Origin: Anaerobaca lacustris
Lineage (GTDB): Bacteria > Planctomycetota > Phycisphaerae > Sedimentisphaerales > Anaerobacaceae
Assembly (NCBI RefSeq): GCF_030012215.1
Contig: NZ_JASCXX010000003.1
Location: 124,001 to 188,000, forward strand
Direction: 5' to 3'
Length of the DNA stretch: 64,000 nt
A program made the position numbers and the translations under genes. A model generated the notes under the pieces. That model saw nothing but the letters and a program-made list of their open reading frames with translations, made no database searches and was not told the DNA's origin. Position 1 is the first letter of the stretch, and each line of letters opens with the position of its first letter. Below are positions 1 through 64,000 of the stretch, in pieces.

Positions 1-39
1 GGGGCCGCTCGCCCTACGATGCGCCGCGTCATATGTCGT

Positions 40-96
40 GTAGGATGGGCTTTAGCCCATGCCGAATCAGCCGCATGGGCTTCAAGCCCATCCTAC
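40..96. repeat. inverted pair of REP-like palindromes (type A)
   Basis: A 23-nt unit at 40-62 (GTAGGATGGG..CCCATGC) faces a 24-nt inverted copy at 73-96. Each unit is itself a palindrome (GGGCTTTAGCCC and GGGCTTCAAGCCC), so the pair can fold as two small hairpins or one long one. A diverged relative (GGATGGG..CCCATGCC) is visible at 35268-35289 between flgH and flgI. This is typical of dispersed intergenic REP elements; no coding function is seen. Confidence 0.7.
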
Positions 97-140
97 AAGC
101 TGATGGACCGGGACATGCAGCGACGAGCCGAACCATCGCC

Positions 141-168
141 GTAAGGGCGAGGCATGCCTCGCCCCTAC
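141..168. repeat. REP-like palindrome (type B, copy 1)
   Basis: A 28-nt near-perfect palindrome centred on GGCATGCC, flanked by GGGCGA and TCGCCC. Close copies lie at 1789-1816 and 2057-2084, so it is a dispersed family rather than a local operator. Confidence 0.7.
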
Positions 169-295
169 CCCCCAATGACAAGCTCGCGGGCTTTCTTCAG
201 AGGATAGCCAACGGCCCATGTTTCGGGTACAAAAGGGGGTGGTCGCACGGTCGGGTGTGCGGCGGATTCGGTTGGGATGTGGTTGAGAGGTTCCG

Positions 296-1093
296 ATGAT
301 TGAGGCGCAGAAGGTGTGGGCGGATGTGGCGGCGATTCGGGCCGGGGCGCCGCTGGTGCACAACGTGACGAACTGGGTGGTGATGGACCTGACGGCCAAC
401 GCGCTGCTGGCGCTGGGGGCCTCGCCGGTGATGGCGCATGCGGTCGAGGAGGTCGAGGAGATGGCGGCCCTGGCCGGGGCGGTCGTGCTCAACATGGGAA
501 CGCTGGACCAGTCGTGGATCGCCAGTATGACCGCGACGCTGGCGGCTGCACGCAAGCACGGCAAGCCCGTGGTGTTCGACCCGGTCGGCGCCGGGGCTAC
601 TCGCCTGCGTACGCAGACCGCCCAGCGCATGGTGGAAGCGGGGGGCGTCTCGGTCGTTCGAGGCAACGCGTCGGAGATCGCCGCACTGGCCGGTGCGGCC
701 GGACGGACCAAGGGCGTCGATAGCCTGGACGAGTCGCTCAAGTTCGCCGACGCCGCGGCCGGCCTGACGGCGATGTGCGACGTCGTCGTCATCAGCGGCG
801 AGAAGGACGTGATCGTCGGCCGCGACCGGCGATGCGTGCTGGCCAACGGCTGCGCGCTGATGACCCGCGTCACCGGCATGGGCTGCACCGCGACGGCCCT
901 GGTCGGGGCGTTCCTGGCGGTCCAGCCCGATCCTTTCCTGGCGGCGGCCCATGCGATGGCGGTGATGGGCATCGCCGGCGAACTGGCGCGGGACGCCGGC
1001 GCCGGGCCGGGCAGCCTGCGGATGCACTTTCTCGATGCCCTGCACAACCTCGACGAGCAGACGATCGCCGCCCGGCTTCGGATAGACCGATGA
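296..1093 (+). CDS. thiM: hydroxyethylthiazole kinase
   Basis: 265 aa, the usual length for ThiM. It phosphorylates 4-methyl-5-(2-hydroxyethyl)thiazole in the thiamine salvage branch, in the cytoplasm. The N-terminal block from HNVTN through the NALLALGASP stretch, the GTLD motif near residue 65 and the C-terminal GMGCTATALVGAF glycine-rich motif are characteristic of the family. A purine-rich GAGAGG sits 5 nt before the ATG. It overlaps thiE by 4 nt (ATGA), so the two are translationally coupled. I see no convincing TPP riboswitch upstream; the preceding 295 nt hold only REP-like palindromes. Confidence 0.95.
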   Translation: MIEAQKVWADVAAIRAGAPLVHNVTNWVVMDLTANALLALGASPVMAHAVEEVEEMAALAGAVVLNMGTLDQSWIASMTATLAAARKHGKPVVFDPVGAGATRLRTQTAQRMVEAGGVSVVRGNASEIAALAGAAGRTKGVDSLDESLKFADAAAGLTAMCDVVVISGEKDVIVGRDRRCVLANGCALMTRVTGMGCTATALVGAFLAVQPDPFLAAAHAMAVMGIAGELARDAGAGPGSLRMHFLDALHNLDEQTIAARLRIDR

Positions 1094-1722
1094 GCCGGCC
1101 GTTCGATCCGTTCCTGTACCTCGTAACCGATCGTGCGCTGGCGGGGCCACGCGGCGTCGCCGAGACCGTGCGCCTGGCGCTCGACGGCGGTGTGACGCTC
1201 GTGCAACTGCGGGAGAAGGCGCTGGCCCACGAACCGTTCGTCGAAGAAGCCCGCCGGCTCAGAGAGATCTGCCACGCGCGGGGCGTGCCGCTGATCGTCA
1301 ACGATGACCTCGCCGTGGCGCGCGAGGCGGGCGCCGACGGCGTTCACCTGGGCCAGTCGGATGCGTCCGTTGCACAGGCCCGCGAAACGCTGGGGCCCGA
1401 CGCCATCATCGGCCTGTCCGTCGAGAGCGTCGAACAGGCGCAGGCCGCTGCGCAGTTAGAGATCGACTACATGGCGGCCAGTCCGGTCTTCGCGACGCCG
1501 ACCAAGACCGATACAGCCCTGCCGCTGGGCCTCGAAGGCGTGCGGGCGATCCGCCGACTGACCGACAAACCCTTGGTCGCGATTGGAGGTATCAATCACG
1601 CCAATGCGCTGGAGGTCTTGCAGGCCGGCGCCGACGGCTTAGCCGTGATCTCGGCGATCATGGCCGCCCCCGATCCGCGCCAGGCCGCAAGAGAATTCCA
1701 CCGCCTCCGATCCGTTCACTGA
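1090..1722 (+). CDS. thiE: thiamine-phosphate synthase
   Basis: 210 aa from the ATG that overlaps the thiM stop. An open frame continues upstream, but the coupled ATG and the MSRPFDPFLYLVTDR start fit the family. ThiE joins thiazole phosphate and HMP diphosphate to give thiamine phosphate. Visible family motifs are LVQLREK near residue 40, VNDD near 75, GVHLGQSD near 90 and the C-terminal phosphate-binding AIGGI. With thiM it forms a two-gene thiazole salvage/condensation operon; thiD and the de novo genes are not in the window. Confidence 0.95.
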   Translation: MSRPFDPFLYLVTDRALAGPRGVAETVRLALDGGVTLVQLREKALAHEPFVEEARRLREICHARGVPLIVNDDLAVAREAGADGVHLGQSDASVAQARETLGPDAIIGLSVESVEQAQAAAQLEIDYMAASPVFATPTKTDTALPLGLEGVRAIRRLTDKPLVAIGGINHANALEVLQAGADGLAVISAIMAAPDPRQAAREFHRLRSVH

Positions 1723-1788
1723 GCCCGGATGTGGGACGCGATCTGCAAGACGCTCGCCCCACGATGTCGGAGCCTTGACGTCGGCAAG

Positions 1789-1816
1789 GTAGGGGCGAGG
1801 CATGCCTCGCCCTTGC
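1789..1816. repeat. REP-like palindrome (type B, copy 2)
   Basis: 28-nt unit (GTAGGGGCGAGG then CATGCCTCGCCC), nearly identical to the unit at 141-168. One end has diverged from CCCTAC to CCTTGC. Confidence 0.7.
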
Positions 1817-1935
1817 GACAGAAAACGTGCCACCCTCGGCTCTCTGTGCTCAACAAGGCCCGACCATGAAATCTGCTCAGACACCTTGCACGAGACGGCT
1901 GAGTGTGTGTGAAGACTTCCTGGTATGCAGGTGGT

Positions 1936-2007
1936 CGTTTGTAGTGACGCCGTAAGGCGTTATCCCCATTCCGTGGGAGGTATGCCCTCACGGGCACACT
2001 ACGAACG
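1936..2007. repeat. inverted pair of REP-like units (type C)
   Basis: Units at 1936-1965 (CGTTTGTAGTGACGCC, then GTAAGGCG) and 1979-2007 (the reverse complement begins CGTTCGTAGTGTGCCC, then GTGAGGGC) face each other. Each contains its own small hairpin (GCCGTAAGGC or CCCGTGAGGG). A separate palindrome family from types A and B. Confidence 0.6.
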
Positions 2008-2056
2008 GCCCAGCATGCCCAAGCCCTGCGGACCCATGCGGCTTCGCGCCGCAGAA

Positions 2057-2084
2057 GTAGGGGCGACGCATGCGTCGCCCCTAC
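2057..2084. repeat. REP-like palindrome (type B, copy 3)
   Basis: Perfect 28-nt palindrome, GTAGGGGCGACGCA and its complement. The central step differs from copies 1 and 2 by a compensated pair change (GACGCATGCGTC against GAGGCATGCCTC), so the fold is conserved although the sequence has moved. Confidence 0.7.
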
Positions 2085-2233
2085 GAACGGCCACCGGCGG
2101 CTCTCGGTGCCGGAAGTGGCCTCGCCCTCTCCGGCTGGGGGTTTTGTGTTTTCGCGGACGGGGTTGTCTGTTAGCATGGCGGCTGACGAAAGGTCTTTCC
2201 CATGTTGCGCCGGTCAAGGATCAAGAAGAGGAG

Positions 2234-2399
2234 TTCTGCAAAATGGAGGTTAGGCCTACTTATGAGAGGAAAAATCGGTATTTTGATTTTTCCTCTCATG
2301 ACCAGAGGTGCTTACCATGTGGATTGTTATGCCAATTGCTCAAGGAAATCAGAAAGCGATTTCCTTGAGCAATATAGGCCTAACCTCCATTTTGTAGAA
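2234..2399. mobile_element. MITE-like element with 25-bp terminal inverted repeats and two internal hairpins
   Basis: The ends 2234-2258 and 2375-2399 are inverted repeats of 25 bp with a single mismatch (TTCTGCAAAATGG against TTCTACAAAATGG, both continuing AGGTTAGGCCTA). Inside are two strong hairpins: 2262-2276 with 2285-2299 (15-bp perfect stem, 8-nt loop) and 2335-2350 with 2358-2373 (16-bp perfect stem, 7-nt loop). The element is much more AT-rich than its surroundings and encodes nothing. I could not see a clear target-site duplication. Its right end is 25 nt before the ATG of the glycoside hydrolase gene and 15 nt before its Shine-Dalgarno sequence, so it must be transcribed with that gene or supply its promoter. 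Confidence 0.7.
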
Positions 2400-2424
2400 A
2401 TCCAACCAGAAGAAGGAGCGGACC

Positions 2425-4680
2425 ATGAGAGTGTTGTGGGTGGTATCCATCGCGGCCCTGTTGGCGGTCGCGGGCTGTTCGAGTGCGGAGAGGTCCGTGT
2501 CGAAGGCGGACGCGGCGATCGACGCGAAGGTCCGACAGAAGGTGAAGGAGATGACGCTGGAGGAGAAGGTCGGGCAGATGACGCAGCTCACGCTGGAGGC
2601 GTTCGTCCAGTCGGACAAGGACGGCTACCTGACGCTCGATCCCGAGAAGCTGCGCAACGGCATCGTGGACCATCACATCGGCTCGATCCTCAACTGCGGC
2701 GGCCAAGCCCGCACGCCGGAGAACTGGCAGGAGATGATCGCCCAGATGCAGGAGGTCGCGGTGAAGGAAACGCGGCTCGGCATCCCGATCCTCTACGGCA
2801 TCGACTCGATCCACGGGGCCAACTACGTCCTCGGCGCGACGATTTTCCCGCAGAATATCGCGATGGCCGCCGCCGGCAACTTGGCCCTGGTCGAGAAGGC
2901 TGCCGAGATCACCGCGATGGAGACGCGGGCGGTGGGCATCCCGTGGAACTTCAACCCCGTTCTGGACCTGGCTCGCCAGCCGATGTGGCCGCGCGTTTTC
3001 GAGACCTTTGGCGAGGACGCGTACATGGCGTCGGTCATGGGCGCCGCCTACATCCGGGCCCAGCAGGGCGACGACCTGACCCGCTCGGACAAGGTGGCGA
3101 CCTGCATGAAGCACTACCTGGGCTACAGCGTTCCGCGTTCGGGCCGGGACCGCACGCCGGCCTATATACCCGAGCGAGAGCTGCGGCAGCATTTCGTCAA
3201 GCCGTTCGCCGCCGCCGTCCGCGCCGGCACCGTCACGTGCATGGTCAACTCGTCCGAGATCAACGGCGTGCCCGTCCATTCGAGCGCGTTCTATCTGACC
3301 GAGCTGCTGCGCGGCGAACTGGGCTTCGACGGGTTCGTCGTCAGCGACTGGGCCGACATCGAGAACCTCTACACCCGCGAGAAGGTCGCCAAGGACCGGC
3401 GCGAGGCGGTAAAGATGGCGGTGATGGCGGGGATCGACATGAGCATGGTCCCGTACGACTACAGCTTCTACGACACGCTGATCGAGCTGGTCCGCGACGG
3501 CGAAGTGCCGATGTCGCGGATCGACGAGGCGGTCAGCGGCATCCTCCGCGTCAAGTTCAAGCTCGGCCTGTTCGAGCGGCCGTATCCGAACAAGAACCTG
3601 CTCGGCTACGTCGGACAGGAGTCCAGCCGCAAGGTGAACTTGCAGGCCGCACAGGAAGCGATGACCCTGTTGAAGAACGAGGCGAAGACCCTGCCGCTGG
3701 CCAGGGACAGGAAGGTGCTCGTCACCGGCCCGACGGCCAACCTGCTGTCGGTCCTCAACGGCGGATGGACGATCACCTGGCAGGGCGACAACGAAGCGCT
3801 CTATCCGCAGGAGAAGTACACCATCCTCGAAGCGATCCGCGCCAAGATCGGCGAAGACAACGTCACCTATGTCAACTCCGTGACGTTCGACGAAGAGAAG
3901 GACATCGCCGGCGCCGTGTCCGCCGCCGAGAACGTCGATGTCATCGTGGCCTGCATCGGTGAGCCGGCGTATTGCGAGACGCCGGGCAACATCGACGACC
4001 TGACGATGAGCGAGCCGCAGTTGAAGCTCGTCAAGGAGCTGGCCGCGACGGGCAAGCCCATCGTGCTGGTGCTGGTCCAGGGCCGCCCCCGCGTAATCCG
4101 CACCATCGTAGATGACGCTCAAGCGATCCTGACGGCATATCTGCCCGGTATGGAAGGGGGGCAGGCGGTGGCCGATGTGTTGTTCGGCGACGTCAACCCG
4201 AGCGGCAAGCTGCCGTACACCTATCCCCGGTTCGCCTCCGGCTTCACCACGTACGACCACAAGCCCAGCGAGAACACCGCCGAGAACAAGTTCAATCCGC
4301 AATGGCCGTTCGGCCACGGTCTGTCGTACACATCGCTGAGCTATCGTGCGTTGCAGGCCGACAAGAGCGAGATGACGCCGGGCCAGACCGTGCGGGTGAC
4401 GGTCGAGGTGACCAACACCGGCGACGTGGCGGCCAAGGAGATCGTGCAGTTGTACCTGTCGGACCTGGTTGCCTCGGTGACTCCGGCGGTCCGGCAGCTC
4501 AAGGGTTTCCGGAAGGTGGACGTGCGACCCGGACAGACGCAGACCGTTCGGTTCGAACTGCGCTGGGACGACCTGGCCTTCATCGGCCGCGACAACAAGC
4601 CGATCGTCGAGCCGGGCCAGTTCAAGGTCAGCGTCGGCGAGCTGTCGGTCATGCTCACCGTGCCGAAACCCACGAAGTAG
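2425..4680 (+). CDS. glycoside hydrolase family 3 lipoprotein (beta-glucosidase type)
   Basis: 751 aa. The N-terminus is a lipoprotein signal with lipobox LAVAGC (Cys18), so it is probably anchored in the periplasm or outer membrane. The GH3 N-terminal barrel spans about residues 40-370, with KHYLGY near 230 and the nucleophile in FVVSDWADI at Asp308. The C-terminal alpha/beta sandwich follows (about 400-620), then a fibronectin-III-like domain (about 650-745). This architecture matches BglX-type beta-glucosidases/xylosidases; the exact sugar cannot be told. A clear GGAG lies 6 nt before the ATG. Its upstream region is occupied by a MITE-like element, which may affect its expression. Confidence 0.92.
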   Translation: MRVLWVVSIAALLAVAGCSSAERSVSKADAAIDAKVRQKVKEMTLEEKVGQMTQLTLEAFVQSDKDGYLTLDPEKLRNGIVDHHIGSILNCGGQARTPENWQEMIAQMQEVAVKETRLGIPILYGIDSIHGANYVLGATIFPQNIAMAAAGNLALVEKAAEITAMETRAVGIPWNFNPVLDLARQPMWPRVFETFGEDAYMASVMGAAYIRAQQGDDLTRSDKVATCMKHYLGYSVPRSGRDRTPAYIPERELRQHFVKPFAAAVRAGTVTCMVNSSEINGVPVHSSAFYLTELLRGELGFDGFVVSDWADIENLYTREKVAKDRREAVKMAVMAGIDMSMVPYDYSFYDTLIELVRDGEVPMSRIDEAVSGILRVKFKLGLFERPYPNKNLLGYVGQESSRKVNLQAAQEAMTLLKNEAKTLPLARDRKVLVTGPTANLLSVLNGGWTITWQGDNEALYPQEKYTILEAIRAKIGEDNVTYVNSVTFDEEKDIAGAVSAAENVDVIVACIGEPAYCETPGNIDDLTMSEPQLKLVKELAATGKPIVLVLVQGRPRVIRTIVDDAQAILTAYLPGMEGGQAVADVLFGDVNPSGKLPYTYPRFASGFTTYDHKPSENTAENKFNPQWPFGHGLSYTSLSYRALQADKSEMTPGQTVRVTVEVTNTGDVAAKEIVQLYLSDLVASVTPAVRQLKGFRKVDVRPGQTQTVRFELRWDDLAFIGRDNKPIVEPGQFKVSVGELSVMLTVPKPTK

Positions 4681-4747
4681 AGCGTATCCGGTCGGATCGG
4701 GCGAATCGCCCTTCATCCGTCCTTTAGGTCCTTTTGATTGAGCTGCT

Positions 4748-5623
4748 ATGAAAACCCATTTTGACTGTATTCCCTGTGCGATTCGACAGGTTCTCGATTC
4801 GATTCGCATGACCACCCACGACGAGACGATGCACGAGAAGGTGCTGCGCGAGGCGCTGGGCCTCTGGCATGACATGGACATGCGCGAGAGCCCGCCGGCG
4901 GTGGCCCGCAAGGTCCATCGCATGCTCCGAGAGATGACGGGTGTGGCCGATCCGTACCTGGAGGTCAAGCAACGGTACAATCGCCTGGCGATGGAGATGG
5001 TCGGCGATCTCGAAGAGACGGTTGCCGGCTCGGCCGACCGCTTCGAGACGGCGGTGCGGCTGGCCATCGCGGGCAACGTCATTGACTTCGGTGTCAACTC
5101 GACGGTCGATGAGAGCGTCGTCGAGGGCGTCATCGCCCGGTCGCTGACCGACCCGCTGGACCTCGACGCGCTGGTCGAGTTCAAGGTGGCGATCGCCGAG
5201 GCGACGGACATCCTCTATCTCGGCGACAACGCTGGCGAGATCGTCTTCGACCGGCTGCTCATCGAGCAGATGCCGCGACAGAAGGTCACCTTCGTGGTGC
5301 GCGGCGGGCCCATCCTCAACGATGCGCTGATGGCCGATGCCGAGATGGTGGGCATGACCGATCTCGTCGAAGTCATCGACAACGGCGCCGACGCGCCGGG
5401 TACGATCGTCGAGATCTGCTCGAAGGCCTTCCGCAAGCGGTTCGAAAAGGCCGACCTGATCGTTTCCAAGGGCCAGGGCAACTTCGAGACGCTCAACGAT
5501 TGCGAGCGGGACATCTTCTTCCTGCTGCGCCCGAAGTGCGCCGTGCTGGCCCGCCATCTCGACTGTGAGCTGGGCCGCCAGGTCCTCATGCGCAGCGGCG
5601 TCCCATTGTCGAACGAATCCTGA
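4748..5623 (+). CDS. DUF89 / ARMT1-like damage-control phosphatase
   Basis: 291 aa. Family hallmarks are the N-terminal CxxC (Cys7, Cys10) in a DCIPCA context, LGDNAGEI at about 158-165 and KGQGNFET near 241, which together form the metal- and phosphate-binding site. DUF89 proteins are metal-dependent phosphatases acting on damaged or unwanted phosphometabolites such as sugar phosphates or pantetheine phosphate; this one resembles the stand-alone archaeal/bacterial subgroup. The natural substrate is not evident from the neighbours. It is followed 18 nt later by the FmdB-like gene, so the two are probably co-transcribed. Confidence 0.85.
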   Translation: MKTHFDCIPCAIRQVLDSIRMTTHDETMHEKVLREALGLWHDMDMRESPPAVARKVHRMLREMTGVADPYLEVKQRYNRLAMEMVGDLEETVAGSADRFETAVRLAIAGNVIDFGVNSTVDESVVEGVIARSLTDPLDLDALVEFKVAIAEATDILYLGDNAGEIVFDRLLIEQMPRQKVTFVVRGGPILNDALMADAEMVGMTDLVEVIDNGADAPGTIVEICSKAFRKRFEKADLIVSKGQGNFETLNDCERDIFFLLRPKCAVLARHLDCELGRQVLMRSGVPLSNES

Positions 5624-5641
5624 AAGAGAGAGAATAGACCT

Positions 5642-5881
5642 ATGCCGATCTTCGAATACCGATGCGAACAGTGTGGGCACGTGATGGAAGTGCTCCAGAA
5701 GAGCCGCAAAGCGGCAAAGCAGATTTGCGCCAAGTGTGGCGGCGCCAACATGAAGAAACTCCTGTCCGGCTTTGCCGTCGGGCAGGGCAAGGCGTCCGGC
5801 GGCTCGGCGTGCGATTCGTGCGAGGCCGGTCCCGCCTGCGGCGCCGGCATGTGTCCCGGCGGCATGTGTCCTATGTCGTAA
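5642..5881 (+). CDS. FmdB-family zinc-ribbon protein
   Basis: 79 aa. It begins MPIFEYRC, the classic start of the FmdB (CxxC_CxxC_SSSS) family, with Cys8/Cys11 and Cys29/Cys32 forming one zinc ribbon. The tail is unusual: five further cysteines (57, 60, 66, 71, 76) in a Gly/Cys/Met-rich stretch in place of the usual Ser-rich end, suggesting a second metal site. FmdB proteins are small putative regulators with no well-defined activity. It lies directly behind the DUF89 gene. Confidence 0.88.
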   Translation: MPIFEYRCEQCGHVMEVLQKSRKAAKQICAKCGGANMKKLLSGFAVGQGKASGGSACDSCEAGPACGAGMCPGGMCPMS

Positions 5882-5956
5882 GACGGCGCCGGTGCTGAGG
5901 GTCGCCGTGGCGCCGCGTGATGCGATCCGTGTGGCAGGTATATGGAGGATACGATC

Positions 5957-8041
5957 ATGTCCCGTGCGATTTCCTTGCCCCGTGGCGTCTGGGCCGTTGT
6001 CCTGGCCTTTCTTCTTCCCATCGCTTCATCGGCCATGATGCCGGCGGCGTCGAGTGACGCGCCGCAGCGGCCTGCCCTGGAGCCGCTGAACCGCCTGCCG
6101 CGCATGGTGCAGGAGTATTTTGTCGAGCAGGTCGGGCGGATCGAGCAGCGCAACGATTTCCGCCGGGCCGTGTTGGAGGACCGCGACGACGCTGAGGCGT
6201 TCGTCCGCGACGTTCGACGGCGAATCGACCTCTGTTTTGGGCCCTGGCCCGAGAAGACGCCGCTGAACCCGCGCGTCACGGGTGTTGTGGAACGCGACGC
6301 CTACACGATCGAGAACGTCATCTTCGAGAGCCGCCCGGGCTTCCTCGTCACGGCCAACCTCTACATCCCCAAAGGGCGCGATTTCCCGCTGCCCGGCGTC
6401 GTTGGCACCTGCGGCCACTCCGCCACAGGCAAGGCAATGGAGGCCTATCAGGCCTTCGCGCAGGGTCTGGCCCGCCAGGGCTACGTCGTGCTGATCTTCG
6501 ATCCGCTCGGCCAGGGCGAGCGGCTGCAATACCCCAACGAGCAGCTCCGCAGCGAGATCGGCGTCGGCGTCCGCGAGCATCTCTACGCGGGCAACCAGCA
6601 GTTCCTCGTCGGCGAGTTCCTCGGCTCCTGGCGGGCGTGGGACGGCATTCGCGCGCTTGACTACCTGCTGACGCGAAAGGAAATCGATCCGCAGCGGATC
6701 GGCGTGACCGGCAACAGCGGCGGCGGCACGATGACGACGTGGCTGTGCGGCGTCGAACCCCGCTGGACAATGGCGGCGCCAGCCTGCTTCGTCACGACGT
6801 TTCGACGCAACCTGGAGAACGAGCTGCCGGCCGACACCGAGCAGTGTCCGCCGCGGGCTCTGGCCTACGGCCTGGACCATCAGGACTTCCTGGCGGCAAT
6901 GGCCCCCAAGCCGGTCATCATCCTGGCCAAGGAGAAGGACTACTTCGACGTGCGCGGCGCCGAGGCCGCCTATGAGAGTCTGCGGCGTCTGTATCGCCTC
7001 CTCGACGCCGAGGACAACATCGGTCTGTTCACCGGGCCGACCGGTCACGGTTTCTCGCAGGAGAACCGCGAGGCGATGTACCGCTGGTTCAACGGTGTCA
7101 CGGGCATCAGCGATGCACAAAGCGAGCCGGACCTGACGATCGAGAAGGATGAGGCGCTCCAGTGTACCCCGCGCGGCCAGGTCTGCGAATTGGATTCGCG
7201 GCCGATCTACGAATTCACGAAGGCCAGGTCCCAGGCGCTGGCGAAGCAGCGGCCGAGCGAATTGACCCTGAGCCGGTTGCAGCCGCGCGTCCGCGACGTG
7301 TTGCGCCTTGCCGAGTCGGACGGCAAGTCCGCGCCCGAGTATCGCATCCTGCGAAACTGGCGATCGCGGGGCTATCCGAGGCCGCGTTGGACGACCTATC
7401 TCGTCGAGACCGAGCCGGGGATTCACGCTGTGGTCTATCGTCTGGGCAGCGAGCAACTGCTCTCGCGGCCGCGTGCGACGACGAAGCGGGCGGTCCTCTA
7501 TATCTCGCATCTGTCCAGCGACGCCGAACTGCGAGAAGAGCCGCTGATCGCCGAACTGATCGCCGCCGATCCCGATACGGATTTCTATACGGTCGACGTT
7601 CGCGGGATCGGCGAGTCGAGACCCGACACCTGTGACGAGAATTCCTACTTCAATCCCTACGGCAACGACTATTTCTATGCGATCCACTCGATCATGCTGG
7701 ATCGGCCGTACGTCGGACAGCGAACGCACGACCTCCTGCGTGTCCTCGATTGGCTCGGCGAGGCGGGCCACGACGAGGTCCATCTGGTGGGCAAGGGCTG
7801 GGGGGCGATTCCCGCGACGTTCGCCGCCGTGCTGAGCGACCGCGTTATGCAGGTGACACTCAAGAACGCGCCGACGTCGTATTCCGAGATCGCCGAATCG
7901 AAGACCTACGCCTGGCCGCTCTCGACGCTGGTGCCGAACATCCTCGCGTCGTTCGACCTGCCCGACTGCTACCGCGTCCTGGCGCCCAAGCGCCTCCGCC
8001 AGATCGAACCCTGGAACGCCGACGCCAAGCCGGTCGATTGA
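5957..8041 (+). CDS. two-domain alpha/beta-hydrolase (acetyl-xylan-esterase-like)
   Basis: 694 aa from the ATG at 5957, chosen over an in-frame ATG at 5942 because GGAGG (5944-5948) lies 8 nt before it. A hydrophobic N-terminus (about residues 8-25) suggests export. The first domain (about 80-390) has the nucleophile elbow GNSGGG (Ser254) and a catalytic histidine in GHGFS (His364), like acetyl-xylan esterases and dienelactone hydrolases of planctomycetes. The second half (about 500-690) looks like another hydrolase fold, but the elbow reads GKGWG with Trp615 where serine should be, so it is probably non-catalytic. It converges with the minus-strand cvpA-like gene, 2 nt away. Confidence 0.8.
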   Translation: MSRAISLPRGVWAVVLAFLLPIASSAMMPAASSDAPQRPALEPLNRLPRMVQEYFVEQVGRIEQRNDFRRAVLEDRDDAEAFVRDVRRRIDLCFGPWPEKTPLNPRVTGVVERDAYTIENVIFESRPGFLVTANLYIPKGRDFPLPGVVGTCGHSATGKAMEAYQAFAQGLARQGYVVLIFDPLGQGERLQYPNEQLRSEIGVGVREHLYAGNQQFLVGEFLGSWRAWDGIRALDYLLTRKEIDPQRIGVTGNSGGGTMTTWLCGVEPRWTMAAPACFVTTFRRNLENELPADTEQCPPRALAYGLDHQDFLAAMAPKPVIILAKEKDYFDVRGAEAAYESLRRLYRLLDAEDNIGLFTGPTGHGFSQENREAMYRWFNGVTGISDAQSEPDLTIEKDEALQCTPRGQVCELDSRPIYEFTKARSQALAKQRPSELTLSRLQPRVRDVLRLAESDGKSAPEYRILRNWRSRGYPRPRWTTYLVETEPGIHAVVYRLGSEQLLSRPRATTKRAVLYISHLSSDAELREEPLIAELIAADPDTDFYTVDVRGIGESRPDTCDENSYFNPYGNDYFYAIHSIMLDRPYVGQRTHDLLRVLDWLGEAGHDEVHLVGKGWGAIPATFAAVLSDRVMQVTLKNAPTSYSEIAESKTYAWPLSTLVPNILASFDLPDCYRVLAPKRLRQIEPWNADAKPVD

Positions 8042-8043
8042 CC

Positions 8044-8646
8044 TCAGGGCCCCGGATGGTTCGTATCCGACGGTGGGGTGACGGTCTGGGCGCTGGTGGC
8101 GATATGGCGGGCCCGGTCCACAAGCAGGTCGATGGCCCCTTGTGTGGCCCGATCGCCTGGATCGGAGCGAACCACGGAGTGGATCAGGTCACAACACCAG
8201 GCCATGCAGGCGAGGTTGGCCTTCTGGCTTGGCAGATCGAGCCCGAGCGTGCGGAGTGCTTTGTGTTGGGCCAACGGGCCGACGACGACCACGAGGGCCA
8301 CGAAGCTCGTGACCAGAAACCCCGACAGAAAGCCCAGCAGACCCGCGACGAGGATGTCCATCACCTTGGGGAACGGGACGCGGAACTGGCCCGTCAGGAA
8401 CACATAGGACACGCCGTAGAGCAGGGCGAAACACCCGCCGGCCAGCGCCGCAAGGCTCAGCATGACGCCGTAGGCCGATGCCTCGCCGCCGGTCGGGACA
8501 CGGTCGGCGACCAGCGGCGCCAGGAAGATCGCCAGATAGATCGAGACCACGATGTTGAACAGAAGGCACCAGCTCTGGTAGAAGCCCAGACGCACCGCCA
8601 GCCACACGAAGGCGCCGCCGACCAGGATGGCGATCCAGAACACCAT
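8044..8646 (-). CDS. CvpA-like integral membrane protein
   Basis: 200 aa with four hydrophobic segments (about 4-20, 25-45, 62-85, 93-120) followed by a soluble C-terminal tail ending in a Thr/Pro-rich stretch. Length and layout fit the CvpA (colicin V production) superfamily, whose members are often next to secretion or envelope genes. The start is 4 nt downstream of the stop of the GspE-like gene, so it belongs to the same transcription unit. Function is not established. It could instead be an unrelated four-helix membrane protein. Confidence 0.6.
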   Translation of the reverse strand: MVFWIAILVGGAFVWLAVRLGFYQSWCLLFNIVVSIYLAIFLAPLVADRVPTGGEASAYGVMLSLAALAGGCFALLYGVSYVFLTGQFRVPFPKVMDILVAGLLGFLSGFLVTSFVALVVVVGPLAQHKALRTLGLDLPSQKANLACMAWCCDLIHSVVRSDPGDRATQGAIDLLVDRARHIATSAQTVTPPSDTNHPGP

Positions 8647-8650
8647 AGGG

Positions 8651-10252
8651 CTACCCCACGACCCGTTTGAGTTCTTCGAGGCTCGTGACGCCGGCGACCA
8701 CCATCTTGAGGCCCTGCTTTCGAAGATGGATTCGGCCTTCCCGGTTGCCGTCGCCCTGAGCGGAGCCGAACGACTCGCCGGCGGCGATCCGGGCCTTTAC
8801 CTCTCCGTCGATGATCAGGATGTCGCTGATGGCGGTCCGTCCGAAGTAGCCCGTCCCGTCGCAGTGCCGACACCGCCCGGCCTCGTAGATACCGGAAGAG
8901 TCGATGCCCTTTCGTTTGAATTCGGCGATCTGCGTATCGCTGAGTTCCGCCCGCTTGTGGCATCGCGTGCACAGACAACGAAGCAGTCGCTGCGACATAA
9001 TCAGGTTCAGACCCAGCGACAGCAGCAGCCGCGAGACGCCCAGGTCCATCAGCCGGGCGATCGCGCTGGCGTTGCTGTCGCAGTGCAGCGTCGCCAGGAC
9101 CAGGTGCCCGGTCTGGGCGGCGCGCAGCGCGATCTCGGCGGTTTCCTCGTCGCGAATCTCGCCGACGCAAATCACGTCCGGGTCCTGTCGCAGGACGCTG
9201 CGCAGGGTGTTGGCGAAGGTGATCTCCGCCTTGGGATTGATCTCGATCTGGCTGGTCTGCGGCAGCATCGCCTCGATCGGGTCCTCGACGGTGATGACGT
9301 TTCGCGTGAGCCGGTCGATGGCGTTGAGCATGGCGTACATCGTGGTGGTCTTGCCGCTGCCCGTCGGACCACAGATCAGGATCATCCCGGACGGTTTGTG
9401 CAGGGCCTGTTTGATGATGGCATTCTGCTTGTCGCCCAGGCCGAGGTCCTTCAGCGTCTGCGTCGCGGCGTCGCGGTTCAGCACGCGGATCGAGAGCTTC
9501 TCGCCGTGGACGGTCCCGCTGCTGGCGACGCGAAACGACGCGGTCTGGTCGCCCCGGCGGGCCAGGAACGCGCCGTCCTGGGGCCGCCGCCGTTCGGAGA
9601 TGTCCATCCCGGAGACGGCCTTGAGGCTGTTGATGACGGCCCGGCACGTCTCGGCGTTCAGCTCCCGTGTGTTCCGGAGCACCCCATCGATTCGCAGGCG
9701 GATGCCGTATATCGATTCACTTGTGGGATCGATCAGAATGTCACTCGCCCGGCGCTCGAGCGCGTCGGCGACGATGAACTCGGTCAGGTCGAGGACGCGG
9801 GCCTCTTCGCGTTTGCCCTGGCCGTGCCCCGCGATCTCGTCTATCGTTCGGCCGGACGAATCGAGCAGACGCAGCGCGGCTTCATCTTCCGGGCTGGTCG
9901 CTCGAATCGCGTGAAGGCCGGCCACCGCGTTTCGCAGTTGCTGCTTGATCAGGTCGAACAACGGGCCTCGGTTCGTGCGGCTCCTCCTGGCGGTCTCGAC
10001 GATCACCAGGCTCAACAGCACGAGCGGCCCGGCGACCAGAGAGGCGAGATTGGCCGGCGTCTTGTACTTTCCTGGCACGAGCAGCCCGAACTGAACCTGC
10101 AGGACGCAATACATGCACAGGTAAACCCATGCCACCAGCAGGAACAGGCGAAGAGGATGGAACGGCAGGGCCTGGGCCGAGACCATCGAGGACGCCTCCG
10201 AACTGCCGGCTTCGAGAAGCAGGACTCTGACGATAGAGAATGCACCGGACAT
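8651..10252 (-). CDS. GspE/PilB-type secretion ATPase with N-terminal membrane anchor
   Basis: 533 aa. The ATPase core is complete: Walker A GPTGSGKT (295-302), the Asp box ITVEDP, Walker B in VICVGEIRD, the His box ATLHC, and a zinc-binding tetracysteine (CLCTRC then CRHC) near the C-terminus. These drive assembly of type II secretion or type IV pilus filaments. Two hydrophobic helices at about 35-58 and 68-86 replace the usual soluble N1 domain, so this ATPase appears tethered to the inner membrane itself. It lies between an FHA gene and a CvpA-like gene; no pilin, GspF/PilC or secretin gene is nearby. Confidence 0.85.
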   Translation of the reverse strand: MSGAFSIVRVLLLEAGSSEASSMVSAQALPFHPLRLFLLVAWVYLCMYCVLQVQFGLLVPGKYKTPANLASLVAGPLVLLSLVIVETARRSRTNRGPLFDLIKQQLRNAVAGLHAIRATSPEDEAALRLLDSSGRTIDEIAGHGQGKREEARVLDLTEFIVADALERRASDILIDPTSESIYGIRLRIDGVLRNTRELNAETCRAVINSLKAVSGMDISERRRPQDGAFLARRGDQTASFRVASSGTVHGEKLSIRVLNRDAATQTLKDLGLGDKQNAIIKQALHKPSGMILICGPTGSGKTTTMYAMLNAIDRLTRNVITVEDPIEAMLPQTSQIEINPKAEITFANTLRSVLRQDPDVICVGEIRDEETAEIALRAAQTGHLVLATLHCDSNASAIARLMDLGVSRLLLSLGLNLIMSQRLLRCLCTRCHKRAELSDTQIAEFKRKGIDSSGIYEAGRCRHCDGTGYFGRTAISDILIIDGEVKARIAAGESFGSAQGDGNREGRIHLRKQGLKMVVAGVTSLEELKRVVG

Positions 10253-10398
10253 CGATACACAACCTCGCTACGTCCGCTTGCTTTGGGTCAATCACGGATC
10301 TTACATGGAGAATACGTTGTCGGGCCGGTTCCAGCAAGTCTCGTCGTCGGGAATCGCACCCCTTCGCCGTGGATCCCTGCGTTACGTTCCTGTTGGCG

Positions 10399-10878
10399 TC
10401 AGAGTTCCTCGAGATCTCCGAGTTCGGAATCGAGTCCTTCGAGGTCGATGCCGCTGTCGGAGGCGTCAAGGTCGGCGAAACTGTCGTCGAGCCCGCCGGG
10501 CGGCGCGCTCTTGGCGGGCTTGGGCGCGGCCTGCTTCGACTTGGCCGGCGCCGCCTTCTTGGGCGGCACGATCTTCTCCGGCTTGCCGTCGATCTGGCAG
10601 ACGAAGGTCAGCGGGCCGATGCGGATGGCATCGCCGGCCTTGACGGGACTGTCGCCGTTGACTCGCTTGCCGTTGACGAATGTCCCGCCGGTGGATTCGA
10701 GGTCGCGGATCTTCAGGACCTCGCCGTTCTGCTGGATTTCACAGTGCCGGCGCGAGACGCTGGGCAGGGGAATCCGCAGGTCGCAGTCGTGTCGTCGTCC
10801 CAGGACCGTGACAGCACCGCGAAGGGAGAAAGTTTTGTGTGCTCCGCCTTTCTTCAGAAGCACCAGATCCGCGTTCAT
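10399..10878 (-). CDS. FHA-domain protein
   Basis: 159 aa from the ATG at 10878. A GTG 15 nt upstream is in frame, but GGAGG sits correctly spaced only for the ATG. A forkhead-associated domain fills residues 1-90 (LGRRHDCDLRIP, SVSRRHCEI, STGGTFVNG), which binds phosphothreonine peptides. The second half is a Lys/Pro/Ala linker and an acidic Asp/Leu-rich tail. FHA proteins often accompany secretion ATPases, and this one heads the unit with the GspE-like and CvpA-like genes. Confidence 0.85.
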   Translation of the reverse strand: MNADLVLLKKGGAHKTFSLRGAVTVLGRRHDCDLRIPLPSVSRRHCEIQQNGEVLKIRDLESTGGTFVNGKRVNGDSPVKAGDAIRIGPLTFVCQIDGKPEKIVPPKKAAPAKSKQAAPKPAKSAPPGGLDDSFADLDASDSGIDLEGLDSELGDLEEL

Positions 10879-10922
10879 CCGGCCTGCCTCCACAGAAGTT
10901 CACCGAACACTGCAATACCTTT

Positions 10923-10951
10923 ATTGTATCACGAGGGGCGTCCCATAACAA
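10923..10951 (-). promoter_or_regulatory. sigma-70-type promoter for the FHA-gspE-cvpA unit
   Basis: On the minus strand: TTGTTA (-35), exactly 17 nt, TACAAT (-10). The -10 is five of six to consensus and the -35 four of six. A start site near 10916 would give a leader of about 38 nt before the FHA ATG. Confidence 0.6.
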
Positions 10952-11140
10952 TGATTTTCATTTCCAAAACCGACCGACCGCGCGCAGTTCGTCGTGGGCA
11001 TGGAACATAAGTGCTTGTTGTATAAGTGATTAGGTTTGATTTGGCCCGGGTGCTCTTGCGGTCTTCCCCGTGACGGCGGCCGGACGTGTCACGCGCCTCA
11101 GGGCGAACGGATCACGGGCCGGTTGTGGCCTTTTTTCCTA

Positions 11141-11170
11141 TTGACGCACGGTAGCGGAACGGGTTAGCGT
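11141..11170 (+). promoter_or_regulatory. possible promoter for the phosphatase-methyltransferase fusion gene
   Basis: TTGACG (-35), 18 nt, TAGCGT (-10-like). The -35 is good and the -10 poor. It overlaps the GTTAGCGTGGCGGC motif that recurs at 2170-2183 upstream of the glycoside hydrolase gene. Confidence 0.35.
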
Positions 11171-11240
11171 GGCGGCATCGTAATCCAGGTATGGCGGATT
11201 TGCCATACGCAATGACGGCGTTTCTTGTGAGGAGTAAGCT

Positions 11241-12644
11241 ATGCGACCCAGGATCGTTCGTTTGCTGCTGTGTGCGGGTCTTCTGGCGGTTCTGTCCCCG
11301 GTCATCGCGATGGCCGCCGCGCCGCAGAATATCATTCTCATCGGCTGGGATGGGGCCGAGCGGGAGGGCGTCGATCAGGCCTTGTCACGCAAGGAGTTGC
11401 CCAATCTGCAGAGGCTTATCGATCAGGGCGTCCTCGTCAAGATCCACGGCGAGGGCGTTGTCAACGCCGATGGGGCCTGGACGCAGGTTCTCACGGGCTA
11501 CCTGCCCAAGCAGGCCGGTTCCGGTCAGGGGCAGTCCGAGGCCGCGCGGAAGGGCGCGACCGTTTTCGAGCGGCTGAAGAGCCACTTCGGCCCGGACAAG
11601 TTCGTCGCCGCTTCGGTGATCGGCAGGCGGCAGGCGCCCGCCGGGCTGCGGCCGGCGATCCTCGAAATCGCCGAGGATGGTCTGCTGCGCGACGACAAGG
11701 TCGGCGCCCGGGCCGTCGAGCTGCTGGCCAGGTACAGGGACAAGCCCTTCTTTCTTCTCGTGCGTTTTGCCCAGGTCGATAGTGCCGCCCGCACATACGG
11801 CTCGAACTCGAGGCAATACAGCGAGGCCCTGATCTCCAACGATCAGTGGACCGGGCGGATCGTGGACAGGCTCAGAACGCTCGGACTGGCCGACAAGACC
11901 CAGGTCTATGTCACCGCCGGCCACGGTCCCAGCGGAGCCGACCAGGACCTCACGCCGCCCGCCTTCCTGGTGACCGACAACAAGGCGGTCCATCGCGACG
12001 GCCGCCGTCAGGACATTGCGCCGACGATCCTGGAGGCATTCGGGTTGGATCTGGGCAAGATCGAGCCGCCGCTGGACGGTATCTCGTTGACGAAAGCGGA
12101 CACGCGCCCGCCCATCATGGTCGCATCGCGCCAGCCTGACGTCGTCTACGTGCCGACGCCGCAGGTTGTTGTGGACAAGATGCTGGAGATGGCCCAGGTC
12201 AAGCAGAGCGACATTGTTTATGACCTCGGCTGTGGCGATGGGCGGATCGTCGTCACCGCCGCCAAACGCTTCGGCTGCAGGGCCTTCGGCTATGACATCG
12301 ATCCCCAGCGCGTCGCCGAGTCGCTCGAGAACGTCGAGGCCAACGGCGTCGGCCACCTCGTCACCATCGAGCAGCGGGACATCTTCACGCTCGATCTGAG
12401 CGGCGTCGATGTCGTGACGCTGTACCTGCTGCCCAGCCTGAACGTCAAGCTGATCCCCCAGTTGGAGAAGCTCAAGCCGGGCTCGCGAATCGTCTCGCAC
12501 GATTTCGACATGAAGGGCGTCGAACCCGATGAGGTCGTCGAAGTCCGAGAGAACGGCAACTACATCAGCCACACGGTCTACCTGTGGACCGCGCCGCTGA
12601 AGAAGACCGAGCAGCCCGATTCCGACGACGACGGGGGTTGGTAA
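11241..12644 (+). CDS. exported alkaline-phosphatase-like / SAM-methyltransferase fusion
   Basis: 467 aa. Residues 1-26 are a clear Sec signal peptide ending AMAAA. Residues 28-285 resemble the alkaline phosphatase/sulfatase superfamily (N-terminal IILIGWDGAER, then YVTAGHGP and DIAPTILEAFG, as in phosphopentomutase-like or type I phosphodiesterase proteins), although some metal ligands look altered. Residues 295-450 are a class I methyltransferase: DLGCGDGRIV at 328 is the SAM-binding motif I, followed by GYDIDP. A methyltransferase behind a signal peptide is odd because SAM is cytoplasmic. Either the protein is not exported, or this domain has another role. The frame is continuous with no sign of an assembly join. 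Confidence 0.75.
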   Translation: MRPRIVRLLLCAGLLAVLSPVIAMAAAPQNIILIGWDGAEREGVDQALSRKELPNLQRLIDQGVLVKIHGEGVVNADGAWTQVLTGYLPKQAGSGQGQSEAARKGATVFERLKSHFGPDKFVAASVIGRRQAPAGLRPAILEIAEDGLLRDDKVGARAVELLARYRDKPFFLLVRFAQVDSAARTYGSNSRQYSEALISNDQWTGRIVDRLRTLGLADKTQVYVTAGHGPSGADQDLTPPAFLVTDNKAVHRDGRRQDIAPTILEAFGLDLGKIEPPLDGISLTKADTRPPIMVASRQPDVVYVPTPQVVVDKMLEMAQVKQSDIVYDLGCGDGRIVVTAAKRFGCRAFGYDIDPQRVAESLENVEANGVGHLVTIEQRDIFTLDLSGVDVVTLYLLPSLNVKLIPQLEKLKPGSRIVSHDFDMKGVEPDEVVEVRENGNYISHTVYLWTAPLKKTEQPDSDDDGGW

Positions 12645-12778
12645 GCGCGACACTCCGACGCCAAAGAGCAGGGCGATCGCGTTCCCCGCGTCCCGGTACT
12701 TACCGGCAGCGGTCGGCGATTGGTGATCGTGGCGGCAGGGGCGGCGGTCCTCAGGGGAGACCACGCGGAGTCGTGGGG

Positions 12779-12979
12779 TCAGCCGTAGGTGTTTCCGGTG
12801 TCGTCGACGTAGAGTTCGCCTTTGGCCTGACTGAGGACGGCGGTTGCTTCCGGGACCTCGGTGAGGTCGGGGACTTTGAGCAGGCGGAAGCACTTGCGGC
12901 ACCGCATTCGGCGGTCGGCGGCGGTGGCGTCCAGCCACCAGCGATAGCCACAACGAGGACACTGAGCGATGATATGCAT
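12779..12979 (-). CDS. small zinc-ribbon protein
   Basis: 66 aa. Two CxxC knuckles (Cys8/Cys11 in CPRC and Cys27/Cys30 in CRKC) with basic and aromatic residues between them form a rubredoxin-like zinc ribbon, as in MJ0042-type or FmdB-like small proteins. The C-terminal 30 residues lack a recognisable motif. It is convergent with the fusion gene upstream. Function unknown. Confidence 0.65.
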   Translation of the reverse strand: MHIIAQCPRCGYRWWLDATAADRRMRCRKCFRLLKVPDLTEVPEATAVLSQAKGELYVDDTGNTYG

Positions 12980-13213
12980 CCGATAACCTCTGCTTCAGCG
13001 ATTACTTAGAGTTTCCTGCCCCTATATAGTCGTCCGGCGACGCCGTTTATTTTGAGGGCCATCCGGTTTTCTTGCAGCGACCCCAGGCGATCTGTCCTGT
13101 AATATAGAGGCTTCCAGTGCCGGATTGGTCACAGGGCAATGGAAAAAATCTCGCGGCTGTCGCGGGCACAGATACCACTTGATTGGCCCCCATAATTGTG
13201 GTAACATAAAGGC

Positions 13214-13475
13214 TATTGGGGGACAAAAAGCAGTGAACGTTTGCATCGGAAAAAAATCTCTGGACATTCTTGACATGGCGGCTGCTGCCAGGCCGTTCGC
13301 TCGGCGGTTGCTGACCGGCTGCAGCGAGGCGGCCGAACCCGTGCATGTCGACGTCCACGTCCGATCATACAGCGATTCTGCTCCACTGGCCATACCGACG
13401 CCGCGACCGCAACCGGGCCGCCTGCCGGTCGGCAGCCTTCTTGACTGTTACGTCTGAAGGCGTAACTTGCTTTTT
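13214..13475 (+). ncRNA. candidate structured small RNA, about 260 nt
   Basis: Bounded by TTGATT-N17-TAACAT (13179-13207) and an intrinsic terminator (13447-13475). Between them, 13291-13334 folds as nested stems: GGCCG/CGGCC outermost, then CGCT/AGCG, then CGGT/ACCG with a 5-nt loop. It does not match the landmark motifs of SRP RNA, RNase P RNA, tmRNA or 6S RNA as I know them. An open frame of 110 codons (13125-13457) overlaps but starts before the predicted transcript and has no clear ribosome binding site. Confidence 0.35.
13447..13475 (+). terminator. intrinsic terminator
   Basis: GTTACGTC (13447-13454), TGAA tetraloop, GGCGTAAC (13459-13466): an 8-bp stem with one T-G wobble, followed by TTGCTTTTT. 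There is no annotated + strand gene upstream, which is the main reason to suspect a non-coding transcript. Confidence 0.6.
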
Positions 13476-13637
13476 CACAAGCCTTTACATCTCCGTTGTG
13501 GACGTGCTGCGCGCGGGCCGGTGGCCAGAACGATCGAGCGGCGGGTGTGGCGACCTCGGCGGGGCGCAAGAAAACGGGGGCCACTACGCCATCCTTGGCC
13601 GGGCCCCACGACTCGATCTGGAATGCTGGTAAGGTCT

Positions 13638-13907
13638 TTATATTCCTGAGGTTAGGATGTTCTGTGCGGCCGAAACGATGTTCTCGTGGCTCGTCAGTTG
13701 CCCGGAGAGGAGCAGTTGACGGGCCTCCTCGATGGCGGTGGCCTCGACCTCGGCGGAGTCCTTGGCTTTGCCGATCAGATCGTCGAAGCTGACGTGCAGG
13801 GCGGCATCGGCGTCGTTTGTCCGGCGTGCGACGATGGGATCGGTACTCGGAACGGACGACTGCCCTATCAGGTGTCCGACGCTGTTGGTATTGATATTCT
13901 GTATCAT
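13638..13907 (-). CDS. flgM: FlgM-like anti-sigma-28 factor
   Basis: 89 aa from the ATG at 13907, which has AAGGA 9 nt upstream; an upstream in-frame ATG (13916) has the same purine run only 3 nt away. The N-terminus (MIQNINTNSVGH) is flexible and polar, and the C-terminal third (VEATAIEEARQLLLSGQL.. and a following SAAQNIL helix) matches the sigma-binding helices of FlgM. FlgM holds FliA inactive until the hook is complete and is then exported through the flagellum. It has its own sigma-28-like promoter right behind the terminator of the operon that contains fliA. Recognition rests on the C-terminal pattern and context, as FlgM is poorly conserved. Confidence 0.7.
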   Translation of the reverse strand: MIQNINTNSVGHLIGQSSVPSTDPIVARRTNDADAALHVSFDDLIGKAKDSAEVEATAIEEARQLLLSGQLTSHENIVSAAQNILTSGI

Positions 13908-13944
13908 CTGCCACATTCCTTTCGTCGCTGCGTTTCTACCTTCC

Positions 13945-13971
13945 TTTTCGTATGAGCCGGCGGAATCTTTA
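13945..13971 (-). promoter_or_regulatory. sigma-28 (FliA)-type promoter for flgM
   Basis: Minus strand: TAAA (13971-13968), 15 nt, TACGAAAA (13952-13945). The FliA consensus is TAAA-N15-GCCGATAA; the spacing is exact and the -10 keeps CGA and the trailing AA. It would give flgM a leader of about 30 nt and the usual feedback loop of FliA-driven flgM. Confidence 0.5.
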
Positions 13972-13983
13972 GGGCCAACCGGC

Positions 13984-14010
13984 AAAAAAAAGCGCCCGAT
14001 AATCGCGGCG
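13984..14010 (-). terminator. intrinsic terminator at the end of the flagellar operon
   Basis: On the minus strand CGCCGCGA, TTA, TCGGGCG form a short GC-rich stem with one bulged G, followed by C and eight Ts (complement of the A run 13984-13991). It lies 48 nt past the stop of the last lipoprotein gene and just before the flgM promoter. Confidence 0.6.
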
Positions 14011-14057
14011 TCGCCATCTTTGGAAGGACGTGCCGCCTGCAGCGCCAAGGGCGATCT

Positions 14058-14771
14058 CTATTGTTTCTCGCGATCGAGCGTCTCGGCCACCTCGTAGGCG
14101 ACGAACCGGCCGAACTTCAATGGGCTGACCAGCACCAACTCCTCTTCCAGAGGAGGGGGGCCGAACAGCCGCAGATCGTTGCTGAAATAACGTCGGATCC
14201 GTTTCTGAATGCTGCGATCGGAACTGTCCCAGATCTGTTCGAGGCCCCATACCAGTTGACCGTCGGTCAGATCGAGCAGCTTCAGTCGCAGGCCGATGGT
14301 CATGTGCGGATAGGGGGTGTATTCCGTGATGGTCCCGATGAGCAGGCCGTTGCATTTCAGCGTGTCGCGCATGGTCAGGAGCTGTTTGAGCGCCTGGAGA
14401 GAGTCGAGGTTTTCCTGGAGGCTCCTCCAGTCAGGATTGTCCTGGCGGACGATGGTCAGGCCGAAGAGTTGTTTCTTCTGGAGGGCCATGAACAGCGCGT
14501 CGGTCAGGTCGGTCGACATTTGGGGGTGGCCTGAGCTGTTGTTCAACTCGACCAGCGCGATACGGCCCAGGTTGTTGAGATCCTTATATGGGTTCAGGTA
14601 GAACGAGTTGGCCATGCCGCCGTCTTCGCGCGGAGATTCGCAGCCGCACAGCAGGGTGGCCGGGAGCAGGACCATTGTCCACAGCAGAACCCGCCCCGTG
14701 CGGCCAGACCGTGCGGCGTGGTCGGAGGACACGATGAAGCAGCGATCGGACCCGGTTGGACTACGGCGCAT
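14058..14771 (-). CDS. lipoprotein with possible CsgG/LpoB-like fold
   Basis: 237 aa from the ATG at 14771, inside the last codons of the upstream gene (11-nt overlap); an open frame extends upstream to 14810. A hydrophobic stretch ending LLCGC is a lipobox, so the mature protein should start at that Cys. The mature part (YLNPYKDLNNLGRIALVEL, then a tail of alternating strands and helices) is reminiscent of CsgG/LpoB/TolB-N proteins, which include the flagellar outer-membrane factor FlgT. The fit is by pattern only. Last gene of the flagellar operon. Confidence 0.5.
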   Translation of the reverse strand: MRRSPTGSDRCFIVSSDHAARSGRTGRVLLWTMVLLPATLLCGCESPREDGGMANSFYLNPYKDLNNLGRIALVELNNSSGHPQMSTDLTDALFMALQKKQLFGLTIVRQDNPDWRSLQENLDSLQALKQLLTMRDTLKCNGLLIGTITEYTPYPHMTIGLRLKLLDLTDGQLVWGLEQIWDSSDRSIQKRIRRYFSNDLRLFGPPPLEEELVLVSPLKFGRFVAYEVAETLDREKQ

Positions 14772-15366
14772 GACGTTCACCTGCCACTGAGGAGTTCGGT
14801 TCATTGGCACCTTGCTCGCCGTACGGTTTGGCGTTCAGCGTGGCGGCGTGCCGGCGCTCGATGTTGCTGGCATCCGCCTCGCCCCCGAGAATCTCGAGGA
14901 CCTTGAGCAGTGCCTCCAACTGGGCCTTCGCGGCATCCCGCATCTCGCCTCGGAAGCCGAGGATGTTGGCCTTCCAGTTGTTCAACTCGCCGAGCATCTC
15001 GATGAGAAGCTCGTTGGCTTCTCCGAGTTCCTTTTGGGTCCTTTTGAGCTTCGCTTCGAGCGTGGCGATTTGCTGCAACAGGGCCTCGTTGTCGGACGCG
15101 AGACGCTGATTCTCCTCCCGCAACGCGACAGTCTGGTCCGAGAGACGGGCGTACTTCTCCGACAACTCGATTGCCGATTCGACCGCTGTTCGGCCCTCCA
15201 ACGGCGTGTCCTGGAACCGGTGGGCGCTCGATGCGCTCGATCCGGCGCCGGGTGCATTCGCGCCGGCCGTCTGGCGTTGCTGTTGCGACGGCGCGTTGCA
15301 GCCGCAGAGGACAACACCCAGGCCCGCGACCGCCAGCATCGAAGTGATTTGTCCGATCCTGTCCAT
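14761..15366 (-). CDS. coiled-coil lipoprotein
   Basis: 201 aa from the ATG at 15366, preceded by AGGAGAG; an alternative ATG at 15396 overlaps the previous stop as ATGA. The signal sequence ends VVLCGC, a lipobox. After a Gln/Ala/Ser-rich linker comes a long heptad-rich helix (about residues 65-150, Leu/Glu/Lys repeats) and a polar tail. It is probably a periplasmic or outer-membrane-tethered helical spacer. Nothing identifies it further, but its place between fliA and another lipoprotein suggests a flagellar basal-body or sheath role. Confidence 0.6.
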   Translation of the reverse strand: MDRIGQITSMLAVAGLGVVLCGCNAPSQQQRQTAGANAPGAGSSASSAHRFQDTPLEGRTAVESAIELSEKYARLSDQTVALREENQRLASDNEALLQQIATLEAKLKRTQKELGEANELLIEMLGELNNWKANILGFRGEMRDAAKAQLEALLKVLEILGGEADASNIERRHAATLNAKPYGEQGANEPNSSVAGERHAP

Positions 15367-15392
15367 CTGATCTCTCCTGGCAACCCGATCTC

Positions 15393-15656
15393 TCATGACG
15401 GCTCCGTTTCAGCCGGCGTCGGCGATCCTTCGGGTCCCGAATAGTCACAACGTACGAACGTGGTCTTGCCGCAAGAACAGGTCACCTCCACGAGGGCGAA
15501 CTGCGCGTGGTTTTCCGTGATGCGAATCTTCGCCGGGGCCGAGGCATGCGGCGACGCGCCGGGGGTCGGCGCCGCCGTCGGGTCCAGAGCGAGGCGAAAG
15601 GGGCCCTGCCATTGGACTTGGCCGGCTTTGAGTACACGTCGCGTCATTTTCGGCAT
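15393..15656 (-). CDS. small protein of unknown function
   Basis: 87 aa, not recognised. It starts with a basic segment, has a Pro/Ala-rich middle and ends with CSCGKTTFVRCDY, where three cysteines could bind a metal. The stop overlaps the upstream alternative start of the next gene. Codon use is like the neighbours, and it fits snugly in the operon, which is the main support. Confidence 0.5.
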   Translation of the reverse strand: MPKMTRRVLKAGQVQWQGPFRLALDPTAAPTPGASPHASAPAKIRITENHAQFALVEVTCSCGKTTFVRCDYSGPEGSPTPAETEPS

Positions 15657-15702
15657 CGGCGTTTCTTTTCCTTGTTAGTTATTCCATGCATAGCGGCGTC
15701 CG

Positions 15703-15918
15703 TCAAGCGCAGTAGTCGATAGAATGGGGACTGTCCTCGTCCGGCGGATTCGTCTGCGCTTGTTCGATTTCTTCCGGCTCGGCCTCAGGTTTGTCGTGTT
15801 TGCCGGACTTGGCGTCCTGGCGGTGTTCGTGTTCCTGTCGTCTTTGAATCGAGGTCAGGCCCTGGATCGTTTGCAGGCTCTCGACAGGCCGAATGGCGTT
15901 GTAATCACTGTCCGTCAT
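15703..15918 (-). CDS. small acidic protein of the fliA region
   Basis: 71 aa from the ATG at 15918, which has GGGAG 9 nt upstream; the first codons overlap the end of fliA by 14 nt. It is very polar: a Gln/Arg/His-rich centre and a Glu/Asp/Pro-rich C-terminus, probably disordered. No family recognised. The overlap and ribosome binding site argue that it is translated. Confidence 0.45.
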   Translation of the reverse strand: MTDSDYNAIRPVESLQTIQGLTSIQRRQEHEHRQDAKSGKHDKPEAEPEEIEQAQTNPPDEDSPHSIDYCA

Positions 15919-16735
15919 CGCTGTATTCTCCCAATTTCCCGGAAAGAATGACCAGCGCACTGGCATGCAACTGGCTGACACGGGACTCGGTGATCTCGAG
16001 CAGGTCGGCGATCTGCTTCATGGTCAGGTGCTTGTGGTAGTAGAGAACGACGATCTGAAGTCGGCGGGGGTCCAGCTCCTGCATGGCCGCCGTGAGTTTC
16101 TTGAGCATCTCGGCCTTTTCCAGCCGGGCGTCGGGCCCGGCCGTGTCGGCCGAGGCCAGGATCTGTCCGAGGGCCGGCTGTTCCTCGCCGAACCCGTCGA
16201 TCGAGACGAAGTGCTGGGCCCTGGCGTTTTCGAAGAGCGTTCCCACCTCATCGACGGGGATGTTGAGCTCTTCGGCCAGTTGCTCGTCGGTCGGAGGGCT
16301 TCCCGTCTGCTGGACGATCCTCTGGCTGGCACGCAGCGCGAGGCGGACCTGCCGGTTGACGTTGGAGGGCAGCGGCGAGGCCCTTCGCAGCTCGTCAAGC
16401 ACGGCGCCCTTGATCCGAATGTAGGCGTAGGTCCGGAACTCGGCCTGGTGCGAGGCGTCGAAATCGCGGGCCGCCTTGAGCAGGCCGACGGTGCCGGCCG
16501 AGATCAGATCGTCAAACGACAGAGGAGGTCGCAGGTAGCTCGCGGCGCGATGCGCGATCTTGCGGACCATCGGCAGCAGCTCGACGATCTCATCGTCGCC
16601 GATCGCGCGACGTCTGTGCCCCGAATAGGCGCGCAGCGCGACGGCCTTGAGGGCGTCGCTCCGTTCCGACGTCGGGGCAACCTCGCTCTTGTCAGGCGCC
16701 TCCAGGAGTTCTTCACTTCTTGCTGTCACCGGCAT
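15905..16735 (-). CDS. fliA: RNA polymerase sigma factor for flagellar genes (sigma-28)
   Basis: 276 aa, slightly longer than enteric FliA because of a 45-residue N-terminal extension. Region 2 is clear (LLPMVRKIAHRAA, DDLISAGTVGLLKAARDFD, FRTYAYIRIKGAVLDELRR), region 3 follows, and region 4 ends with the helix-turn-helix LTMKQIADLLEITESRVSQ. It directs RNA polymerase to late flagellar promoters such as the one seen before flgM. It overlaps the small membrane protein gene by 23 nt and the next small gene by 14 nt, so it is translated with the basal-body genes. Confidence 0.93.
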   Translation of the reverse strand: MPVTARSEELLEAPDKSEVAPTSERSDALKAVALRAYSGHRRRAIGDDEIVELLPMVRKIAHRAASYLRPPLSFDDLISAGTVGLLKAARDFDASHQAEFRTYAYIRIKGAVLDELRRASPLPSNVNRQVRLALRASQRIVQQTGSPPTDEQLAEELNIPVDEVGTLFENARAQHFVSIDGFGEEQPALGQILASADTAGPDARLEKAEMLKKLTAAMQELDPRRLQIVVLYYHKHLTMKQIADLLEITESRVSQLHASALVILSGKLGEYSDDGQ

Positions 16736-16952
16736 GATCCTTGCTCATCTGGCTGGCAATCATCGCTTGGGTCAGGATGGCGTTCACCATGCGGATCGCG
16801 ACCGAGGCGACCGCGTAGGCGGCGACCGCTCCCAGCACGGCCCGCTCGCTGCACGTACAAGGCGGCAGGCCTACGATGCTCCCGACAATGCTCAGAACGA
16901 AGAACGCAATGATGGCGGTTGTGAACGCGATAGGTCGTGTCTGTAATACCAT
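16713..16952 (-). CDS. small two-helix membrane protein between flhA and fliA
   Basis: 79 aa, two hydrophobic helices (about 8-28 and 38-60) with a CTCSE turn between them and a charged tail. Its end overlaps the fliA start by 23 nt, and it follows flhA by 18 nt. The slot is where flhF/flhG or flhB would often be, but it does not resemble those. Not recognised; probably an inner-membrane accessory of the export apparatus. Confidence 0.5.
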   Translation of the reverse strand: MVLQTRPIAFTTAIIAFFVLSIVGSIVGLPPCTCSERAVLGAVAAYAVASVAIRMVNAILTQAMIASQMSKDHAGDSKK

Positions 16953-16970
16953 AGGTCAGTGGGTCTCCCA

Positions 16971-19091
16971 TCACGTCTGTGCATACACTGGGGCGCCGTT
17001 TTCCTGCGGCAGGATCGTCTCGATCGATTCGACTTCGGTCCCGAGAACGATTTCATCATAGGCCACAACGGGCAACATCGGCAGCGTCCGCGCCAGCATG
17101 CGAGCCAACGGCGCCCGCAACCGTGCGTCGCAGAGCAGCACGAGCTTCTCACGGCCCTGATCCATCGCCGACCGCCACGCGTCGGCGGCCGCCCGGTTCA
17201 GCGTCATGGCGACGTCGGCCGAGAGATTCAGCGTCAGCTCGCCGCCTTCCTGACTCAGGCTGCTGGTCAACTGATGCTCGAAGGCGGGGTCGAACGTGAT
17301 GGCGGCGATCTTGTTTTCGCTCTTGTACAGTTCGGTGATCGTGCGGCTCAGCGACTTGCGAACGACTTCGGTCAATGTGTTGGGATTCTTGGTTTTCGAG
17401 GCATTTTCGGCCAGTGACTCGAGGATCGCCGTCAGTTCGCGGACGGGAATGCCGCTCTTGAGCAGATTCCTCAGGACTCGCTGGAGCAGGGCGACCGAGA
17501 CGTCGCCGCCGGTGCCGACGGCTTCTCCGACCAGCGACGGCTGGTTCTTGCGGAGGCGGTCGACGAGCAGTTGCACGTCTTCGCGGGTGAGCAACTCGTC
17601 GGCGTGCCTCTTGAGCGTCTCGGACAAGTGGGTGATGAAGACGCTCTCCGGGTCGATGACGGTGTAGCCGCTCAACTCGGCGGCCTCCTTCTTGGCAGAG
17701 GAAACCCATATGGCGGGCAATCCGTATACCGGCTCGGTCGTTGGCATACCGTCGATCTTCTCGCGGACCATGCCGGGGTCCATCGCCAGGAACATCTCCG
17801 GCTCAAGGTGGCCCTTGGCCACGGGGATCTCCGAAAGCCGGATTTCGTAGGCGTTCGGTTCGAGGTTCAGGTCGTCGCGCAGCCGGACCAGGGGGATGAC
17901 GATCCCCAGATGCTGGGCGAACTGGCGACGCAACGCGCCGATTCGCTCGAAGATCGTGTTGCTCTTGCGCGGGTCCACCAGCGTGATCAGGCGCACGCCG
18001 ACGTGGACGGAGACGCGATCCATGTCAAGCAGGTCTTCGACCGGCTCCTTATCGCTTTTCTTGGCGGGCGTCTCCGGAGCGAGCGCGGGTTTCTTCTCAC
18101 CTCGCGTGGCCATTCGCCCGATCAATCCGAGGCCGGCGCCCAGGACCAGGAACTGGATTTTGGGCATGCCGGGGACGAAAGCCATTGCGCCGATGATGCA
18201 GGCGGCCGCCATCAGCGGCTGGCCTGCCTTGAGGAACTGCTTGGAGATGTCCTGGCCCACGCTGTGGGTCGAGCTGATCTTCGTGACGAGAAAGCCCGAG
18301 CTGACGGAGATGATCAGGGACGGGATCTGGCTGACCAGGCCGTCGCCGATCGACAGGATCGAATAGGTCTTGAGGGCGTTGGTGATGGTCATGCCGTGGG
18401 AGTAACCCATGGCGATGCCGCCGACGATGTTGACGGCGGTGATGATCAGACCGGCCTTGGCGTCGCCGCGGATGAACTTGCTCGCCCCGTCCATGGCCCC
18501 GTAGAACTCGCTCTCCTTGACGATCTTGGCGCGGCGCTCGTTGGCCTGGCTCTCGGTGATGGCGCCGGCGTTGAGATCGGCGTCGATGGCCATCTGCTTG
18601 CCGGGCATGGCGTCGAGGGTGAATCGCGCCGACACTTCGCTGATCCGCTCGGCGCCCTTGGTGATCACGATGAACTGAATGATGACGAGGATCAGGAAGA
18701 TGACCAGGCCGACGACGAAGCTGCCGCCGGCGACGAAGCCACCGAACGTTTGGATGATCTTGCCGGCGTCGCCCTGAAGCAGGATCAGACGAGTCGAGGC
18801 GACATTCAGCGAGAGCCGAAACAGCGTGACGAACAGCAACAGAGAGGGGAAGGTGGACAGTTCGAGCGGCTCTTTGGACGAGAGCGTCACGATGAGCACG
18901 GCAATGGCCAGCGAGATGCTGCACGCCAGGAGCATATCGAGCAGCGTAGTCGGCAGCGGGATGATCAGGGTCGCGAGCACGGCGACCAGCCCCACGGCCA
19001 TGATGATGTCGCTATGGGCGGCCAGAGGGATATTGGTCAGGCTGTCCGGGCCCGTGGAAGAATGCGTTGCATTGGAGCGGTCCGATGCCAT
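16971..19091 (-). CDS. flhA: flagellar export apparatus protein FlhA
   Basis: 706 aa, the normal length. The N-terminal half has the eight predicted membrane helices (starting near residue 28) and the highly conserved cytoplasmic loop between helices 4 and 5 (about 145-200, beginning RISEVSARFTLDAMPGKQMAID). The C-terminal half (from about 345) is the cytoplasmic platform that receives chaperone-substrate complexes. FlhA forms the nonameric ring at the base of the flagellar type III export gate. It comes directly after fliN; fliOPQR and flhB are absent here and must be elsewhere. Confidence 0.97.
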   Translation of the reverse strand: MASDRSNATHSSTGPDSLTNIPLAAHSDIIMAVGLVAVLATLIIPLPTTLLDMLLACSISLAIAVLIVTLSSKEPLELSTFPSLLLFVTLFRLSLNVASTRLILLQGDAGKIIQTFGGFVAGGSFVVGLVIFLILVIIQFIVITKGAERISEVSARFTLDAMPGKQMAIDADLNAGAITESQANERRAKIVKESEFYGAMDGASKFIRGDAKAGLIITAVNIVGGIAMGYSHGMTITNALKTYSILSIGDGLVSQIPSLIISVSSGFLVTKISSTHSVGQDISKQFLKAGQPLMAAACIIGAMAFVPGMPKIQFLVLGAGLGLIGRMATRGEKKPALAPETPAKKSDKEPVEDLLDMDRVSVHVGVRLITLVDPRKSNTIFERIGALRRQFAQHLGIVIPLVRLRDDLNLEPNAYEIRLSEIPVAKGHLEPEMFLAMDPGMVREKIDGMPTTEPVYGLPAIWVSSAKKEAAELSGYTVIDPESVFITHLSETLKRHADELLTREDVQLLVDRLRKNQPSLVGEAVGTGGDVSVALLQRVLRNLLKSGIPVRELTAILESLAENASKTKNPNTLTEVVRKSLSRTITELYKSENKIAAITFDPAFEHQLTSSLSQEGGELTLNLSADVAMTLNRAAADAWRSAMDQGREKLVLLCDARLRAPLARMLARTLPMLPVVAYDEIVLGTEVESIETILPQENGAPVYAQT

Positions 19092-19134
19092 AGCAGCGAT
19101 TCAGTTCCTCTCAGTCGGTGCGTTCATGGTCCTG

Positions 19135-19497
19135 TCAGCTTTCCGAAGCGGAGGCGGCGACGCCGGCGCCCGTGATCGTCTTGATGCGTACGGCGAACCG
19201 GTTGTCCACCACGACCACTTCGGCCTCGGCGAACTTGGAATCCTTCAGATAGAGGTCCACGGGGGCTTCGATGGGTTTCTCGAGCTTGAGCACAGCGCCC
19301 GGCCCCAGTTGCAGCAGGCGGCGTACGGGGACCTGCGTGGCGCCCAGCGCCACCGTGACGGACACGTCCATATCCAGGAGGAGATCGAGCTGGCCGCTGG
19401 AGGCAGTGACTTCACCCTCCGGTGCCTGTGGGAACTCCACCGACTGAGCCTGCGTCTTCTCGTCGTTCTGGGTCGGTGCTTCGGCGGTTTCGGGCAT
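19135..19497 (-). CDS. fliN: flagellar motor switch protein FliN
   Basis: 120 aa from the ATG at 19497 (AAAGGA 10 nt upstream); the open frame upstream is not part of the family. After a polar N-terminal arm, residues 45-115 are the SpoA domain (LLLDMDVSVTVALG, LQLGPGAVLKLEKP, FAEAEVVVVDNRFAVRI). FliN forms the lower C-ring and docks CheY and export chaperones. It sits 23 nt after fliM and 43 nt before flhA. Confidence 0.93.
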   Translation of the reverse strand: MPETAEAPTQNDEKTQAQSVEFPQAPEGEVTASSGQLDLLLDMDVSVTVALGATQVPVRRLLQLGPGAVLKLEKPIEAPVDLYLKDSKFAEAEVVVVDNRFAVRIKTITGAGVAASASES

Positions 19498-19520
19498 AGC
19501 CGGATTGTCCTTTCTTGCGC

Positions 19521-20510
19521 TTAGCTGGCGTCGCGGTTCCGCTGGACGTTGGGATCGGCGGCGCACTCGGTAATGAACACGGCGTACTGTCCGTCCGATT
19601 GGGCCGGACGGCCGCGGAAAATGGTCTGGTTGTGGAGGATCAGATCGACCGGCTCATCGAGGGGCTTGTCGATCAGAAGGACGTCGCCGGGCGCCAGATC
19701 CAGGACCTCCTCGAACGACAGTCGCGTCGAGCCCAGCCGTGCGGCGATCGGCACGGACATCCGATGCACGTGCTCCATCAGCAGGCGCGCCAGCTCATTC
19801 TGCGGCACCGTCGTCTTCGCCTGGATCGTCCTGCCGACGACCGGGGCCAGCGCCGGGGCGTCCAGGACGAAGGTGACCTCGTGGCCGGGCTCGGCGCCTG
19901 CCTTGCCGATCTGGAACACGATCCTGCAGATCGGGTCGGTCGGCTCGAACGCGGTGGCGACGGAGCCTCGGACCACCTCGTCGGCCGGCTTGAGGTTCTG
20001 GTGGGGCTTCAATGAGCCGAGGAACGCCTCGGCCATCGCGCCGACGAGATTGGACAGAAGCGATTGCTCCAACGAGGAGAGGACGCGATCCGGGTTCTGT
20101 TCGGATTCGGAATCGCCCAACAATCGCGTGACCCAGTCCATCGCCGCCTCGGCGCCGATCGCCAGGAACCCGCATGGCGGCTTCGCATCGGGACCGAAGG
20201 ACAGGGAGAAGCTCCGTTCCAGGTCGATGTGATGGTTCACGTCATTGGCGAAGTGCTGTGTGATCGAGGCCGGCACGACGTTGAACTCACTGTTGAAGAA
20301 GTGCGCGCATCGCTCCGAGAGCACCGCCGCCACCTGGCTCATGAGGGCGGCCAGCCGGTTGCGCTGGTCCTCGTTGAAGTAGTGCGGATCGCGCCAATCG
20401 TAGACCTCCACCTTGCCGGCCCTCTCGATCTGGGCCGGGGCCGAGCCAACCGCTGCCAGAAGCCGGTGCAGTCTCGTTCGATTCAGGTTGGCGCCTGACG
20501 GATCGGTCAT
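19521..20510 (-). CDS. fliM: flagellar motor switch protein FliM
   Basis: 329 aa from the ATG at 20510, which overlaps the fliL stop as ATGA. The middle domain (about 40-230) and the C-terminal SpoA domain (LDLAPGDVLLIDKPLDEPVDL then FRGRPAQSDGQYAV) match FliM. The CheY-binding N-terminal peptide of enteric FliM (LSQxEIDALL) is not seen; the protein starts MTDPSGANLNRTRLHRLLAA, so CheY docking may differ or be absent. It forms the C-ring with FliG and FliN. Confidence 0.9.
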   Translation of the reverse strand: MTDPSGANLNRTRLHRLLAAVGSAPAQIERAGKVEVYDWRDPHYFNEDQRNRLAALMSQVAAVLSERCAHFFNSEFNVVPASITQHFANDVNHHIDLERSFSLSFGPDAKPPCGFLAIGAEAAMDWVTRLLGDSESEQNPDRVLSSLEQSLLSNLVGAMAEAFLGSLKPHQNLKPADEVVRGSVATAFEPTDPICRIVFQIGKAGAEPGHEVTFVLDAPALAPVVGRTIQAKTTVPQNELARLLMEHVHRMSVPIAARLGSTRLSFEEVLDLAPGDVLLIDKPLDEPVDLILHNQTIFRGRPAQSDGQYAVFITECAADPNVQRNRDAS

Positions 20511-21079
20511 TGGATCGACAGCTCCTTGAACAGGACCAGTCTGATGCAAGGCTGGGCGTTGGGAAACAACCCCTGATTGAAGATGTCGGCGATCTGGGTC
20601 TGTACGTGACGAAGGTTCCTCTCGCCTCGAATGTCTTCAAGGGTCAGATTGGCGATGAACAGCGTCAGCCAGTTCTTCAGGAGAGGTTTTCGTTGTTCGA
20701 GGAACGGGATGCCGTCCTTCTCCGACAGGTGGCCGTCGATTTCGAGCGTCAGTGTGGCGCGGACGTATCGGGTTACCCCCGGCTCGTTGAGATTGGCCAC
20801 GATCGGGTCCAGATCGTAGTACCAGCTTGGTCCGGCGCCGGCCGCCTTGATCGGCGGCAGCGGCGCGAGGGCTTCGACGCCTTGTTCGGCGGCCGAGACA
20901 TTCTGGGCCTGACCCCGCGTTCCGAAGAGCCGGCCGACGGCAAAACCACCGCCTGCGCACAGAACGATGGCCAGCACGGGCACCAGACAGGGCATCAGCT
21001 TCGAGCCTTTGCCCTTCGGGGCCTGCGATTCCTGCTCGGGCCCTTGCTCGTTCTTCGTCGTCTTTTCCGGTTCGGCCAT
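20507..21079 (-). CDS. fliL: flagellar basal body-associated protein FliL
   Basis: 190 aa with one membrane helix (about 29-48) after a charged cytoplasmic N-terminus and a periplasmic domain (about 80-190) containing the YDLDPIVANLNEPG and YVRATLTLEI motifs of FliL. FliL rings surround the stator units and stabilise them. AAGGA lies 10 nt before the ATG, and its stop is coupled to fliM. Confidence 0.9.
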   Translation of the reverse strand: MAEPEKTTKNEQGPEQESQAPKGKGSKLMPCLVPVLAIVLCAGGGFAVGRLFGTRGQAQNVSAAEQGVEALAPLPPIKAAGAGPSWYYDLDPIVANLNEPGVTRYVRATLTLEIDGHLSEKDGIPFLEQRKPLLKNWLTLFIANLTLEDIRGERNLRHVQTQIADIFNQGLFPNAQPCIRLVLFKELSIQ

Positions 21080-21112
21080 GAGATCGGCGTCCTTCTATGC
21101 GTTCCTGAAACC

Positions 21113-22672
21113 TCACGATACGTTCGCGAGAGACGGTTGGAGACATTCTCGGTTGCGGTAGCGGCGGACCTTCTCGCGCAGCGTGCGATCACTGATCCCG
21201 AGCACCTTGGCGGCCTTGGCCCGATTGCCGCTGGTCTGGCGCAAGGTTTCGAGGATCGCCTGGCGCTCGAGGTCGGCCAGCGGAATGCCGCCGACGTTGG
21301 ACGCCGGCTCGGCCGGCAGAGTGGCCGCCGCTCCGATCGCCGTCTCGGCGCTTGGGTGCGTCGGGCCCTGCTGCGTCAGAGGCTGAAGCTCGTCGAACAG
21401 CCACGAAACATCGGCCAGGGACAGCGTCGAACCGGCTCCGAGGATCAGACTGGTGAGCACCACGTTGCGAAGCTGGCGGATGTTGCCGGGCCAGGAATAC
21501 TCGGCGAAGATCTCCATCATCGCCGGGTCCAGACGTTTGATGCACCGCTGGGCCTCGCGGGCGTAAAGATTGACGAAATGCCAGACCAGTTCGGTCAGGT
21601 CGTCGCGGCGCTCTCGCAGGGGCGGGACCACGATCCGTGCGGCGCTGAGCCGATAGTAGAGGTCCTGGCGGAAGCGACCCATCTGCACCTCATGCAGGAG
21701 GTCACGATTGGTCGTGCTGATGATCCGGACGTTGATCTTGACGTTCTCGCTGCCGCCGACCCGTTCGAACTCCTGCTGTTCGAGGATGCGCAGGAGCTTG
21801 GCCTGGAACTGGGGCGGTGTCTCGGTGATCTCGTCGAGCAGCAGCGTTCCGCCGTGCGCCCTTTCGAAGCGGCCCTTGCGCTGGGTGTAGGCCCCGGTGA
21901 AGGCGCCTTTCTCGTGTCCGAACAGCTCGCTTTCGAGCAACGTCTCGCTCAGCGCCGCGCAGTTGACGTGTACGAACGGTCCCAAGGCCCGTCTGCTCTT
22001 GTGGTGGATCAGCATGGAGACCAGTTCTTTGCCGGTCCCGCTCTCGCCGTTGATCAGGACGGGCACGGACGTCGGCGCGATTCTCTCGGCCAGCGCGACG
22101 GTCTGCACGAGCTTGGGGCTTCTGCCGACGATCTGATAGAGGCAGCGATCCCCTTCGTGGGCCGAGGCGGTCGTGGCCACGCGGTGGTTGGGCAGCACGG
22201 TTTCGAGGAGAGTCTCGATCGTGTGGCGGCTGAGCGGCTTGAGCAGGAAGTCACGGCAGCCGGCTTGAATCGCCCTGACGGCCGTCTCGGTCCCGAGGCG
22301 GAGCAGGCGATCGTCGTCGGTCGGCGTGCCGGCTTGGCGGCAGCGTGCGTCGTCCGTATCCTGGGGTCCGGCAATCATGACGATCGGCATCTCAGGAGCG
22401 GCCGCCCGGATGGTCTCCAGCAGTTCGAAGCTGTCCGGCCGATGGGGCGCGTGACCCAGTTGCGTGCTGAGGAAGACCAGGTCGCAGCGGCCTCGGTCGA
22501 GCGCCGCCAGGGCGGCCTTGGCACTGCCGGCCAACTGCGCGCTGACGCCCTTGCGGGCAAGGATCGCGAGCATCAGCCGAGCGGTCTCCGGGTCATCCTC
22601 GATGATGAGCACGCTGACGTTGTCGTACTGTGACTGCACCTTGTTGTCGCTGTCGATCTCTGTGTTACTCAC
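21113..22672 (-). CDS. sigma-54-dependent activator of the flagellar operon, receiver lacks the acceptor Asp
   Basis: 519 aa starting at GTG 22672 (AGGGAG 9 nt upstream; a TTG six nt earlier is too close). N-terminal receiver-like domain (about 18-135), AAA+ domain with Walker A GESGTGKE and an intact GAFTGA loop, and a C-terminal Fis-type helix-turn-helix (NRAKAAKVLGISDRTLREK). This is the NtrC/FleR/FlbD layout. At the expected phosphorylation site the strand reads CDLVFLS, with Ser69 instead of Asp, so classic phosphoryl control seems lost. It sits between the TPR genes and fliL and probably drives the three sigma-54 promoters in this window. Confidence 0.88.
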   Translation of the reverse strand: MSNTEIDSDNKVQSQYDNVSVLIIEDDPETARLMLAILARKGVSAQLAGSAKAALAALDRGRCDLVFLSTQLGHAPHRPDSFELLETIRAAAPEMPIVMIAGPQDTDDARCRQAGTPTDDDRLLRLGTETAVRAIQAGCRDFLLKPLSRHTIETLLETVLPNHRVATTASAHEGDRCLYQIVGRSPKLVQTVALAERIAPTSVPVLINGESGTGKELVSMLIHHKSRRALGPFVHVNCAALSETLLESELFGHEKGAFTGAYTQRKGRFERAHGGTLLLDEITETPPQFQAKLLRILEQQEFERVGGSENVKINVRIISTTNRDLLHEVQMGRFRQDLYYRLSAARIVVPPLRERRDDLTELVWHFVNLYAREAQRCIKRLDPAMMEIFAEYSWPGNIRQLRNVVLTSLILGAGSTLSLADVSWLFDELQPLTQQGPTHPSAETAIGAAATLPAEPASNVGGIPLADLERQAILETLRQTSGNRAKAAKVLGISDRTLREKVRRYRNRECLQPSLANVS

Positions 22673-22708
22673 TCTCAAAGTCTCCCTTCAGAGGGTGGAA
22701 ACGCTTCG

Positions 22709-23710
22709 TCACTGTGATTCTTGTTGCGGCATGAACTGCTGTGGCTTGGCGCTCTGATACCAGGTGATCAGTCGCCCGTGGGCCTTGGCCAGCTCCGTCC
22801 AGGGGGAAGCCGGATACTCCGCCACGAGCTTCATATACATGTCTCTGGCGCGGGTCATGTCGGTCTGGCGCAGGCAGTTGCCCAGTTGGAACAGGATCCA
22901 CGCCCGGTCGTTTTCCGTCGAGCGGTCGTTGGGTGTGGTTCGGGCCAGCGCCCTCTCGTAGAAGACCGTGGCCTCGGCTCGGCGGCCGCTGAGGAACAGC
23001 AACTCCGCCATCTCGAGTGGGTCTGCAACCTGACTGGGATCGTGCAGCGCGTCTTCCAACTTCTTTAATGTCGCCTCTGTCAAGGTGGCCGCCGGCTCGG
23101 CGGGGGTGGTTGGTACCGGGGTCGGGGTTGGCTGGGCTGTGTCCGGCTGCGGCGCTCGGGCGGGGCCGACGATGGGCGCCGGTTCCGTGGGGACCGAGAA
23201 CGTTGGCCCGGCGGCGTCGTCATCGAATCGCACCGACCGGATCCTGTGGATCAGGTCGTTCAGCGCCGCCCGCGTCTCCGCGTCTTCGCTCGGATCGGGG
23301 GCCAGGATGCGGTTCTGCCATAGGCGGCGCGTCATGTCGGTTTGCCAAGGCAGGTCTTCCTCGATCTCTTCGGTTGGGGTCGTGGTCCGACTCAGAAGAC
23401 CGGTCACGGCATGGTCCGCCTCGGGAGACGAATACTCGGGGGTCACCGCGTCGGCCGGCGTAGAGCGGATCTCTGTGTCGCGATTGGCCGGTGCCCTGGC
23501 GCCTCGTCGGTTCGGCGAGGGAACGGGGCCGGTCTGTCCCCATGTCGTGTCCGGCGACATCGGTATCAGGGCCAGACAGAGAATGGCTGCGATCCCAAAG
23601 GACAACGGCAGATCGCGACTGTTGGGTAGCCGGGTCGCCTTCGCTATGGTCTTGTGGACTTGTACGGTCATTGAGAGTCCGTCCTGGTACGCCTGGTAAT
23701 CTGTTCTCAT
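22709..23710 (-). CDS. exported TPR protein of the flagellar operon
   Basis: 333 aa, starting within the stop codon of the larger TPR gene (ATGA). A hydrophobic segment at about 36-55 is a signal anchor or signal peptide. It is followed by a long Pro/Thr/Ala-rich linker (about 60-215) and C-terminal TPR-like helices (about 220-320: ADPLEMAELLFLSGRRAEATVFYERAL and following). It looks like a periplasmic scaffold partner of the upstream TPR protein. Family not recognised. Confidence 0.6.
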   Translation of the reverse strand: MRTDYQAYQDGLSMTVQVHKTIAKATRLPNSRDLPLSFGIAAILCLALIPMSPDTTWGQTGPVPSPNRRGARAPANRDTEIRSTPADAVTPEYSSPEADHAVTGLLSRTTTPTEEIEEDLPWQTDMTRRLWQNRILAPDPSEDAETRAALNDLIHRIRSVRFDDDAAGPTFSVPTEPAPIVGPARAPQPDTAQPTPTPVPTTPAEPAATLTEATLKKLEDALHDPSQVADPLEMAELLFLSGRRAEATVFYERALARTTPNDRSTENDRAWILFQLGNCLRQTDMTRARDMYMKLVAEYPASPWTELAKAHGRLITWYQSAKPQQFMPQQESQ

Positions 23711-26265
23711 CGTCCTGTCGTCTGATCGGGCAGCCCGCCGCCGGAACGCGCAGAGGCCGCCCGGTTCTCCAGCAATACTGATACGGCCTGTTCGTATTGC
23801 CCTTTCTCACGATGTGCCGCGGCCAGAAGGGTTTGAATTCTCCTCTTCTCACCCGGGTCTTCCGTGTGTTCGAGCAACTGCGAGCAGATCGAGATTGCCT
23901 GGTCGGGCTGCCCCACGCGAAGACAGATCTTTGCCAGTTCACAACCGATTTCATGGGCCAGCACTCCAGGCTCGACAACGGTCAGCATTTCGCTGAGCGT
24001 CTTGCGGGCCTGTTCGAGGTCGCCGCTCTCCACGTGGCAGGTGGCCAGCTCCAGAGCTACCTTGCCCTTGAGGGCGGAATTGGGAAGAAACTGGCTCTTC
24101 TCCGCGAGGATGGCGACGGCTTTCTTCTGGAGACCGATCGACCGCAGAATCTTCGCGCGAATCAGGAGCAACTCCACCGACTCCTGCTGGGAGAGTTGCC
24201 ATGCGTTGGCGCCTTCGAGAATGTTCAGGGCCTCGACATAGAGTCCCTGCTGCACGTACGTTCTGACCAGTGTGGTGATGGTCTCGACGTGCTGCTGTCG
24301 GGACAGATCGCCCCGGAGCGCCAGGTTCAGTGCGGCGTGGGCTTGTTGCGGCCTATCGAGGGCCAGATAGGTCTTGCCCAGAAGCAGGCAGGCGGCATGG
24401 AACTCCCGCCGGTTCTGGTCCTGGGCCAGCGCGACGTATCGGCTCAGCCACTGGGCCGCCTCTTCAAAGTGGCCGGTCTCATAGAAGCAGCGCCCCGCCC
24501 CCAGCGACGATTCCGTCTGAGAGTCACGCGACAGACCCAGGTTGTAGACCTTCCGATACAGCTCGGTGGCTTTCTCGTACAATCCCGCGTTCATCGTGGC
24601 GTCGGCCAGATACAGGCACGCGCGGTCCGCCAGATCGGTTTCCGGGTAGAGGTTCACGAGTTGCTGGAGGTCCGCCTGGGCGCCCACGTAGTCACGCAGC
24701 GCGACCTTGAGTCGCCCGGAATGCAGCAGAGCGTGGGAGGCCAGCTCGTCTCGTGTAAAGCGATTGGCGACCAGCTTGTACTCGGCGATCGCCTCGTCGG
24801 TCTGTTCGCGCACCGTGTGGAGAAGCCCCAGGGCGAAATGGGCGCTGGGGACACGTTTGTCGTCCTCGGCCGTCAGAAGGAACCGCTGCCAGAGCGACAC
24901 GGATTCCTCGGCGAGCAGTTCCGTGTGGTCGGCCAGCGAGAAATACGTGGACGGATCGACGATGCGGATGCTTCGGCTGGCGTCCATACGAGCCAGAAGG
25001 CCGACGCTTCCGGATGCAATCGTCATGACCTGCTGTGTCGTCGCCGACCGCAGATAGATGTAGGCCGGCCGACGCCGCAGGGTCTCCTCTTCCAGGGCCG
25101 CTTTGCCGTCGTCGAGCCACTGAAGGTCGTACCCTGTGTTCGTGGCGAACCGCGACAGCAGTTCCTCGATGGGCGCGCCGTTGCAGACGACCGTCCAATG
25201 GCCCTCCTCCCGTGCCGGACGGATCTGAGGTGCCAGCAGAGCTTCGTCAAGCTTCTCGGACCCTGACGCCAGAAAGACCCTCAGTTGGGCCTCGTCCAGA
25301 TTGACGAAGGGGTCGATGTCCGGGTGTCGGGTCCAGAGCTCCGCCGGCAGATCGCCGTCGGCGTCCCGCAGGGACAGAAGACTGCGGGTCAGCGCCTCGG
25401 CGGCCAGAAAAGAACACTGTCGCCGGACGGCGGAAAGCCACGTCTCATCGTAGTCCACCACCTCAACCAGCGCGAGGGTCTGATAGGCCCGCGTCGCCGC
25501 TTCGAGGTACCGCTCGCGTTGCATCAGTGTGATGCTCTGGTGGTATCGCGCCAGGGCCCTGAGCATCGGCAGCCGACTGAGGGACACGGTCCTGAGCATG
25601 TTGTCGGCCTGCTGCGTTCGGCCCGTGTTCCGGCTGCACAGGGCCATGCGAAGGAGCAGGAAGTCGCGCAACGGTTGCTGTGCCTCGGTCGATGGGAGCC
25701 GCCGATAGAGTTTGTCGTAGGTGGCCAGCGCGCTTTCATAATCGGCGCTGAGATAGAGCTTCTCGGCGATCTGCAGCGAGAGCGGTTCGACGCCGGGCAG
25801 ACTGATTGCCGCGCTCTGGTACGCCGGGGCCGGTTCCGCGACGGGCAAGGACGGTTGCGGCGACTGAAGGGACGGCTGGGCCGGTGAATCGGTGTAAGAC
25901 GGCTGAAAGGAGGTCTGCTGATTCTGCATCGGGTCCTGTTGCGAGCGGGCCTCGGGGCGCGGCTGCGACGGCACGACCTTCAGCAGGGTGTAGGCCACGA
26001 GCGCCGCGATGAAGACGATCCCGGCCAACAATCCCTTCTGCACGTTGGACAGTCGCGGACGGGGCAAACGAAGCGGCGTCTGTCTTGGTCGCTCGATGGG
26101 GTCGCCGAACGCCGGCGGGCCGGCTTCGGAGGCGAAGTCGAGCAGAGAAGCGAAGATGTCGCCGTACTCCGGCCGGTCGATCGGGGTCGCAAAGAGCTCC
26201 TCGTCGAGCGGGGTCTGGGCCTCGATCTTCTTCTTGCGATTCGGTTGTGGCCTCTTGATCGCCAT
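23707..26265 (-). CDS. large membrane-anchored TPR protein, possible STN-like domain
   Basis: 852 aa from the ATG at 26265; an in-frame TTG lies 18 nt upstream. Short basic cytoplasmic N-terminus, one membrane helix at about 78-98, a Gln/Pro-rich linker, then TPR-like helical pairs from about 160 to the end. Between about 355 and 440 is an insertion (NGAPIEELLSRFATNTG, then a YIYLRSATTQQVM segment) that resembles the secretin/TonB short N-terminal domain. First gene behind the sigma-54 promoter at 26353-26368, thus an early flagellar gene. A periplasmic scaffold role is an inference. Confidence 0.6.
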   Translation of the reverse strand: MAIKRPQPNRKKKIEAQTPLDEELFATPIDRPEYGDIFASLLDFASEAGPPAFGDPIERPRQTPLRLPRPRLSNVQKGLLAGIVFIAALVAYTLLKVVPSQPRPEARSQQDPMQNQQTSFQPSYTDSPAQPSLQSPQPSLPVAEPAPAYQSAAISLPGVEPLSLQIAEKLYLSADYESALATYDKLYRRLPSTEAQQPLRDFLLLRMALCSRNTGRTQQADNMLRTVSLSRLPMLRALARYHQSITLMQRERYLEAATRAYQTLALVEVVDYDETWLSAVRRQCSFLAAEALTRSLLSLRDADGDLPAELWTRHPDIDPFVNLDEAQLRVFLASGSEKLDEALLAPQIRPAREEGHWTVVCNGAPIEELLSRFATNTGYDLQWLDDGKAALEEETLRRRPAYIYLRSATTQQVMTIASGSVGLLARMDASRSIRIVDPSTYFSLADHTELLAEESVSLWQRFLLTAEDDKRVPSAHFALGLLHTVREQTDEAIAEYKLVANRFTRDELASHALLHSGRLKVALRDYVGAQADLQQLVNLYPETDLADRACLYLADATMNAGLYEKATELYRKVYNLGLSRDSQTESSLGAGRCFYETGHFEEAAQWLSRYVALAQDQNRREFHAACLLLGKTYLALDRPQQAHAALNLALRGDLSRQQHVETITTLVRTYVQQGLYVEALNILEGANAWQLSQQESVELLLIRAKILRSIGLQKKAVAILAEKSQFLPNSALKGKVALELATCHVESGDLEQARKTLSEMLTVVEPGVLAHEIGCELAKICLRVGQPDQAISICSQLLEHTEDPGEKRRIQTLLAAAHREKGQYEQAVSVLLENRAASARSGGGLPDQTTGR

Positions 26266-26582
26266 GACGTTTCGTTCTCTCAACAGTGTGGCCGGCGCTG
26301 CGGACGGCCTTGGGCGTTCACAGAGTGTTCCCCGGAACGCTGTATCTCTGATAGCAACAGGCGTGCCAGGGAGGTGCCGGGCCCGGTTCCTGACGGCGGG
26401 ACGGCCCTGTGACGACTGATAGGCCGGTTGCAGGGCCCTTCTTCTATGGTGAAGTCCATTGGGATGGTGTCAGGATTCTATACGGCCCGGCAAGTTTTCT
26501 GACAGCGAGAGCAGGGGGGCCTTGAATCGGTCGTGGGCATTCCTGTTGTGACGGGGCGCTGGGGATGTTGTCTCGACTGCGC
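26266..26582. other. intergenic region with sigma-54 promoter
   Basis: 317 nt between the two minus-strand units. It contains the sigma-54 promoter at 26353-26368 and the leader of the large TPR gene. The part next to the second regulator gene (26430-26582) shows no clear terminator or other element. Confidence 0.6.
26353..26368 (-). promoter_or_regulatory. sigma-54 promoter of the fliL-fliM-fliN-flhA-fliA operon
   Basis: Minus strand TGGCACG, CCTG, TTGCT: a full match to the -24/-12 consensus TGGCACG-N4-TTGCW with the required GG-N10-GC spacing. Transcription would begin about 75 nt before the ATG of the large TPR gene. Confidence 0.8.
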
Positions 26583-28025
26583 CTAACCCACCAGAATGGG
26601 CTCGGCCTCCGTGGGCTCCGGTGCGGACAAGCAGACGTCACTCTGTCGGGCGGGCAGTTTCTGGATATTGTACTGCTTGACCTTGGCGTACAGCGTCGCG
26701 CGAGTGATGCCGAGAAGAGAGGCGGCCTGGGTCTTCTGCCAGCCGGTCTCATGCAGGGCGCGGGCGATCAACTCGCGTTCGGCCTTCTCAAGAGAGAAGT
26801 CACGGACGCGCTCGCCGACAGATCCCGTGCGGGCCTCTTCATGCTCGGCATGCTCGATAACAATACTGTCAAGGGCGATTTTGCCCGTTCGTTCCAGGAG
26901 GATGGCCCGTTCGATCACGTTGCGCAACTCTCGTACGTTTCCGGGCCAGTCGTGCTGGTAGAGCGATTCGAGGGCCAGTTTGGTGATGGCGGTCGCCTGG
27001 CCGGGCCGGGAACCACGGATGTCCGAGTGCGCCAGGAAGTAGCGGGCCAGCAGTGGGATGTCCGCTCGGCGGTCCGGCGACCTCAACGGCGTCAGCACGA
27101 TCGGGCAGACGTTCAGACGGTAGTAGAGGTCCTGGCGGAAACGCTTTTCTCGGACCTCCTGTTTCAGGTTGCGATTGCTCGACGTGATGATGGTGGCCTC
27201 GCAGGTCAGATCCTTGACCCCTCCCACCTTGTGGAACGTCCGCTCCTGAAGGACACGCAGGAGCTTGGCCTGCAGTTCGAGCGGCATCTCGCTGATCTCG
27301 TCGAGAAAGAGTGTCCCGGAGCCGGCCTGTTCGAGAAGCCCTGTCTTGTCGCGGTCGGCGCTGGTGAACGCCCCCTTGACGTGGCCGAACAGTTCACTTT
27401 CGAGCAGGGTGCTGGTCAGGGCGGCGCAGTTGACGGCGACGAAGGGCTCCTGAGGATGCCTCACCTGATGGATGGCCTGGGCGGCGACCTCTTTGCCCGT
27501 CCCCGTTTCCCCCAGGATGAGAACCGGATTGCAGCGGCTTTCGCCGACGAGCTGGATCATCGTCAGCGTTTCGCGAATCGCCTTGCTCCTTCCCACCATC
27601 CGGATGGCCGCCGCGCGATCGTCGAGGAAGTAGTCGTCGTGCCGGGCTTCGCTCGCGCCGTTCTGTTCGGCCGCCCGGACCTGAGCGGCGATCTCGGGAA
27701 GTCGCCGGCAATTCTCCGGACCGACGAGACAATGCGACACGCCGGCCTGTTCGTACTCGCGATCGGAGAACGGCGACGGTTCCAGTGAGGCCACGACGCT
27801 CATCGGCAGCGAATTCACCCGTCTGTGGGTCTGTTCCAGGAAGCGGCGAATGTGGTTCGGGGAAACGCCTCCATTGAATAACATCATGTCCGGCGTCACG
27901 GCAGCAACGATGTCACTTGCCTCGGCAAGGTCGTCGGCCACGAATACCTCGTGGGCAATTTCCTGGGCGAGGTCGTGAATCTGAGGGTCTCTGCTGATGA
28001 CTGCGATTCTTCGAAGTATGCTCAT
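26583..28025 (-). CDS. second sigma-54-dependent regulator, degenerate receiver and altered GAFTGA loop
   Basis: 480 aa from the ATG at 28025; upstream in-frame codons to 28094 lack family similarity. N-terminal receiver-like domain (1-115) where the acceptor strand reads PDMMLFNGG, so Asn51 replaces Asp. AAA+ domain with Walker A GETGTGKE. The sigma-54-contacting loop is GAFTSA instead of GAFTGA. C-terminal Fis-type helix-turn-helix ([19 protein letters not shown]). It is divergent from the hook-rod operon and adjacent to the basal-body operon, so a flagellar role is very likely. The altered loop makes it a possible antagonist or a weak activator. Confidence 0.85.
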
Positions 28026-28610
28026 GCCACCCCAATGGTACTCACTCGTGATTGCGCCTGTGTCGCATCCGTTCATCAACGATACCGGACCCATCGGCCG
28101 TGCATTCGAGGCAACTTTAATTTTTTATTGGACGGATCTGTATGTCACGTCGTGAAGGAACGCACCTTCGCAGGTACGATCGCCGTCTTTTATGGGACAT
28201 TTCAGGCGGGACCGATAACGCGACTCGAACGCACACGGACGCAGGACTCATGCCGTGGTTCTTATGGGACGCATGCATCGCGACGCCTTTGGCTGATCGG
28301 GACCGTGCGTTCACATTTTTTCCCCCGGCGCGGCAGGGGGCAGGATTCTCTGCACGGGTGGAAGATTCGTCCGGTTCTCCGACGGACCCATGCGCCGGTG
28401 TTGCGAAGGCAAAAAAAACGTTCGTGGTTTCTAAGTGGCTGTCTGCAAATAACGTTAGACATGCCTCGGCGTCTCCGTGGTTCGGATCTCTTGCCCGGTG
28501 TGGCACGTCGATTGCTTGGGTCTGCGGACGGTCGTCGGCGGATCCGGGCGCGTGTCGCGCGGGCAGGAATCTGCCGGCTGAAGAAATGTTTCATGGGCAG
28601 GTGGACAGAG
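28026..28610. other. divergent regulatory region between sigma-54 regulator and flgD
   Basis: 585 nt with no gene I can support. It holds the sigma-54 promoter of the flgD operon (28501-28516), two direct TTATGGGAC repeats 72 nt apart (28190-28198 and 28262-28270) that may be upstream activator sites, an AT-rich stretch at 28117-28130 that could be part of the promoter for the divergent regulator gene, and two homopolymer tracts (28316-28324, 28411-28418). Confidence 0.6.
28501..28516 (+). promoter_or_regulatory. sigma-54 promoter of the flgD-flgL hook/rod operon
   Basis: TGGCACG, TCGA, TTGCT: a full match to the sigma-54 consensus, with GG-N10-GC spacing. The start site would be about 85 nt before the flgD ATG. 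Confidence 0.82.
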
Positions 28611-28991
28611 ATGAGTGTGATAGGCGCCACAGCGTCGGCCGGCGAGCTTCAGATGGATTTCATGCAGTTGCTCGTCGCGCAGCTTCAGAATCAGAATCCG
28701 CTGGAACCGATGGACAACCAGGACATGGCGGCCCAACTGGCGCAGTTCTCGCAGCTCCAGCAGTTGGAGAACATGAACGGTTCGTTCGGTCAGGTGCTCA
28801 AGGCCGTCGAGAAGGAGTACGCCAGCTCTCTGATCGGCAAGGACGTCTCGTTCGTGGTGACGGCCGACGATGGGACGGTGACGGCCGACACCGGGCGGGT
28901 GGACGAGGTGCTTGTCGACGGGGACGACGTCACACTGGTTGTTGCGGGCCGTCGCGTTGCTTTGGCGGATGTGTTCTCGATTCGGGAATAA
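28611..28991 (+). CDS. flgD: flagellar hook assembly protein FlgD (short form)
   Basis: 126 aa from the ATG at 28611 (AGGTGG about 6 nt before); the open frame reaching back to 27951 is not coding. The conserved N-terminal part is present (DFMQLLVAQLQNQNPLEPMDN, then AQLAQFSQLQQLENM), with a short C-terminal beta region (IGKDVSFV). Enteric FlgD is about 230 aa with an Fn3/Tudor insert that is missing here. It scaffolds hook polymerisation and is removed afterwards. First gene of the operon. Confidence 0.92.
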   Translation: MSVIGATASAGELQMDFMQLLVAQLQNQNPLEPMDNQDMAAQLAQFSQLQQLENMNGSFGQVLKAVEKEYASSLIGKDVSFVVTADDGTVTADTGRVDEVLVDGDDVTLVVAGRRVALADVFSIRE

Positions 28992-29033
28992 CGTGCAAAC
29001 CGGCGTTATCAGCCATCATAGGAGAGAAATGAC

Positions 29034-30689
29034 ATGAGTTACGCGCTGTCGTCCGGGGTGACCGGACTCCAGGCCCACCAGAAGATGTTGGACGTTGCGG
29101 GCAACAACCTGGCCAACGTCAATACGACCGCGTTCAAGTCGAGCCAGGTCACGTTCTCGGAACTGCTCGGTGAGACTCTTCAGCAGGCTTCGCAACCTAC
29201 CGCTCAGATCGGTGGAACCAACCCGCAACAAATGGGAAGCGGCGTGGGCGTGTCGGGCATTACCCCGAATATGAGCCAGGGCAACATCGTGAAGACGGGC
29301 AATCCCCTGGATGTGGCGCTCGAAGGAGCCGGCTATTTCGTCGTCAGCGATGGGGAGCGGTCTCTCTATTCCCGGGCCGGCACGTTCGGTGTCGATGAGT
29401 CCGGCTATCTGGTCGATCCATCCACCGGATACCGCGTCCAGCGCCTGGGGCTTGTGGGGGAGGCCGACGGGTTCCAGATCCCCGGCAGCAGTGGCATCCG
29501 CGTACCTTATGACGTGGCCCTGTCGGCCCAGCAGACATCCGAGATCATCGTCAGTGGCAACCTGAGCTCCGATGCCTCCGGCACGCCAATGGCTCAGGTG
29601 CTGACGGGATCGTCGAAGCTCACCCACGGGAGCAGTGACGCGACCGAGACGACGCTGATTGGTGAACTCGATCAGTTCTCCGGAAGCGCAACTCCCAGTG
29701 GCACAATCAGCTTCGAAGGGTACCAGTCCGACGGCACTGCGCTTACGGGAAGTCTTGCTATCGGCGCCGGCACCACGGTGGGCGATGTGATCGACTACCT
29801 GAACAACACCGCGCTGGACGGGGCGACCGCGTCTCTGGTGAACGGGCAGATCCGCATCACCGACAACCAGACCGGCTACAGCCGATTGGACATGACCATG
29901 TCGTACGCCGGCGCGGGAACTCTGGACCTGCCGGGCTACTTCGAACTGACATCCGTCGGAGGTGACGAGGTCAAAGGGGTCAACATCGCTGTGTACGATT
30001 CGCAAGGCGGCAAACACGTTCTGTCGGCCGCGTTCGTTCGCAGCGATACGATCAACACCTGGGACCTGGTCCTGACGTCCGTGACCGGCAATATCGCATC
30101 CGTGGGGTTGGACAGCCGGCGCATTGAGGGGATTACCTTCGATGCCCGGACCGGCGCATTCAACGGCCTGCCCGATGGCGAAACTGCCGCATTCAACCTG
30201 ACGTTCGACCACGACGTCGATCACGCGCAGACGATTCGATTGAACCTCGGGACCGTAGGGTCGTTCGACGGTCTGACCCAGTTCGCCGGAAACTCGACGG
30301 CCGTGGCCCGGGAGCAGGACGGCTACGAGGCCGGCAATCTGTCGGCCGTATCGGTCAACAATGAAGGGGTGCTCATCGGCAGCTTCAGCAACGGGATCAA
30401 GAAGGATTTGGCGGTTCTGGCGATCGCCTTGTTCAAGAACGCGGCCGGTCTGCAGGGCGCCGGCAACGGATACTACGTTCCGTCGGCCAACTCCGGCGCG
30501 GCCGTGGTCACGCAGGCGATGAGTGGCGGAGCCGGTTCCATCCATGGCGGATCGCTGGAGAAATCCAACGCCGATGTGGCGACCGAATTCGTCAGTCTGA
30601 TCCTGGCCCAGAACGGTTTCCAGGCGAATGCGAGGACCATCTCCGTGGCCAACGACATTCTTCGGGAATTGACCAACCTGATTCGATAA
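29034..30689 (+). CDS. flgE: flagellar hook protein FlgE
   Basis: 551 aa. N-terminal rod/hook signature (ALSSGVTGLQAHQKMLDVAGNNLANVNT split across residues 4-31), a YFVVSDG segment near 100, a large variable middle region (about 150-420) and the C-terminal D0 helix ending in FQANARTISVANDIL. Longer than Salmonella FlgE (403 aa) because of an expanded surface domain. It forms the hook filament. A GAGAG motif precedes the ATG. Confidence 0.95.
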   Translation: MSYALSSGVTGLQAHQKMLDVAGNNLANVNTTAFKSSQVTFSELLGETLQQASQPTAQIGGTNPQQMGSGVGVSGITPNMSQGNIVKTGNPLDVALEGAGYFVVSDGERSLYSRAGTFGVDESGYLVDPSTGYRVQRLGLVGEADGFQIPGSSGIRVPYDVALSAQQTSEIIVSGNLSSDASGTPMAQVLTGSSKLTHGSSDATETTLIGELDQFSGSATPSGTISFEGYQSDGTALTGSLAIGAGTTVGDVIDYLNNTALDGATASLVNGQIRITDNQTGYSRLDMTMSYAGAGTLDLPGYFELTSVGGDEVKGVNIAVYDSQGGKHVLSAAFVRSDTINTWDLVLTSVTGNIASVGLDSRRIEGITFDARTGAFNGLPDGETAAFNLTFDHDVDHAQTIRLNLGTVGSFDGLTQFAGNSTAVAREQDGYEAGNLSAVSVNNEGVLIGSFSNGIKKDLAVLAIALFKNAAGLQGAGNGYYVPSANSGAAVVTQAMSGGAGSIHGGSLEKSNADVATEFVSLILAQNGFQANARTISVANDILRELTNLIR

Positions 30690-30731
30690 AGACAGTCACC
30701 GGCCTCGATGGCGGGCCGATGAGGAATTGAG

Positions 30732-32030
30732 ATGATCGTCAGCGACGTGATACGGGACATGATTCAGGCCGCGATGCTGGCGCTGACACCGACCGAGCGG
30801 TGGTCGGCGGCGCGACGGCTGAGTGACAGTCCGTCACCGTATACGTCGCAACAGGGATTCATTCTCGTGGCGGTTGCGGCGCTGGCGGTTCTGATCGGTC
30901 TGTTGTGGTGGATCAGTCACCGCCGTCGGACCCAAGAGAAGGCGCTGACGCGCGAGTTGTTCGCAGAGAACGCGGTGCGGCGAGGACTCAGCGGACGCGA
31001 GCGTCAGATCCTGCTGGCCATCGTCATGAGGAGCGGTCTGGGACGCAGTCACGACATCTTCACGATGGTCGATGCCTTCGATCGCGGCGCGGCCAAGCTG
31101 CTGGCGGAGTGTGTTCGCACCCGGACGGTCGATGAGAACGAGCGGCTGAAGACGGAGGTCGCGTACCTTCGCGAGAAGTTGGGCTTCCGGGCCCTGCGGG
31201 CCTTGGGCGGGACGGGCGCCTCGCGCCGCCCGAGCAGTCGGGACATTCCGGTTGCCCGGGTCGTGGAGATGACCCGTCGCCGTCGTCACGCCGGCGTGCC
31301 CATTCGGGCCGAGGTCGTGCGCAACGATGATCTCGAACTGGCGGTCGAGCTGGCCGAGCCGGCCCAGACGCGCGCCGGCGATCTCTGGTGCGTACGATAC
31401 GCGTTCGGTGTCTACGTCTGGGAGTTTGATACGACGGCGGTAACCTGCGACGGGACGCGGCTGGTGCTCAACCATGCCGACGACGTGCGTTTCGTGAACC
31501 GCAGACGCTTTCCTCGCGTGGCGACAAACCTGCCTGCGCTGGTGGCTCGTTTTCCCTTCGCCCGAAGGGATTCGTCGATTGTGCCGCCGGCCCAACGGGA
31601 GGTTCGCCAGGGGTTCGACAGCGGTGCGACGGTGCTCGATGCGCCGATGTTCGTTCAAGGGGTGGTGACCGAACTGGCGGGCCCGGGGCTTCGGATCGAA
31701 GTGCCGACGAAGGTGCGTCCCGGCGAGCGGGTCCTGGTGGTATTTCGGCCTGTGGGGATCACGGGGACGAGATCGGACAACGAACTCGCTATCGATGACG
31801 CGTACGTGTTGGAGGACGTGGGCCTGGTCAGGCATTGTCGCGCCACCGGCACCGGTGTTTCCATCGCGGTGGAGCTTTCGGGATTGCACGAAACAGAGAT
31901 CGACGAGCTTGTACGCATCACGAACGCGATCGCTTCGAAGGCGAGCGCCGAGAACGATGGCGGCGGTGGGCCGGTGCAAACGGCCGCCGATCCTTCGGCT
32001 GCGGCTGCCGTTGTGGTGCAGGAGGTGTAG
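30732..32030 (+). CDS. membrane protein with PilZ-like domain, between flgE and flgF
   Basis: 432 aa. One membrane helix at about 40-62, then a helical cytoplasmic segment (about 65-150), a beta domain (about 170-255) and a C-terminal PilZ-like part (about 255-395) that starts with NRRRFPRV, an RxxxR motif as in c-di-GMP receptors of the YcgR kind. The second PilZ motif (D/NxSxxG) is degenerate: TELAGPG. It could couple c-di-GMP to motor or secretion function, or be a structural relative that no longer binds. AGGA lies 8 nt upstream of the ATG; it is co-transcribed with flgE and flgF. Confidence 0.55.
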   Translation: MIVSDVIRDMIQAAMLALTPTERWSAARRLSDSPSPYTSQQGFILVAVAALAVLIGLLWWISHRRRTQEKALTRELFAENAVRRGLSGRERQILLAIVMRSGLGRSHDIFTMVDAFDRGAAKLLAECVRTRTVDENERLKTEVAYLREKLGFRALRALGGTGASRRPSSRDIPVARVVEMTRRRRHAGVPIRAEVVRNDDLELAVELAEPAQTRAGDLWCVRYAFGVYVWEFDTTAVTCDGTRLVLNHADDVRFVNRRRFPRVATNLPALVARFPFARRDSSIVPPAQREVRQGFDSGATVLDAPMFVQGVVTELAGPGLRIEVPTKVRPGERVLVVFRPVGITGTRSDNELAIDDAYVLEDVGLVRHCRATGTGVSIAVELSGLHETEIDELVRITNAIASKASAENDGGGGPVQTAADPSAAAAVVVQEV

Positions 32031-32031
32031 T

Positions 32032-32748
32032 GTGAACGACGCGGGCGCCCAAGTCAGAGCGAGCCTCAAGGCGTTGACCAGAGAGTTCGACATCATCGCG
32101 CACAATCTGGCCAATGTCAGTACGACGGCGTACAAACGCCGGTGCAGTGCGTTCTCCAACGTCCTGGCCGATCAGGCCGGCGGCAATCAGGACGAGGGTG
32201 GTGCAGGGACCGTTGACTTCTCGCAAGGCAATCTGGTCGAGACCGGCCGGACCCTTGACGTGGCGCTCTACGGCAAGGGGTTCTTTGTCGTCGAGACCCC
32301 CGAAGGGCCGTTGTACACCCGACACGGCCTGTTTCGAGCCAATCAGAATGGGCAGATCGTGGATTCGGAAGGGCGCGCGCTGGCCGGCACGGCCGGTCCT
32401 TTGGCCCTTCCCGCGGCGGTGGATGTGTCACAGGTCACCGTCAGTCAGGATGGGCGGATCAGCGCGGCCGGCGCATTGGTCGGACAGTTCCGGATCGTCG
32501 ATTTTGCGGACAAGGAAGACCAGCTCGAACCGGTCGGATTTGGCTGCTATCGGGCTCCGCAGGATGCGCCGCCACGGGATACGGAGGAGGTGGTCGTCAA
32601 ACAGGGGTACCGGGAGGCATCCAACGTACAGATGGTCGACGAACTGGTCGGCATGATCAAGGTGTCCCGCATGTATGAAGCGAACATGAAGTTCGTGAAC
32701 GCAAGAAAGGATACGACGAGCAGTGTGATCGGCGTGGCGATGGGCTGA
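32032..32748 (+). CDS. flgF: flagellar proximal-rod protein FlgF
   Basis: 238 aa from GTG 32032, one nucleotide past the previous stop and 6 nt after GGAGG. N-terminal rod signature REFDIIAHNLANVSTTAYK, then GNLVETGRTLDVALYGKGFF (core of the FlgE/F/G family) and a C-terminal helix (QMVDELVGMIKVSRMYEANMK). Shorter than FlgG and lying directly before it, as in the usual flgF-flgG pair. Confidence 0.88.
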   Translation: MNDAGAQVRASLKALTREFDIIAHNLANVSTTAYKRRCSAFSNVLADQAGGNQDEGGAGTVDFSQGNLVETGRTLDVALYGKGFFVVETPEGPLYTRHGLFRANQNGQIVDSEGRALAGTAGPLALPAAVDVSQVTVSQDGRISAAGALVGQFRIVDFADKEDQLEPVGFGCYRAPQDAPPRDTEEVVVKQGYREASNVQMVDELVGMIKVSRMYEANMKFVNARKDTTSSVIGVAMG

Positions 32749-32790
32749 TGCGGCCCGCACGATCCGGCGTCGAGACAAGGAGAGACATTT

Positions 32791-33573
32791 ATGATACGAG
32801 CCTTCTCCACAGCCTCCACGGGAATGATGGCGCAGCAGATGTTGGTGGACGTGATCGCCAACAACCTGGCCAACGTCAATACCACAGGCTTCAAACAAAG
32901 CCAGATCGAGTTTCAGGATCTCCTGTACGCCCGGCAGAAGGCGGCCGGTACGGAGGTGGCCCCGGGCATCAACGCCCCGACCGGCCTGGAGATCGGCAGC
33001 GGAGTCCGCGTGGCCTCGACGCTGAAGATCTTCAGTCTGGGTGAGTTCCGCAACACCGGGCGAAACATGGATATCGCCATTCGCGGCGACGGCTTTCTGC
33101 AGGTGACGATGCCCAACGGCGACATCCGCTACACGCGCGACGGGTCGTTGCAGGTCAACGCCAACGGCCAGGTCGTCAGCATGACGGGCTATATGATCGA
33201 GCCGGCCATCACGATTCCGACGGAGGTCGCCTCGCTCGACATCGGTCCCGACGGGGGCATCAACGTCACGGACCAGGCCGGCGTTCGCTCGGTGGTCGGC
33301 CAGATCCAGTTGGTCCGCTTCCCGAATCCATCGGGTCTGCACAGCCAGGGCGACAACCTGTACGCTCCCACGGACGCCAGCGGAGAAGCCATCATCGGCC
33401 TCCCGGCGCAGGATGGATTCGGATCGATCCAGGCTGGGTTTCTGGAGAAATCGAACGTGAACATGGTCAACGAGCTGGTGAATCTGATCACCGCCCAGCG
33501 CGCCTATGAAATCAATTCTCGCGCCATCAAGGCCGGTGACGAGATGCTGCGCAATACGAACAACATTTTCTAA
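32791..33573 (+). CDS. flgG: flagellar distal-rod protein FlgG
   Basis: 260 aa, the standard FlgG length. It starts MIRAFSTASTGMMAQQ, followed by the IANNLANVNTTGFKQ signature, the FlgG-specific stretch after residue 38 (DLLYARQKAAGTE) and the C-terminal TAQRAYEINSRAIKAGDEML. It forms the distal rod that crosses the peptidoglycan and P/L rings. Confidence 0.96.
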   Translation: MIRAFSTASTGMMAQQMLVDVIANNLANVNTTGFKQSQIEFQDLLYARQKAAGTEVAPGINAPTGLEIGSGVRVASTLKIFSLGEFRNTGRNMDIAIRGDGFLQVTMPNGDIRYTRDGSLQVNANGQVVSMTGYMIEPAITIPTEVASLDIGPDGGINVTDQAGVRSVVGQIQLVRFPNPSGLHSQGDNLYAPTDASGEAIIGLPAQDGFGSIQAGFLEKSNVNMVNELVNLITAQRAYEINSRAIKAGDEMLRNTNNIF

Positions 33574-33585
33574 GGGGACCCGGCG

Positions 33586-34587
33586 ATGAATCGTAGTGCC
33601 ATAGGCCGTGTCACAGTGGTTTGCGGCTTCCTCTCGCTTTGCGGCATGGTGGGGGTCTCCACGGCGGCCGCAAGCGATCTCGAAAACGGCACGCGGCTGC
33701 AAGTCCATCTGCCCCGTGAGGTGACGGTAGAGGGCAACCAGTTGCGTCTGGGACAAATCAGCGTGATTCGCGGGGCGGCGCCGATCGTCGCCGAGGCCGG
33801 TGAGATTCCTCTCGGTCGGTTCTCGGCGCCGGGCCAGAGTGTGGTCCTGGACCGTCCGACCATCCTGGGCCGTCTGGCCTCGTCCGGATTCGCCGCCGAT
33901 CGGGTGCGTCTGACCGGCGCCGACGCCGTGGTGGTGCGCCGGCAGCAGCAGATCGTGGAAGTGGAGGACTTCGTCGAAATCGGGCAACAGTTTCTGCGCC
34001 AGTTCGCCTCGTCGCATTCGGTGTGCGAGATCATTCCGATCGCCCGGCCGAAGGACCTGGTTCTCTCCGGACAGCCGCAGGACATCCAGTTGAAGCCCCA
34101 ACTGGTTCGCGGCGCCGTCCGAGGCCACGTCACCGTGCGCGTGCAGGTCATGGCCGACGGTCGTGAAGCGGGAACGCGCGACGTTTCGTTTCGCCTGCGG
34201 TACCGGCGGCATCGCGTTATCGCCGCCGAGCAGATCGCCGAAGGAGCAGCCCTGACGGTCGAGAACGTGAGGATCGAGACGGGGATATCGGACCAGCCGG
34301 AACCGCCGGGGTGGACGCCCCCGTATGGATGGGTGGCCACCCGCACGGTGGCGCCCGATACCGAGATTCACGAGAGCATGCTCAGCCCTGCCCAGACGGC
34401 GGTGCTCATCCGTCGTAACGAAGCGGTCTTGATCCGCATGGAGCGGCCCGGCATCCTCGTTACCGCCATGGGCACCTCGCTGCAGGAAGGTCGAACGGGG
34501 GAGTACGTCAAAGTGCGAAATGCCGATTCGTCGCGGGTGATCGTCTGCAAGGTCATGCCCGACGGCTCGGTGGAACCGGCGCTGTAA
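33586..34587 (+). CDS. flgA: P-ring assembly chaperone FlgA
   Basis: 333 aa with an N-terminal signal peptide (about 1-28, ending STAAA). The C-terminal half has the SAF domain (RRHRVIAAEQIAEGAALTVEN) and the final conserved segment (RPGILVTAMGTSLQEG then VRNADSSRVI). The N-terminal half is longer than in enteric FlgA (219 aa). It is a periplasmic chaperone for FlgI and lies two genes before flgI. Confidence 0.9.
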   Translation: MNRSAIGRVTVVCGFLSLCGMVGVSTAAASDLENGTRLQVHLPREVTVEGNQLRLGQISVIRGAAPIVAEAGEIPLGRFSAPGQSVVLDRPTILGRLASSGFAADRVRLTGADAVVVRRQQQIVEVEDFVEIGQQFLRQFASSHSVCEIIPIARPKDLVLSGQPQDIQLKPQLVRGAVRGHVTVRVQVMADGREAGTRDVSFRLRYRRHRVIAAEQIAEGAALTVENVRIETGISDQPEPPGWTPPYGWVATRTVAPDTEIHESMLSPAQTAVLIRRNEAVLIRMERPGILVTAMGTSLQEGRTGEYVKVRNADSSRVIVCKVMPDGSVEPAL

Positions 34588-34593
34588 GACCGA

Positions 34594-34614
34594 GGACGGG
34601 CACCGGGCCCGTCC
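34594..34614. other. strong intercistronic hairpin between flgA and flgH
   Basis: GGACGGGC, ACCGG loop, GCCCGTCC: a perfect 8-bp GC stem with no T run. More likely an mRNA stability or processing element that sets the flgA/flgH ratio than a terminator. Confidence 0.5.
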
Positions 34615-34646
34615 CACTGGTCCGACCACGTGTGGAAGGAAGACGA

Positions 34647-35258
34647 ATGAACAAGACCATGACATTGTTGGTGATCGGCCTCGTGCTCGGGGCCGGAGAT
34701 ACGCTGTATGCCGGATCGATCTGGGCCAGACGCAACACGAACATGAAGACGGTGTACGCTGACGACGTGGCCCGCAACATCGGCGACGTGCTGACGATCC
34801 GAATCGCCGAGGACAGCAAGGTCGACAACAAGGCCAAACGCGAACTCCAGAAGGAGACCGAACGTTCGAGCGCCTTCAACGGCAGACTGAACATCGATGA
34901 CGTCCTGCCCAGCATTCCCGCCTTCACCATGAACGCGGAGGCGGCCAATGAGTTGAGCAGCAAGGCCGATTTGAAGGATGAACGGAGCTTCGCGGATCGC
35001 GTCAGTGTGGTGGTTGTGGACATCCTGCCCAACGGGAACCTGGTGGTGATCGGGACGCGCGACCGCAACATCGCCGGCGACGTTCAGACGATCGAGATCA
35101 GCGGTATCGTTCGGCCCAGCGACATTGCCTTCGACAATACGATCAAGAGCGAGCAGGTGGCGAATTTCCGGATCATCAGCAAGAACAGCGGCATCTCCGC
35201 CCCTTACATGAAGCCGGGCTGGTTCGGTCGTGTCTTCGATGTGTTGTGGCCGTGGTAG
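34647..35258 (+). CDS. flgH: flagellar L-ring protein FlgH, without lipobox
   Basis: 203 aa from the ATG at 34647 (GGAAGGA 6 nt before; an in-frame GTG at 34632 contains that SD). L-ring signature: a SIWARR segment after the signal peptide, VGDVLTIRIAEDS-like strand (here IGDVLTIRI), LPNGNLVVIGTR and ISGIVRPSDI. FlgH is normally an outer-membrane lipoprotein; here the signal peptide ends DTLYAG with no Cys, so it should be cut by signal peptidase I and not lipidated. The last third is followed by a REP-like palindrome before flgI. Confidence 0.92.
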   Translation: MNKTMTLLVIGLVLGAGDTLYAGSIWARRNTNMKTVYADDVARNIGDVLTIRIAEDSKVDNKAKRELQKETERSSAFNGRLNIDDVLPSIPAFTMNAEAANELSSKADLKDERSFADRVSVVVVDILPNGNLVVIGTRDRNIAGDVQTIEISGIVRPSDIAFDNTIKSEQVANFRIISKNSGISAPYMKPGWFGRVFDVLWPW

Positions 35259-35328
35259 CTTCGCAGGGGATGGGTTTTGGGCCCATGCCGGTAGGCCCCG
35301 GCGCCCCCTGCCTCTTGGGAGAACCAGG

Positions 35329-36504
35329 ATGATGGAACCTATGGATGGACGAAAGCCGGTGGACGTGGCCGGCCGATTCAGGCGGCTGTGTCCGGCGGCG
35401 TGGATGGCGCGCGCGGCAGCGGCGTTTCTGCTGCTGGTCGTTTGTGGTTCGGTTCGCGGCGAGCGCATCAAGGACATCGTCGAGATTCAGGGGGTGCGAG
35501 GCAACCCTCTGACAGGCGTGGGACTCGTCATCGGCCTGGCCGGCACGGGCGATACGGGCCTGTTGTCGCGACAGATGCTGACCAACATCCTCCGGGAGTC
35601 GGGATTGGTGCTGTCGCCATCTGATCTGAGCGGCGGAAACATCGCCGTGGTGATGGTGACGGGCGAACTTGGACCGTTCCACCGAGAGGGGATGCGCATT
35701 GACGTGGACATCTCGTCACTGGGCGATGCCAAAACCCTGCAGGGCGCCATGCTGCTGCCGACCCCATTGAAGGGCCTCGACGGCCAGGTCTACGCCGTGG
35801 CCCAGGGGGGCGTCTCCCTCGGCGGTTGGTCCGTCGCCGGCAAGCAGGCTTCGCTCTCCAAGAACCATCAGACAGTCGGCCGCATCGCCAACGGCGCGAT
35901 CGTGGAGAAGGCGGAGCTGGCGAGCTTCGTCGAGCAGGTGGCGGGCCAGCGTTTCATCACGCTGAGCCTGCGCAACAGCGACTTCTCGACGGCCCAGCGA
36001 ATCAGCGACGTCATCAATCAATCGTATGCCGACAGCGCATTCGTTCTGGATGCCGCCAGCGTCAGGGTGATGGTCCCGCCCGACATCACACAGAGGAATG
36101 TCATTGCCTTCCTCGACGAGATCACGCAGAAGGAAGTCACCGTGGACACGCCCGCCGTGGTGGTGATCAACGAACGAACCGGAACGATCGTGGTCGGCGA
36201 AAACGTCGGCATCTCCTCCGTGGCGATCTCCCAGGGCAGCCTCGTGGTCAAGGTCAAAGAGACGGCCCAGGTCTCACAGCCGATGGCTCCGTTCTCCGAT
36301 GCCGGGTCCACGGAGGTCATCCCGGAGACCATGGTGGGGGTGGAAGAGCAGAACGCCTATCTGATTCCGGTGGAGCGGGCGGTGACGGTGTCCGAACTGG
36401 CCAAGACGTTGAATGCGATCGGGGCGTCGCCTCGTGATTTGATCGCGATCTTCAACGCGCTGAAAGAGGCCGGGGCCCTGCAAGCGAAGCTGGTCATCAT
36501 GTAA
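35329..36504 (+). CDS. flgI: flagellar P-ring protein FlgI
   Basis: 391 aa from the ATG at 35329 (GGGAG 7 nt upstream). A long n-region of about 25 residues precedes the hydrophobic signal core (AAAAFLLLVVCGSVRG); the mature protein begins ERIKDIVEIQGVRGN, the universal FlgI start. NPLTGVGLVIGLAGTGD and the C-terminal AVTVSELAKTLNAIGASPRD are intact. It makes the ring around the rod in the peptidoglycan layer. Confidence 0.96.
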   Translation: MMEPMDGRKPVDVAGRFRRLCPAAWMARAAAAFLLLVVCGSVRGERIKDIVEIQGVRGNPLTGVGLVIGLAGTGDTGLLSRQMLTNILRESGLVLSPSDLSGGNIAVVMVTGELGPFHREGMRIDVDISSLGDAKTLQGAMLLPTPLKGLDGQVYAVAQGGVSLGGWSVAGKQASLSKNHQTVGRIANGAIVEKAELASFVEQVAGQRFITLSLRNSDFSTAQRISDVINQSYADSAFVLDAASVRVMVPPDITQRNVIAFLDEITQKEVTVDTPAVVVINERTGTIVVGENVGISSVAISQGSLVVKVKETAQVSQPMAPFSDAGSTEVIPETMVGVEEQNAYLIPVERAVTVSELAKTLNAIGASPRDLIAIFNALKEAGALQAKLVIM

Positions 36505-36514
36505 GGAAACAAGG

Positions 36515-36895
36515 ATGGATGGTATCGAATCGATTGCCACGCCTCTGACGGCGTCGGCCGCCCTTCGACAGGTGGCGGCGAGCGCCTCCAGCCCGATCGA
36601 GTTGACCGATCGGGAGGCGATCCGAAACGCGTCCGACGAGCAGAAGAAGCAACTGGCGAAGGATTTCGAATCGGTCTTCCTGACCAAAGTATTCGATGAG
36701 GTCAGGAAATCGATCGAGGATTCCGGGTTCGACGACGACGTGGCGGCCGATCAGGTTCACGGCATGTTCTGGTCGTACCTGGCCCAGGATGTGGCGAACA
36801 AAGGAGGCTTCGGATTGTGGCAGGATCTCTACGAGCACTTCAAGGCCCTGGAAGGTGACGCTGCCGGTGGCGGGTTAGTGAACGAGGAACTATGA
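36515..36895 (+). CDS. flgJ: FlgJ-type rod-binding protein (N-terminal domain only)
   Basis: 126 aa. Residues 45-115 match the rod-capping domain of FlgJ (LAKDFESVFLTKVFDEVRKSI then GMFWSYLAQDVANKGGFGLW). The peptidoglycan-hydrolase domain of enteric FlgJ is absent, as in many non-enteric bacteria, so a separate muramidase or transglycosylase is needed. It overlaps the FlgN-like gene by 4 nt (ATGA). Confidence 0.88.
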   Translation: MDGIESIATPLTASAALRQVAASASSPIELTDREAIRNASDEQKKQLAKDFESVFLTKVFDEVRKSIEDSGFDDDVAADQVHGMFWSYLAQDVANKGGFGLWQDLYEHFKALEGDAAGGGLVNEEL

Positions 36896-37413
36896 ACATG
36901 ACACCAGCTCGAATGGACAGCAAGGTGGACGCCCTTGTGGCGGCGCTGGACGAGGACATCCGGCATACGGAGAGCACGTTATCCCAGCTCGATGCGCTCA
37001 GGGGCCTGATCATCAAGCGGGACGATGCGGCCCTCGAAGAGCTTCTGCACGGCCTGAAGCAGGAGGCCGAATCGCGCGCCGCCGCCGCCCGGCGGCGTGA
37101 AGCGATTCGAAAGGACCTGGCCGACGAGATGGGATGCGATCTCGGTGCAATGACGCTTTCGGCCCTGAAGGACGCTCTGTCCGGTCCCCGGCGACAGGCG
37201 GTGGCCGACCGTCAGATGCGGCTCAGGTCGCTGATTGACCATCTGAAGCGCGAATACGCCCTCACCAGTGCGCTGGTGGCGGATTGTGCTCGGTTCAATC
37301 GGTCGTTGATGCGCGCGTTCTTCGGACTGGACGCCAAAGGCCAGACCACCTACAGCGCCAGAGGCGCGGCACGGCACCAGGCGGACGCGGCTCTGGTCAA
37401 TCTGCACTATTAG
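36892..37413 (+). CDS. flgN: FlgN-like export chaperone
   Basis: 173 aa, almost all helical. The pattern of a long antiparallel helix pair and its position immediately before flgK and flgL match FlgN, the chaperone that delivers hook-filament junction proteins to the FlhA platform. The overall sequence is not strongly conserved, so the call leans on size, helix pattern and location. The start overlaps the flgJ stop. Confidence 0.75.
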   Translation: MNMTPARMDSKVDALVAALDEDIRHTESTLSQLDALRGLIIKRDDAALEELLHGLKQEAESRAAAARRREAIRKDLADEMGCDLGAMTLSALKDALSGPRRQAVADRQMRLRSLIDHLKREYALTSALVADCARFNRSLMRAFFGLDAKGQTTYSARGAARHQADAALVNLHY

Positions 37414-37479
37414 GCTTCACGGACCTACGGCAGCCCGGAGCGCCGACGGTGCATCGGGATTGCAGATCGGGATCGGACC

Positions 37480-39450
37480 ATGCAAAACTATGTCATCGGA
37501 CTGAGCGGTTTGAACGCGGCTTATGCCGCGCTGGACGTGGTCGGCAACAACATCGCCAATGCGGCGACCGAAGGCTATCACCGCCAACGAGTGGACTTCG
37601 TTCCCGCCGGAACCATCCGAAGCGGCACCGTCGAGGTAGGAGGCGGCGTGCAGGTGGCCGGTGTGGTCCAGATGGTCGACCGGTTGCTCGAGGGCGAGCT
37701 TCTTCGGCAGCAATCCTCCTACGGCGAGATCTCCCAGGAATTGACCACATTGACGTCTGTGGAGACGATCTTCGGAGAGTTCATGGAGGAAGGGGGGCTC
37801 AACGCGACGATCGACGCGTTCTTCGACGCCGTTCGCGGCCTGGCGGCGCACCCTGCGGAAAGCGTATGGCGCAATGAGACGATCAGCCTGGCGGAGGTGC
37901 TGGCCAGCGAGTTTCGGCGTATGGGAACGTCTCTGACCAAGATGGAAGAGGCGATTGTCACCGAGGCGCAGAACGCCGCCGAGTCCATCAACACCCTGGT
38001 CAAGCAGATCGCCGAATTGAACACGAAGATTCAGAGTGTCGAAATTACCGGGGGGCACGCCAACAACCTGCGGGACCATCGCGACAGACTGGTTTCCCAG
38101 TTGGGAGCACTTGTGGGGATCGAGGTCGTGTCGCGGGACTACGGCGTGGTGGACATTTCCATCGGAGGGCTTCCCGCCGTGACCGGGGCGGTCTCGCTGG
38201 AGATCAGCGCCACCCTTCAGGACGGCCGGTATCTGAACATTTCCGCCGCGGGCACCACCGGATCGAGTCTGAACATCCGGGGGGGGCGGTTGGGAGGACT
38301 GCTCGCGCTGAAGAACGATTGGCTGCCGGGCCTTCGCGGCGAGCTCGACACGCTGGCGAAAGGGATCATCAATCAGGTCAACGCGTGTCACGTGCAAGGT
38401 CTGGGTCTGGACGGTTCCTTCACGCAGTTGATTGGCGAGGGTCTGCCGGCGGAGGACCTGGCCTCGGTTGAGCCGGCGATCGTGGACGGGACGTTCTATA
38501 TCCGGTTGACGAACACGGACACCGGTCAGATCGAGCGGCACGCCATCGACGTGGATGTCACGGGAGCGACCCCGGACACCCTGGCGTCGATTGCGGCCAA
38601 GATCGGTGCCATCGACGGTCTGAATGCCTCTGTGGGTTCTTCCCGGCTTCATATCATCTCCGATCTCGGATACGCCTTCGATTTCATCCCGGCGCTCCTG
38701 CCCGAGCCGAACACCAGCAATTTGACGGCGGCTCAGCCGCCTGCGATTTCGGTTTCCGGCATCTACAACGGGCAGGCCAACCAACGTCTCACTTTCACCA
38801 CCGTCGGCACGGGGACGGTCGGGAATGGGAGTCTGCGGCTGGACATCAGAGACGAGGCCGGCGACATGGTGGCCACGCTGAACATCGGGTCCGGCTACGC
38901 TGCCGGCGATGTCATCGAGATGAGAAACGGTGTCAAGATCGCCGTCGGTCCGGGTGATTTGAACGAGGCGGACACCTTCACCGTCGACGTCTTCGGAACC
39001 ACGGACACGTCGGGTTTTCTGGCGGCGGCGGGCCTGAACACGTTCTTCACCGGCGCCAGTGCCTCGGAGATGCGGCTGCGTGCCGATGTGGCGGAGAATC
39101 CCAACCGGATCGCCACCGCCGCCGGCGCTGACTTGAGTGACAACACCATCGCATCGCGTCTGGCCCATGTCAAGGATGAGCCGATCGACAGTCTCGACGG
39201 CCTGACCGGCAACGAGTACTACCAGCGGATCGTGGCCCGTGTCGGACAGGAGGTTGCGCTGAAGCAGTCGCGCCAGGACAACATCGAGGCGCTGATTACG
39301 AACCTTGAGAAGCGACAGAGTGAGATCAGCGGCGTCAACATCAATGATGAAGCCGCCCAGTTGCTCCTCTTCGAGAAGACGTTTCAGGCGGTTGCCAAGT
39401 ATCTCAATTCCCTCCAGATGACAATGAAGATGCTGATGGACATAGTCTGA
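37480..39450 (+). CDS. flgK: flagellar hook-filament junction protein FlgK (HAP1)
   Basis: 656 aa. N-terminal signature GLSGLNAAYAALDVVGNNIANAAT-type stretch (residues 7-30), followed by GYHRQRVDF. Extended helical D1 region, a variable middle, and the C-terminal EEAAQLLLFEKTFQAVAKYL-like end (here NDEAAQLLLFEKTFQAVAKY) characteristic of FlgK. About 100 residues longer than the enteric protein because of the middle domain. It joins the hook to the filament. Confidence 0.95.
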   Translation: MQNYVIGLSGLNAAYAALDVVGNNIANAATEGYHRQRVDFVPAGTIRSGTVEVGGGVQVAGVVQMVDRLLEGELLRQQSSYGEISQELTTLTSVETIFGEFMEEGGLNATIDAFFDAVRGLAAHPAESVWRNETISLAEVLASEFRRMGTSLTKMEEAIVTEAQNAAESINTLVKQIAELNTKIQSVEITGGHANNLRDHRDRLVSQLGALVGIEVVSRDYGVVDISIGGLPAVTGAVSLEISATLQDGRYLNISAAGTTGSSLNIRGGRLGGLLALKNDWLPGLRGELDTLAKGIINQVNACHVQGLGLDGSFTQLIGEGLPAEDLASVEPAIVDGTFYIRLTNTDTGQIERHAIDVDVTGATPDTLASIAAKIGAIDGLNASVGSSRLHIISDLGYAFDFIPALLPEPNTSNLTAAQPPAISVSGIYNGQANQRLTFTTVGTGTVGNGSLRLDIRDEAGDMVATLNIGSGYAAGDVIEMRNGVKIAVGPGDLNEADTFTVDVFGTTDTSGFLAAAGLNTFFTGASASEMRLRADVAENPNRIATAAGADLSDNTIASRLAHVKDEPIDSLDGLTGNEYYQRIVARVGQEVALKQSRQDNIEALITNLEKRQSEISGVNINDEAAQLLLFEKTFQAVAKYLNSLQMTMKMLMDIV

Positions 39451-39529
39451 TGAGACGGTTGTCAGGACGAAACGGCGCACAGGTCGGGTGTCGACGCCGA
39501 AATTTGCGGGACATGTTTGTGAGGCGATT

Positions 39530-40714
39530 ATGAGCGGTTCGTTGGCCAGTATCTACTCGAATGTCAGTTACTCTTTGTCGCTGCATGCCAAGGCGATCAC
39601 TCAGTTGCAAGAGCAGACGTCCACGGGCAATCGGGTCAACCGCGCCTCCGACAGCCCCTCTGAGGCCTACCGGATCCTGGGCCTGAATACGCAGAATCGC
39701 GCTCTGGAGGGGTTCCGAGAGAACGCCGTGGAGTTGATCGGCACGCTGGAGATTTCCTCGACGATCATGGAAAGCATGGCGTCGGAATTGTCCGCCGTTG
39801 AGACGCTCCTGACCCAGATCGTTGGCGGTGTCCACGACAAGGAGGGCCAGAAACGAATCGCCGACAAGATCAACAGTACGCTCGAACAACTGGTCTCCCT
39901 GGCCAACACCAAACATGCCAACCAGTATCTGTTTTCCGGCAGCAGCACCAATGTCGCACCTTATGCCATCGAATACGATCAGGGTCGGATCGTGAGCGTA
40001 ACCTATCAGGGCGCCGACAATGCGCGGCGCGTCGATGTGGCGCCGGCGGTGGATATCGAGGCGTACCACGTCGGCGACGACATCTTTCGGACGAATCGAC
40101 GGGAGACTCCCGTGTTTCTCGGCACGACGGGGGTGCAGGCGGGAACGGGCACGTCGAACGTTCGCGGTGATGCCTGGCTGACCGTCGAACATGACGGGAC
40201 CAACTACCGGGTATCGATCGACGACGGGGCCACGTTCGTCACCGTGCCGGCCGGGGGCGATCCCAATCAGGCGATCACCGATTCCCGGACGGGGCACGTG
40301 CTCTATGTCGATACCACGGCGATCCAGGGCACCGGTGTCGAGCTGGTTCGAGTGCCCGGAACGTACGATGTGTTCGGCGTCCTGATCAGCCTGAGGGACA
40401 TGCTCAACAACGACCGGGATGTGCCCACGCAGGAATTGCTGAGTTATCTGGATGCCTGTGTCGATGGGGTCAAAGAGGTGCGGGACCTTCTCATTCAGGT
40501 CGATGTCTCCACCGGGTCCAAGGTTGGGTTCCTCAACACCATGAAGGATACCCTCGAAAACATGCAGTTCGACACCGAGGACGAGACGGTGCGGCTCCAG
40601 GAGGCCGATATTGCCCAGATTGCCATCGATCTGTCGCGGCGTGAGATTCTGTATCAGATGTCGCTGTCGGTCGCAGGCAAGCTGATGAGCCTGTCATTAT
40701 TGGACTTCATTTAG
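39530..40714 (+). CDS. flgL: flagellar hook-filament junction protein FlgL (HAP3)
   Basis: 394 aa from the ATG at 39530 (GAGG 5 nt before), preferred over an in-frame GTG at 39488. Flagellin-like N-terminus (TQLQEQTSTGNRVNRASDSP), and a C-terminal helix (DIAQIAIDLSRREILYQMSL) close to the flagellin D0/D1 pattern. A central insertion (about 165-265) enlarges it relative to Salmonella FlgL (317 aa). Last gene of the hook-rod operon. Confidence 0.92.
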   Translation: MSGSLASIYSNVSYSLSLHAKAITQLQEQTSTGNRVNRASDSPSEAYRILGLNTQNRALEGFRENAVELIGTLEISSTIMESMASELSAVETLLTQIVGGVHDKEGQKRIADKINSTLEQLVSLANTKHANQYLFSGSSTNVAPYAIEYDQGRIVSVTYQGADNARRVDVAPAVDIEAYHVGDDIFRTNRRETPVFLGTTGVQAGTGTSNVRGDAWLTVEHDGTNYRVSIDDGATFVTVPAGGDPNQAITDSRTGHVLYVDTTAIQGTGVELVRVPGTYDVFGVLISLRDMLNNDRDVPTQELLSYLDACVDGVKEVRDLLIQVDVSTGSKVGFLNTMKDTLENMQFDTEDETVRLQEADIAQIAIDLSRREILYQMSLSVAGKLMSLSLLDFI

Positions 40715-40755
40715 CGGCTGGGCAACCAGCGGTGTGTCGGCGAGCGGTTGATTTT

Positions 40756-40773
40756 TCAGACGCCCGTGTCTGA
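40756..40773 (+). terminator. possible weak terminator after flgL
   Basis: TCAGAC, GCCCGT, GTCTGA: a 6-bp stem followed by TTTCT, 41 nt past the flgL stop. The T run is short and the stem weak. Confidence 0.3.
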
Positions 40774-40834
40774 TTTCTATCCAGTCGGCCGCGTCAGGAA
40801 GGCCGTACGCGAAATAAACCGTACTTCCCAGGGG

Positions 40835-40850
40835 CGGCATGCAATTTGCA
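40835..40850 (+). promoter_or_regulatory. sigma-54-type promoter of the glycosylation block
   Basis: CGGCATG, CAAT, TTGCA: GG and GC separated by exactly 10 nt, and only two differences from TGGCACG-N4-TTGCW. It would place the start site about 40 nt before the ATG of the first glycosyltransferase gene. Confidence 0.6.
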
Positions 40851-40900
40851 TTCATAGGCGCAGTCCCGATCTATTCCGTGGTCAGAATGGAGTTGTACAG

Positions 40901-42415
40901 ATGACGACACAGACAGGTGCGAACGCCTATCAGCGTGGGCTGGAGCTGGCCGACGCCGGCAAGTACGAGGCGGCGTTGGGCTGCATTCAAGAGCATTTAC
41001 GAAGAACGCCGCTGGATGCCCAAGCCCTCAACGACGCCGGCGCGATTCTGCACTGCCTGAGGCGTTCCGACGAAGCCATCGGGCATCTGGTCAAGGCCCA
41101 CGCGCTTCAGGCCGACAGCGGCGAAATCGTATGGAATCTCGTAGAGGCGTACCTGGCCGCCGGGATGGCCGCCGAGGCCGCTTCGCTGATCGAGACGATG
41201 GAGCGGATGAAGATCCTCAGCATCGAGGTGCTCAACCGGATCGCCACCATGCTGCTCGATCAGGACCGCAAAGGCCTGGCGGTCGAGGTGCTGCTGCATT
41301 CTCGCCGGCTGTGGCCCGAGCAGGAGGTGCTCAATCCGATCCTGGAGGTGATCCGCAACAAGCGGCCCAAGATCGCGCTGTTCCGTGTCGGAGACAGCCT
41401 CGATGGGGCGCTGGCGGAAGCCTGGGCGTTCCTTCAGGAGCGTTTTCAGACGGAGTTCTGCACGGACCAGGGCCCCGATGAGTTGACTCGGCTGATGCAA
41501 TGGTGTGATATCGCGTGGTTCGACGGCGGCGGCTCGATCGCGGTCGAGGCGTCGCAACGGCCCCGGTCCGGCAAGACCATCGTCAGTCTGCGGCGTTCGG
41601 ACGTCCGTGACGACTGGGTGCGGCTCGTTCGGTGGGAGCATGTGGACATTCTCGTTCTGATCGGCAGTCCGGCCGTCGAAGAGGCGCTGCTGAAATGGAT
41701 CCCCGACATTCGAAACCGGACCCGCGTGGTGGTCGTGCCGAATGGGATCAACGTCGAACGATTCGCGTTCCAGCCGCGCGCACGCGGCAAGAACCTTGCC
41801 TGCATAGGCCGCCTCTCTATGGAAGCGAACCCGGCCTTTCTCCTGCAATGCATGCAGAAACTCCGCTATCTTGACGCCGGCTACCGATTGTTCTTCTCGG
41901 GCGATTTCGAGAGTCCGATGCTCGAGCAATACACCCGGCACATGGTTCAGACGCTCGGCTTGACCGACGCCGTATCGTTCGAGCCTTATCCGAGCGATCT
42001 GAACGCCTGGCTTGGCGACAAGCACTTTATCGTCTCGTGCAGCATCGGCGAGGGTCAGATCGAGTCGTTGCTGACCGGCATGGCCTGCGGGCTCAAGCCC
42101 ATTGCCCACAACTTCGCCGGGGCCGAGCGGCTGTTTCCCTCGACATACCTGTTCAACATCGCTGAGGAGTTCTGCGAGTGTGCGCTGGGCCGCGAGTACG
42201 ATCCGGCCGCTTATCGCCGGTTCGTGGAGGAACGCTATCCGATTCACGAGCAACTGCGCCAGATTGGCGGCATTCTGAATCAGCTCGAGGCCGAGATCGA
42301 TGCCCAGTGCCCCGTTGCCGGCAGTGATCGCTCTGCCGTCGGGATTGCCGGCATCCCTGCGCCGCAGGGCAATCGACTCCGTGCCGGTGGCCCTGTGAAC
42401 GCCGCCGGCCTGTAA
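40901..42415 (+). CDS. TPR-glycosyltransferase (GT-B type)
   Basis: 504 aa from the ATG at 40901 (GGAG 12 nt upstream; the frame is open back to 40748). Residues 1-150 are TPR-like helices, the type used to recognise protein acceptors. Residues 155-460 look like a GT4-type glycosyltransferase: a nucleotide-sugar-side fold with PNGINVERFAF (near 280), LACIGRLSMEANP and an EGQIESLLTGMACG stretch equivalent to the C-terminal donor-binding motif. First gene behind the third sigma-54 promoter, just after flgL, so a flagellin or hook glycosyltransferase is plausible. Confidence 0.75.
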   Translation: MTTQTGANAYQRGLELADAGKYEAALGCIQEHLRRTPLDAQALNDAGAILHCLRRSDEAIGHLVKAHALQADSGEIVWNLVEAYLAAGMAAEAASLIETMERMKILSIEVLNRIATMLLDQDRKGLAVEVLLHSRRLWPEQEVLNPILEVIRNKRPKIALFRVGDSLDGALAEAWAFLQERFQTEFCTDQGPDELTRLMQWCDIAWFDGGGSIAVEASQRPRSGKTIVSLRRSDVRDDWVRLVRWEHVDILVLIGSPAVEEALLKWIPDIRNRTRVVVVPNGINVERFAFQPRARGKNLACIGRLSMEANPAFLLQCMQKLRYLDAGYRLFFSGDFESPMLEQYTRHMVQTLGLTDAVSFEPYPSDLNAWLGDKHFIVSCSIGEGQIESLLTGMACGLKPIAHNFAGAERLFPSTYLFNIAEEFCECALGREYDPAAYRRFVEERYPIHEQLRQIGGILNQLEAEIDAQCPVAGSDRSAVGIAGIPAPQGNRLRAGGPVNAAGL

Positions 42416-42429
42416 GGATAACGCCGCAC

Positions 42430-44070
42430 GTGAGATCGTACGCTCATCCAATGCCCGACGGCTTGTGCCGGAACACGTCGCATCGGTCCGCTCCGGACCG
42501 ATGCGATCGGTGCGGGCCCTTGGTGAGTGTGCTGTTGCCCACCTACAACCGGCGCCGTTACCTTCCGTACGCGTTGGCCAGTGCCGTGCAACAGACCTAC
42601 CGAAACCTGGAAATTTTCGTGATCCGCGACGGTGGTCCGGACGTCGGAGACATCGTGCGTGCGTTCGGCGATCCTCGGATCCGTTTCATTGACCGGGGCG
42701 AAAACCGTGGAAAACCCTATTCGCTGAACGAGGCGTTGGGCTGTGCGCGGGGCAAGTACGTCGCGTACCTAGATGACGACGACGTCCACTATCCCCACCA
42801 CGTGCAGGTCCTGGTCGATGCCCTCGAAGGGCCGACGGACTGTCGCGTGGCTTACAGCGATTTGTACAAGACCTACTGCCACGTGCGGTCCGACGGCGAG
42901 CGGGAGATCCGGAGCAAACACGTGGAGATCAGTCGTGACTTCGACCGGTATCTGATGCTCTATTTCAATCACGTCCTGCACGTCTCGCTCATGCATCGCC
43001 GCGATCTGCTGGACCGGACCGGTCTCTACAACGAAGATCTGAACATCCTGATCGATTGGGACATGACCCGTCGTCTGGCCTTCTTCTCGGATTTCCACCA
43101 TGTTCATACGATCACGGGGGAATTCTACAGTCCACTCGAGGAATCGGAGCGCATCTCGATCCAGCGCCGCAAGGACCCACGGGAGTATCTTCGCAATGTG
43201 CTGACCATTCGCACGACCCACCCGCCCAGACCGTGGGACAAGCTGGACGAGCTGTCGGTCATTCTGCTTGTCGATCGGCTCGAGCAAAGTGTGGCGGAAA
43301 TGTGCGGCCGCCTCTGGCGGCACACATTCTATCCTTATCGGCTGTATCTCCCTCTGGCGCCCGTCGAACTGTCGCGCCTGAACAGCGAGATGCCGAATGT
43401 GGTGCTCGTCCCGGTCGATCCGCTCAGCACACCGGGCGAGCGAGTCGATGTGGCGCTGCAAAGGGCCGAAGGGGCGTACGTGGCGATTGTACCCGGCACG
43501 CTGCCGATTGATGAGATGTGGGTGGAGAATCCGCTCTACGCCCTGATTCATGGTGCCGGGGCTCGAGAAGGCTTTCTGCTCGAAGGCGCCGATCCCGAGC
43601 GATGGGGGGCGGTACTGAGGCGCACCGACCTCGAGCGGGCCAGGAGCGCCCACCCCCACCTTTCGGTGGAGGCGTCGTTGACCGCCTGTGGCATCCGTGT
43701 GCGGCGGCCGCGTCCAGAGGAACTACCCTTTCAATTCGACGAGTTGCTGCAACAGGCCAGGGCGGCCGAATCGGATGGCGATTGGGCCATTGCGGCCCGG
43801 GTGTTCGCGCATCTGGCCGCCCATCATCGCAACGAATTGTGGATGACGGCGCTGGGGGCCGGCGCCCATTTTCATGCGGGCAACTACGAGGAGGCCGGCC
43901 GGCTCAGTCGTCAGGTCAATCGGGTGCGGTCAACCATCGAGACCCTTTTGCTGGAGGCCAAGGTCTGTCGTCGCCGACAGGATTTCCACACCGCCATCCG
44001 TCTGCTCCGCGAGGCGGAGCGAGGGCTGCGAGACTGTCTTCCGACGCCGGACCGGGCGCCGATAATGTGA
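42430..44070 (+). CDS. family-2 glycosyltransferase with TPR-like C-terminus
   Basis: 546 aa from GTG 42430 (AAGGA 11 nt before); the ATG at 42451 is an alternative. The GT-A domain (about 33-250) begins PLVSVLLPTYNRRRYLPYAL and has the YLDDDD metal-binding motif near residue 115. A middle region (about 290-430) may be a second, degenerate nucleotide-sugar fold. The C-terminal 110 residues are TPR-like helices. It lies 15 nt after the first glycosyltransferase gene; the target is probably a protein or a lipid-linked glycan. Confidence 0.8.
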   Translation: MRSYAHPMPDGLCRNTSHRSAPDRCDRCGPLVSVLLPTYNRRRYLPYALASAVQQTYRNLEIFVIRDGGPDVGDIVRAFGDPRIRFIDRGENRGKPYSLNEALGCARGKYVAYLDDDDVHYPHHVQVLVDALEGPTDCRVAYSDLYKTYCHVRSDGEREIRSKHVEISRDFDRYLMLYFNHVLHVSLMHRRDLLDRTGLYNEDLNILIDWDMTRRLAFFSDFHHVHTITGEFYSPLEESERISIQRRKDPREYLRNVLTIRTTHPPRPWDKLDELSVILLVDRLEQSVAEMCGRLWRHTFYPYRLYLPLAPVELSRLNSEMPNVVLVPVDPLSTPGERVDVALQRAEGAYVAIVPGTLPIDEMWVENPLYALIHGAGAREGFLLEGADPERWGAVLRRTDLERARSAHPHLSVEASLTACGIRVRRPRPEELPFQFDELLQQARAAESDGDWAIAARVFAHLAAHHRNELWMTALGAGAHFHAGNYEEAGRLSRQVNRVRSTIETLLLEAKVCRRRQDFHTAIRLLREAERGLRDCLPTPDRAPIM

Positions 44071-44106
44071 TCGCAAGGTCAGCGAGGAAACTGAGGAAAC
44101 ACGAAT

Positions 44107-44724
44107 ATGGACACGGCGCAAACGAACGAGGTGGAAAAGCGCAAGCGAGCGCAGCACTATGAAGTGTTGCGGGAGCTGGGCGATTGCTATACGACGGTCG
44201 GCAACTACGGGCAGGCCCAGCGTTGCTATGAGAAGGCCGCCTCGATTGGGCCGGACGAACCCGGGCCCTATGTGGGTCTGGGCGCGGCCGCGCTCCAGAC
44301 GGGCCGGTGTGAGGACGCCGAGATCGCCTTCCGTGTGGCGTGTCGTCTGGACCCGAACTGCGCCAAGGCCTACACCGGCCTGGCCATGGTTGCACAGCAG
44401 CGCAAAGAGTACTCCTCCTCGTTCGATCTCTATATGAAGTCGCTCGAACTGGACAGCGACAACATCACGGCGCTTCTCGGATTGTTCCAGGTCTCCTGTG
44501 AGATGGCGTCGTTCGCCAAGGTAATCTACTACCTTCAAGTGTATCTGGAGATGCACCCGGGCGACGTGTCCGTGATGTTCGCGCTGGCGGCGCTGTATTT
44601 CAAGGATGGCCGCCCGGAGGAATCCCGGCAGATGCTGCTGGATCTGTTGGTGTTGGAGCCGGCCAATGAGGATGCGAAGAACCTTCTGGAAGAAGTGGAG
44701 CACGGCCTCGTTCGGGCCGGATAG
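44107..44724 (+). CDS. TPR protein of the glycosylation block
   Basis: 205 aa, five to six TPR units throughout (YEVLRELGDCYTTVGNYGQA; CYEKAASIGPDEPGPYVGLG; AFRVACRLDPNCAKAYTGLA and so on). No signal sequence or membrane helix, so cytoplasmic. It probably acts as a docking adaptor between glycosyltransferases and the flagellar export chaperones. The start is 36 nt after the glycosyltransferase stop, and its stop is 3 nt before the next ATG. Confidence 0.8.
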   Translation: MDTAQTNEVEKRKRAQHYEVLRELGDCYTTVGNYGQAQRCYEKAASIGPDEPGPYVGLGAAALQTGRCEDAEIAFRVACRLDPNCAKAYTGLAMVAQQRKEYSSSFDLYMKSLELDSDNITALLGLFQVSCEMASFAKVIYYLQVYLEMHPGDVSVMFALAALYFKDGRPEESRQMLLDLLVLEPANEDAKNLLEEVEHGLVRAG

Positions 44725-44727
44725 CCT

Positions 44728-45117
44728 ATGACCTTGCCTGCGGACCATTCAGGTGTTCCTGCCGATCCCGTGCAGGCGATGTCGGAAGAGCTGGGCCGTC
44801 TTCTGACTCAGCAGATCGCGTGCGTACGCGAGGGCAATCTCGATCGCGTCGAGCAGATTGCCGTTCGGACCGATGCGCTTGTGGCCGGGATCGCGTCGGG
44901 CCGTCCATCAGGATCGGTGCCGGCGGCGTCGCAGAAAGCGCACCTGAAGCGGCTGTACGACGAACTGACTCTCGCTCTGCGCGCCGAGCGAGACGACATA
45001 CAAACGAAGCTGAAGCAGTTGAGGCAGGTCAAGAAGGCGCTCGGCGCCTACGGGCGAGACGCCGGAGCACGATCGGCATTGCGTCCCGCGGCGCTCGACG
45101 ACGCGAGTAGGCAATAG
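44728..45117 (+). CDS. FliT/FlgN-like small helical protein
   Basis: 129 aa, predicted to be an antiparallel helix bundle (about 18-58 and 70-112) with a conserved-looking end KKALGAYGR, similar in size and shape to flagellar export chaperones of the FliT/FlgN type. There is no Cys, no signal peptide and a flexible tail. In a block with glycosyltransferases it might present a late flagellar substrate for modification before export. Assignment by pattern only. Confidence 0.45.
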   Translation: MTLPADHSGVPADPVQAMSEELGRLLTQQIACVREGNLDRVEQIAVRTDALVAGIASGRPSGSVPAASQKAHLKRLYDELTLALRAERDDIQTKLKQLRQVKKALGAYGRDAGARSALRPAALDDASRQ

Positions 45118-45142
45118 GGTCACGAAGTAAGGAGCGTTCTCA

Positions 45143-46567
45143 ATGAATATGTCCTTCATCGGCATAGGAAAGCTGGGCCTCTGCTCGGCGGCGTGCTTTG
45201 CCGCCAAGGGTCATCGTACCATCGGTGTGGATTCCAGCGTCGAGCATATCGAGGCGCTCCGGAGTGGGCGGTGCCCGATCGACGAGCCCGGGCTGGCGAC
45301 ACTCCTCGATGGATGCCGGACACGCATGGAGTTCACCACCGACTATGGCTACGCCGTGCAGAACAGCGACATCACGCTGATTACCGTGCCGACCCCCAGC
45401 GATTCCAGCGGCCGTTTCTCCAATGCGTACGTCGAGACCGTTCTCGATCGTATGGCTCCGGCGCTGAAGGCCAAGAAGACCTTTCACGTGGTGGCGCTGG
45501 TTTCCACCGTCATGCCGACGACCTGCGAGTGCGTGTTCAAGCCGATGTTGGAGAAACTGACCGGGAAGATATGCGGCCGGGACTTCGGGTTCGTCTACAA
45601 CCCCGAGTTTGTCGCTCTCGGTTCGGTCATCCACGATTTCCTTCATCCGGACGTGCTGCTCATCGGGGCTTCCGACGAACGGTCGGCGCAGACGTGCAGG
45701 GAGCTGTACGCCTCGGTGGTCGAGAGCCATCCGCATTATGCCGTGATGAATCTGACCAATGCAGAGATCACCAAGCTGAGCCTCAACTGCTACGTGACGA
45801 TGAAGATCAGCTTCGCCAACGAGCTGGCGGCGATTTGTGAGCGAATACCAGAGGCCGACGTGGACGTGGTGACCTCGGCCCTGGGCGCCGATACGCGAAT
45901 CGGGCGCCGATACCTCAAAGGGGGACTTGGATTCGGCGGCCCGTGCTTCCCGCGCGACAATCTGGCGTTCCAGCGCTGCGCCGAGGATGCCGGTGCCGAC
46001 GCGCACCTGAGCCCGCGCGTGGTTCGGGTGAACGATGAGGTCGTGAACCGCCTGTTCGCGATGGTCGGCGAACACGCGCGTTCCGGATCGACGGTGGCTC
46101 TGCTGGGCCTTTCCTACAAGCCCGGCACGCACATCATCGAGGAATCACAGTCGGTCATGCTGGCGTCGCAGCTTCTGGAGGCGGGGTATGTGGTTCGGAT
46201 GCACGACCCCAAGGCCCTGAAGGCGGTCTCGGAGGCCCTCCGTGGGCGCGGAGTCTGTTGCGACGATCCCTACGAGGCCGTGGCCGACGCCTGCGTCGTT
46301 GTGATGCTGACGGACTGGCCTGAATACAGCCGTCTGGACATGGAACGGCTGGAAGACCGCGCGGGGGAGACGCCGCTGCTGATCGATTGCTGGCGGGCTT
46401 TCCGGGGCGTTCCGCTGAAGAAGTTCACATACCGGGCATTCGGGATCTCGACCCGGTTTTCAGGGGGAATCGAACATGGCTGTCGCCCAGACATTCTCTA
46501 CCAGGACCGTCGAGGACGTACGCCGGTACTGGAACGCGCGTCCGTGCAACATCCGGCACTCACCTAA
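45143..46567 (+). CDS. UDP-glucose/GDP-mannose-type 6-dehydrogenase
   Basis: 474 aa. N-terminal NAD-binding motif GIGKLGL at the start, then the central helix (LSLNCYVTMKISFANE) and the catalytic cysteine in GGPCFPRDN (Cys268), then the C-terminal UDP-binding domain (LGLSYKPGT). It oxidises the 6-OH of a nucleotide hexose to the uronic acid. The natural end of the family is near residue 432 (TYRAFG); the last 40 residues run 92 nt into the next gene and look like read-through. The substrate base and sugar cannot be told from sequence. Confidence 0.9.
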   Translation: MNMSFIGIGKLGLCSAACFAAKGHRTIGVDSSVEHIEALRSGRCPIDEPGLATLLDGCRTRMEFTTDYGYAVQNSDITLITVPTPSDSSGRFSNAYVETVLDRMAPALKAKKTFHVVALVSTVMPTTCECVFKPMLEKLTGKICGRDFGFVYNPEFVALGSVIHDFLHPDVLLIGASDERSAQTCRELYASVVESHPHYAVMNLTNAEITKLSLNCYVTMKISFANELAAICERIPEADVDVVTSALGADTRIGRRYLKGGLGFGGPCFPRDNLAFQRCAEDAGADAHLSPRVVRVNDEVVNRLFAMVGEHARSGSTVALLGLSYKPGTHIIEESQSVMLASQLLEAGYVVRMHDPKALKAVSEALRGRGVCCDDPYEAVADACVVVMLTDWPEYSRLDMERLEDRAGETPLLIDCWRAFRGVPLKKFTYRAFGISTRFSGGIEHGCRPDILYQDRRGRTPVLERASVQHPALT

Positions 46568-47351
46568 GCCGGTCGGGACGCGCGCCTACTTTGACGAGGT
46601 GGAGGCCCGCAAGTACTTTGTGGAGCCGCATATCCCGGCGCTTGCCGAGTTCGACCGATGGGCCGGCAAGAAGGTCCTCGAGATCGGCTGCGGCATCGGT
46701 ACGGACACGATCCGCTTCGCGCGGGCAGGCGCGCAGGTGACGGCTGTGGATCTTTCGGACGCCTCTCTGGCGGTGGCCAAAGAACGTGCCGCGGTTTACG
46801 AACTGGACGACCGCATCACCTTCCACCAGGCCGACGTCGAGCGGCTCAGCGAGGTGGTGCCCGTCGAGGCGTACGATCTGGTCTACTCGTTCGGCGTCAT
46901 TCACCATACGCCGCATCCGCAGGACGCCGTCCGCGAGATCCGCAAGTACATGGGGCCGCAGAGCGTGTTGAAGATGATGGTCTATCATCGCCACTCCTGG
47001 AAGGTGCTTTGGATACTGATGAAGTTCGGCAAAGGGGCGTTCTGGAAGCTCGATGAGCTGATCGCCCGCCACTCCGAGGCCCAGACAGGCTGCCCCGTGA
47101 CGTACAGTTACTCGCGCCGGACGGTGCGGGATCTGTTGCAGGGGTTCACAGTGCAGAGGGCGTTTGTCGATCACATCTTCGCCTACCGCATCCCCGAGTA
47201 CAAACGCCACGAGTATCGTAAGGTGTGGTACCTCCGGCTTCTTCCCGACCCGGCGTTCCGTCGATTGGAGCGAAGCCTCGGCTGGCACTTATGCGTGGAG
47301 GCCCGTCCGGCAGGTCCGGGCCGAATCGGATCGTTTCCGGCTCCAGCCTGA
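46476..47351 (+). CDS. class I SAM-dependent methyltransferase
   Basis: 291 aa. Motif I LEIGCGIGTDTIRFA near residue 70, acidic motif II AVDLSDASL, and FGVIHHTPHP for the motif IV region, as in UbiE/small-molecule methyltransferases. AGGGGG precedes the ATG by 8 nt, which supports this start despite the 92-nt overlap with the dehydrogenase gene. Likely O- or N-methylates a sugar in the block. Confidence 0.82.
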   Translation: MAVAQTFSTRTVEDVRRYWNARPCNIRHSPKPVGTRAYFDEVEARKYFVEPHIPALAEFDRWAGKKVLEIGCGIGTDTIRFARAGAQVTAVDLSDASLAVAKERAAVYELDDRITFHQADVERLSEVVPVEAYDLVYSFGVIHHTPHPQDAVREIRKYMGPQSVLKMMVYHRHSWKVLWILMKFGKGAFWKLDELIARHSEAQTGCPVTYSYSRRTVRDLLQGFTVQRAFVDHIFAYRIPEYKRHEYRKVWYLRLLPDPAFRRLERSLGWHLCVEARPAGPGRIGSFPAPA

Positions 47352-47380
47352 ATCGGAACCGATTGGAGCAGCAGCACAGT

Positions 47381-48907
47381 ATGACGCAGAATCACAAGAT
47401 TCACACATTGGGCGAGCTACCCGAGGTGCTCGGGCGGCATCGGGACAAAGGGCGAAGGATCGTCCATTGCCACGGAGTGTTCGACCTGCTGCACATCGGC
47501 CACATCCGCTATTTCGAGCAGGCCCGCAGCTTCGGAGATGTTCTGGTGGTCACCCTGACGCCCGACCAGTATGTGGACAAGGGCGACAAGCGGCCGGCCT
47601 TTCCCGAGCGGCTCCGGGCCGAGGCGATTGCTTCATTGAGCGTCGTGGACTACGTCGCGGTCAACGAATGGCCTACTGCTGAGCAGACGCTGCGCTGCCT
47701 CAAGCCCGATGTCTATGTCAAAGGCTCCGATTTCAAGTCCGTTGACGCCGATCGCACAGGCAAGTTGGCGCTGGAAGAGGGGGTTTGCAGGGAATTGGGG
47801 ATTGAGCTTCGATTCACGCAGGACATCGTCTTCAGCTCGACCAGTCTCATCAACCGGTTCTTCTCCTCGTTCTCCCGCGAGCTTCAGGACTATCTCGACT
47901 TGTTCCGTCGCCGCTACTCGCTGGATCGGGTTCTCGAAATCGTTGACGAGATGGCCCGGCTCAAGGTGCTTCTGGTCGGTGACGTGATTGTGGACGAGTA
48001 CTGTTACTGCAGCCCACTGGGCGCCTCGTCGAAATCGCCCGTACTGGCGGTCCGGCGCAACAGCGTGGATTGCTTCGCCGGCGGGGTGCTGGCCGTGGCG
48101 AATCATCTGGCGAATTTCGCGGACCAGGTCACTCTCCTGACGGTCCTGGGCGACCGTGACGATTATCGCGACCTGATCGTCTCGGCGCTGCATCCGCGCG
48201 TCCGCCCGCAGTTCTGGATTCAGGACAACGCGCCGACGCTCGTCAAACGGCGCTATCTCGACGGGTACACGCTCCACAAACTGCTCGAAGTCTACAACAT
48301 GGACGATTCGGGTCTGTCGGCCGACAAGGACGGCCAGATGTGCTCGACGGTCCGTGCCCAGGCGCCGCAGCACGACATGGTGGTTGCGGCCGATTTTGGC
48401 CACGGGGCCGTGAGTTCGTCTTTGTCCCAGTCGCTGGTGGAGCATGCGCCGTTTCTGGCCGTCAACACCCAGGTCAATGCGGGCAACGCCGCCATGCACA
48501 CGATCTCGAAATACGCCCGCGCCGACTACATCAGTCTGACCGAACGCGAGCTTCGGCTGGATTGCCGCGACCAGAAGACCGACCTTCGCCCGTTGGGCTG
48601 CCAGACGGCGGCACGGTTCCACAGCGAGGCCTTGGCTGTGACCAAGGGCCGGCAGGGGGCGTGCCTTTGTGGACCCGACGGCGCATTTGTGGTTGTGCCG
48701 GCGTTTGCGAGCAAGGCCGTCGACAGCGTAGGTTCGGGCGATGCCTTCTTCGCGATCAGTTCGCTGGCGATCCGGCTGGGGGCGCCCTTCGAGATCGCGG
48801 GTTTCCTGGGCAACGTGGCCGGGGCTCTGGCCGTTCAGATCATCGGCAACCAGAAGGCCATCGACAAGGCGAGTTTGACGAAATACATCACCTCTTTGCT
48901 GAAATGA
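47381..48907 (+). CDS. bifunctional sugar-phosphate nucleotidyltransferase/kinase, HldE-like in reversed order
   Basis: 508 aa from the ATG at 47381. Residues 25-150 are a cytidylyltransferase-like domain: GVFDLLHIGH (His38/His41) and VKGSDF. Residues 180-505 are a PfkB-family kinase with the anion hole and catalytic base VDSVGSGDAF (Asp454). Enteric HldE has kinase first and adenylyltransferase second; here the order is opposite. HldE makes heptose 1,7-bisphosphate and later ADP-heptose. With a GmhA-like gene and a HAD phosphatase near by, an NDP-heptose product is likely; the nucleotide is not determinable. Confidence 0.85.
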   Translation: MTQNHKIHTLGELPEVLGRHRDKGRRIVHCHGVFDLLHIGHIRYFEQARSFGDVLVVTLTPDQYVDKGDKRPAFPERLRAEAIASLSVVDYVAVNEWPTAEQTLRCLKPDVYVKGSDFKSVDADRTGKLALEEGVCRELGIELRFTQDIVFSSTSLINRFFSSFSRELQDYLDLFRRRYSLDRVLEIVDEMARLKVLLVGDVIVDEYCYCSPLGASSKSPVLAVRRNSVDCFAGGVLAVANHLANFADQVTLLTVLGDRDDYRDLIVSALHPRVRPQFWIQDNAPTLVKRRYLDGYTLHKLLEVYNMDDSGLSADKDGQMCSTVRAQAPQHDMVVAADFGHGAVSSSLSQSLVEHAPFLAVNTQVNAGNAAMHTISKYARADYISLTERELRLDCRDQKTDLRPLGCQTAARFHSEALAVTKGRQGACLCGPDGAFVVVPAFASKAVDSVGSGDAFFAISSLAIRLGAPFEIAGFLGNVAGALAVQIIGNQKAIDKASLTKYITSLLK

Positions 48908-48913
48908 GACGCG

Positions 48914-49882
48914 ATGGCCGGCAGGTACCCTCTGTTTGACCGATCGGCCCTTCTGGTCAGGCCCATCGGGCAACGCCAGCATGATCTATCCGCGCATAAA
49001 ATCCTTCCACTTGCCCCGGTTGATGCGGCGCATCTGGAGCTGTCTGAAGTTGCCGAGCAGATTGTGCGGGCCCGTCGGCGGGGGGCCGCGGTGATCCTGA
49101 TGATGGGCGCCCACGTTCTGCGCTGCGGGGTCCAGCGCTATCTGATCGATTTGATGGAGCGAGGGCTCATCACGGCGCTGGCCGGCAACGGCGCCTGCGC
49201 GATCCACGACTACGAACTGGCGCTCATCGGCGCCACCACCGAAAGCGTTGCCCGCTACATTCAGGACGGGCAGTTCGGGCTCTGGCGGGAGACGGGTCGA
49301 CTCAACGACGTGATCGCAGCGGCGGCGTCCGAGAATATGGGGCTGGGGGAGGCTGTCGGCCGCGAAATCGAGGAGAGCGACCCTCCGTACAGGGATATCA
49401 GTGTCCTGGCTGCTGCCTACCGTCTGAATATCCCCTTCACCATCCACGTGGGCATCGGCTACGACATCATTCATGAGCACCCCAACTGCGACGGTGCCGC
49501 CCTGGGGGCCGCCAGCTATACCGATTTCCTCATCTTTACGAAGGTGGTCGAGCAACTGGGGCAAGGGGTGGTGATGAACTTCGGCAGCGCCGTAATGGCT
49601 CCGGAGATCTTCCTCAAGGCCCTGGCCATGGTTCGCAACGTCGCCTGCCGACGCGGCGAAAACGGGGCCGGCTTCACGATGCTGGTATGTGATTTGCATA
49701 ATTTGCCGGCGGGCTATCGTCGTGAAGCCCTGAAAGGCAACCCGGACTATTACTTTCGGCCGTGGAAGACCATGTTGGTACGCACCGTGGCCGATGGTGG
49801 AGCAAGCTATTATGTTCAAGGAGACCACGCAACCACGGTCCCCGAACTCTGGACCGCAGTTCGAAGCTGTCCTGCCCTGTGA
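48914..49882 (+). CDS. deoxyhypusine synthase-like protein of unknown role
   Basis: 322 aa. The core (MMGAHVLRCGVQRYL near 60; GNGACAIHDYELALIGAT; IHEHPNCDGAALGAASYTDF; VVMNFGSAVMAPEIFLKAL) has the look of the deoxyhypusine synthase superfamily, an NAD-binding fold, although the active lysine motif of true deoxyhypusine synthase is not evident. eIF5A is not bacterial, so a different reaction is expected. It is sandwiched between the HldE-like and GmhA-like genes, which ties it to the sugar pathway. Its end overlaps the next gene by 71 nt. Family assignment is tentative. Confidence 0.45.
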   Translation: MAGRYPLFDRSALLVRPIGQRQHDLSAHKILPLAPVDAAHLELSEVAEQIVRARRRGAAVILMMGAHVLRCGVQRYLIDLMERGLITALAGNGACAIHDYELALIGATTESVARYIQDGQFGLWRETGRLNDVIAAAASENMGLGEAVGREIEESDPPYRDISVLAAAYRLNIPFTIHVGIGYDIIHEHPNCDGAALGAASYTDFLIFTKVVEQLGQGVVMNFGSAVMAPEIFLKALAMVRNVACRRGENGAGFTMLVCDLHNLPAGYRREALKGNPDYYFRPWKTMLVRTVADGGASYYVQGDHATTVPELWTAVRSCPAL

Positions 49883-50462
49883 ATCGAAGCGGACTTCGGA
49901 GTGGAACGAACAGGTCGTCGCGCTGGCCGACTGTCTCGGCGCCGTTGCCGCCACGGTCGAAGGGGACGTTTCCATCGATACGGACCGGGCCTTTGATCTG
50001 TGGTGCGAGACAACGGAGGTCGTGCGTCAGGCCGAGCGGGTGATCTACCTGATCGGCAACGGCGCCAGCGCCTCGATGGCCAGCCACTTTGCGGCCGATT
50101 TGGCCAAGAATGCCGAGCTGCACACCCAGGTCTTCACCGACACCTCGCTGATTACCGCCGTGGCCAACGATCTGTCGTACGACATGGTCTTCGTGACGCC
50201 TCTGCGTCAGCGGCTCAAAGGCGGCGACATGGTCGTGGCCATCAGCAGTTCAGGCAATTCTCCCAACGTGCTCAAGGCGGCCGAGTGGGCGGCATTGCGA
50301 AAGGCCACGGTTGTGACCTTGAGCGCGATGCAGCCGGACAACGCCCTGAGGCAACTGGGGGCCCTGAACTTCTGGCTGCCGGCCGACACCTACGGCATGG
50401 CGGAAACCGGCCACGCCGCGATCCTGCACCACTGGATGGACCGCGTCTCTCTGCAACGCTGA
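49812..50462 (+). CDS. SIS-domain isomerase, GmhA-like
   Basis: 216 aa from the ATG at 49812 (GGAG 9 nt before); another in-frame ATG is at 49794. The SIS fold shows YLIGNGASASMASHFAADLAK (phosphate loop), VVAISSSGNSPNVLKA and TLSAMQPDN, closest in layout to phosphoheptose isomerase GmhA, which turns sedoheptulose 7-phosphate into heptose 7-phosphate. The HldE-like protein two genes upstream and the two-chain transketolase downstream would complete the route. It overlaps the gene before it by 71 nt. Confidence 0.75.
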   Translation: MFKETTQPRSPNSGPQFEAVLPCESKRTSEWNEQVVALADCLGAVAATVEGDVSIDTDRAFDLWCETTEVVRQAERVIYLIGNGASASMASHFAADLAKNAELHTQVFTDTSLITAVANDLSYDMVFVTPLRQRLKGGDMVVAISSSGNSPNVLKAAEWAALRKATVVTLSAMQPDNALRQLGALNFWLPADTYGMAETGHAAILHHWMDRVSLQR

Positions 50463-51565
50463 TGGTTCCAGTCCAATCGGAGACAGACTGCGTCATGGAC
50501 GACTTGCGTATCGATCATCACAAGCTCTTCTTTCACGTGGACCGTGTTAGCGACTGGCTGGACGGGCAGACGATCTACCCGATCTACATGGAAATCTCTC
50601 CGGCCGGGTCCTGCAACCACCGCTGCGTCTTCTGCGGGCTGGATTTCATGGGTTACCAGCCGAGGTTTCTGGAGGCCGAATTGCTCAAGACGCGGCTGGC
50701 GGAGATGGGCGAATTGGGACTGAGAAGCGTCATGTTCGCAGGCGAGGGCGAGCCTTTCCTGCATCGACAGATGGCCGAGATCATCGTTCACTGCAAAGAG
50801 CACGCGGGCATCGACGTGGCGGTGACGACGAACGGCGTGCTGATGCGGCGCGAGATCAGCGAGCGGATTCTCGGCAGCACCGTATGGATCAAGGTCAGCA
50901 TCAACGCCGGCACGCCCGAAACCTACGCGGCGATTCACGGCACCCGTCCGGAGGACTTTGCCAAGACCCTCGTCAACATGGAGCAGGCGGTGGCGATCCG
51001 CGCGCGGCAGGGCGCCGGTTGCACGCTGGGCGCGCAGATCCTGCTGCTGCCCGAGAACAGAAATGAAGTGACCACGCTGGCGGCGCGGTGCCGGGATCTC
51101 GGGTTTGACTATCTGGTCGTCAAGCCCTATTCTCAGCACCCGCAAAGCGAGCATCGCCATTATGAAGACATTTCGTACGAGCAGCACGAGGAACTGGCCG
51201 CGCAGCTCGAGGAATATGAGAACGACCGTTTTCAGATCATCTTTCGCTTGCGGGCGATGCGTAAGTGCGACGACGGAACGCGGCCTTACAATCGCTGCCT
51301 GGCCTTGCCGTTCTGGTCGTACCTCGACGCCGGCGGCAATATCTGGGGATGCAGCGTGTACTTGGGGGACGACCGTTTCCTTTACGGAAACATCTACCAC
51401 AACACGTTTGAGGAAATCTGGGAGGGTCCCGATCGCCTCGAATCGCTCGCATGGACGACCGCGCATCTGGACGTCTGTTCGTGCCGGGTGGGCTGCCGCA
51501 TGGATGAGATCAACCGCTACCTGTGGGAGTTGAAACATCCCCATCCGCACGTCAATTTTGTCTGA
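50462..51565 (+). CDS. radical-SAM protein with SPASM-like C-terminus
   Basis: 367 aa from the ATG that overlaps the previous stop (TGATG); an ATG at 50495 is an alternative. CNHRCVFC (Cys51, Cys55, Cys58) is the CX3CX2C cluster motif. The C-terminal part has more cysteines (CLALPFWSYLDAGGNIWGC and CSCRVGC) like SPASM/twitch proteins that hold auxiliary [4Fe-4S] clusters. The substrate is unknown; context suggests a sugar or a sugar-bearing peptide. Confidence 0.8.
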   Translation: MVPVQSETDCVMDDLRIDHHKLFFHVDRVSDWLDGQTIYPIYMEISPAGSCNHRCVFCGLDFMGYQPRFLEAELLKTRLAEMGELGLRSVMFAGEGEPFLHRQMAEIIVHCKEHAGIDVAVTTNGVLMRREISERILGSTVWIKVSINAGTPETYAAIHGTRPEDFAKTLVNMEQAVAIRARQGAGCTLGAQILLLPENRNEVTTLAARCRDLGFDYLVVKPYSQHPQSEHRHYEDISYEQHEELAAQLEEYENDRFQIIFRLRAMRKCDDGTRPYNRCLALPFWSYLDAGGNIWGCSVYLGDDRFLYGNIYHNTFEEIWEGPDRLESLAWTTAHLDVCSCRVGCRMDEINRYLWELKHPHPHVNFV

Positions 51566-51577
51566 TGAAGGCCGGGG

Positions 51578-52270
51578 ATGGAGTACCGATATCTCATTTT
51601 CGATTTTGATGGAGTGCTGGCTGAGAGTAACGACATCCGGTTCCGGGGGTTCGAGGATCTTTTTCCCGATCTGTCCGCCGATGTTCGGGTGCGATTTTTG
51701 GAGTTCGTCAAGGCCAACGGCGGACTTTCGCGATACGGCAAGATCCGGCACCTGTACGAGGACATGCTTGGTCAGTCCATATCGGAAGATCGCGTGAACG
51801 AACTGGCCGGGCGGTATTCGGAACTGGTGGCCGGTTGCGTGATTGCGGCTGCGGCAGTACCGGGTTCGCTCGAGTTTCTGCGCGAGTACGCCGATCGATT
51901 CGACTTTGCGGTGGTTTCTGGCTCGGATCAGAACGAGTTGCGTCAGGTGTGCCGGGCCCGTGGGATCGACGGGTATTTCTGCGCGATTCTGGGCTCGCCG
52001 AAAGAGAAGACGCACAACCTGATCGAGTTGATGGGTTCGCACGGATGGGATTGTCAGGCGTGTGTCTATGTGGGTGACTCGCTGAACGATTCCGATGCAG
52101 CGGCCGAAGCCGGCATCGATTTTGTCGGCCGCAACTCCGGCCTGGTCGATTGGGTAAGCAGAGGCATCATCGGGATCGACGATTTGCACGCCTTGCCGGC
52201 GGCCATTGCACAGTTGTCCGATTGTCGGAGGCCGCGTGCCAATGGGGCAGGCAGAAAGGACAGGATATGA
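51578..52270 (+). CDS. HAD-superfamily phosphatase
   Basis: 230 aa. Motif I FDFDGV (Asp9 nucleophile, Asp11), motif II VVSGSD, motif III lysine in SPKEKTHN and motif IV VGDSLNDSDAA are all present, so the fold is catalytically intact. The cap is a helical C1 type, as in phosphoglycolate phosphatase-like enzymes. In this block it is the natural candidate for the heptose-bisphosphate phosphatase step done by GmhB elsewhere, though it is not GmhB by sequence. ATGA overlap with the next gene. Confidence 0.82.
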   Translation: MEYRYLIFDFDGVLAESNDIRFRGFEDLFPDLSADVRVRFLEFVKANGGLSRYGKIRHLYEDMLGQSISEDRVNELAGRYSELVAGCVIAAAAVPGSLEFLREYADRFDFAVVSGSDQNELRQVCRARGIDGYFCAILGSPKEKTHNLIELMGSHGWDCQACVYVGDSLNDSDAAAEAGIDFVGRNSGLVDWVSRGIIGIDDLHALPAAIAQLSDCRRPRANGAGRKDRI

Positions 52271-53106
52271 CGGACGATCCGAACGCCGCTATAGGGTGTG
52301 TCGTGGATATTGGGCAATTGATGCAAAAGGCGGATCACATTCGCGACGACGTCCTGAGAGTGGCGGTCGCCAACGGGGCAGGTCATATCGCGCCGTCCCT
52401 TTCCTGCGTCGAGATCGTAACCGCGCTCTACCACGGCGTCATGCGGTACGACCCTGAAGACCCCGAATGGGAAGACCGCGACCGCCTGATCGTCTCCAAG
52501 GCCCACGGTTGCTATGCCGTCTATGCGGCCCTTGCGGATATGGGTGTGATTCCCATGGAGGAGTGGAACCGGTTCTACACGGATACAGGACGCTTGTGCG
52601 GCTGTATGGAACGCAGGCCGCAGTGGGGTCTGGAAGCCGGCTGCGGATCGCTGGGCCACGGGCTGCCCCTGGCGGTTGGGTACGCCTTCGGGGCGCGGCA
52701 GCAGGGACGAACGTACCGCGTCTATTGCCTGGTTGGAGACGGCGAAATGCAGGAAGGGTCGATGTGGGAGTCGCTTCAGTTTGCCGTCAAGCATCGCCTG
52801 GACAACCTGACGGTGGTGGTGGACCGCAATCGGTTGCAGGCGATGGACTTCATCACCGAAATCATGGACACCGGTCCGGGGGCATTATGCAAACGCCTGG
52901 CGGGGTTCGGCCTTGCTCCCATCGATTGCCAGGGCCACATGATGTCGGATCTGGTGGCGGCGCTGGAGTCGAAATCCACCTCGCATACGCCGGTCGTTGT
53001 GATCGCGAATACCGTCAAAGGATATGGCGTGACGTGCATGGAGAGCGTTCCACGATTCCACTTCCGGCTGCCGACATCGGAAGAACTGGAGTGTCGTCAT
53101 GGATGA
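52267..53106 (+). CDS. transketolase-like N-terminal (TPP pyrophosphate-binding) subunit
   Basis: 279 aa from the ATG at 52267 (AAAGGA 6 nt before, ATGA overlap with the HAD gene). Matches the first domain of split transketolases: KAHGCYAVYAAL, LGHGLPLAVGYAFG, and the TPP motif GDGEMQEGS followed by the VVDRNRLQ asparagine. Together with the next gene it would form a two-chain TPP enzyme that transfers C2 units; sedoheptulose 7-phosphate is a typical product. Confidence 0.85.
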   Translation: MTDDPNAAIGCVVDIGQLMQKADHIRDDVLRVAVANGAGHIAPSLSCVEIVTALYHGVMRYDPEDPEWEDRDRLIVSKAHGCYAVYAALADMGVIPMEEWNRFYTDTGRLCGCMERRPQWGLEAGCGSLGHGLPLAVGYAFGARQQGRTYRVYCLVGDGEMQEGSMWESLQFAVKHRLDNLTVVVDRNRLQAMDFITEIMDTGPGALCKRLAGFGLAPIDCQGHMMSDLVAALESKSTSHTPVVVIANTVKGYGVTCMESVPRFHFRLPTSEELECRHG

Positions 53107-53593
53107 ACCGATGCGCAACTATCGCAGAGACCTTTTGCCGTCGCTGGTTCCCCATTTCGAGACGGACGACCGTTACCGCCTCCTGGTGTGCGATATGGGG
53201 TTCGGTGTTCTGGACCGGCTGCGGGAGGTCTTTCCGGATCGCGTGGTGAACTGCGGCATCATGGAGCAGGCCACCGTGGGAATCGCCGCCGGAATGAGCA
53301 TGAGCGGATTGGTGCCGATCGTCTATTCCATTGTGAACTTTCTTGTCTTTCGGGCGCTGGAGCAGATTCGAAATGACATCGTGTTGCAACGGCTGAACGT
53401 CAAGCTGATCGGCAACGGGGCGAACGACTATTTCCGGTTTCTTGGCCCCTCGCACTGCTGTGGGAACGACGATCTTGCGATCCTGCGGACGATCGGCATG
53501 CCGGTGTACGATCCCTATTCCGACGACCGGCCGTTTGAGACGCTGGTGGAGCACTGGATGCGCGAGCCGCAGGCCGGGTACATACGGGTGTGA
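53099..53593 (+). CDS. transketolase-like pyrimidine-binding subunit, short
   Basis: 164 aa, overlapping the previous gene by 8 nt. It corresponds to the middle (Pyr) domain of transketolase and keeps the catalytic glutamate (VNCGIMEQATVGIAAG). The third, C-terminal transketolase domain is missing, whereas typical split C-terminal subunits are about 310 aa. The reading frame ends cleanly, so it is a real short form rather than a frameshift. Some TPP enzymes work with only PP and Pyr chains. Confidence 0.8.
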   Translation: MDEPMRNYRRDLLPSLVPHFETDDRYRLLVCDMGFGVLDRLREVFPDRVVNCGIMEQATVGIAAGMSMSGLVPIVYSIVNFLVFRALEQIRNDIVLQRLNVKLIGNGANDYFRFLGPSHCCGNDDLAILRTIGMPVYDPYSDDRPFETLVEHWMREPQAGYIRV

Positions 53594-53594
53594 C

Positions 53595-54257
53595 ATGGGT
53601 ACGGAAAGGCAGATGATCCAGAGCATCCACCGATCGGCTCCTCGGGATTACCTGGCCCGGATGACCGCGGAGAAGCCGTTGCGCGTGGAGATCGCCAAGC
53701 GATTCGACCGGGACTTCTTCGATGGGGACCGGGCGAATGGGTACGGTGGTTACCGGTATGACGGGCGATGGAAGCCGGTCGCGCAACAGCTTCTGCGTCA
53801 CTACAACCTGACGGAAGGTGCGCGGGTGCTCGACGTGGGGTGCGGGAAGGGATTCCTCCTGCGGGATTTGCGGGAGATTCGGCCCGATCTCGATGTACGA
53901 GGCCTCGATGTCTCGCTGTACGCGGTGGACCATGCCGAAGAAGCGGTCAGAGACGCGGTATTCGTACACGATGCTCGTCGGCGTTTGCCCTTCGACGATG
54001 GCGCTTTCGATCTCGTGGTGTCGATCAATACGCTGCACAATCTGTATCTGTATGAGATTGTCGAGGCACTCCGCGAGGTGGCGCGCGTCGGCAGACAGGC
54101 GTACATTGTCGTGGAGAGCTATCGAAATGAGGCCGAGAAGTTCAATCTGATGTGCTGGAACCTCACCGGCGAATGTTTCTTCACGCCGGACGAGTGGCGC
54201 TGGGTGTTCTCAACAGCCGGCTATGCCGGCGATTACGAATTCATCTTCTTCGAATGA
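53595..54257 (+). CDS. class I SAM-dependent methyltransferase
   Basis: 220 aa from the ATG just after the previous stop. Motif I LDVGCGKGFLLRDL near residue 77, GLDVS for motif II and VVSINTLHNL for motif IV. The C-terminal part (TGECFFTPDEWRWVF) is typical of methyltransferases on small molecules or sugars. Second methyltransferase of the block. Confidence 0.8.
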   Translation: MGTERQMIQSIHRSAPRDYLARMTAEKPLRVEIAKRFDRDFFDGDRANGYGGYRYDGRWKPVAQQLLRHYNLTEGARVLDVGCGKGFLLRDLREIRPDLDVRGLDVSLYAVDHAEEAVRDAVFVHDARRRLPFDDGAFDLVVSINTLHNLYLYEIVEALREVARVGRQAYIVVESYRNEAEKFNLMCWNLTGECFFTPDEWRWVFSTAGYAGDYEFIFFE

Positions 54258-54269
54258 GAGTGTGCTTTC

Positions 54270-55340
54270 ATGGGAACCATCTACTCGAGGGCAAAGGTGT
54301 TCCATTACCGCGAGGCGCTGGACCATCTCCCGAGACACGTCGAAGGCATCGGTCCGCCGATCCACATCCGGATCAAGCCGACCAACATATGCAACCATCG
54401 CTGTTGGTACTGCTCGTATCGGCTCAAGGGCGTTCAGTTGGGGCAGGACATGGACGAACGCGATGTGATCCCGTACGACAAGATGATGGAGATCGTCGAT
54501 GATCTCGTGGCCATGCGGGTGCGCGCGGTGACCTTCAGCGGCGGGGGGGAGCCGTTTTGCTATCCTCACCTGGAAGAGACGGTACTGCGGCTGGCCGATG
54601 GGGGCGTTCGTTTCGCATCGCTGACGAATGGCTCGCGGCTGACCGGATCCATCGCGGAGGTGTTTGCCCATCGAGGCGTCTGGCTGCGGATCTCGATTGA
54701 CGGCTGGGATGACGAGAGCTATGCCCGCCAGCGCCATGTGGCGCACGGCGAATTTACCCGCGTGCTGGCCAATATGAGGGCGTTCAAACGGTTGAAGGGT
54801 CCGTGTCACCTTGGGGTCGCCCTGGTCGTTGACCAGACCCTGGCGCCGCATGTGGCCGAACTCATCGAGCGGGTCTGCGAGACGGGCGCCGACAGTGTCA
54901 AAGTCGCGCCCTGCATCCTGAGCAACGTTGCCCAGGAGAACAACGACTATCACGCTCCCCTTTTCGAAGAGGTGAAACGCCAGATCGCCGTCGCAAAGGA
55001 ACGGTTCCGAGACGAGGCGGTCGAGATCTTCGATTCGTACCATCAGCAGTTGGAGACGTTTGCAAAGTCGTACCATTGGTGTCCCTATCTTCAACTGAAC
55101 CCGGTGATCGGGGCCGATCAGAACGTGTACACGTGCCACGACAAGGCCTACAACCTCAGGGAAGGTCTTCTCGGCAGTCTGCGAGACCGACGGTTTCGCG
55201 ACTTCTGGATGACGGACAAGGACAAGTTCTTTCGCATCGATCCGTCGCGCCACTGCAACCACCACTGCGTGGCGAATCAGCGCAACATCCTGGTCCACGA
55301 GTATCTCGAAGCAGACGCCGATCACCTGGCGTTCGTTTAG
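54270..55340 (+). CDS. radical-SAM protein with SPASM-like C-terminus
   Basis: 356 aa. CNHRCWYC (Cys41, Cys45, Cys48) is the radical-SAM cluster motif; TFSGGGEPF is the GGE-type SAM-binding motif. The C-terminal CPYLQLNPVIGADQNVYTC and CNHHC cysteines suggest auxiliary clusters. It resembles the first radical-SAM protein of the block in layout but is not a close copy. Substrate unknown. Confidence 0.8.
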   Translation: MGTIYSRAKVFHYREALDHLPRHVEGIGPPIHIRIKPTNICNHRCWYCSYRLKGVQLGQDMDERDVIPYDKMMEIVDDLVAMRVRAVTFSGGGEPFCYPHLEETVLRLADGGVRFASLTNGSRLTGSIAEVFAHRGVWLRISIDGWDDESYARQRHVAHGEFTRVLANMRAFKRLKGPCHLGVALVVDQTLAPHVAELIERVCETGADSVKVAPCILSNVAQENNDYHAPLFEEVKRQIAVAKERFRDEAVEIFDSYHQQLETFAKSYHWCPYLQLNPVIGADQNVYTCHDKAYNLREGLLGSLRDRRFRDFWMTDKDKFFRIDPSRHCNHHCVANQRNILVHEYLEADADHLAFV

Positions 55341-55384
55341 GTCGCAGGTTTACATGTGTTCCGTAGCCCTGCATAGGATCGAAT

Positions 55385-56833
55385 ATGAACAGATTCAAAG
55401 TTGTATTGGTCGTGCCCAACTACCGTTGGACGGAACTCGACGAGAGTGCGTTTTGGCACATCACGCCCTACAATCTCTGTCTGCTCGCGGCGATGGTTCG
55501 GGACCTGTGCGAGGTGCAGATCATCGATGCCTATGCTCCCGACATGGCCGAGAGCGAGTTTGTCGATGTGCTGCAGGCCGCGGCTCCGGATCTCGTAGGC
55601 GTGACGGTCATGATGGATCAATGTGCCTCGGCAGGGCACAGGACCGCCCGTTTGGCCAAATCTCTGTTCCCCGACACCCCGCTGGTTATGGGCGGGGTGT
55701 ATCCGACCGTCAATCCCGACCAGGTGATGACCGACCCTCACGTCGATTACACCGTGGTGGGCGAGGGAGAGTACGTCTTCCGGGATCTCGTCGAATCCCT
55801 GATCGGGCGCAGGGCCATGCCGGACAAGGGGCTTTCCTATCGTAAAGGGCCGGCGGTGGTGCACACGGGACGCGCCGACTTCATTGAGGACCTCGACGCC
55901 CTGCCTCTGCCGGCGTTCGAACTCATCGACTTCGAGAGATATACGAGCATGGCCCCGCGCAGAAGTGTCGATGGTCCGGTGGCGTTGCCATACGCCCGAA
56001 TCGTTACGTCCCGGGGCTGCCCCGTGGATTGCGTCTTCTGCCAGGTGAAGCGGATCATGGGGCGGAAGTTCCGGCCGCGCAGCGCCGAGTCTGTGCTTGG
56101 CGAGATCGGCTGGCTCAAAGAACGCTATGCGATTCGAAGCGTCATCTTCGACGACGACAATCTCTTCACCGATCGACGGCGCGCCCGAGACATCTTTCAG
56201 GGCATGATCGACCGTGGCTTCGATCTGCCGTGGAAATCCACGGCGACCGCCGTGTTCCGATTAGACGAGGAACTGCTGCAACTGATGCGTCGCAGCGGCT
56301 GCCAGTACATCTGTATTGCCATTGAATCGGGTACGCAGCGCGTGCTCAAGGAGATCGTCGGCAAGCCCGTGGATTACACGCAGGCCCAACGGATGGTCCG
56401 ACTGGCCCGGTCTCTGGGAATCTACGTCGCCGCGAACTTCATCGTGGGGTTCCCGACGGAGACCTGGGATGAGATTCGCCGGACGATCCGGTTCGCCGAG
56501 GAACTGGACGTCAACTACGTCAAGCTGTTTCACGCCATCCCCTTGAGGCACACCCGCCTGTGGGAACTGTGCGAGCGAGAGGGGGCGTTCAAGAAGGGTT
56601 TCCACCAGTCGGAGATTCGCTGGAACACGGGCCAGATCGAGTCCGATGCCTTCAGCAGTCAGGATCTGACCATCCTGAGGGCCTACGAATGGGATCGGAT
56701 CAACTTCACCGATCCCGAAAAACGGCGGCAAACGGCCGCCATGATGAACATCAACGAGGCGGAACTTTTGGCGATACGGCGAAAGACACTGGCGAGAGTC
56801 CAGTCGGAAATGGTCCCGGCAGCGACCGCGTAG
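55385..56833 (+). CDS. B12-binding-domain radical-SAM protein
   Basis: 482 aa. N-terminal part (1-150) has the cobalamin-binding Rossmann layout typical of class B radical SAM enzymes (NYRWTELD, then LVGVTVMMDQ and LVMGGVYPTVNPDQVM, VVGEGEYVF), followed by the radical-SAM core with CPVDCVFC (Cys212, Cys216, Cys219) and GFPTET. Such enzymes methylate unactivated carbon or rearrange carbon skeletons. The DxHxxG cobalamin motif is not obvious, so base-off binding is likely. Third radical-SAM gene of the block. Confidence 0.82.
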   Translation: MNRFKVVLVVPNYRWTELDESAFWHITPYNLCLLAAMVRDLCEVQIIDAYAPDMAESEFVDVLQAAAPDLVGVTVMMDQCASAGHRTARLAKSLFPDTPLVMGGVYPTVNPDQVMTDPHVDYTVVGEGEYVFRDLVESLIGRRAMPDKGLSYRKGPAVVHTGRADFIEDLDALPLPAFELIDFERYTSMAPRRSVDGPVALPYARIVTSRGCPVDCVFCQVKRIMGRKFRPRSAESVLGEIGWLKERYAIRSVIFDDDNLFTDRRRARDIFQGMIDRGFDLPWKSTATAVFRLDEELLQLMRRSGCQYICIAIESGTQRVLKEIVGKPVDYTQAQRMVRLARSLGIYVAANFIVGFPTETWDEIRRTIRFAEELDVNYVKLFHAIPLRHTRLWELCEREGAFKKGFHQSEIRWNTGQIESDAFSSQDLTILRAYEWDRINFTDPEKRRQTAAMMNINEAELLAIRRKTLARVQSEMVPAATA

Positions 56834-56858
56834 CGTTTGCTCCTGCTGCCATGAGAAG

Positions 56859-57809
56859 GTGCTCGTGTTGAGAACCGACCAGTCGAAATTCGGTACAGTC
56901 TCACAACGTGACGTTCTGGTTGTGGGCGCCGACGGAATCTTGGGTCGTCACCTTGTCGAACTCCTCGAGCAGACGGGATGCGTCGTGTGGAAGACAAGTC
57001 GCCGATCCGAATTCGCCGGACCGCAGTGTTTCAAGGTCGATTTGGCCGGTGAGGCCGCGGATTGGCAATTGCCGCCGGTGCCTTCGTATGCGGCCGTGAT
57101 CTGTGCGGCCGTTCCGGCGGTGGCCACCTGCGAGGCTGATCCCCAAGCGACGGCACGCGTCAACGTGACGGGGACCGTGACGTTGGCCCGCCTGCTGACG
57201 GCTAAAGGCATCTTCACGGTCTTCCCTTCGTCAAACATGGTGTTCGATGGCGCTCGCCCAAACTGCCGATCGGACGAACCGGTTTGCCCGTGCACCGAAT
57301 ACGGTCGCCAGAAAGCCTTGGCCGAGCAGCAACTGAGCAGTCTCGGCGACAGGGTTGCCATCGTGCGTTTCACCAAGATCCTCAGTCCAAATCTGCCGCT
57401 GATCGCCGGATGGATTCAAGCCCTGCGGTCGGGACACGAGGTCTATCCGTTCTCCGATATGGTGATGGCCCCTGTGCCGGTCACGTTTGCGGTGGAGGTC
57501 CTGCGGCAGATTGCCGAACGGCACCTGCCCGGCGTATTCCACGTGTCCGGCGATCCTGATGTCAGCTATGCCGAGGTGGCGCGGCATCTGGCGTCGCGTC
57601 TGGGCGCGGACCCGGCATTGGTCGTGCCCGTATCCTCCGAGAGCAGAGGGCTGCCGGCCAGGGCGATCGCAAAGCATACAACGCTGGACACCAGTCGGAT
57701 ACGCTCGGTTCTGGGCATGCAGCCGCCGAGTGTCTGGGAGGCGATCGATGAGACCTTTGGCCTGGTTGGAGAACGGACCCCAGGAAGAATGGAAAGGTGG
57801 ATTACATGA
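56859..57809 (+). CDS. RmlD-like NAD(P)-dependent sugar reductase/epimerase
   Basis: 316 aa from GTG 56859; the nearby GTG 56865 is equally possible (AGAAGG lies just upstream). Extended SDR family: Rossmann motif VVGADGILGRH at the start and the active site YGRQK (YxxxK) near residue 148. Most like dTDP-4-dehydrorhamnose reductase. It would reduce or epimerise a 4-keto nucleotide sugar. It overlaps the giant gene that follows by 4 nt (ATGA). Confidence 0.78.
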   Translation: MLVLRTDQSKFGTVSQRDVLVVGADGILGRHLVELLEQTGCVVWKTSRRSEFAGPQCFKVDLAGEAADWQLPPVPSYAAVICAAVPAVATCEADPQATARVNVTGTVTLARLLTAKGIFTVFPSSNMVFDGARPNCRSDEPVCPCTEYGRQKALAEQQLSSLGDRVAIVRFTKILSPNLPLIAGWIQALRSGHEVYPFSDMVMAPVPVTFAVEVLRQIAERHLPGVFHVSGDPDVSYAEVARHLASRLGADPALVVPVSSESRGLPARAIAKHTTLDTSRIRSVLGMQPPSVWEAIDETFGLVGERTPGRMERWIT

Positions 57810-60800
57810 GCTTTCTGTCCTACGCGAGCTACAAGGCCTTCCTTGACGAGCGCATTGGTCGCCTGGACGACCCGGTTGCCCGAAACCATGTCAGTGAAAG
57901 GTTCTCTGGCTGGCACCAAGGCTATCGTCTGCACCGGCTCCTTGAACGGGCATCCGAACTATTGGCATCGGAACGGACGCGTCCGAACATGCTTCATCTG
58001 GGCTGCGAAGCCGACCTGACCCTTCTGGGCCACCTGGCCCGGCGACATCGCTTCGACGCGCGGCGGTTTCGCGGCTTCCTGGTGGCCGACTCCCTGTGGG
58101 ATCGGGTCAAGCCGGAGTGGTTCTCACCATTCCCGGTCTATCGGACCGGGCAATGGCAGGACCGTGAGGGCACGGTTGTCGTCAGCCTTTCTCTGGATCG
58201 CCCGTTCCGCGAGGGCCGCAGCGACCGGGGCAACGACTACCTGGAATGCTTCATCGACCTGAACCGCTTCTCCGTTCCTGCGGCGTTCCGGCGGGAGTTC
58301 GTTGACCGTCAAGTGGTTCTCTATGTGACCTATCGCATGATTCAGACCCTGCCGGCGATTTCGGATCAAATCCGCAAGAGTTCCGACATGGTTACCGCAT
58401 TGCTCGTCGATTCCGCGCCGGCCGCTGCTGGACGCGAATTTGACGCCGTGATGGAAGAACCCTTCTTCTATCTGTGGCCATTGCTGTTCAAACACCTCGC
58501 GGCGGATCTCTTCCACATCAATGTCGGTTGGGGAACCCAGGGGCTGCCCTTCATGCCATTTGTTCCGGACTCGCAGAAAGCCATTGTGGACTTCTATGAC
58601 GTGACCACCCTGATTCCGGACGAGAGCATGAACCCGCGTCACCCGGAGCCACTGGCGCTGACGCGCGCGTCGGAGAAGTATCTTTGGAAGACATGCAATC
58701 ATTTCGTCCACCGATGTTCCGAGGAGACCAGCGAGCGGCTGGAAGAGAAGTATCCGCACGCGCGCGTCGCCTCGGTGGTCGAGTACGTGAAGGACCCGGT
58801 GTCTTTTCAACCGGCCAGAAAGAAGGGTGATATACGCCTTGTGTATGGCGGACTCCTCCTTCAGGACGCATCCGACGTGCACTCGGTGTTCTACAGCCGG
58901 TTCCGTTCTCTGGTCGACTATTTCGCCCATGGGAATCTGCACCTGTTTGTCTACCCATCGCCCTATCTGTACGGTTTCGGGCGGCCGAAGGCGGTGGACG
59001 AACTCGTCGAGACCCAGGGCCTGACCAACGTCCATCCCTGCGAACCTCTCGAAGAGGATCAGTGGATTCAGGAGATATCGCGGTATGATTACGGCGTGTG
59101 CATCCCCGGTGATGCTCGGCCGTGTGTGTATCCCTACATCCTGCCGTTCAAAGTCATCGCCTATCTTCGGGCGGGATTGCCTCTGGTCGTGCCCGAGGAC
59201 CACACGTTCATTGCCGACCTCGTGCGGAAGAATGAGATCGGCGTCGTATATGGATACGACGATGCCGATCGGATGGCCGATCTTCTCAACAGCCAGGACA
59301 TCGACCGGCTCAAGAGCAACGTGCTTCGATTCCGTGAGCGGTTCAGAACCGACAGAGCGGCGCAGAAGGTGATGGCGTTGTACAACGACGCCCTCGGCTC
59401 GACACGCCGCACGGCTGCCTGCTCCGCAAAGCTGGCTGTTCGCCGCGATCCAAAGGATGGGGCGATCTCTTCGTGGCCCTCGCTCATGGAGAAGTTGGAC
59501 CGGTCCGGGTTCATCGGCGCCGATGAGTACAACCATCTGCTCGAGCAGGAAATCGGCAGGATTTTTACGGGTGTAGCCCTGCGGCATGCGACCGACAAGT
59601 TCCGTCGCTGGTTCGCGGCTTATCGGGACTTCCGCTGCGCGTCCCGAGTTGTCGAACTCGTTGCCGGTCTCAAAGGGGCCCCATACCATCTCTATCTGGA
59701 CGATCCGACGAACCTGAACGCACTTGCCGGCGTCGTGCAGGGCCTTGGCCAGGCCGGACTTGCCCCGCCTGTGGCGTTCATCGCAGGGCAGGGGGCGGAA
59801 CAGTTGAGGCCTCGCCTTGCGCCGCATCACGTTGTGGGGCTTGGTGACGGCGTTCCCGAAGGGCCTACGGTGATCGGCCTTTCAGGGAAACCGTTTTCCG
59901 CAAAAGGCCACAATGTGCTGATCAATGACTATCTGGAGCGATTCATTGACCCCGGTCGGTTCCGGGCAGTGCGACAGAGCCTGGATCGCGACGCAGAGAA
60001 AGAGACGGTCCTGTATCCTCTGTATCGCGAGATTCACACGATGGCCATTATGGCCCGATTCATCAGGGCCAAGGACGAACGGTTCCGCGTCGTCTCCCTC
60101 TCGCCGTCGCCTTTGCTGGACGCCGATTTCGATGCCATGCTGGTGGAGCCGTTCTTCTACCTCTGGCCGCTCCTCCTGCGAATCGTGGACCCCAGCGTCG
60201 TTCATCTGAATGTGGGGTGGGGGATCCAGGCCCTCGCCCTGTCTCCGTTCATACCGGATCGCCGTCGGACTGTGATCGACTTCTACGAAGTCCTTTCCTC
60301 TCTGCCCGACGCCTTCTTCGAGAAGACGCACAGCAGCGCCGAAGAAGTCCGCGAGGCCGAGAGGCACTTTGTAACCAACTACGACCACGTCATCCACCTG
60401 TGCTCCGATGAGGTGTCGGAGAGGATGAGGAACCAGTACAATCCTGCCGGTTCGATTGTCTCCGTGACGGAATATCTGTACGAGCCGACCTACGACGTTC
60501 CGACCGAGAAGCACGACGACATTCGGATCGTTTATGGCGGCGCCATGCTGGCCTCGAATTCGCCTGACAACATGTACTACGACGCCTTCCTGAAGGCGGC
60601 CCGCCATTTCACTCGCGACAATCTGCACCTCCACATCTACAACTCACCCTACCTCAATGGAACCGGGGAGAATACGGGGCTCCGGGAAGTCATTCGCCAG
60701 CATGGCCTGACCCAGGTATATGCCTGTCAGCCGCTGAAGCTGGAGGACTTCGTCAAAACCATCACGCAGTACGATTACGGGACCTTCCTTCTGAGAGCGG

Positions 60801-63800
60801 AGGACATGAAGGCGGGAGACACCTACAACCAGTACATGGCGACGAAGTTCTTGATGTACCTTCGGGCCGGTCTGCCCGTCATCATCCACGCCGAGAACCG
60901 CTTCATGGCCGATCTGGTCCGTCGCTACAACATTGGAGTGGTTCTCCAGGACGGCGACCTGGAACGGCTCCCGGAGATCCTGAACCACACGGACTTGCCA
61001 TCATTGAAGAAAAACGTCATCCGGTTCCGCAACGAATTCAGCATTGAGAAGGGCGGTGCCAAGGTTTTGCGTATGTACCACGACATTCTGGAGCAGGGCA
61101 ATCGAAAGACGCATCCATCCGAGTCGGCAAGCGAGCGGGAAGCCTTCGAGGGACTGATCTCATCCATGGCCCGGACCGAGAACCGACTCTACTATCGGGA
61201 CCAGTCCGCGCAGACGATGACCTCTCTGGCCGGGTATGCCCGCGCGCTGGACCCCACAGTGATCGTCGAGCTGGGGACGCTGGCGGGACTGTCCCTGCGA
61301 ACGTGGGTGACGTCGGCGCAACGGGCGAAGATCTACGCTGTGGATCTCAGTTTCGACAAGCTGCGCGAAACGATGAATCTGCTGCCTGTCGATCTTTCGC
61401 GAGTGACCCTCTTGGAGCAGGATATCCTCAAGACCGACTTCTCCTGCCTTTGGACGGAGCAGGACCGGGTGATCTTCTTCGTGGATGCCCACGATCTGCC
61501 CGGCGTGCCGATCATGGAGCACGTGCTTACGACGGCTCTGCCCGCCTTGCCGGACGGTAGCCTGGTCATTGTGGACGATCTCTGGTTCAGCGAGGAGCGG
61601 TTGACGCGAGACAATGCCCAGGCGTTTCTGGACGGCCGCGTGGTCGGCGAGATCGACGAGTTGCAGTGCTTTGAGGGACACTACGCCCCGTACCACGAAG
61701 GCGGCTCGTTCATGGGCTTTGCCGAAGTGGGCCCCTTGCTCGAGTTTGTCAATCGCCACGGTATCGAGCTGCGACATGATGTGGGCGGCAAGCACGTCTC
61801 ATTCGTGTGGCGGAGGGCCTGTCTGTCGCATATCGGGGAGGCGGTTGCTGCCGGGCCGCGGGGCTACTATGGGTCGGTGTCGTACAATCCGCTGATGTCC
61901 GTTCCCGTGTCCGCGTCGCTCGCAGAGCCGATGCAGCGGATTGCCCAGGACTACCGGCAGAAGCGGATTGCGCAGGCCGCGCAGGGGTTGGCCGACCTCA
62001 GGGAGCGGCATCCCGGCGAGCCGGGGCTCGCGTATGGCCTGGCGGTCTGCCACGCGCGATGCGGCCAGCTCGACCAAGCCCGAGACATGCTTGGGCGCGT
62101 CGTGCATGACACCAACGATCGGCGTTGTCGACGGCTTTTTGACGATCTCGTCGCGCGCGTCGGTCCCTGCGACGAGCCGCAGCCCCACATCGCACGGGGT
62201 TCTTCGCGAAATGCGTCCGGTCTGACGATCTTCGCGATGCCAAAGGCCTTTGAGGGGCATATTGGCACCATACAGAGGAACGCCATTCGGAGTTGGGCCC
62301 GGCTCGATCCGGCTCCGGAGATCCTCCTGTTTGGCGATGAGCCGGGGATTTGCGAGATGGCCGAAGAAGTCGGCGCCCGCCACATTCCTCACGTCGATCG
62401 AAATGAGTTCGGGACTCCTCTGGTCAACAAGCTCTTCGAGGCCGCCCAAGCGCATGCCTCGCATGAGATTATGGCGTATGTCAACGCGGACATGATCCTC
62501 TTTCGGGAGTTCGTCGACGGCGTGCGGAAGGTGAGGACCGAACTGGATCGATTCCTGCTCATAGGGCAACGCTGGGATATTCCGATCCTCGAAGAAATCG
62601 ACTTTCGTCAGCCTGGGTGGCAACGGTGGCTCCAGGAGCAGATGGAAGAGCATGCCATGCTTCACGCCGAGTGCGGCCTCGACTACTTCGTCTTCCCCAA
62701 AGGGCTGTATCGGCAGATTCCTCCTTTTGCAGTCGGACGGATCGCCTGGGACAACTGGTTGGTCATGGCGCCGCACCGCGACGGTGTTCCCGTCGTGGAC
62801 GGCACTGAGTTTATTACGGTGGTTCATCAGGACCATGACTATGGGCATGTCGCTGGAGGGCGACGCGAAGCCTGGACTGGCGCAGAGGCCTCGCGCAACC
62901 GCGTTCTGGCCGGCACCGTGGACGATTCGGCCTATACCTCTGGGGCTCACTATATCCTGCGCCGCAACGGTCGGGTAGTGAAGACGCCGCCGCGCGAGCC
63001 CCTGTTCGGCACCACCGCGTATCGAGAGTACCGGCACGCCTGGCTGACCAGAGAGGCGCAGCGGCTCATGGCCCTCGGCCGGATGGAACTGGCGGCGACC
63101 AAGTGGGAGGAATCGCTCCCGATTCTGGAACGGTTGCTGATTGCAGCACGGCGGAAAGCACGCTCAGGAGGCACGGATGGCAAACCGCTGGCAGAGTGCT
63201 ATGTGACCAGTTGTATTTCGATGGCCCAGTGTTATATGAAGCAAGGACGTTACGACCAGGTCGTGACAAGCTATACGCGGCTCCTGGAAACGCCCCTTTT
63301 CGAGCTTCCGCAGAAGCAGCGTGACGACATCCAGCGGGTGTGCGATCAGTTACGGGAGCATCCGCCGCAAGGCGGAAGATCGCAGGGACGGTTGTCCGGC
63401 AATCGAAATGAGCGATACGCTCCGGCTCGAACTGTCGAACGGATGCAACGGGATGCGGCAACGAGGCAGGGCCCGGATCAGAAGCGGCTCGCCCTCGTCG
63501 TCTCGGTCCCGGAGCGCGCCGATGATCTGCGTCGTATCATCACGGACATCGAGGACCAGTTCGACGAGATACGTGTTCTATTGAATGAATACGAGACGGT
63601 CCCGGAGGACCTGCGCCGCTTTGCCAAGGTTTCTCGAATCGAGACGAGTGCCAGAGGAGAGTTGTTCGCCAGCGGAGTGTGGACGTTGTTGACGCCGGAG
63701 GATGAGGGATACGTGTTTGTGCTCGATGACGACATCACGTACCCGCCTGACTACGCCGACACGATGATCGCGAAGATCGAGGAGCATCAGCGTCGAGCCG

Positions 63801-64000
63801 TCGTTGTGGTCCACGGAATGGATTTCTGTCCACCGTTCGCCGATTTCGTCGTGGATCGGACGTTGTACCATTTCGAATCCGCCTGCCGACGGGATCGGAC
63901 CGTTCACGCCGGAGGTGTGGGAACGCTGGTATTTCATACCAGCACGATTCGTCCGGACAGCCGCGACTTGTGCTTTGCCGTCCTGGCGGCGAAGCGCAAG
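57806..64000 (+). CDS. giant multi-domain glycosyltransferase, 3' end outside the window
   Basis: An open frame of 2065 codons from the ATG at 57806 (overlaps the previous stop; AAAGG 8 nt before) with no stop before the right edge. Modules: GT-B-like repeat A (about 1-530, EPFFYLWPLLFK at 218) and repeat B (about 610-1095, EPFFYLWPLLLR at 781), offset about 563 residues and clearly duplicated; a class I methyltransferase-like domain (about 1115-1345, VELGTLAGLS); short TPR-like part; a GT-A-like domain (about 1473-1720, YVNADMIL); TPR-like helices (about 1750-1850); and a second GT-A-like domain (from 1893, VLDDDITYPPDY near 1972, HAGGVGTLVF). It probably assembles a whole oligosaccharide. 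Minus-strand open frames here are shadows. Confidence 0.88.
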   Translation, partial: MSFLSYASYKAFLDERIGRLDDPVARNHVSERFSGWHQGYRLHRLLERASELLASERTRPNMLHLGCEADLTLLGHLARRHRFDARRFRGFLVADSLWDRVKPEWFSPFPVYRTGQWQDREGTVVVSLSLDRPFREGRSDRGNDYLECFIDLNRFSVPAAFRREFVDRQVVLYVTYRMIQTLPAISDQIRKSSDMVTALLVDSAPAAAGREFDAVMEEPFFYLWPLLFKHLAADLFHINVGWGTQGLPFMPFVPDSQKAIVDFYDVTTLIPDESMNPRHPEPLALTRASEKYLWKTCNHFVHRCSEETSERLEEKYPHARVASVVEYVKDPVSFQPARKKGDIRLVYGGLLLQDASDVHSVFYSRFRSLVDYFAHGNLHLFVYPSPYLYGFGRPKAVDELVETQGLTNVHPCEPLEEDQWIQEISRYDYGVCIPGDARPCVYPYILPFKVIAYLRAGLPLVVPEDHTFIADLVRKNEIGVVYGYDDADRMADLLNSQDIDRLKSNVLRFRERFRTDRAAQKVMALYNDALGSTRRTAACSAKLAVRRDPKDGAISSWPSLMEKLDRSGFIGADEYNHLLEQEIGRIFTGVALRHATDKFRRWFAAYRDFRCASRVVELVAGLKGAPYHLYLDDPTNLNALAGVVQGLGQAGLAPPVAFIAGQGAEQLRPRLAPHHVVGLGDGVPEGPTVIGLSGKPFSAKGHNVLINDYLERFIDPGRFRAVRQSLDRDAEKETVLYPLYREIHTMAIMARFIRAKDERFRVVSLSPSPLLDADFDAMLVEPFFYLWPLLLRIVDPSVVHLNVGWGIQALALSPFIPDRRRTVIDFYEVLSSLPDAFFEKTHSSAEEVREAERHFVTNYDHVIHLCSDEVSERMRNQYNPAGSIVSVTEYLYEPTYDVPTEKHDDIRIVYGGAMLASNSPDNMYYDAFLKAARHFTRDNLHLHIYNSPYLNGTGENTGLREVIRQHGLTQVYACQPLKLEDFVKTITQYDYGTFLLRAEDMKAGDTYNQYMATKFLMYLRAGLPVIIHAENRFMADLVRRYNIGVVLQDGDLERLPEILNHTDLPSLKKNVIRFRNEFSIEKGGAKVLRMYHDILEQGNRKTHPSESASEREAFEGLISSMARTENRLYYRDQSAQTMTSLAGYARALDPTVIVELGTLAGLSLRTWVTSAQRAKIYAVDLSFDKLRETMNLLPVDLSRVTLLEQDILKTDFSCLWTEQDRVIFFVDAHDLPGVPIMEHVLTTALPALPDGSLVIVDDLWFSEERLTRDNAQAFLDGRVVGEIDELQCFEGHYAPYHEGGSFMGFAEVGPLLEFVNRHGIELRHDVGGKHVSFVWRRACLSHIGEAVAAGPRGYYGSVSYNPLMSVPVSASLAEPMQRIAQDYRQKRIAQAAQGLADLRERHPGEPGLAYGLAVCHARCGQLDQARDMLGRVVHDTNDRRCRRLFDDLVARVGPCDEPQPHIARGSSRNASGLTIFAMPKAFEGHIGTIQRNAIRSWARLDPAPEILLFGDEPGICEMAEEVGARHIPHVDRNEFGTPLVNKLFEAAQAHASHEIMAYVNADMILFREFVDGVRKVRTELDRFLLIGQRWDIPILEEIDFRQPGWQRWLQEQMEEHAMLHAECGLDYFVFPKGLYRQIPPFAVGRIAWDNWLVMAPHRDGVPVVDGTEFITVVHQDHDYGHVAGGRREAWTGAEASRNRVLAGTVDDSAYTSGAHYILRRNGRVVKTPPREPLFGTTAYREYRHAWLTREAQRLMALGRMELAATKWEESLPILERLLIAARRKARSGGTDGKPLAECYVTSCISMAQCYMKQGRYDQVVTSYTRLLETPLFELPQKQRDDIQRVCDQLREHPPQGGRSQGRLSGNRNERYAPARTVERMQRDAATRQGPDQKRLALVVSVPERADDLRRIITDIEDQFDEIRVLLNEYETVPEDLRRFAKVSRIETSARGELFASGVWTLLTPEDEGYVFVLDDDITYPPDYADTMIAKIEEHQRRAVVVVHGMDFCPPFADFVVDRTLYHFESACRRDRTVHAGGVGTLVFHTSTIRPDSRDLCFAVLAAKRK

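Follow-up and report, generated by a model that had tools for sequence, protein, structure and literature searches.

A giant modular glycosyltransferase gene upstream of fliD that may serve flagellar glycosylation in Anaerobaca lacustris

Glycan sequences are not templated. Among the described systems closest to the one reported here, the flagellin glycosylation islands of Enterobacteriaceae lie at the fliDC/AZ locus and are described as carrying GT41-methyltransferase fusions (PMC4875605), and FlmG of Caulobacter offers a precedent for the docking of flagellin by TPR (PMC7591256). Chains with several transferase domains are described from viruses: four GT domains are predicted in R496 of giant viruses, and chlorovirus A064R is counted among the few proteins with three transferase domains (PMC9614988). 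We analysed a 64,000-nucleotide stretch of the A. lacustris genome (contig NZ_JASCXX010000003.1, positions 124,001 to 188,000), hereafter the window, at the end of which begins a very long glycosyltransferase gene. Its product is a flagellar glycosylation-island transferase of known type, yet far larger and modular. Among the matches listed in a search of titles and abstract openings of open-licence PMC articles, no giant modular glycosyltransferase was found upstream of fliD or in Sedimentisphaerales, which is weak evidence of absence.

The giant gene and its flagellar surroundings

The sequence-only reading had described a single + strand frame of 2065 codons running from 57806 to the window end, and had proposed that the missing stop be sought past 64000. 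The frame is indeed open to 64000, for 2065 codons from the ATG at 57806 or 2068 from an alternative GTG at 57797, and it reaches its stop at contig position 190283 (window equivalent 66283), 2.3 kb beyond the window end. From the ATG, the protein is 2825 aa long; its highest 19-residue hydropathy is 1.51, with no clear membrane segment. The sequence at 57797, GTGGATTACATGAGC, shows the ATGA overlap, also reported earlier, with the gene of an RmlD-like sugar reductase (56859–57809, + strand; Pfam RmlD_sub_bind, E 1.1e-36). The nearest named relatives of the giant protein come from Planctomycetota MAGs (Phycisphaerae/Sedimentisphaerales), all named relatives being MAGs or shotgun drafts. As had been anticipated, the frame stays intact in related genomes: L034 and L035 carry collinear frames with 55% identity to the giant protein over ~2340 residues, and frames longer than that of the window occur in G002, G005, G008 and G029. 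In two relatives, modules are split across frames (the terminal module in G036, module A in L038).

The giant gene follows flgK/flgL and an island of sugar genes, and ends about 125 nt ahead of fliD, after which come flhB, motB and fliI, past the window. All the genes described next are on the + strand. The upstream flagellar genes encode FlgI (35230–36504; E 2e-111), FlgK (37480–39450; FlgK_D1, E 8.3e-51) and a flagellin-domain protein, probably FlgL (39488–40714; Flagellin_N, E 2.1e-13, and a weak Flagellin_C match). They are followed by a TPR and GT-B-type (Glycos_transf_1) protein with a layout like that of FlmG, a candidate first-sugar transferase (40748–42415; hereafter TPR-GT), a GT2 whose C-terminal part is weakly TPR-like (42430–44070), a TPR protein (44107–44724) and a FliT-like protein (44728–45117; E 3.8e-4, below the Pfam cut-off). 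Next come a member of the UDP-glucose/GDP-mannose dehydrogenase family, a possible source of UDP-GlcA (45143–46567), a methyltransferase of uncertain start (46476–47351), an HldE-like kinase/nucleotidyltransferase with swapped domain order (47225–48907; NCBIfam matches under their cut-offs) and a GSU2086-family protein (48914–49882; NCBIfam NF052581, E 6.2e-118). The island continues with a radical SAM protein (50000–51565; weak SPASM match, under the Pfam cut-off), a HAD phosphatase-like protein (51578–52270), a methyltransferase (53442–54257), a second radical SAM protein (54270–55340) and a B12-binding radical SAM enzyme (55385–56833), a relative of which lies inside the giant protein of G008. 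Glycosyltransferase and sugar-biosynthesis genes thus sit among flagellar genes, the gene content of a flagellar glycosylation island. The earlier assignment of the giant gene to a glycosylation block agrees with these neighbours, and the block ends at fliD.

Modules of the giant protein

The giant chain comprises about six glycosyltransferase units and a single methyltransferase unit. From the N-terminus, these are arranged as two GT-B modules (A and B), a class I methyltransferase, TPR, a GT-A unit (G1), further TPR, a GT-A unit resembling KfiA and heparosan synthase (G2), a weakly supported GT-A-like unit (G3) and a C-terminal GT2.

Module A (residues 1–545; 57806–59440, + strand, as are all modules) consists of a ~165-residue N-terminal part, which falls outside the VIA-align ranges listed, and a GT-B part (residues 166–533). 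Its AlphaFold2 model (pLDDT 81.4) has two Rossmann domains of GT-B type and resembles 7qsg (VIA-align Z 21.8, rmsd 4.5 A, 322 aligned; Foldseek E 1.5e-09); the VIA-align matches, among those listed, were mostly GT-B glycosyltransferases or GT-B-like epimerases. Gtf3-like profile matches (4w6q, E 4.3e-05; 3qkw/3rhz, E 0.0011) span only ~100 residues. Module B (residues 564–1110; 59495–61135) is a paralogue of A: residues 1–559 and 564–1120 align at 34% identity and 311 bits, and the three pairs of landmarks on which the duplication had first been recognized are all present in order. That both copies are the same kind of unit is supported by this identity; A is GT-B in its model, and by homology to A, B is likely a GT-B module as well.

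The methyltransferase-like domain, the TPR segments and the two GT-A-like domains of the sequence-only reading were recovered by models and profiles. The methyltransferase domain (residues 1107–1338; 61124–61819; model pLDDT 89.2) matched COMT/TrmR-type methyltransferases at Z ~16 over residues 1–232 of the core model, with a weak Methyltransf_24 match (E 0.007); its VELGTL-GLSLR stretch is invariant in 7/7 alignment rows. Its Rossmann fold and glycine-rich motif I are those of a class I SAM methyltransferase. The first TPR segment (residues 1385–1442; 61958–62131; Pfam TPR_19, E 3.5e-10) precedes G1, and the second (core residues 1802–1829; 63209–63292; Pfam TPR_7, E 3e-07) precedes G2. No TPR structure was found among the 50 VIA-align matches listed for the core model. 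The profile of alignment A3 retrieved mostly TPR proteins among 60 of its 96 PDB sequence matches, and is uninformative on the GT-A part. The giant chain has TPR, but its listed Pfam matches include none to GT41 (OGT/SPINDLY-type), which is weak evidence of absence.

G1 (residues 1469–1707; 62210–62926) combines a GT-A fold with a DXD-like motif, NAD, at residue 1560; its model aligned with K4 chondroitin polymerase 2z86 (Z 17.3, rmsd 3.1 A, 214 aligned) and with GalNAc-T2 (Z 15.8). G2 (residue ~1890 to ~2100, past the window; 63473–64000 within it) has a DDD motif at residue 1974 and, on sequence, belongs to the KfiA type, with profile matches to heparosan synthase B (E 3.5e-31) and KfiA (E 5.8e-23). 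The homology to these enzymes (8vh7, 5z8b) includes a conserved DDDI-YP-DYV stretch and is limited to G2, excluding G3 (profile positions 14–223 of 503). The KfiA-type alpha-GlcNAc transferases form family GT45, and transfer from UDP-GlcNAc by G2 is putative. Beyond the window follow G3, with DDD at residue 2184, whose Galactosyl_T match (best E 0.0083, in 2/5 members) weakly suggests a GT-A-like unit, and a canonical terminal GT2 (residues 2418–2584; Pfam E 6e-37).

Large reading frames upstream of fliD in related genomes

The survey of fliD loci covered the order. FliD_C was present in 106 genomes; 92 loci were examined and 14 left out, and contig edges made 19 of those examined undecidable. 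ORFs were counted as large from 800 aa, the smallest counted being 898 aa (925 in the family). Within the same family, 29 of the 42 loci that could be decided have a large ORF upstream of fliD, 25 of them directly and 4 with one gene between; elsewhere in the order it is directly upstream in 12/31. G036 was scored as direct despite a split frame between its ORF and fliD. In four genomes outside the family scored as having none (G068, G077, G093, G110), a large ORF lies further upstream. GT2-like domains, up to six per ORF, occur in 40/41 large ORFs at fliD, and Pfam found GT2 in 22 of the 23 scanned together; Pfam was run on 29/41 giants, the other 12 being scanned solely with a GT2 HMM seeded from giants. 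In a control from the phylum, 40 of 73 FliD-positive genomes outside the order were taken, 39 of them decidable: an ORF of at least 800 aa is directly upstream of fliD in 2/39, and a GT2-bearing large ORF at fliD was found in 0/39 with the HMM seeded from the giants themselves. Since 13 of the 42 decidable family loci with fliD have no large ORF, the giant gene is dispensable for having a flagellum.

Presence searches covered 35 genomes chosen by hand, as was another set of 20 genomes. Sequence similar to the giant protein of the window (E <= 1e-30) was found in 10/13 giant-bearing genomes, including the window's own, and in none of 13 giant-less fliD-positive and 9 FliD_C-negative genomes. 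The TPR-GT matched at E <= 1e-100 in 13/13, 4/13 and 1/9 of these groups, respectively; most matches are without the initial ~45 residues, the G005 and G006 matches each include one stop, and the G036 match is split in two. In 11/13 giant-bearing genomes it shares a contig with the giant gene, no more than about 30 kb away; in G022 and G137 it is away from the giant's neighbourhood.

The giants differ among relatives by whole modules and reach 4014 aa. Some keep the core and terminal modules with A-B replaced, some are without the KfiA-like pair, and some have duplicated modules. Where their sequences can be matched, the giants of G002 and G005 differ by G2-G3. Fused radical SAM domains occur in these two giants, in that of G008 and in 3/23 members of alignment A4, and the G008 giant has up to six GT2 domains. 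In G007, G022 and G023 no stretch similar to the giant protein of the window was found at E 1e-30; a single orthologous enzyme family was thus rejected, and "giant upstream of fliD" denotes a class rather than one orthologous enzyme. All modules compared are under purifying selection, with pairwise dN/dS of 0.12–0.31 in 8/8 comparisons, these ratios being rough as dS > 1 in 5/8. A tree of 39 terminal GT2 domains gave three main groups, with that of G120 apart among internal domains. On this tree, where long branches meet and deep joins are unsure, the terminal-place label changes 5 times, versus 30.5 in shuffles. Terminal GT2 modules therefore tend to stay terminal. The three groups, the separate G120 domain and the 5 label changes lend no support to a common origin of them all.

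Proposed role and comparison with known systems

We propose, with a probability of about 60%, that the giant protein is a soluble multi-enzyme of the cytoplasm, lengthening and methylating a flagellar glycan that the separate TPR-GT probably begins. Enzyme activity, flagellin target and order of action are predictions from sequence. The TPR-GT would attach the first sugar to flagellin, the likeliest acceptor among the flagellar proteins. The two GT-B, three GT-A(-like) and one GT2 units of the giant chain would then lengthen this glycan, its methyltransferase domain would methylate it, and its TPR segments would hold the acceptor. Donor sugars may be supplied by the neighbouring UDP-sugar dehydrogenase, heptose-type kinase/nucleotidyltransferase, RmlD-like reductase and radical SAM enzymes. 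As relatives have exchanged, lost or duplicated modules, or joined them to radical SAM enzymes, the glycan presumably varies between close species. The unit content of the giant beside fliD, together with the swapped, lost and added units of its relatives, points to the possibility that the flagellar sugar coat is built by one shufflable protein. It is a doubtful extension of this that the giant works as an assembly line in the manner of polyketide synthases, with the kind and order of modules determining both the sugar sequence of the flagellar glycan and its methylation, and whole-module swaps diversifying the coat. If true, a lineage could alter its flagellar surface via recombination inside one gene. 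The giants, which are tied to fliD, carry methyltransferase or radical SAM modules and differ from one another by entire modules, form a natural series for asking how module content relates to glycan structure.

The best-surviving alternative, whose chances we put somewhat below even, is that fusion is a mere convenience: flagellar glycosyltransferases were joined by chance, and each module acts on its own, or once cleaved off, whatever the order. In other phyla, G1 has many relatives that are short ORFs (about 250–460 aa, 36–48% identical), the B12 radical SAM and GT2-TPR enzymes are separate here and have relatives inside other giants, and G018, G113 and G084 have two to four large ORFs (about 900–3,100 aa) upstream of fliD, the GT2 check covering the last ORF of each. 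Yet long fusions are maintained in many genera, and both the purifying selection on every module compared and the mostly kept place of the terminal GT2 argue against this alternative. In place of flagellin, FliD, FlgK, FlgL or the hook is an unlikely acceptor. The position of the giant is tied to fliD and flgK/flgL, with fliC ~19 kb downstream, but the comparable islands described modify flagellin (PMC4875605, PMC7591256). Against the proposed role, the genome's own flagellin has only 269 aa, and should therefore be without the D2/D3 region described as glycosylated in Aeromonas. We consider it distinctly improbable that the giant makes a surface polysaccharide, capsular or glycosaminoglycan-like, and lies in a flagellar cluster incidentally: the closeness of G2 to KfiA and heparosan synthase, that of the G1 model to the GT-A of K4 chondroitin polymerase, and the UDP-sugar dehydrogenase gene of the island would fit, whereas the recurrence of large ORFs at fliD in the family and elsewhere in the order, and the absence of similar sequence at E 1e-30 from the 9 FliD_C-negative and 13 giant-less family genomes searched, would not. 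Among the neighbouring genes scanned, no exporter of a polymer was noticed. Finally, although the source genome is a draft of 117 contigs, we reject an assembly artefact as the origin of the long frame, given the collinear frames of L034 and L035, the longer frames elsewhere and dN/dS far under 1 for each module compared.

A multi-enzyme serving flagellar glycosylation has partial counterparts in several described systems. As in the islands of Enterobacteriaceae, the flagellar genes near fliC/fliD are interspersed with glycosyltransferase and sugar genes, fusions of transferases to methyltransferase domains occur, and content is variable, there even within one species; those islands are described with one to three glycosyltransferases (GT2, GT25 or GT41), whereas here ~six units and a methyltransferase share one chain (PMC4875605). 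FlmG, whose target is flagellin, is like the TPR-GT in its TPR and GT-B layout; with 596 aa, a single transferase domain and a pseudaminic acid pathway, it is unlike the giant (PMC7591256). A methyltransferase and two glycosyltransferase domains share one chain, as described, in WsaE of the Geobacillus S-layer glycan (PMC2943079) and in Klebsiella O7 ORF6 (PMC11231755). By these descriptions, WsaE has three functions and O7 ORF6 is a methyltransferase-kinase with two GTs, and, unlike the giant, both are non-flagellar and build polymers ended by methylation (PMC2943079, PMC11231755). A064R likewise combines several glycosyltransferases with a methyltransferase, and adds and methylates protein-linked sugars; by its description it differs in having 638 aa and in making a viral N-glycan, and the account of giant-virus multi-domain transferases, in the parts that bear on this comparison, mentions neither TPR nor module exchange (PMC9614988). 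The multi-transferase enzymes compared are thus described with two to four transferase domains, while the giants have 2,800–4,000 residues and, in G008, up to six GT2 domains.

Reading frame and modules of the giant protein

The source genome comprises 5.73 Mb in 117 contigs, and the window is contig 3, positions 124001–188000. The open frame that the sequence-only reading had followed on the + strand from 57806 has its ATG there (alternative GTG at 57797) and runs to the window end without a stop; past 64000, the stop was found at the equivalent of window position 66283, and the product (P0002, hereafter the giant) has 2825 aa. The ATGA overlap with the RmlD-like gene was likewise present in the sequence. 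Among named records, the giant's core is nearest to MAGs that carry the labels Phycisphaerae, Phycisphaerales, Sedimentisphaerales or Planctomycetota. Eight pairwise comparisons, which between them cover modules A and B, M and G1, G2-G3, and C, gave dN/dS values of 0.12–0.31, with dS above 1 in five of the eight. A scan of the protein for membrane segments revealed no strong one.

The proposed duplication was borne out: module A (residues 1–545) and module B (564–1110) align as paralogues with 34% identity. Both copies had been called GT-B-like, an assignment that the structure model upholds for A and that probably extends to B by homology to A. In the module A model (pLDDT 81.4), residues 166–533 adopt a GT-B glycosyltransferase fold (best Z 21.8, rmsd 4.5, 322 residues; Foldseek E 1.5e-09). 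Combined in one profile, the two modules reach Gtf3-type enzymes (E 4.3e-05 to 0.0011). A second model covered residues 1107–1850 (pLDDT 89.2); since its pTM was 0.55, the relative placing of its domains is unsure. Here the expected methyltransferase-like domain, in module M, is a class I methyltransferase (model residues 1–232, Z ~16), and the GT-A-like domain G1 (model residues 363–601) has a GT-A fold, with structural matches to K4 chondroitin polymerase (Z 17.3) and GalNAc-T2 (Z 15.8). The TPR segments were detected by Pfam. Sequence homology links G2 to heparosan synthase B (E 3.5e-31) and KfiA (E 5.8e-23), with the DDD stretch aligned; G3 has a DDD motif and weak Pfam support, and the C-terminal unit, C, is a clear GT2 (E 6e-37). 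Relatives of the G1 GT-A domain with ~36–48% identity to it, many of them short ORFs, are found in records that bear the labels Acidobacteria, Chloroflexi, Synergistales and Geobacter, among others (L047–L068).

Module composition among relatives

In relatives, the equivalent locus is occupied by giants of different composition. With M standing for methyltransferase plus TPR, G1 for GT-A plus TPR, G23 for G2-G3, C for a GT2 unit, N' for a different N-terminus beginning with a GT2-like domain, and X for a module that in G002 and G005 includes a radical SAM/SPASM domain, the window giant (2825 aa) reads A-B-M-G1-G23-C. The giant of genome G002 (4014 aa) reads N'-M-G1-G23-C-X-C-C, that of G005 (3559 aa) N'-M-G1-C-X-C-C, and that of G029 (2914 aa) M-G1-C-X-C after a shorter N'. 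Those at L034 and L035 (~3200 aa) read A-B-M-G1-G23-G1-C; in G004, B-M-G1-C-C is found with A at the end of another contig.

The giants of G002 and G005 resemble each other on both sides of the place where only G002 has G23: identity is 81% over the ~1320 shared residues before it and 67% over the ~2100 after it. A search of 20 genomes found the A-B pair in 6, namely four of genus g32 and two of the window's genus (its own genome and G004). The same search did not find it in G001, G002, G003 and G005, also of the window's genus, even though the FliD of G005 is 80.5% identical to the window's. The absence of A-B from close relatives and the difference in G23 thus indicate that whole modules were gained, lost or exchanged.

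In the single chain of the G008 giant (3706 aa), six GT2 domains are joined by GT-B domains and by a B12-binding radical SAM enzyme; this enzyme is related to the window's stand-alone B12 radical SAM gene (27% identity, E 4.6e-37). Module A is split across ORFs at L038:6709-13612, as is the terminal module at L016:6580-13031 (G036), by decay or sequencing error. A MAG labelled Deltaproteobacteria carries, at L043:8795-11482, a SPASM/radical SAM-methyltransferase-TPR fusion of 895 aa. Its methyltransferase is a match to module M (41%), and next to the fusion stand relatives of three window genes, two for radical SAM proteins (56%) and one for a methyltransferase (46%).

Distribution of giants at fliD

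FliD_C was detected in 106 of the 148 genomes of the order, in which 92 fliD loci were examined for large ORFs (at least 800 aa). Within the window's family, such an ORF lies directly upstream of fliD in 25 of 42 decidable loci, and in four more one gene intervenes; in the rest of the order the figure is 12/31. Outside the order, an ORF of this size occurred at fliD in 2 of 39 decidable loci, and a GT2-bearing giant upstream of fliD in none of the 39. Nearly all of the large ORFs counted upstream of fliD within the order (40/41) carry GT2-like domains, one to six each, and 22 of the 23 scanned jointly had a Pfam GT2 match. The terminal GT2 domains group on the tree (5 changes vs 30.5 in shuffles), and thus the last module tends to remain last. 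At L139 (G113), a tandem pair of large ORFs (3080 aa and 1605 aa) precedes fliD, and in four genomes (L072, L073, L024, L076) a 315–325-aa ORF separates giant from fliD.

Sequence like P0002 (E 1e-30) was found in 10 of the 13 genomes with a giant, the source genome being one of the 10, in 0 of 13 FliD-positive giant-less genomes and in 0 of 9 FliD_C-negative genomes; for TPR-GT, a TPR and GT-B-type protein encoded at window 40748–42415 (+), the matches (E <= 1e-100) were 13/13, 4/13 and 1/9, and since the genomes are related to one another, neither set of counts is independent. TPR-GT lies within ~30 kb on the giant's contig in 11 of the 13 giant-bearing genomes, where for G004 the contig carrying module A was used; the exceptions are G022 (far from the giant) and G137 (different contig). 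Four giant-less genomes have TPR-GT, and three of them (G122, G131, G147) have it at most ~5 kb from the fliD match.

Flagellar neighbourhood and a candidate glycan synthase

Upstream of the sugar-gene island are flgI, flgK and a flgL-like gene. The island begins, in order, with TPR-GT, GT2-TPR, a TPR protein, a FliT-like protein and a UDP-sugar dehydrogenase; further genes encode two methyltransferases, an HldE-like enzyme, a GSU2086-family protein, three radical SAM proteins, a HAD protein and RmlD. The HldE-like protein (47225–48907) has swapped domains, with the nucleotidyltransferase N-terminal to the sugar kinase, and a 260-aa ORF within the island, at 52467–53249, had no matches in Pfam or NCBIfam. 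The likely FliD start is ~125 nt 3' of the giant's stop. Beyond fliD, flhB, motB, fliI and others lie on the opposite strand, and fliR, fliP, fliO and motA were identified in this downstream cluster by reading translations. Two MotB-like genes and one MotA-like gene adjoin at L002:15239-17480 in the flagellar cluster (one MotB supported by Pfam, the others identified by reading). The flagellin gene lies ~19 kb further downstream (L070:1492-2301, contig 3 ~209.1 kb), followed by a probable fliS, read from its translation. Since the flagellin has just 269 aa, it should be without the outer D2/D3 domains, the place of glycosylation in some flagellins.

The simplest reading is that the giant and TPR-GT are a candidate cytoplasmic flagellar glycan synthase. 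TPR-GT would start the glycan, which the giant would then extend and methylate. As a precedent, the TPR domain of Caulobacter FlmG can bind flagellin, and this enzyme modifies flagellin in the cytoplasm (PMC7591256). As to the sugars, homology allows guesses: G2 and the UDP-sugar dehydrogenase may point to GlcNAc/uronic acid units, and heptose may be indicated by the HldE-like gene.

Published work describes enterobacterial flagellar islands with one to three glycosyltransferases, some with a methyltransferase fused (PMC4875605), WsaE with three functions in one protein (PMC2943079), and Klebsiella O7 ORF6 with a methyltransferase-kinase and two GTs (PMC11231755). Among giant-virus proteins, chlorovirus A064R, with three transferase domains, is described as one of few such proteins, and R496 is predicted to have four GT domains (PMC9614988). 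Compared with all of these, the giant is set apart by its number of units, its size, its flagellar link and its visible module turnover.
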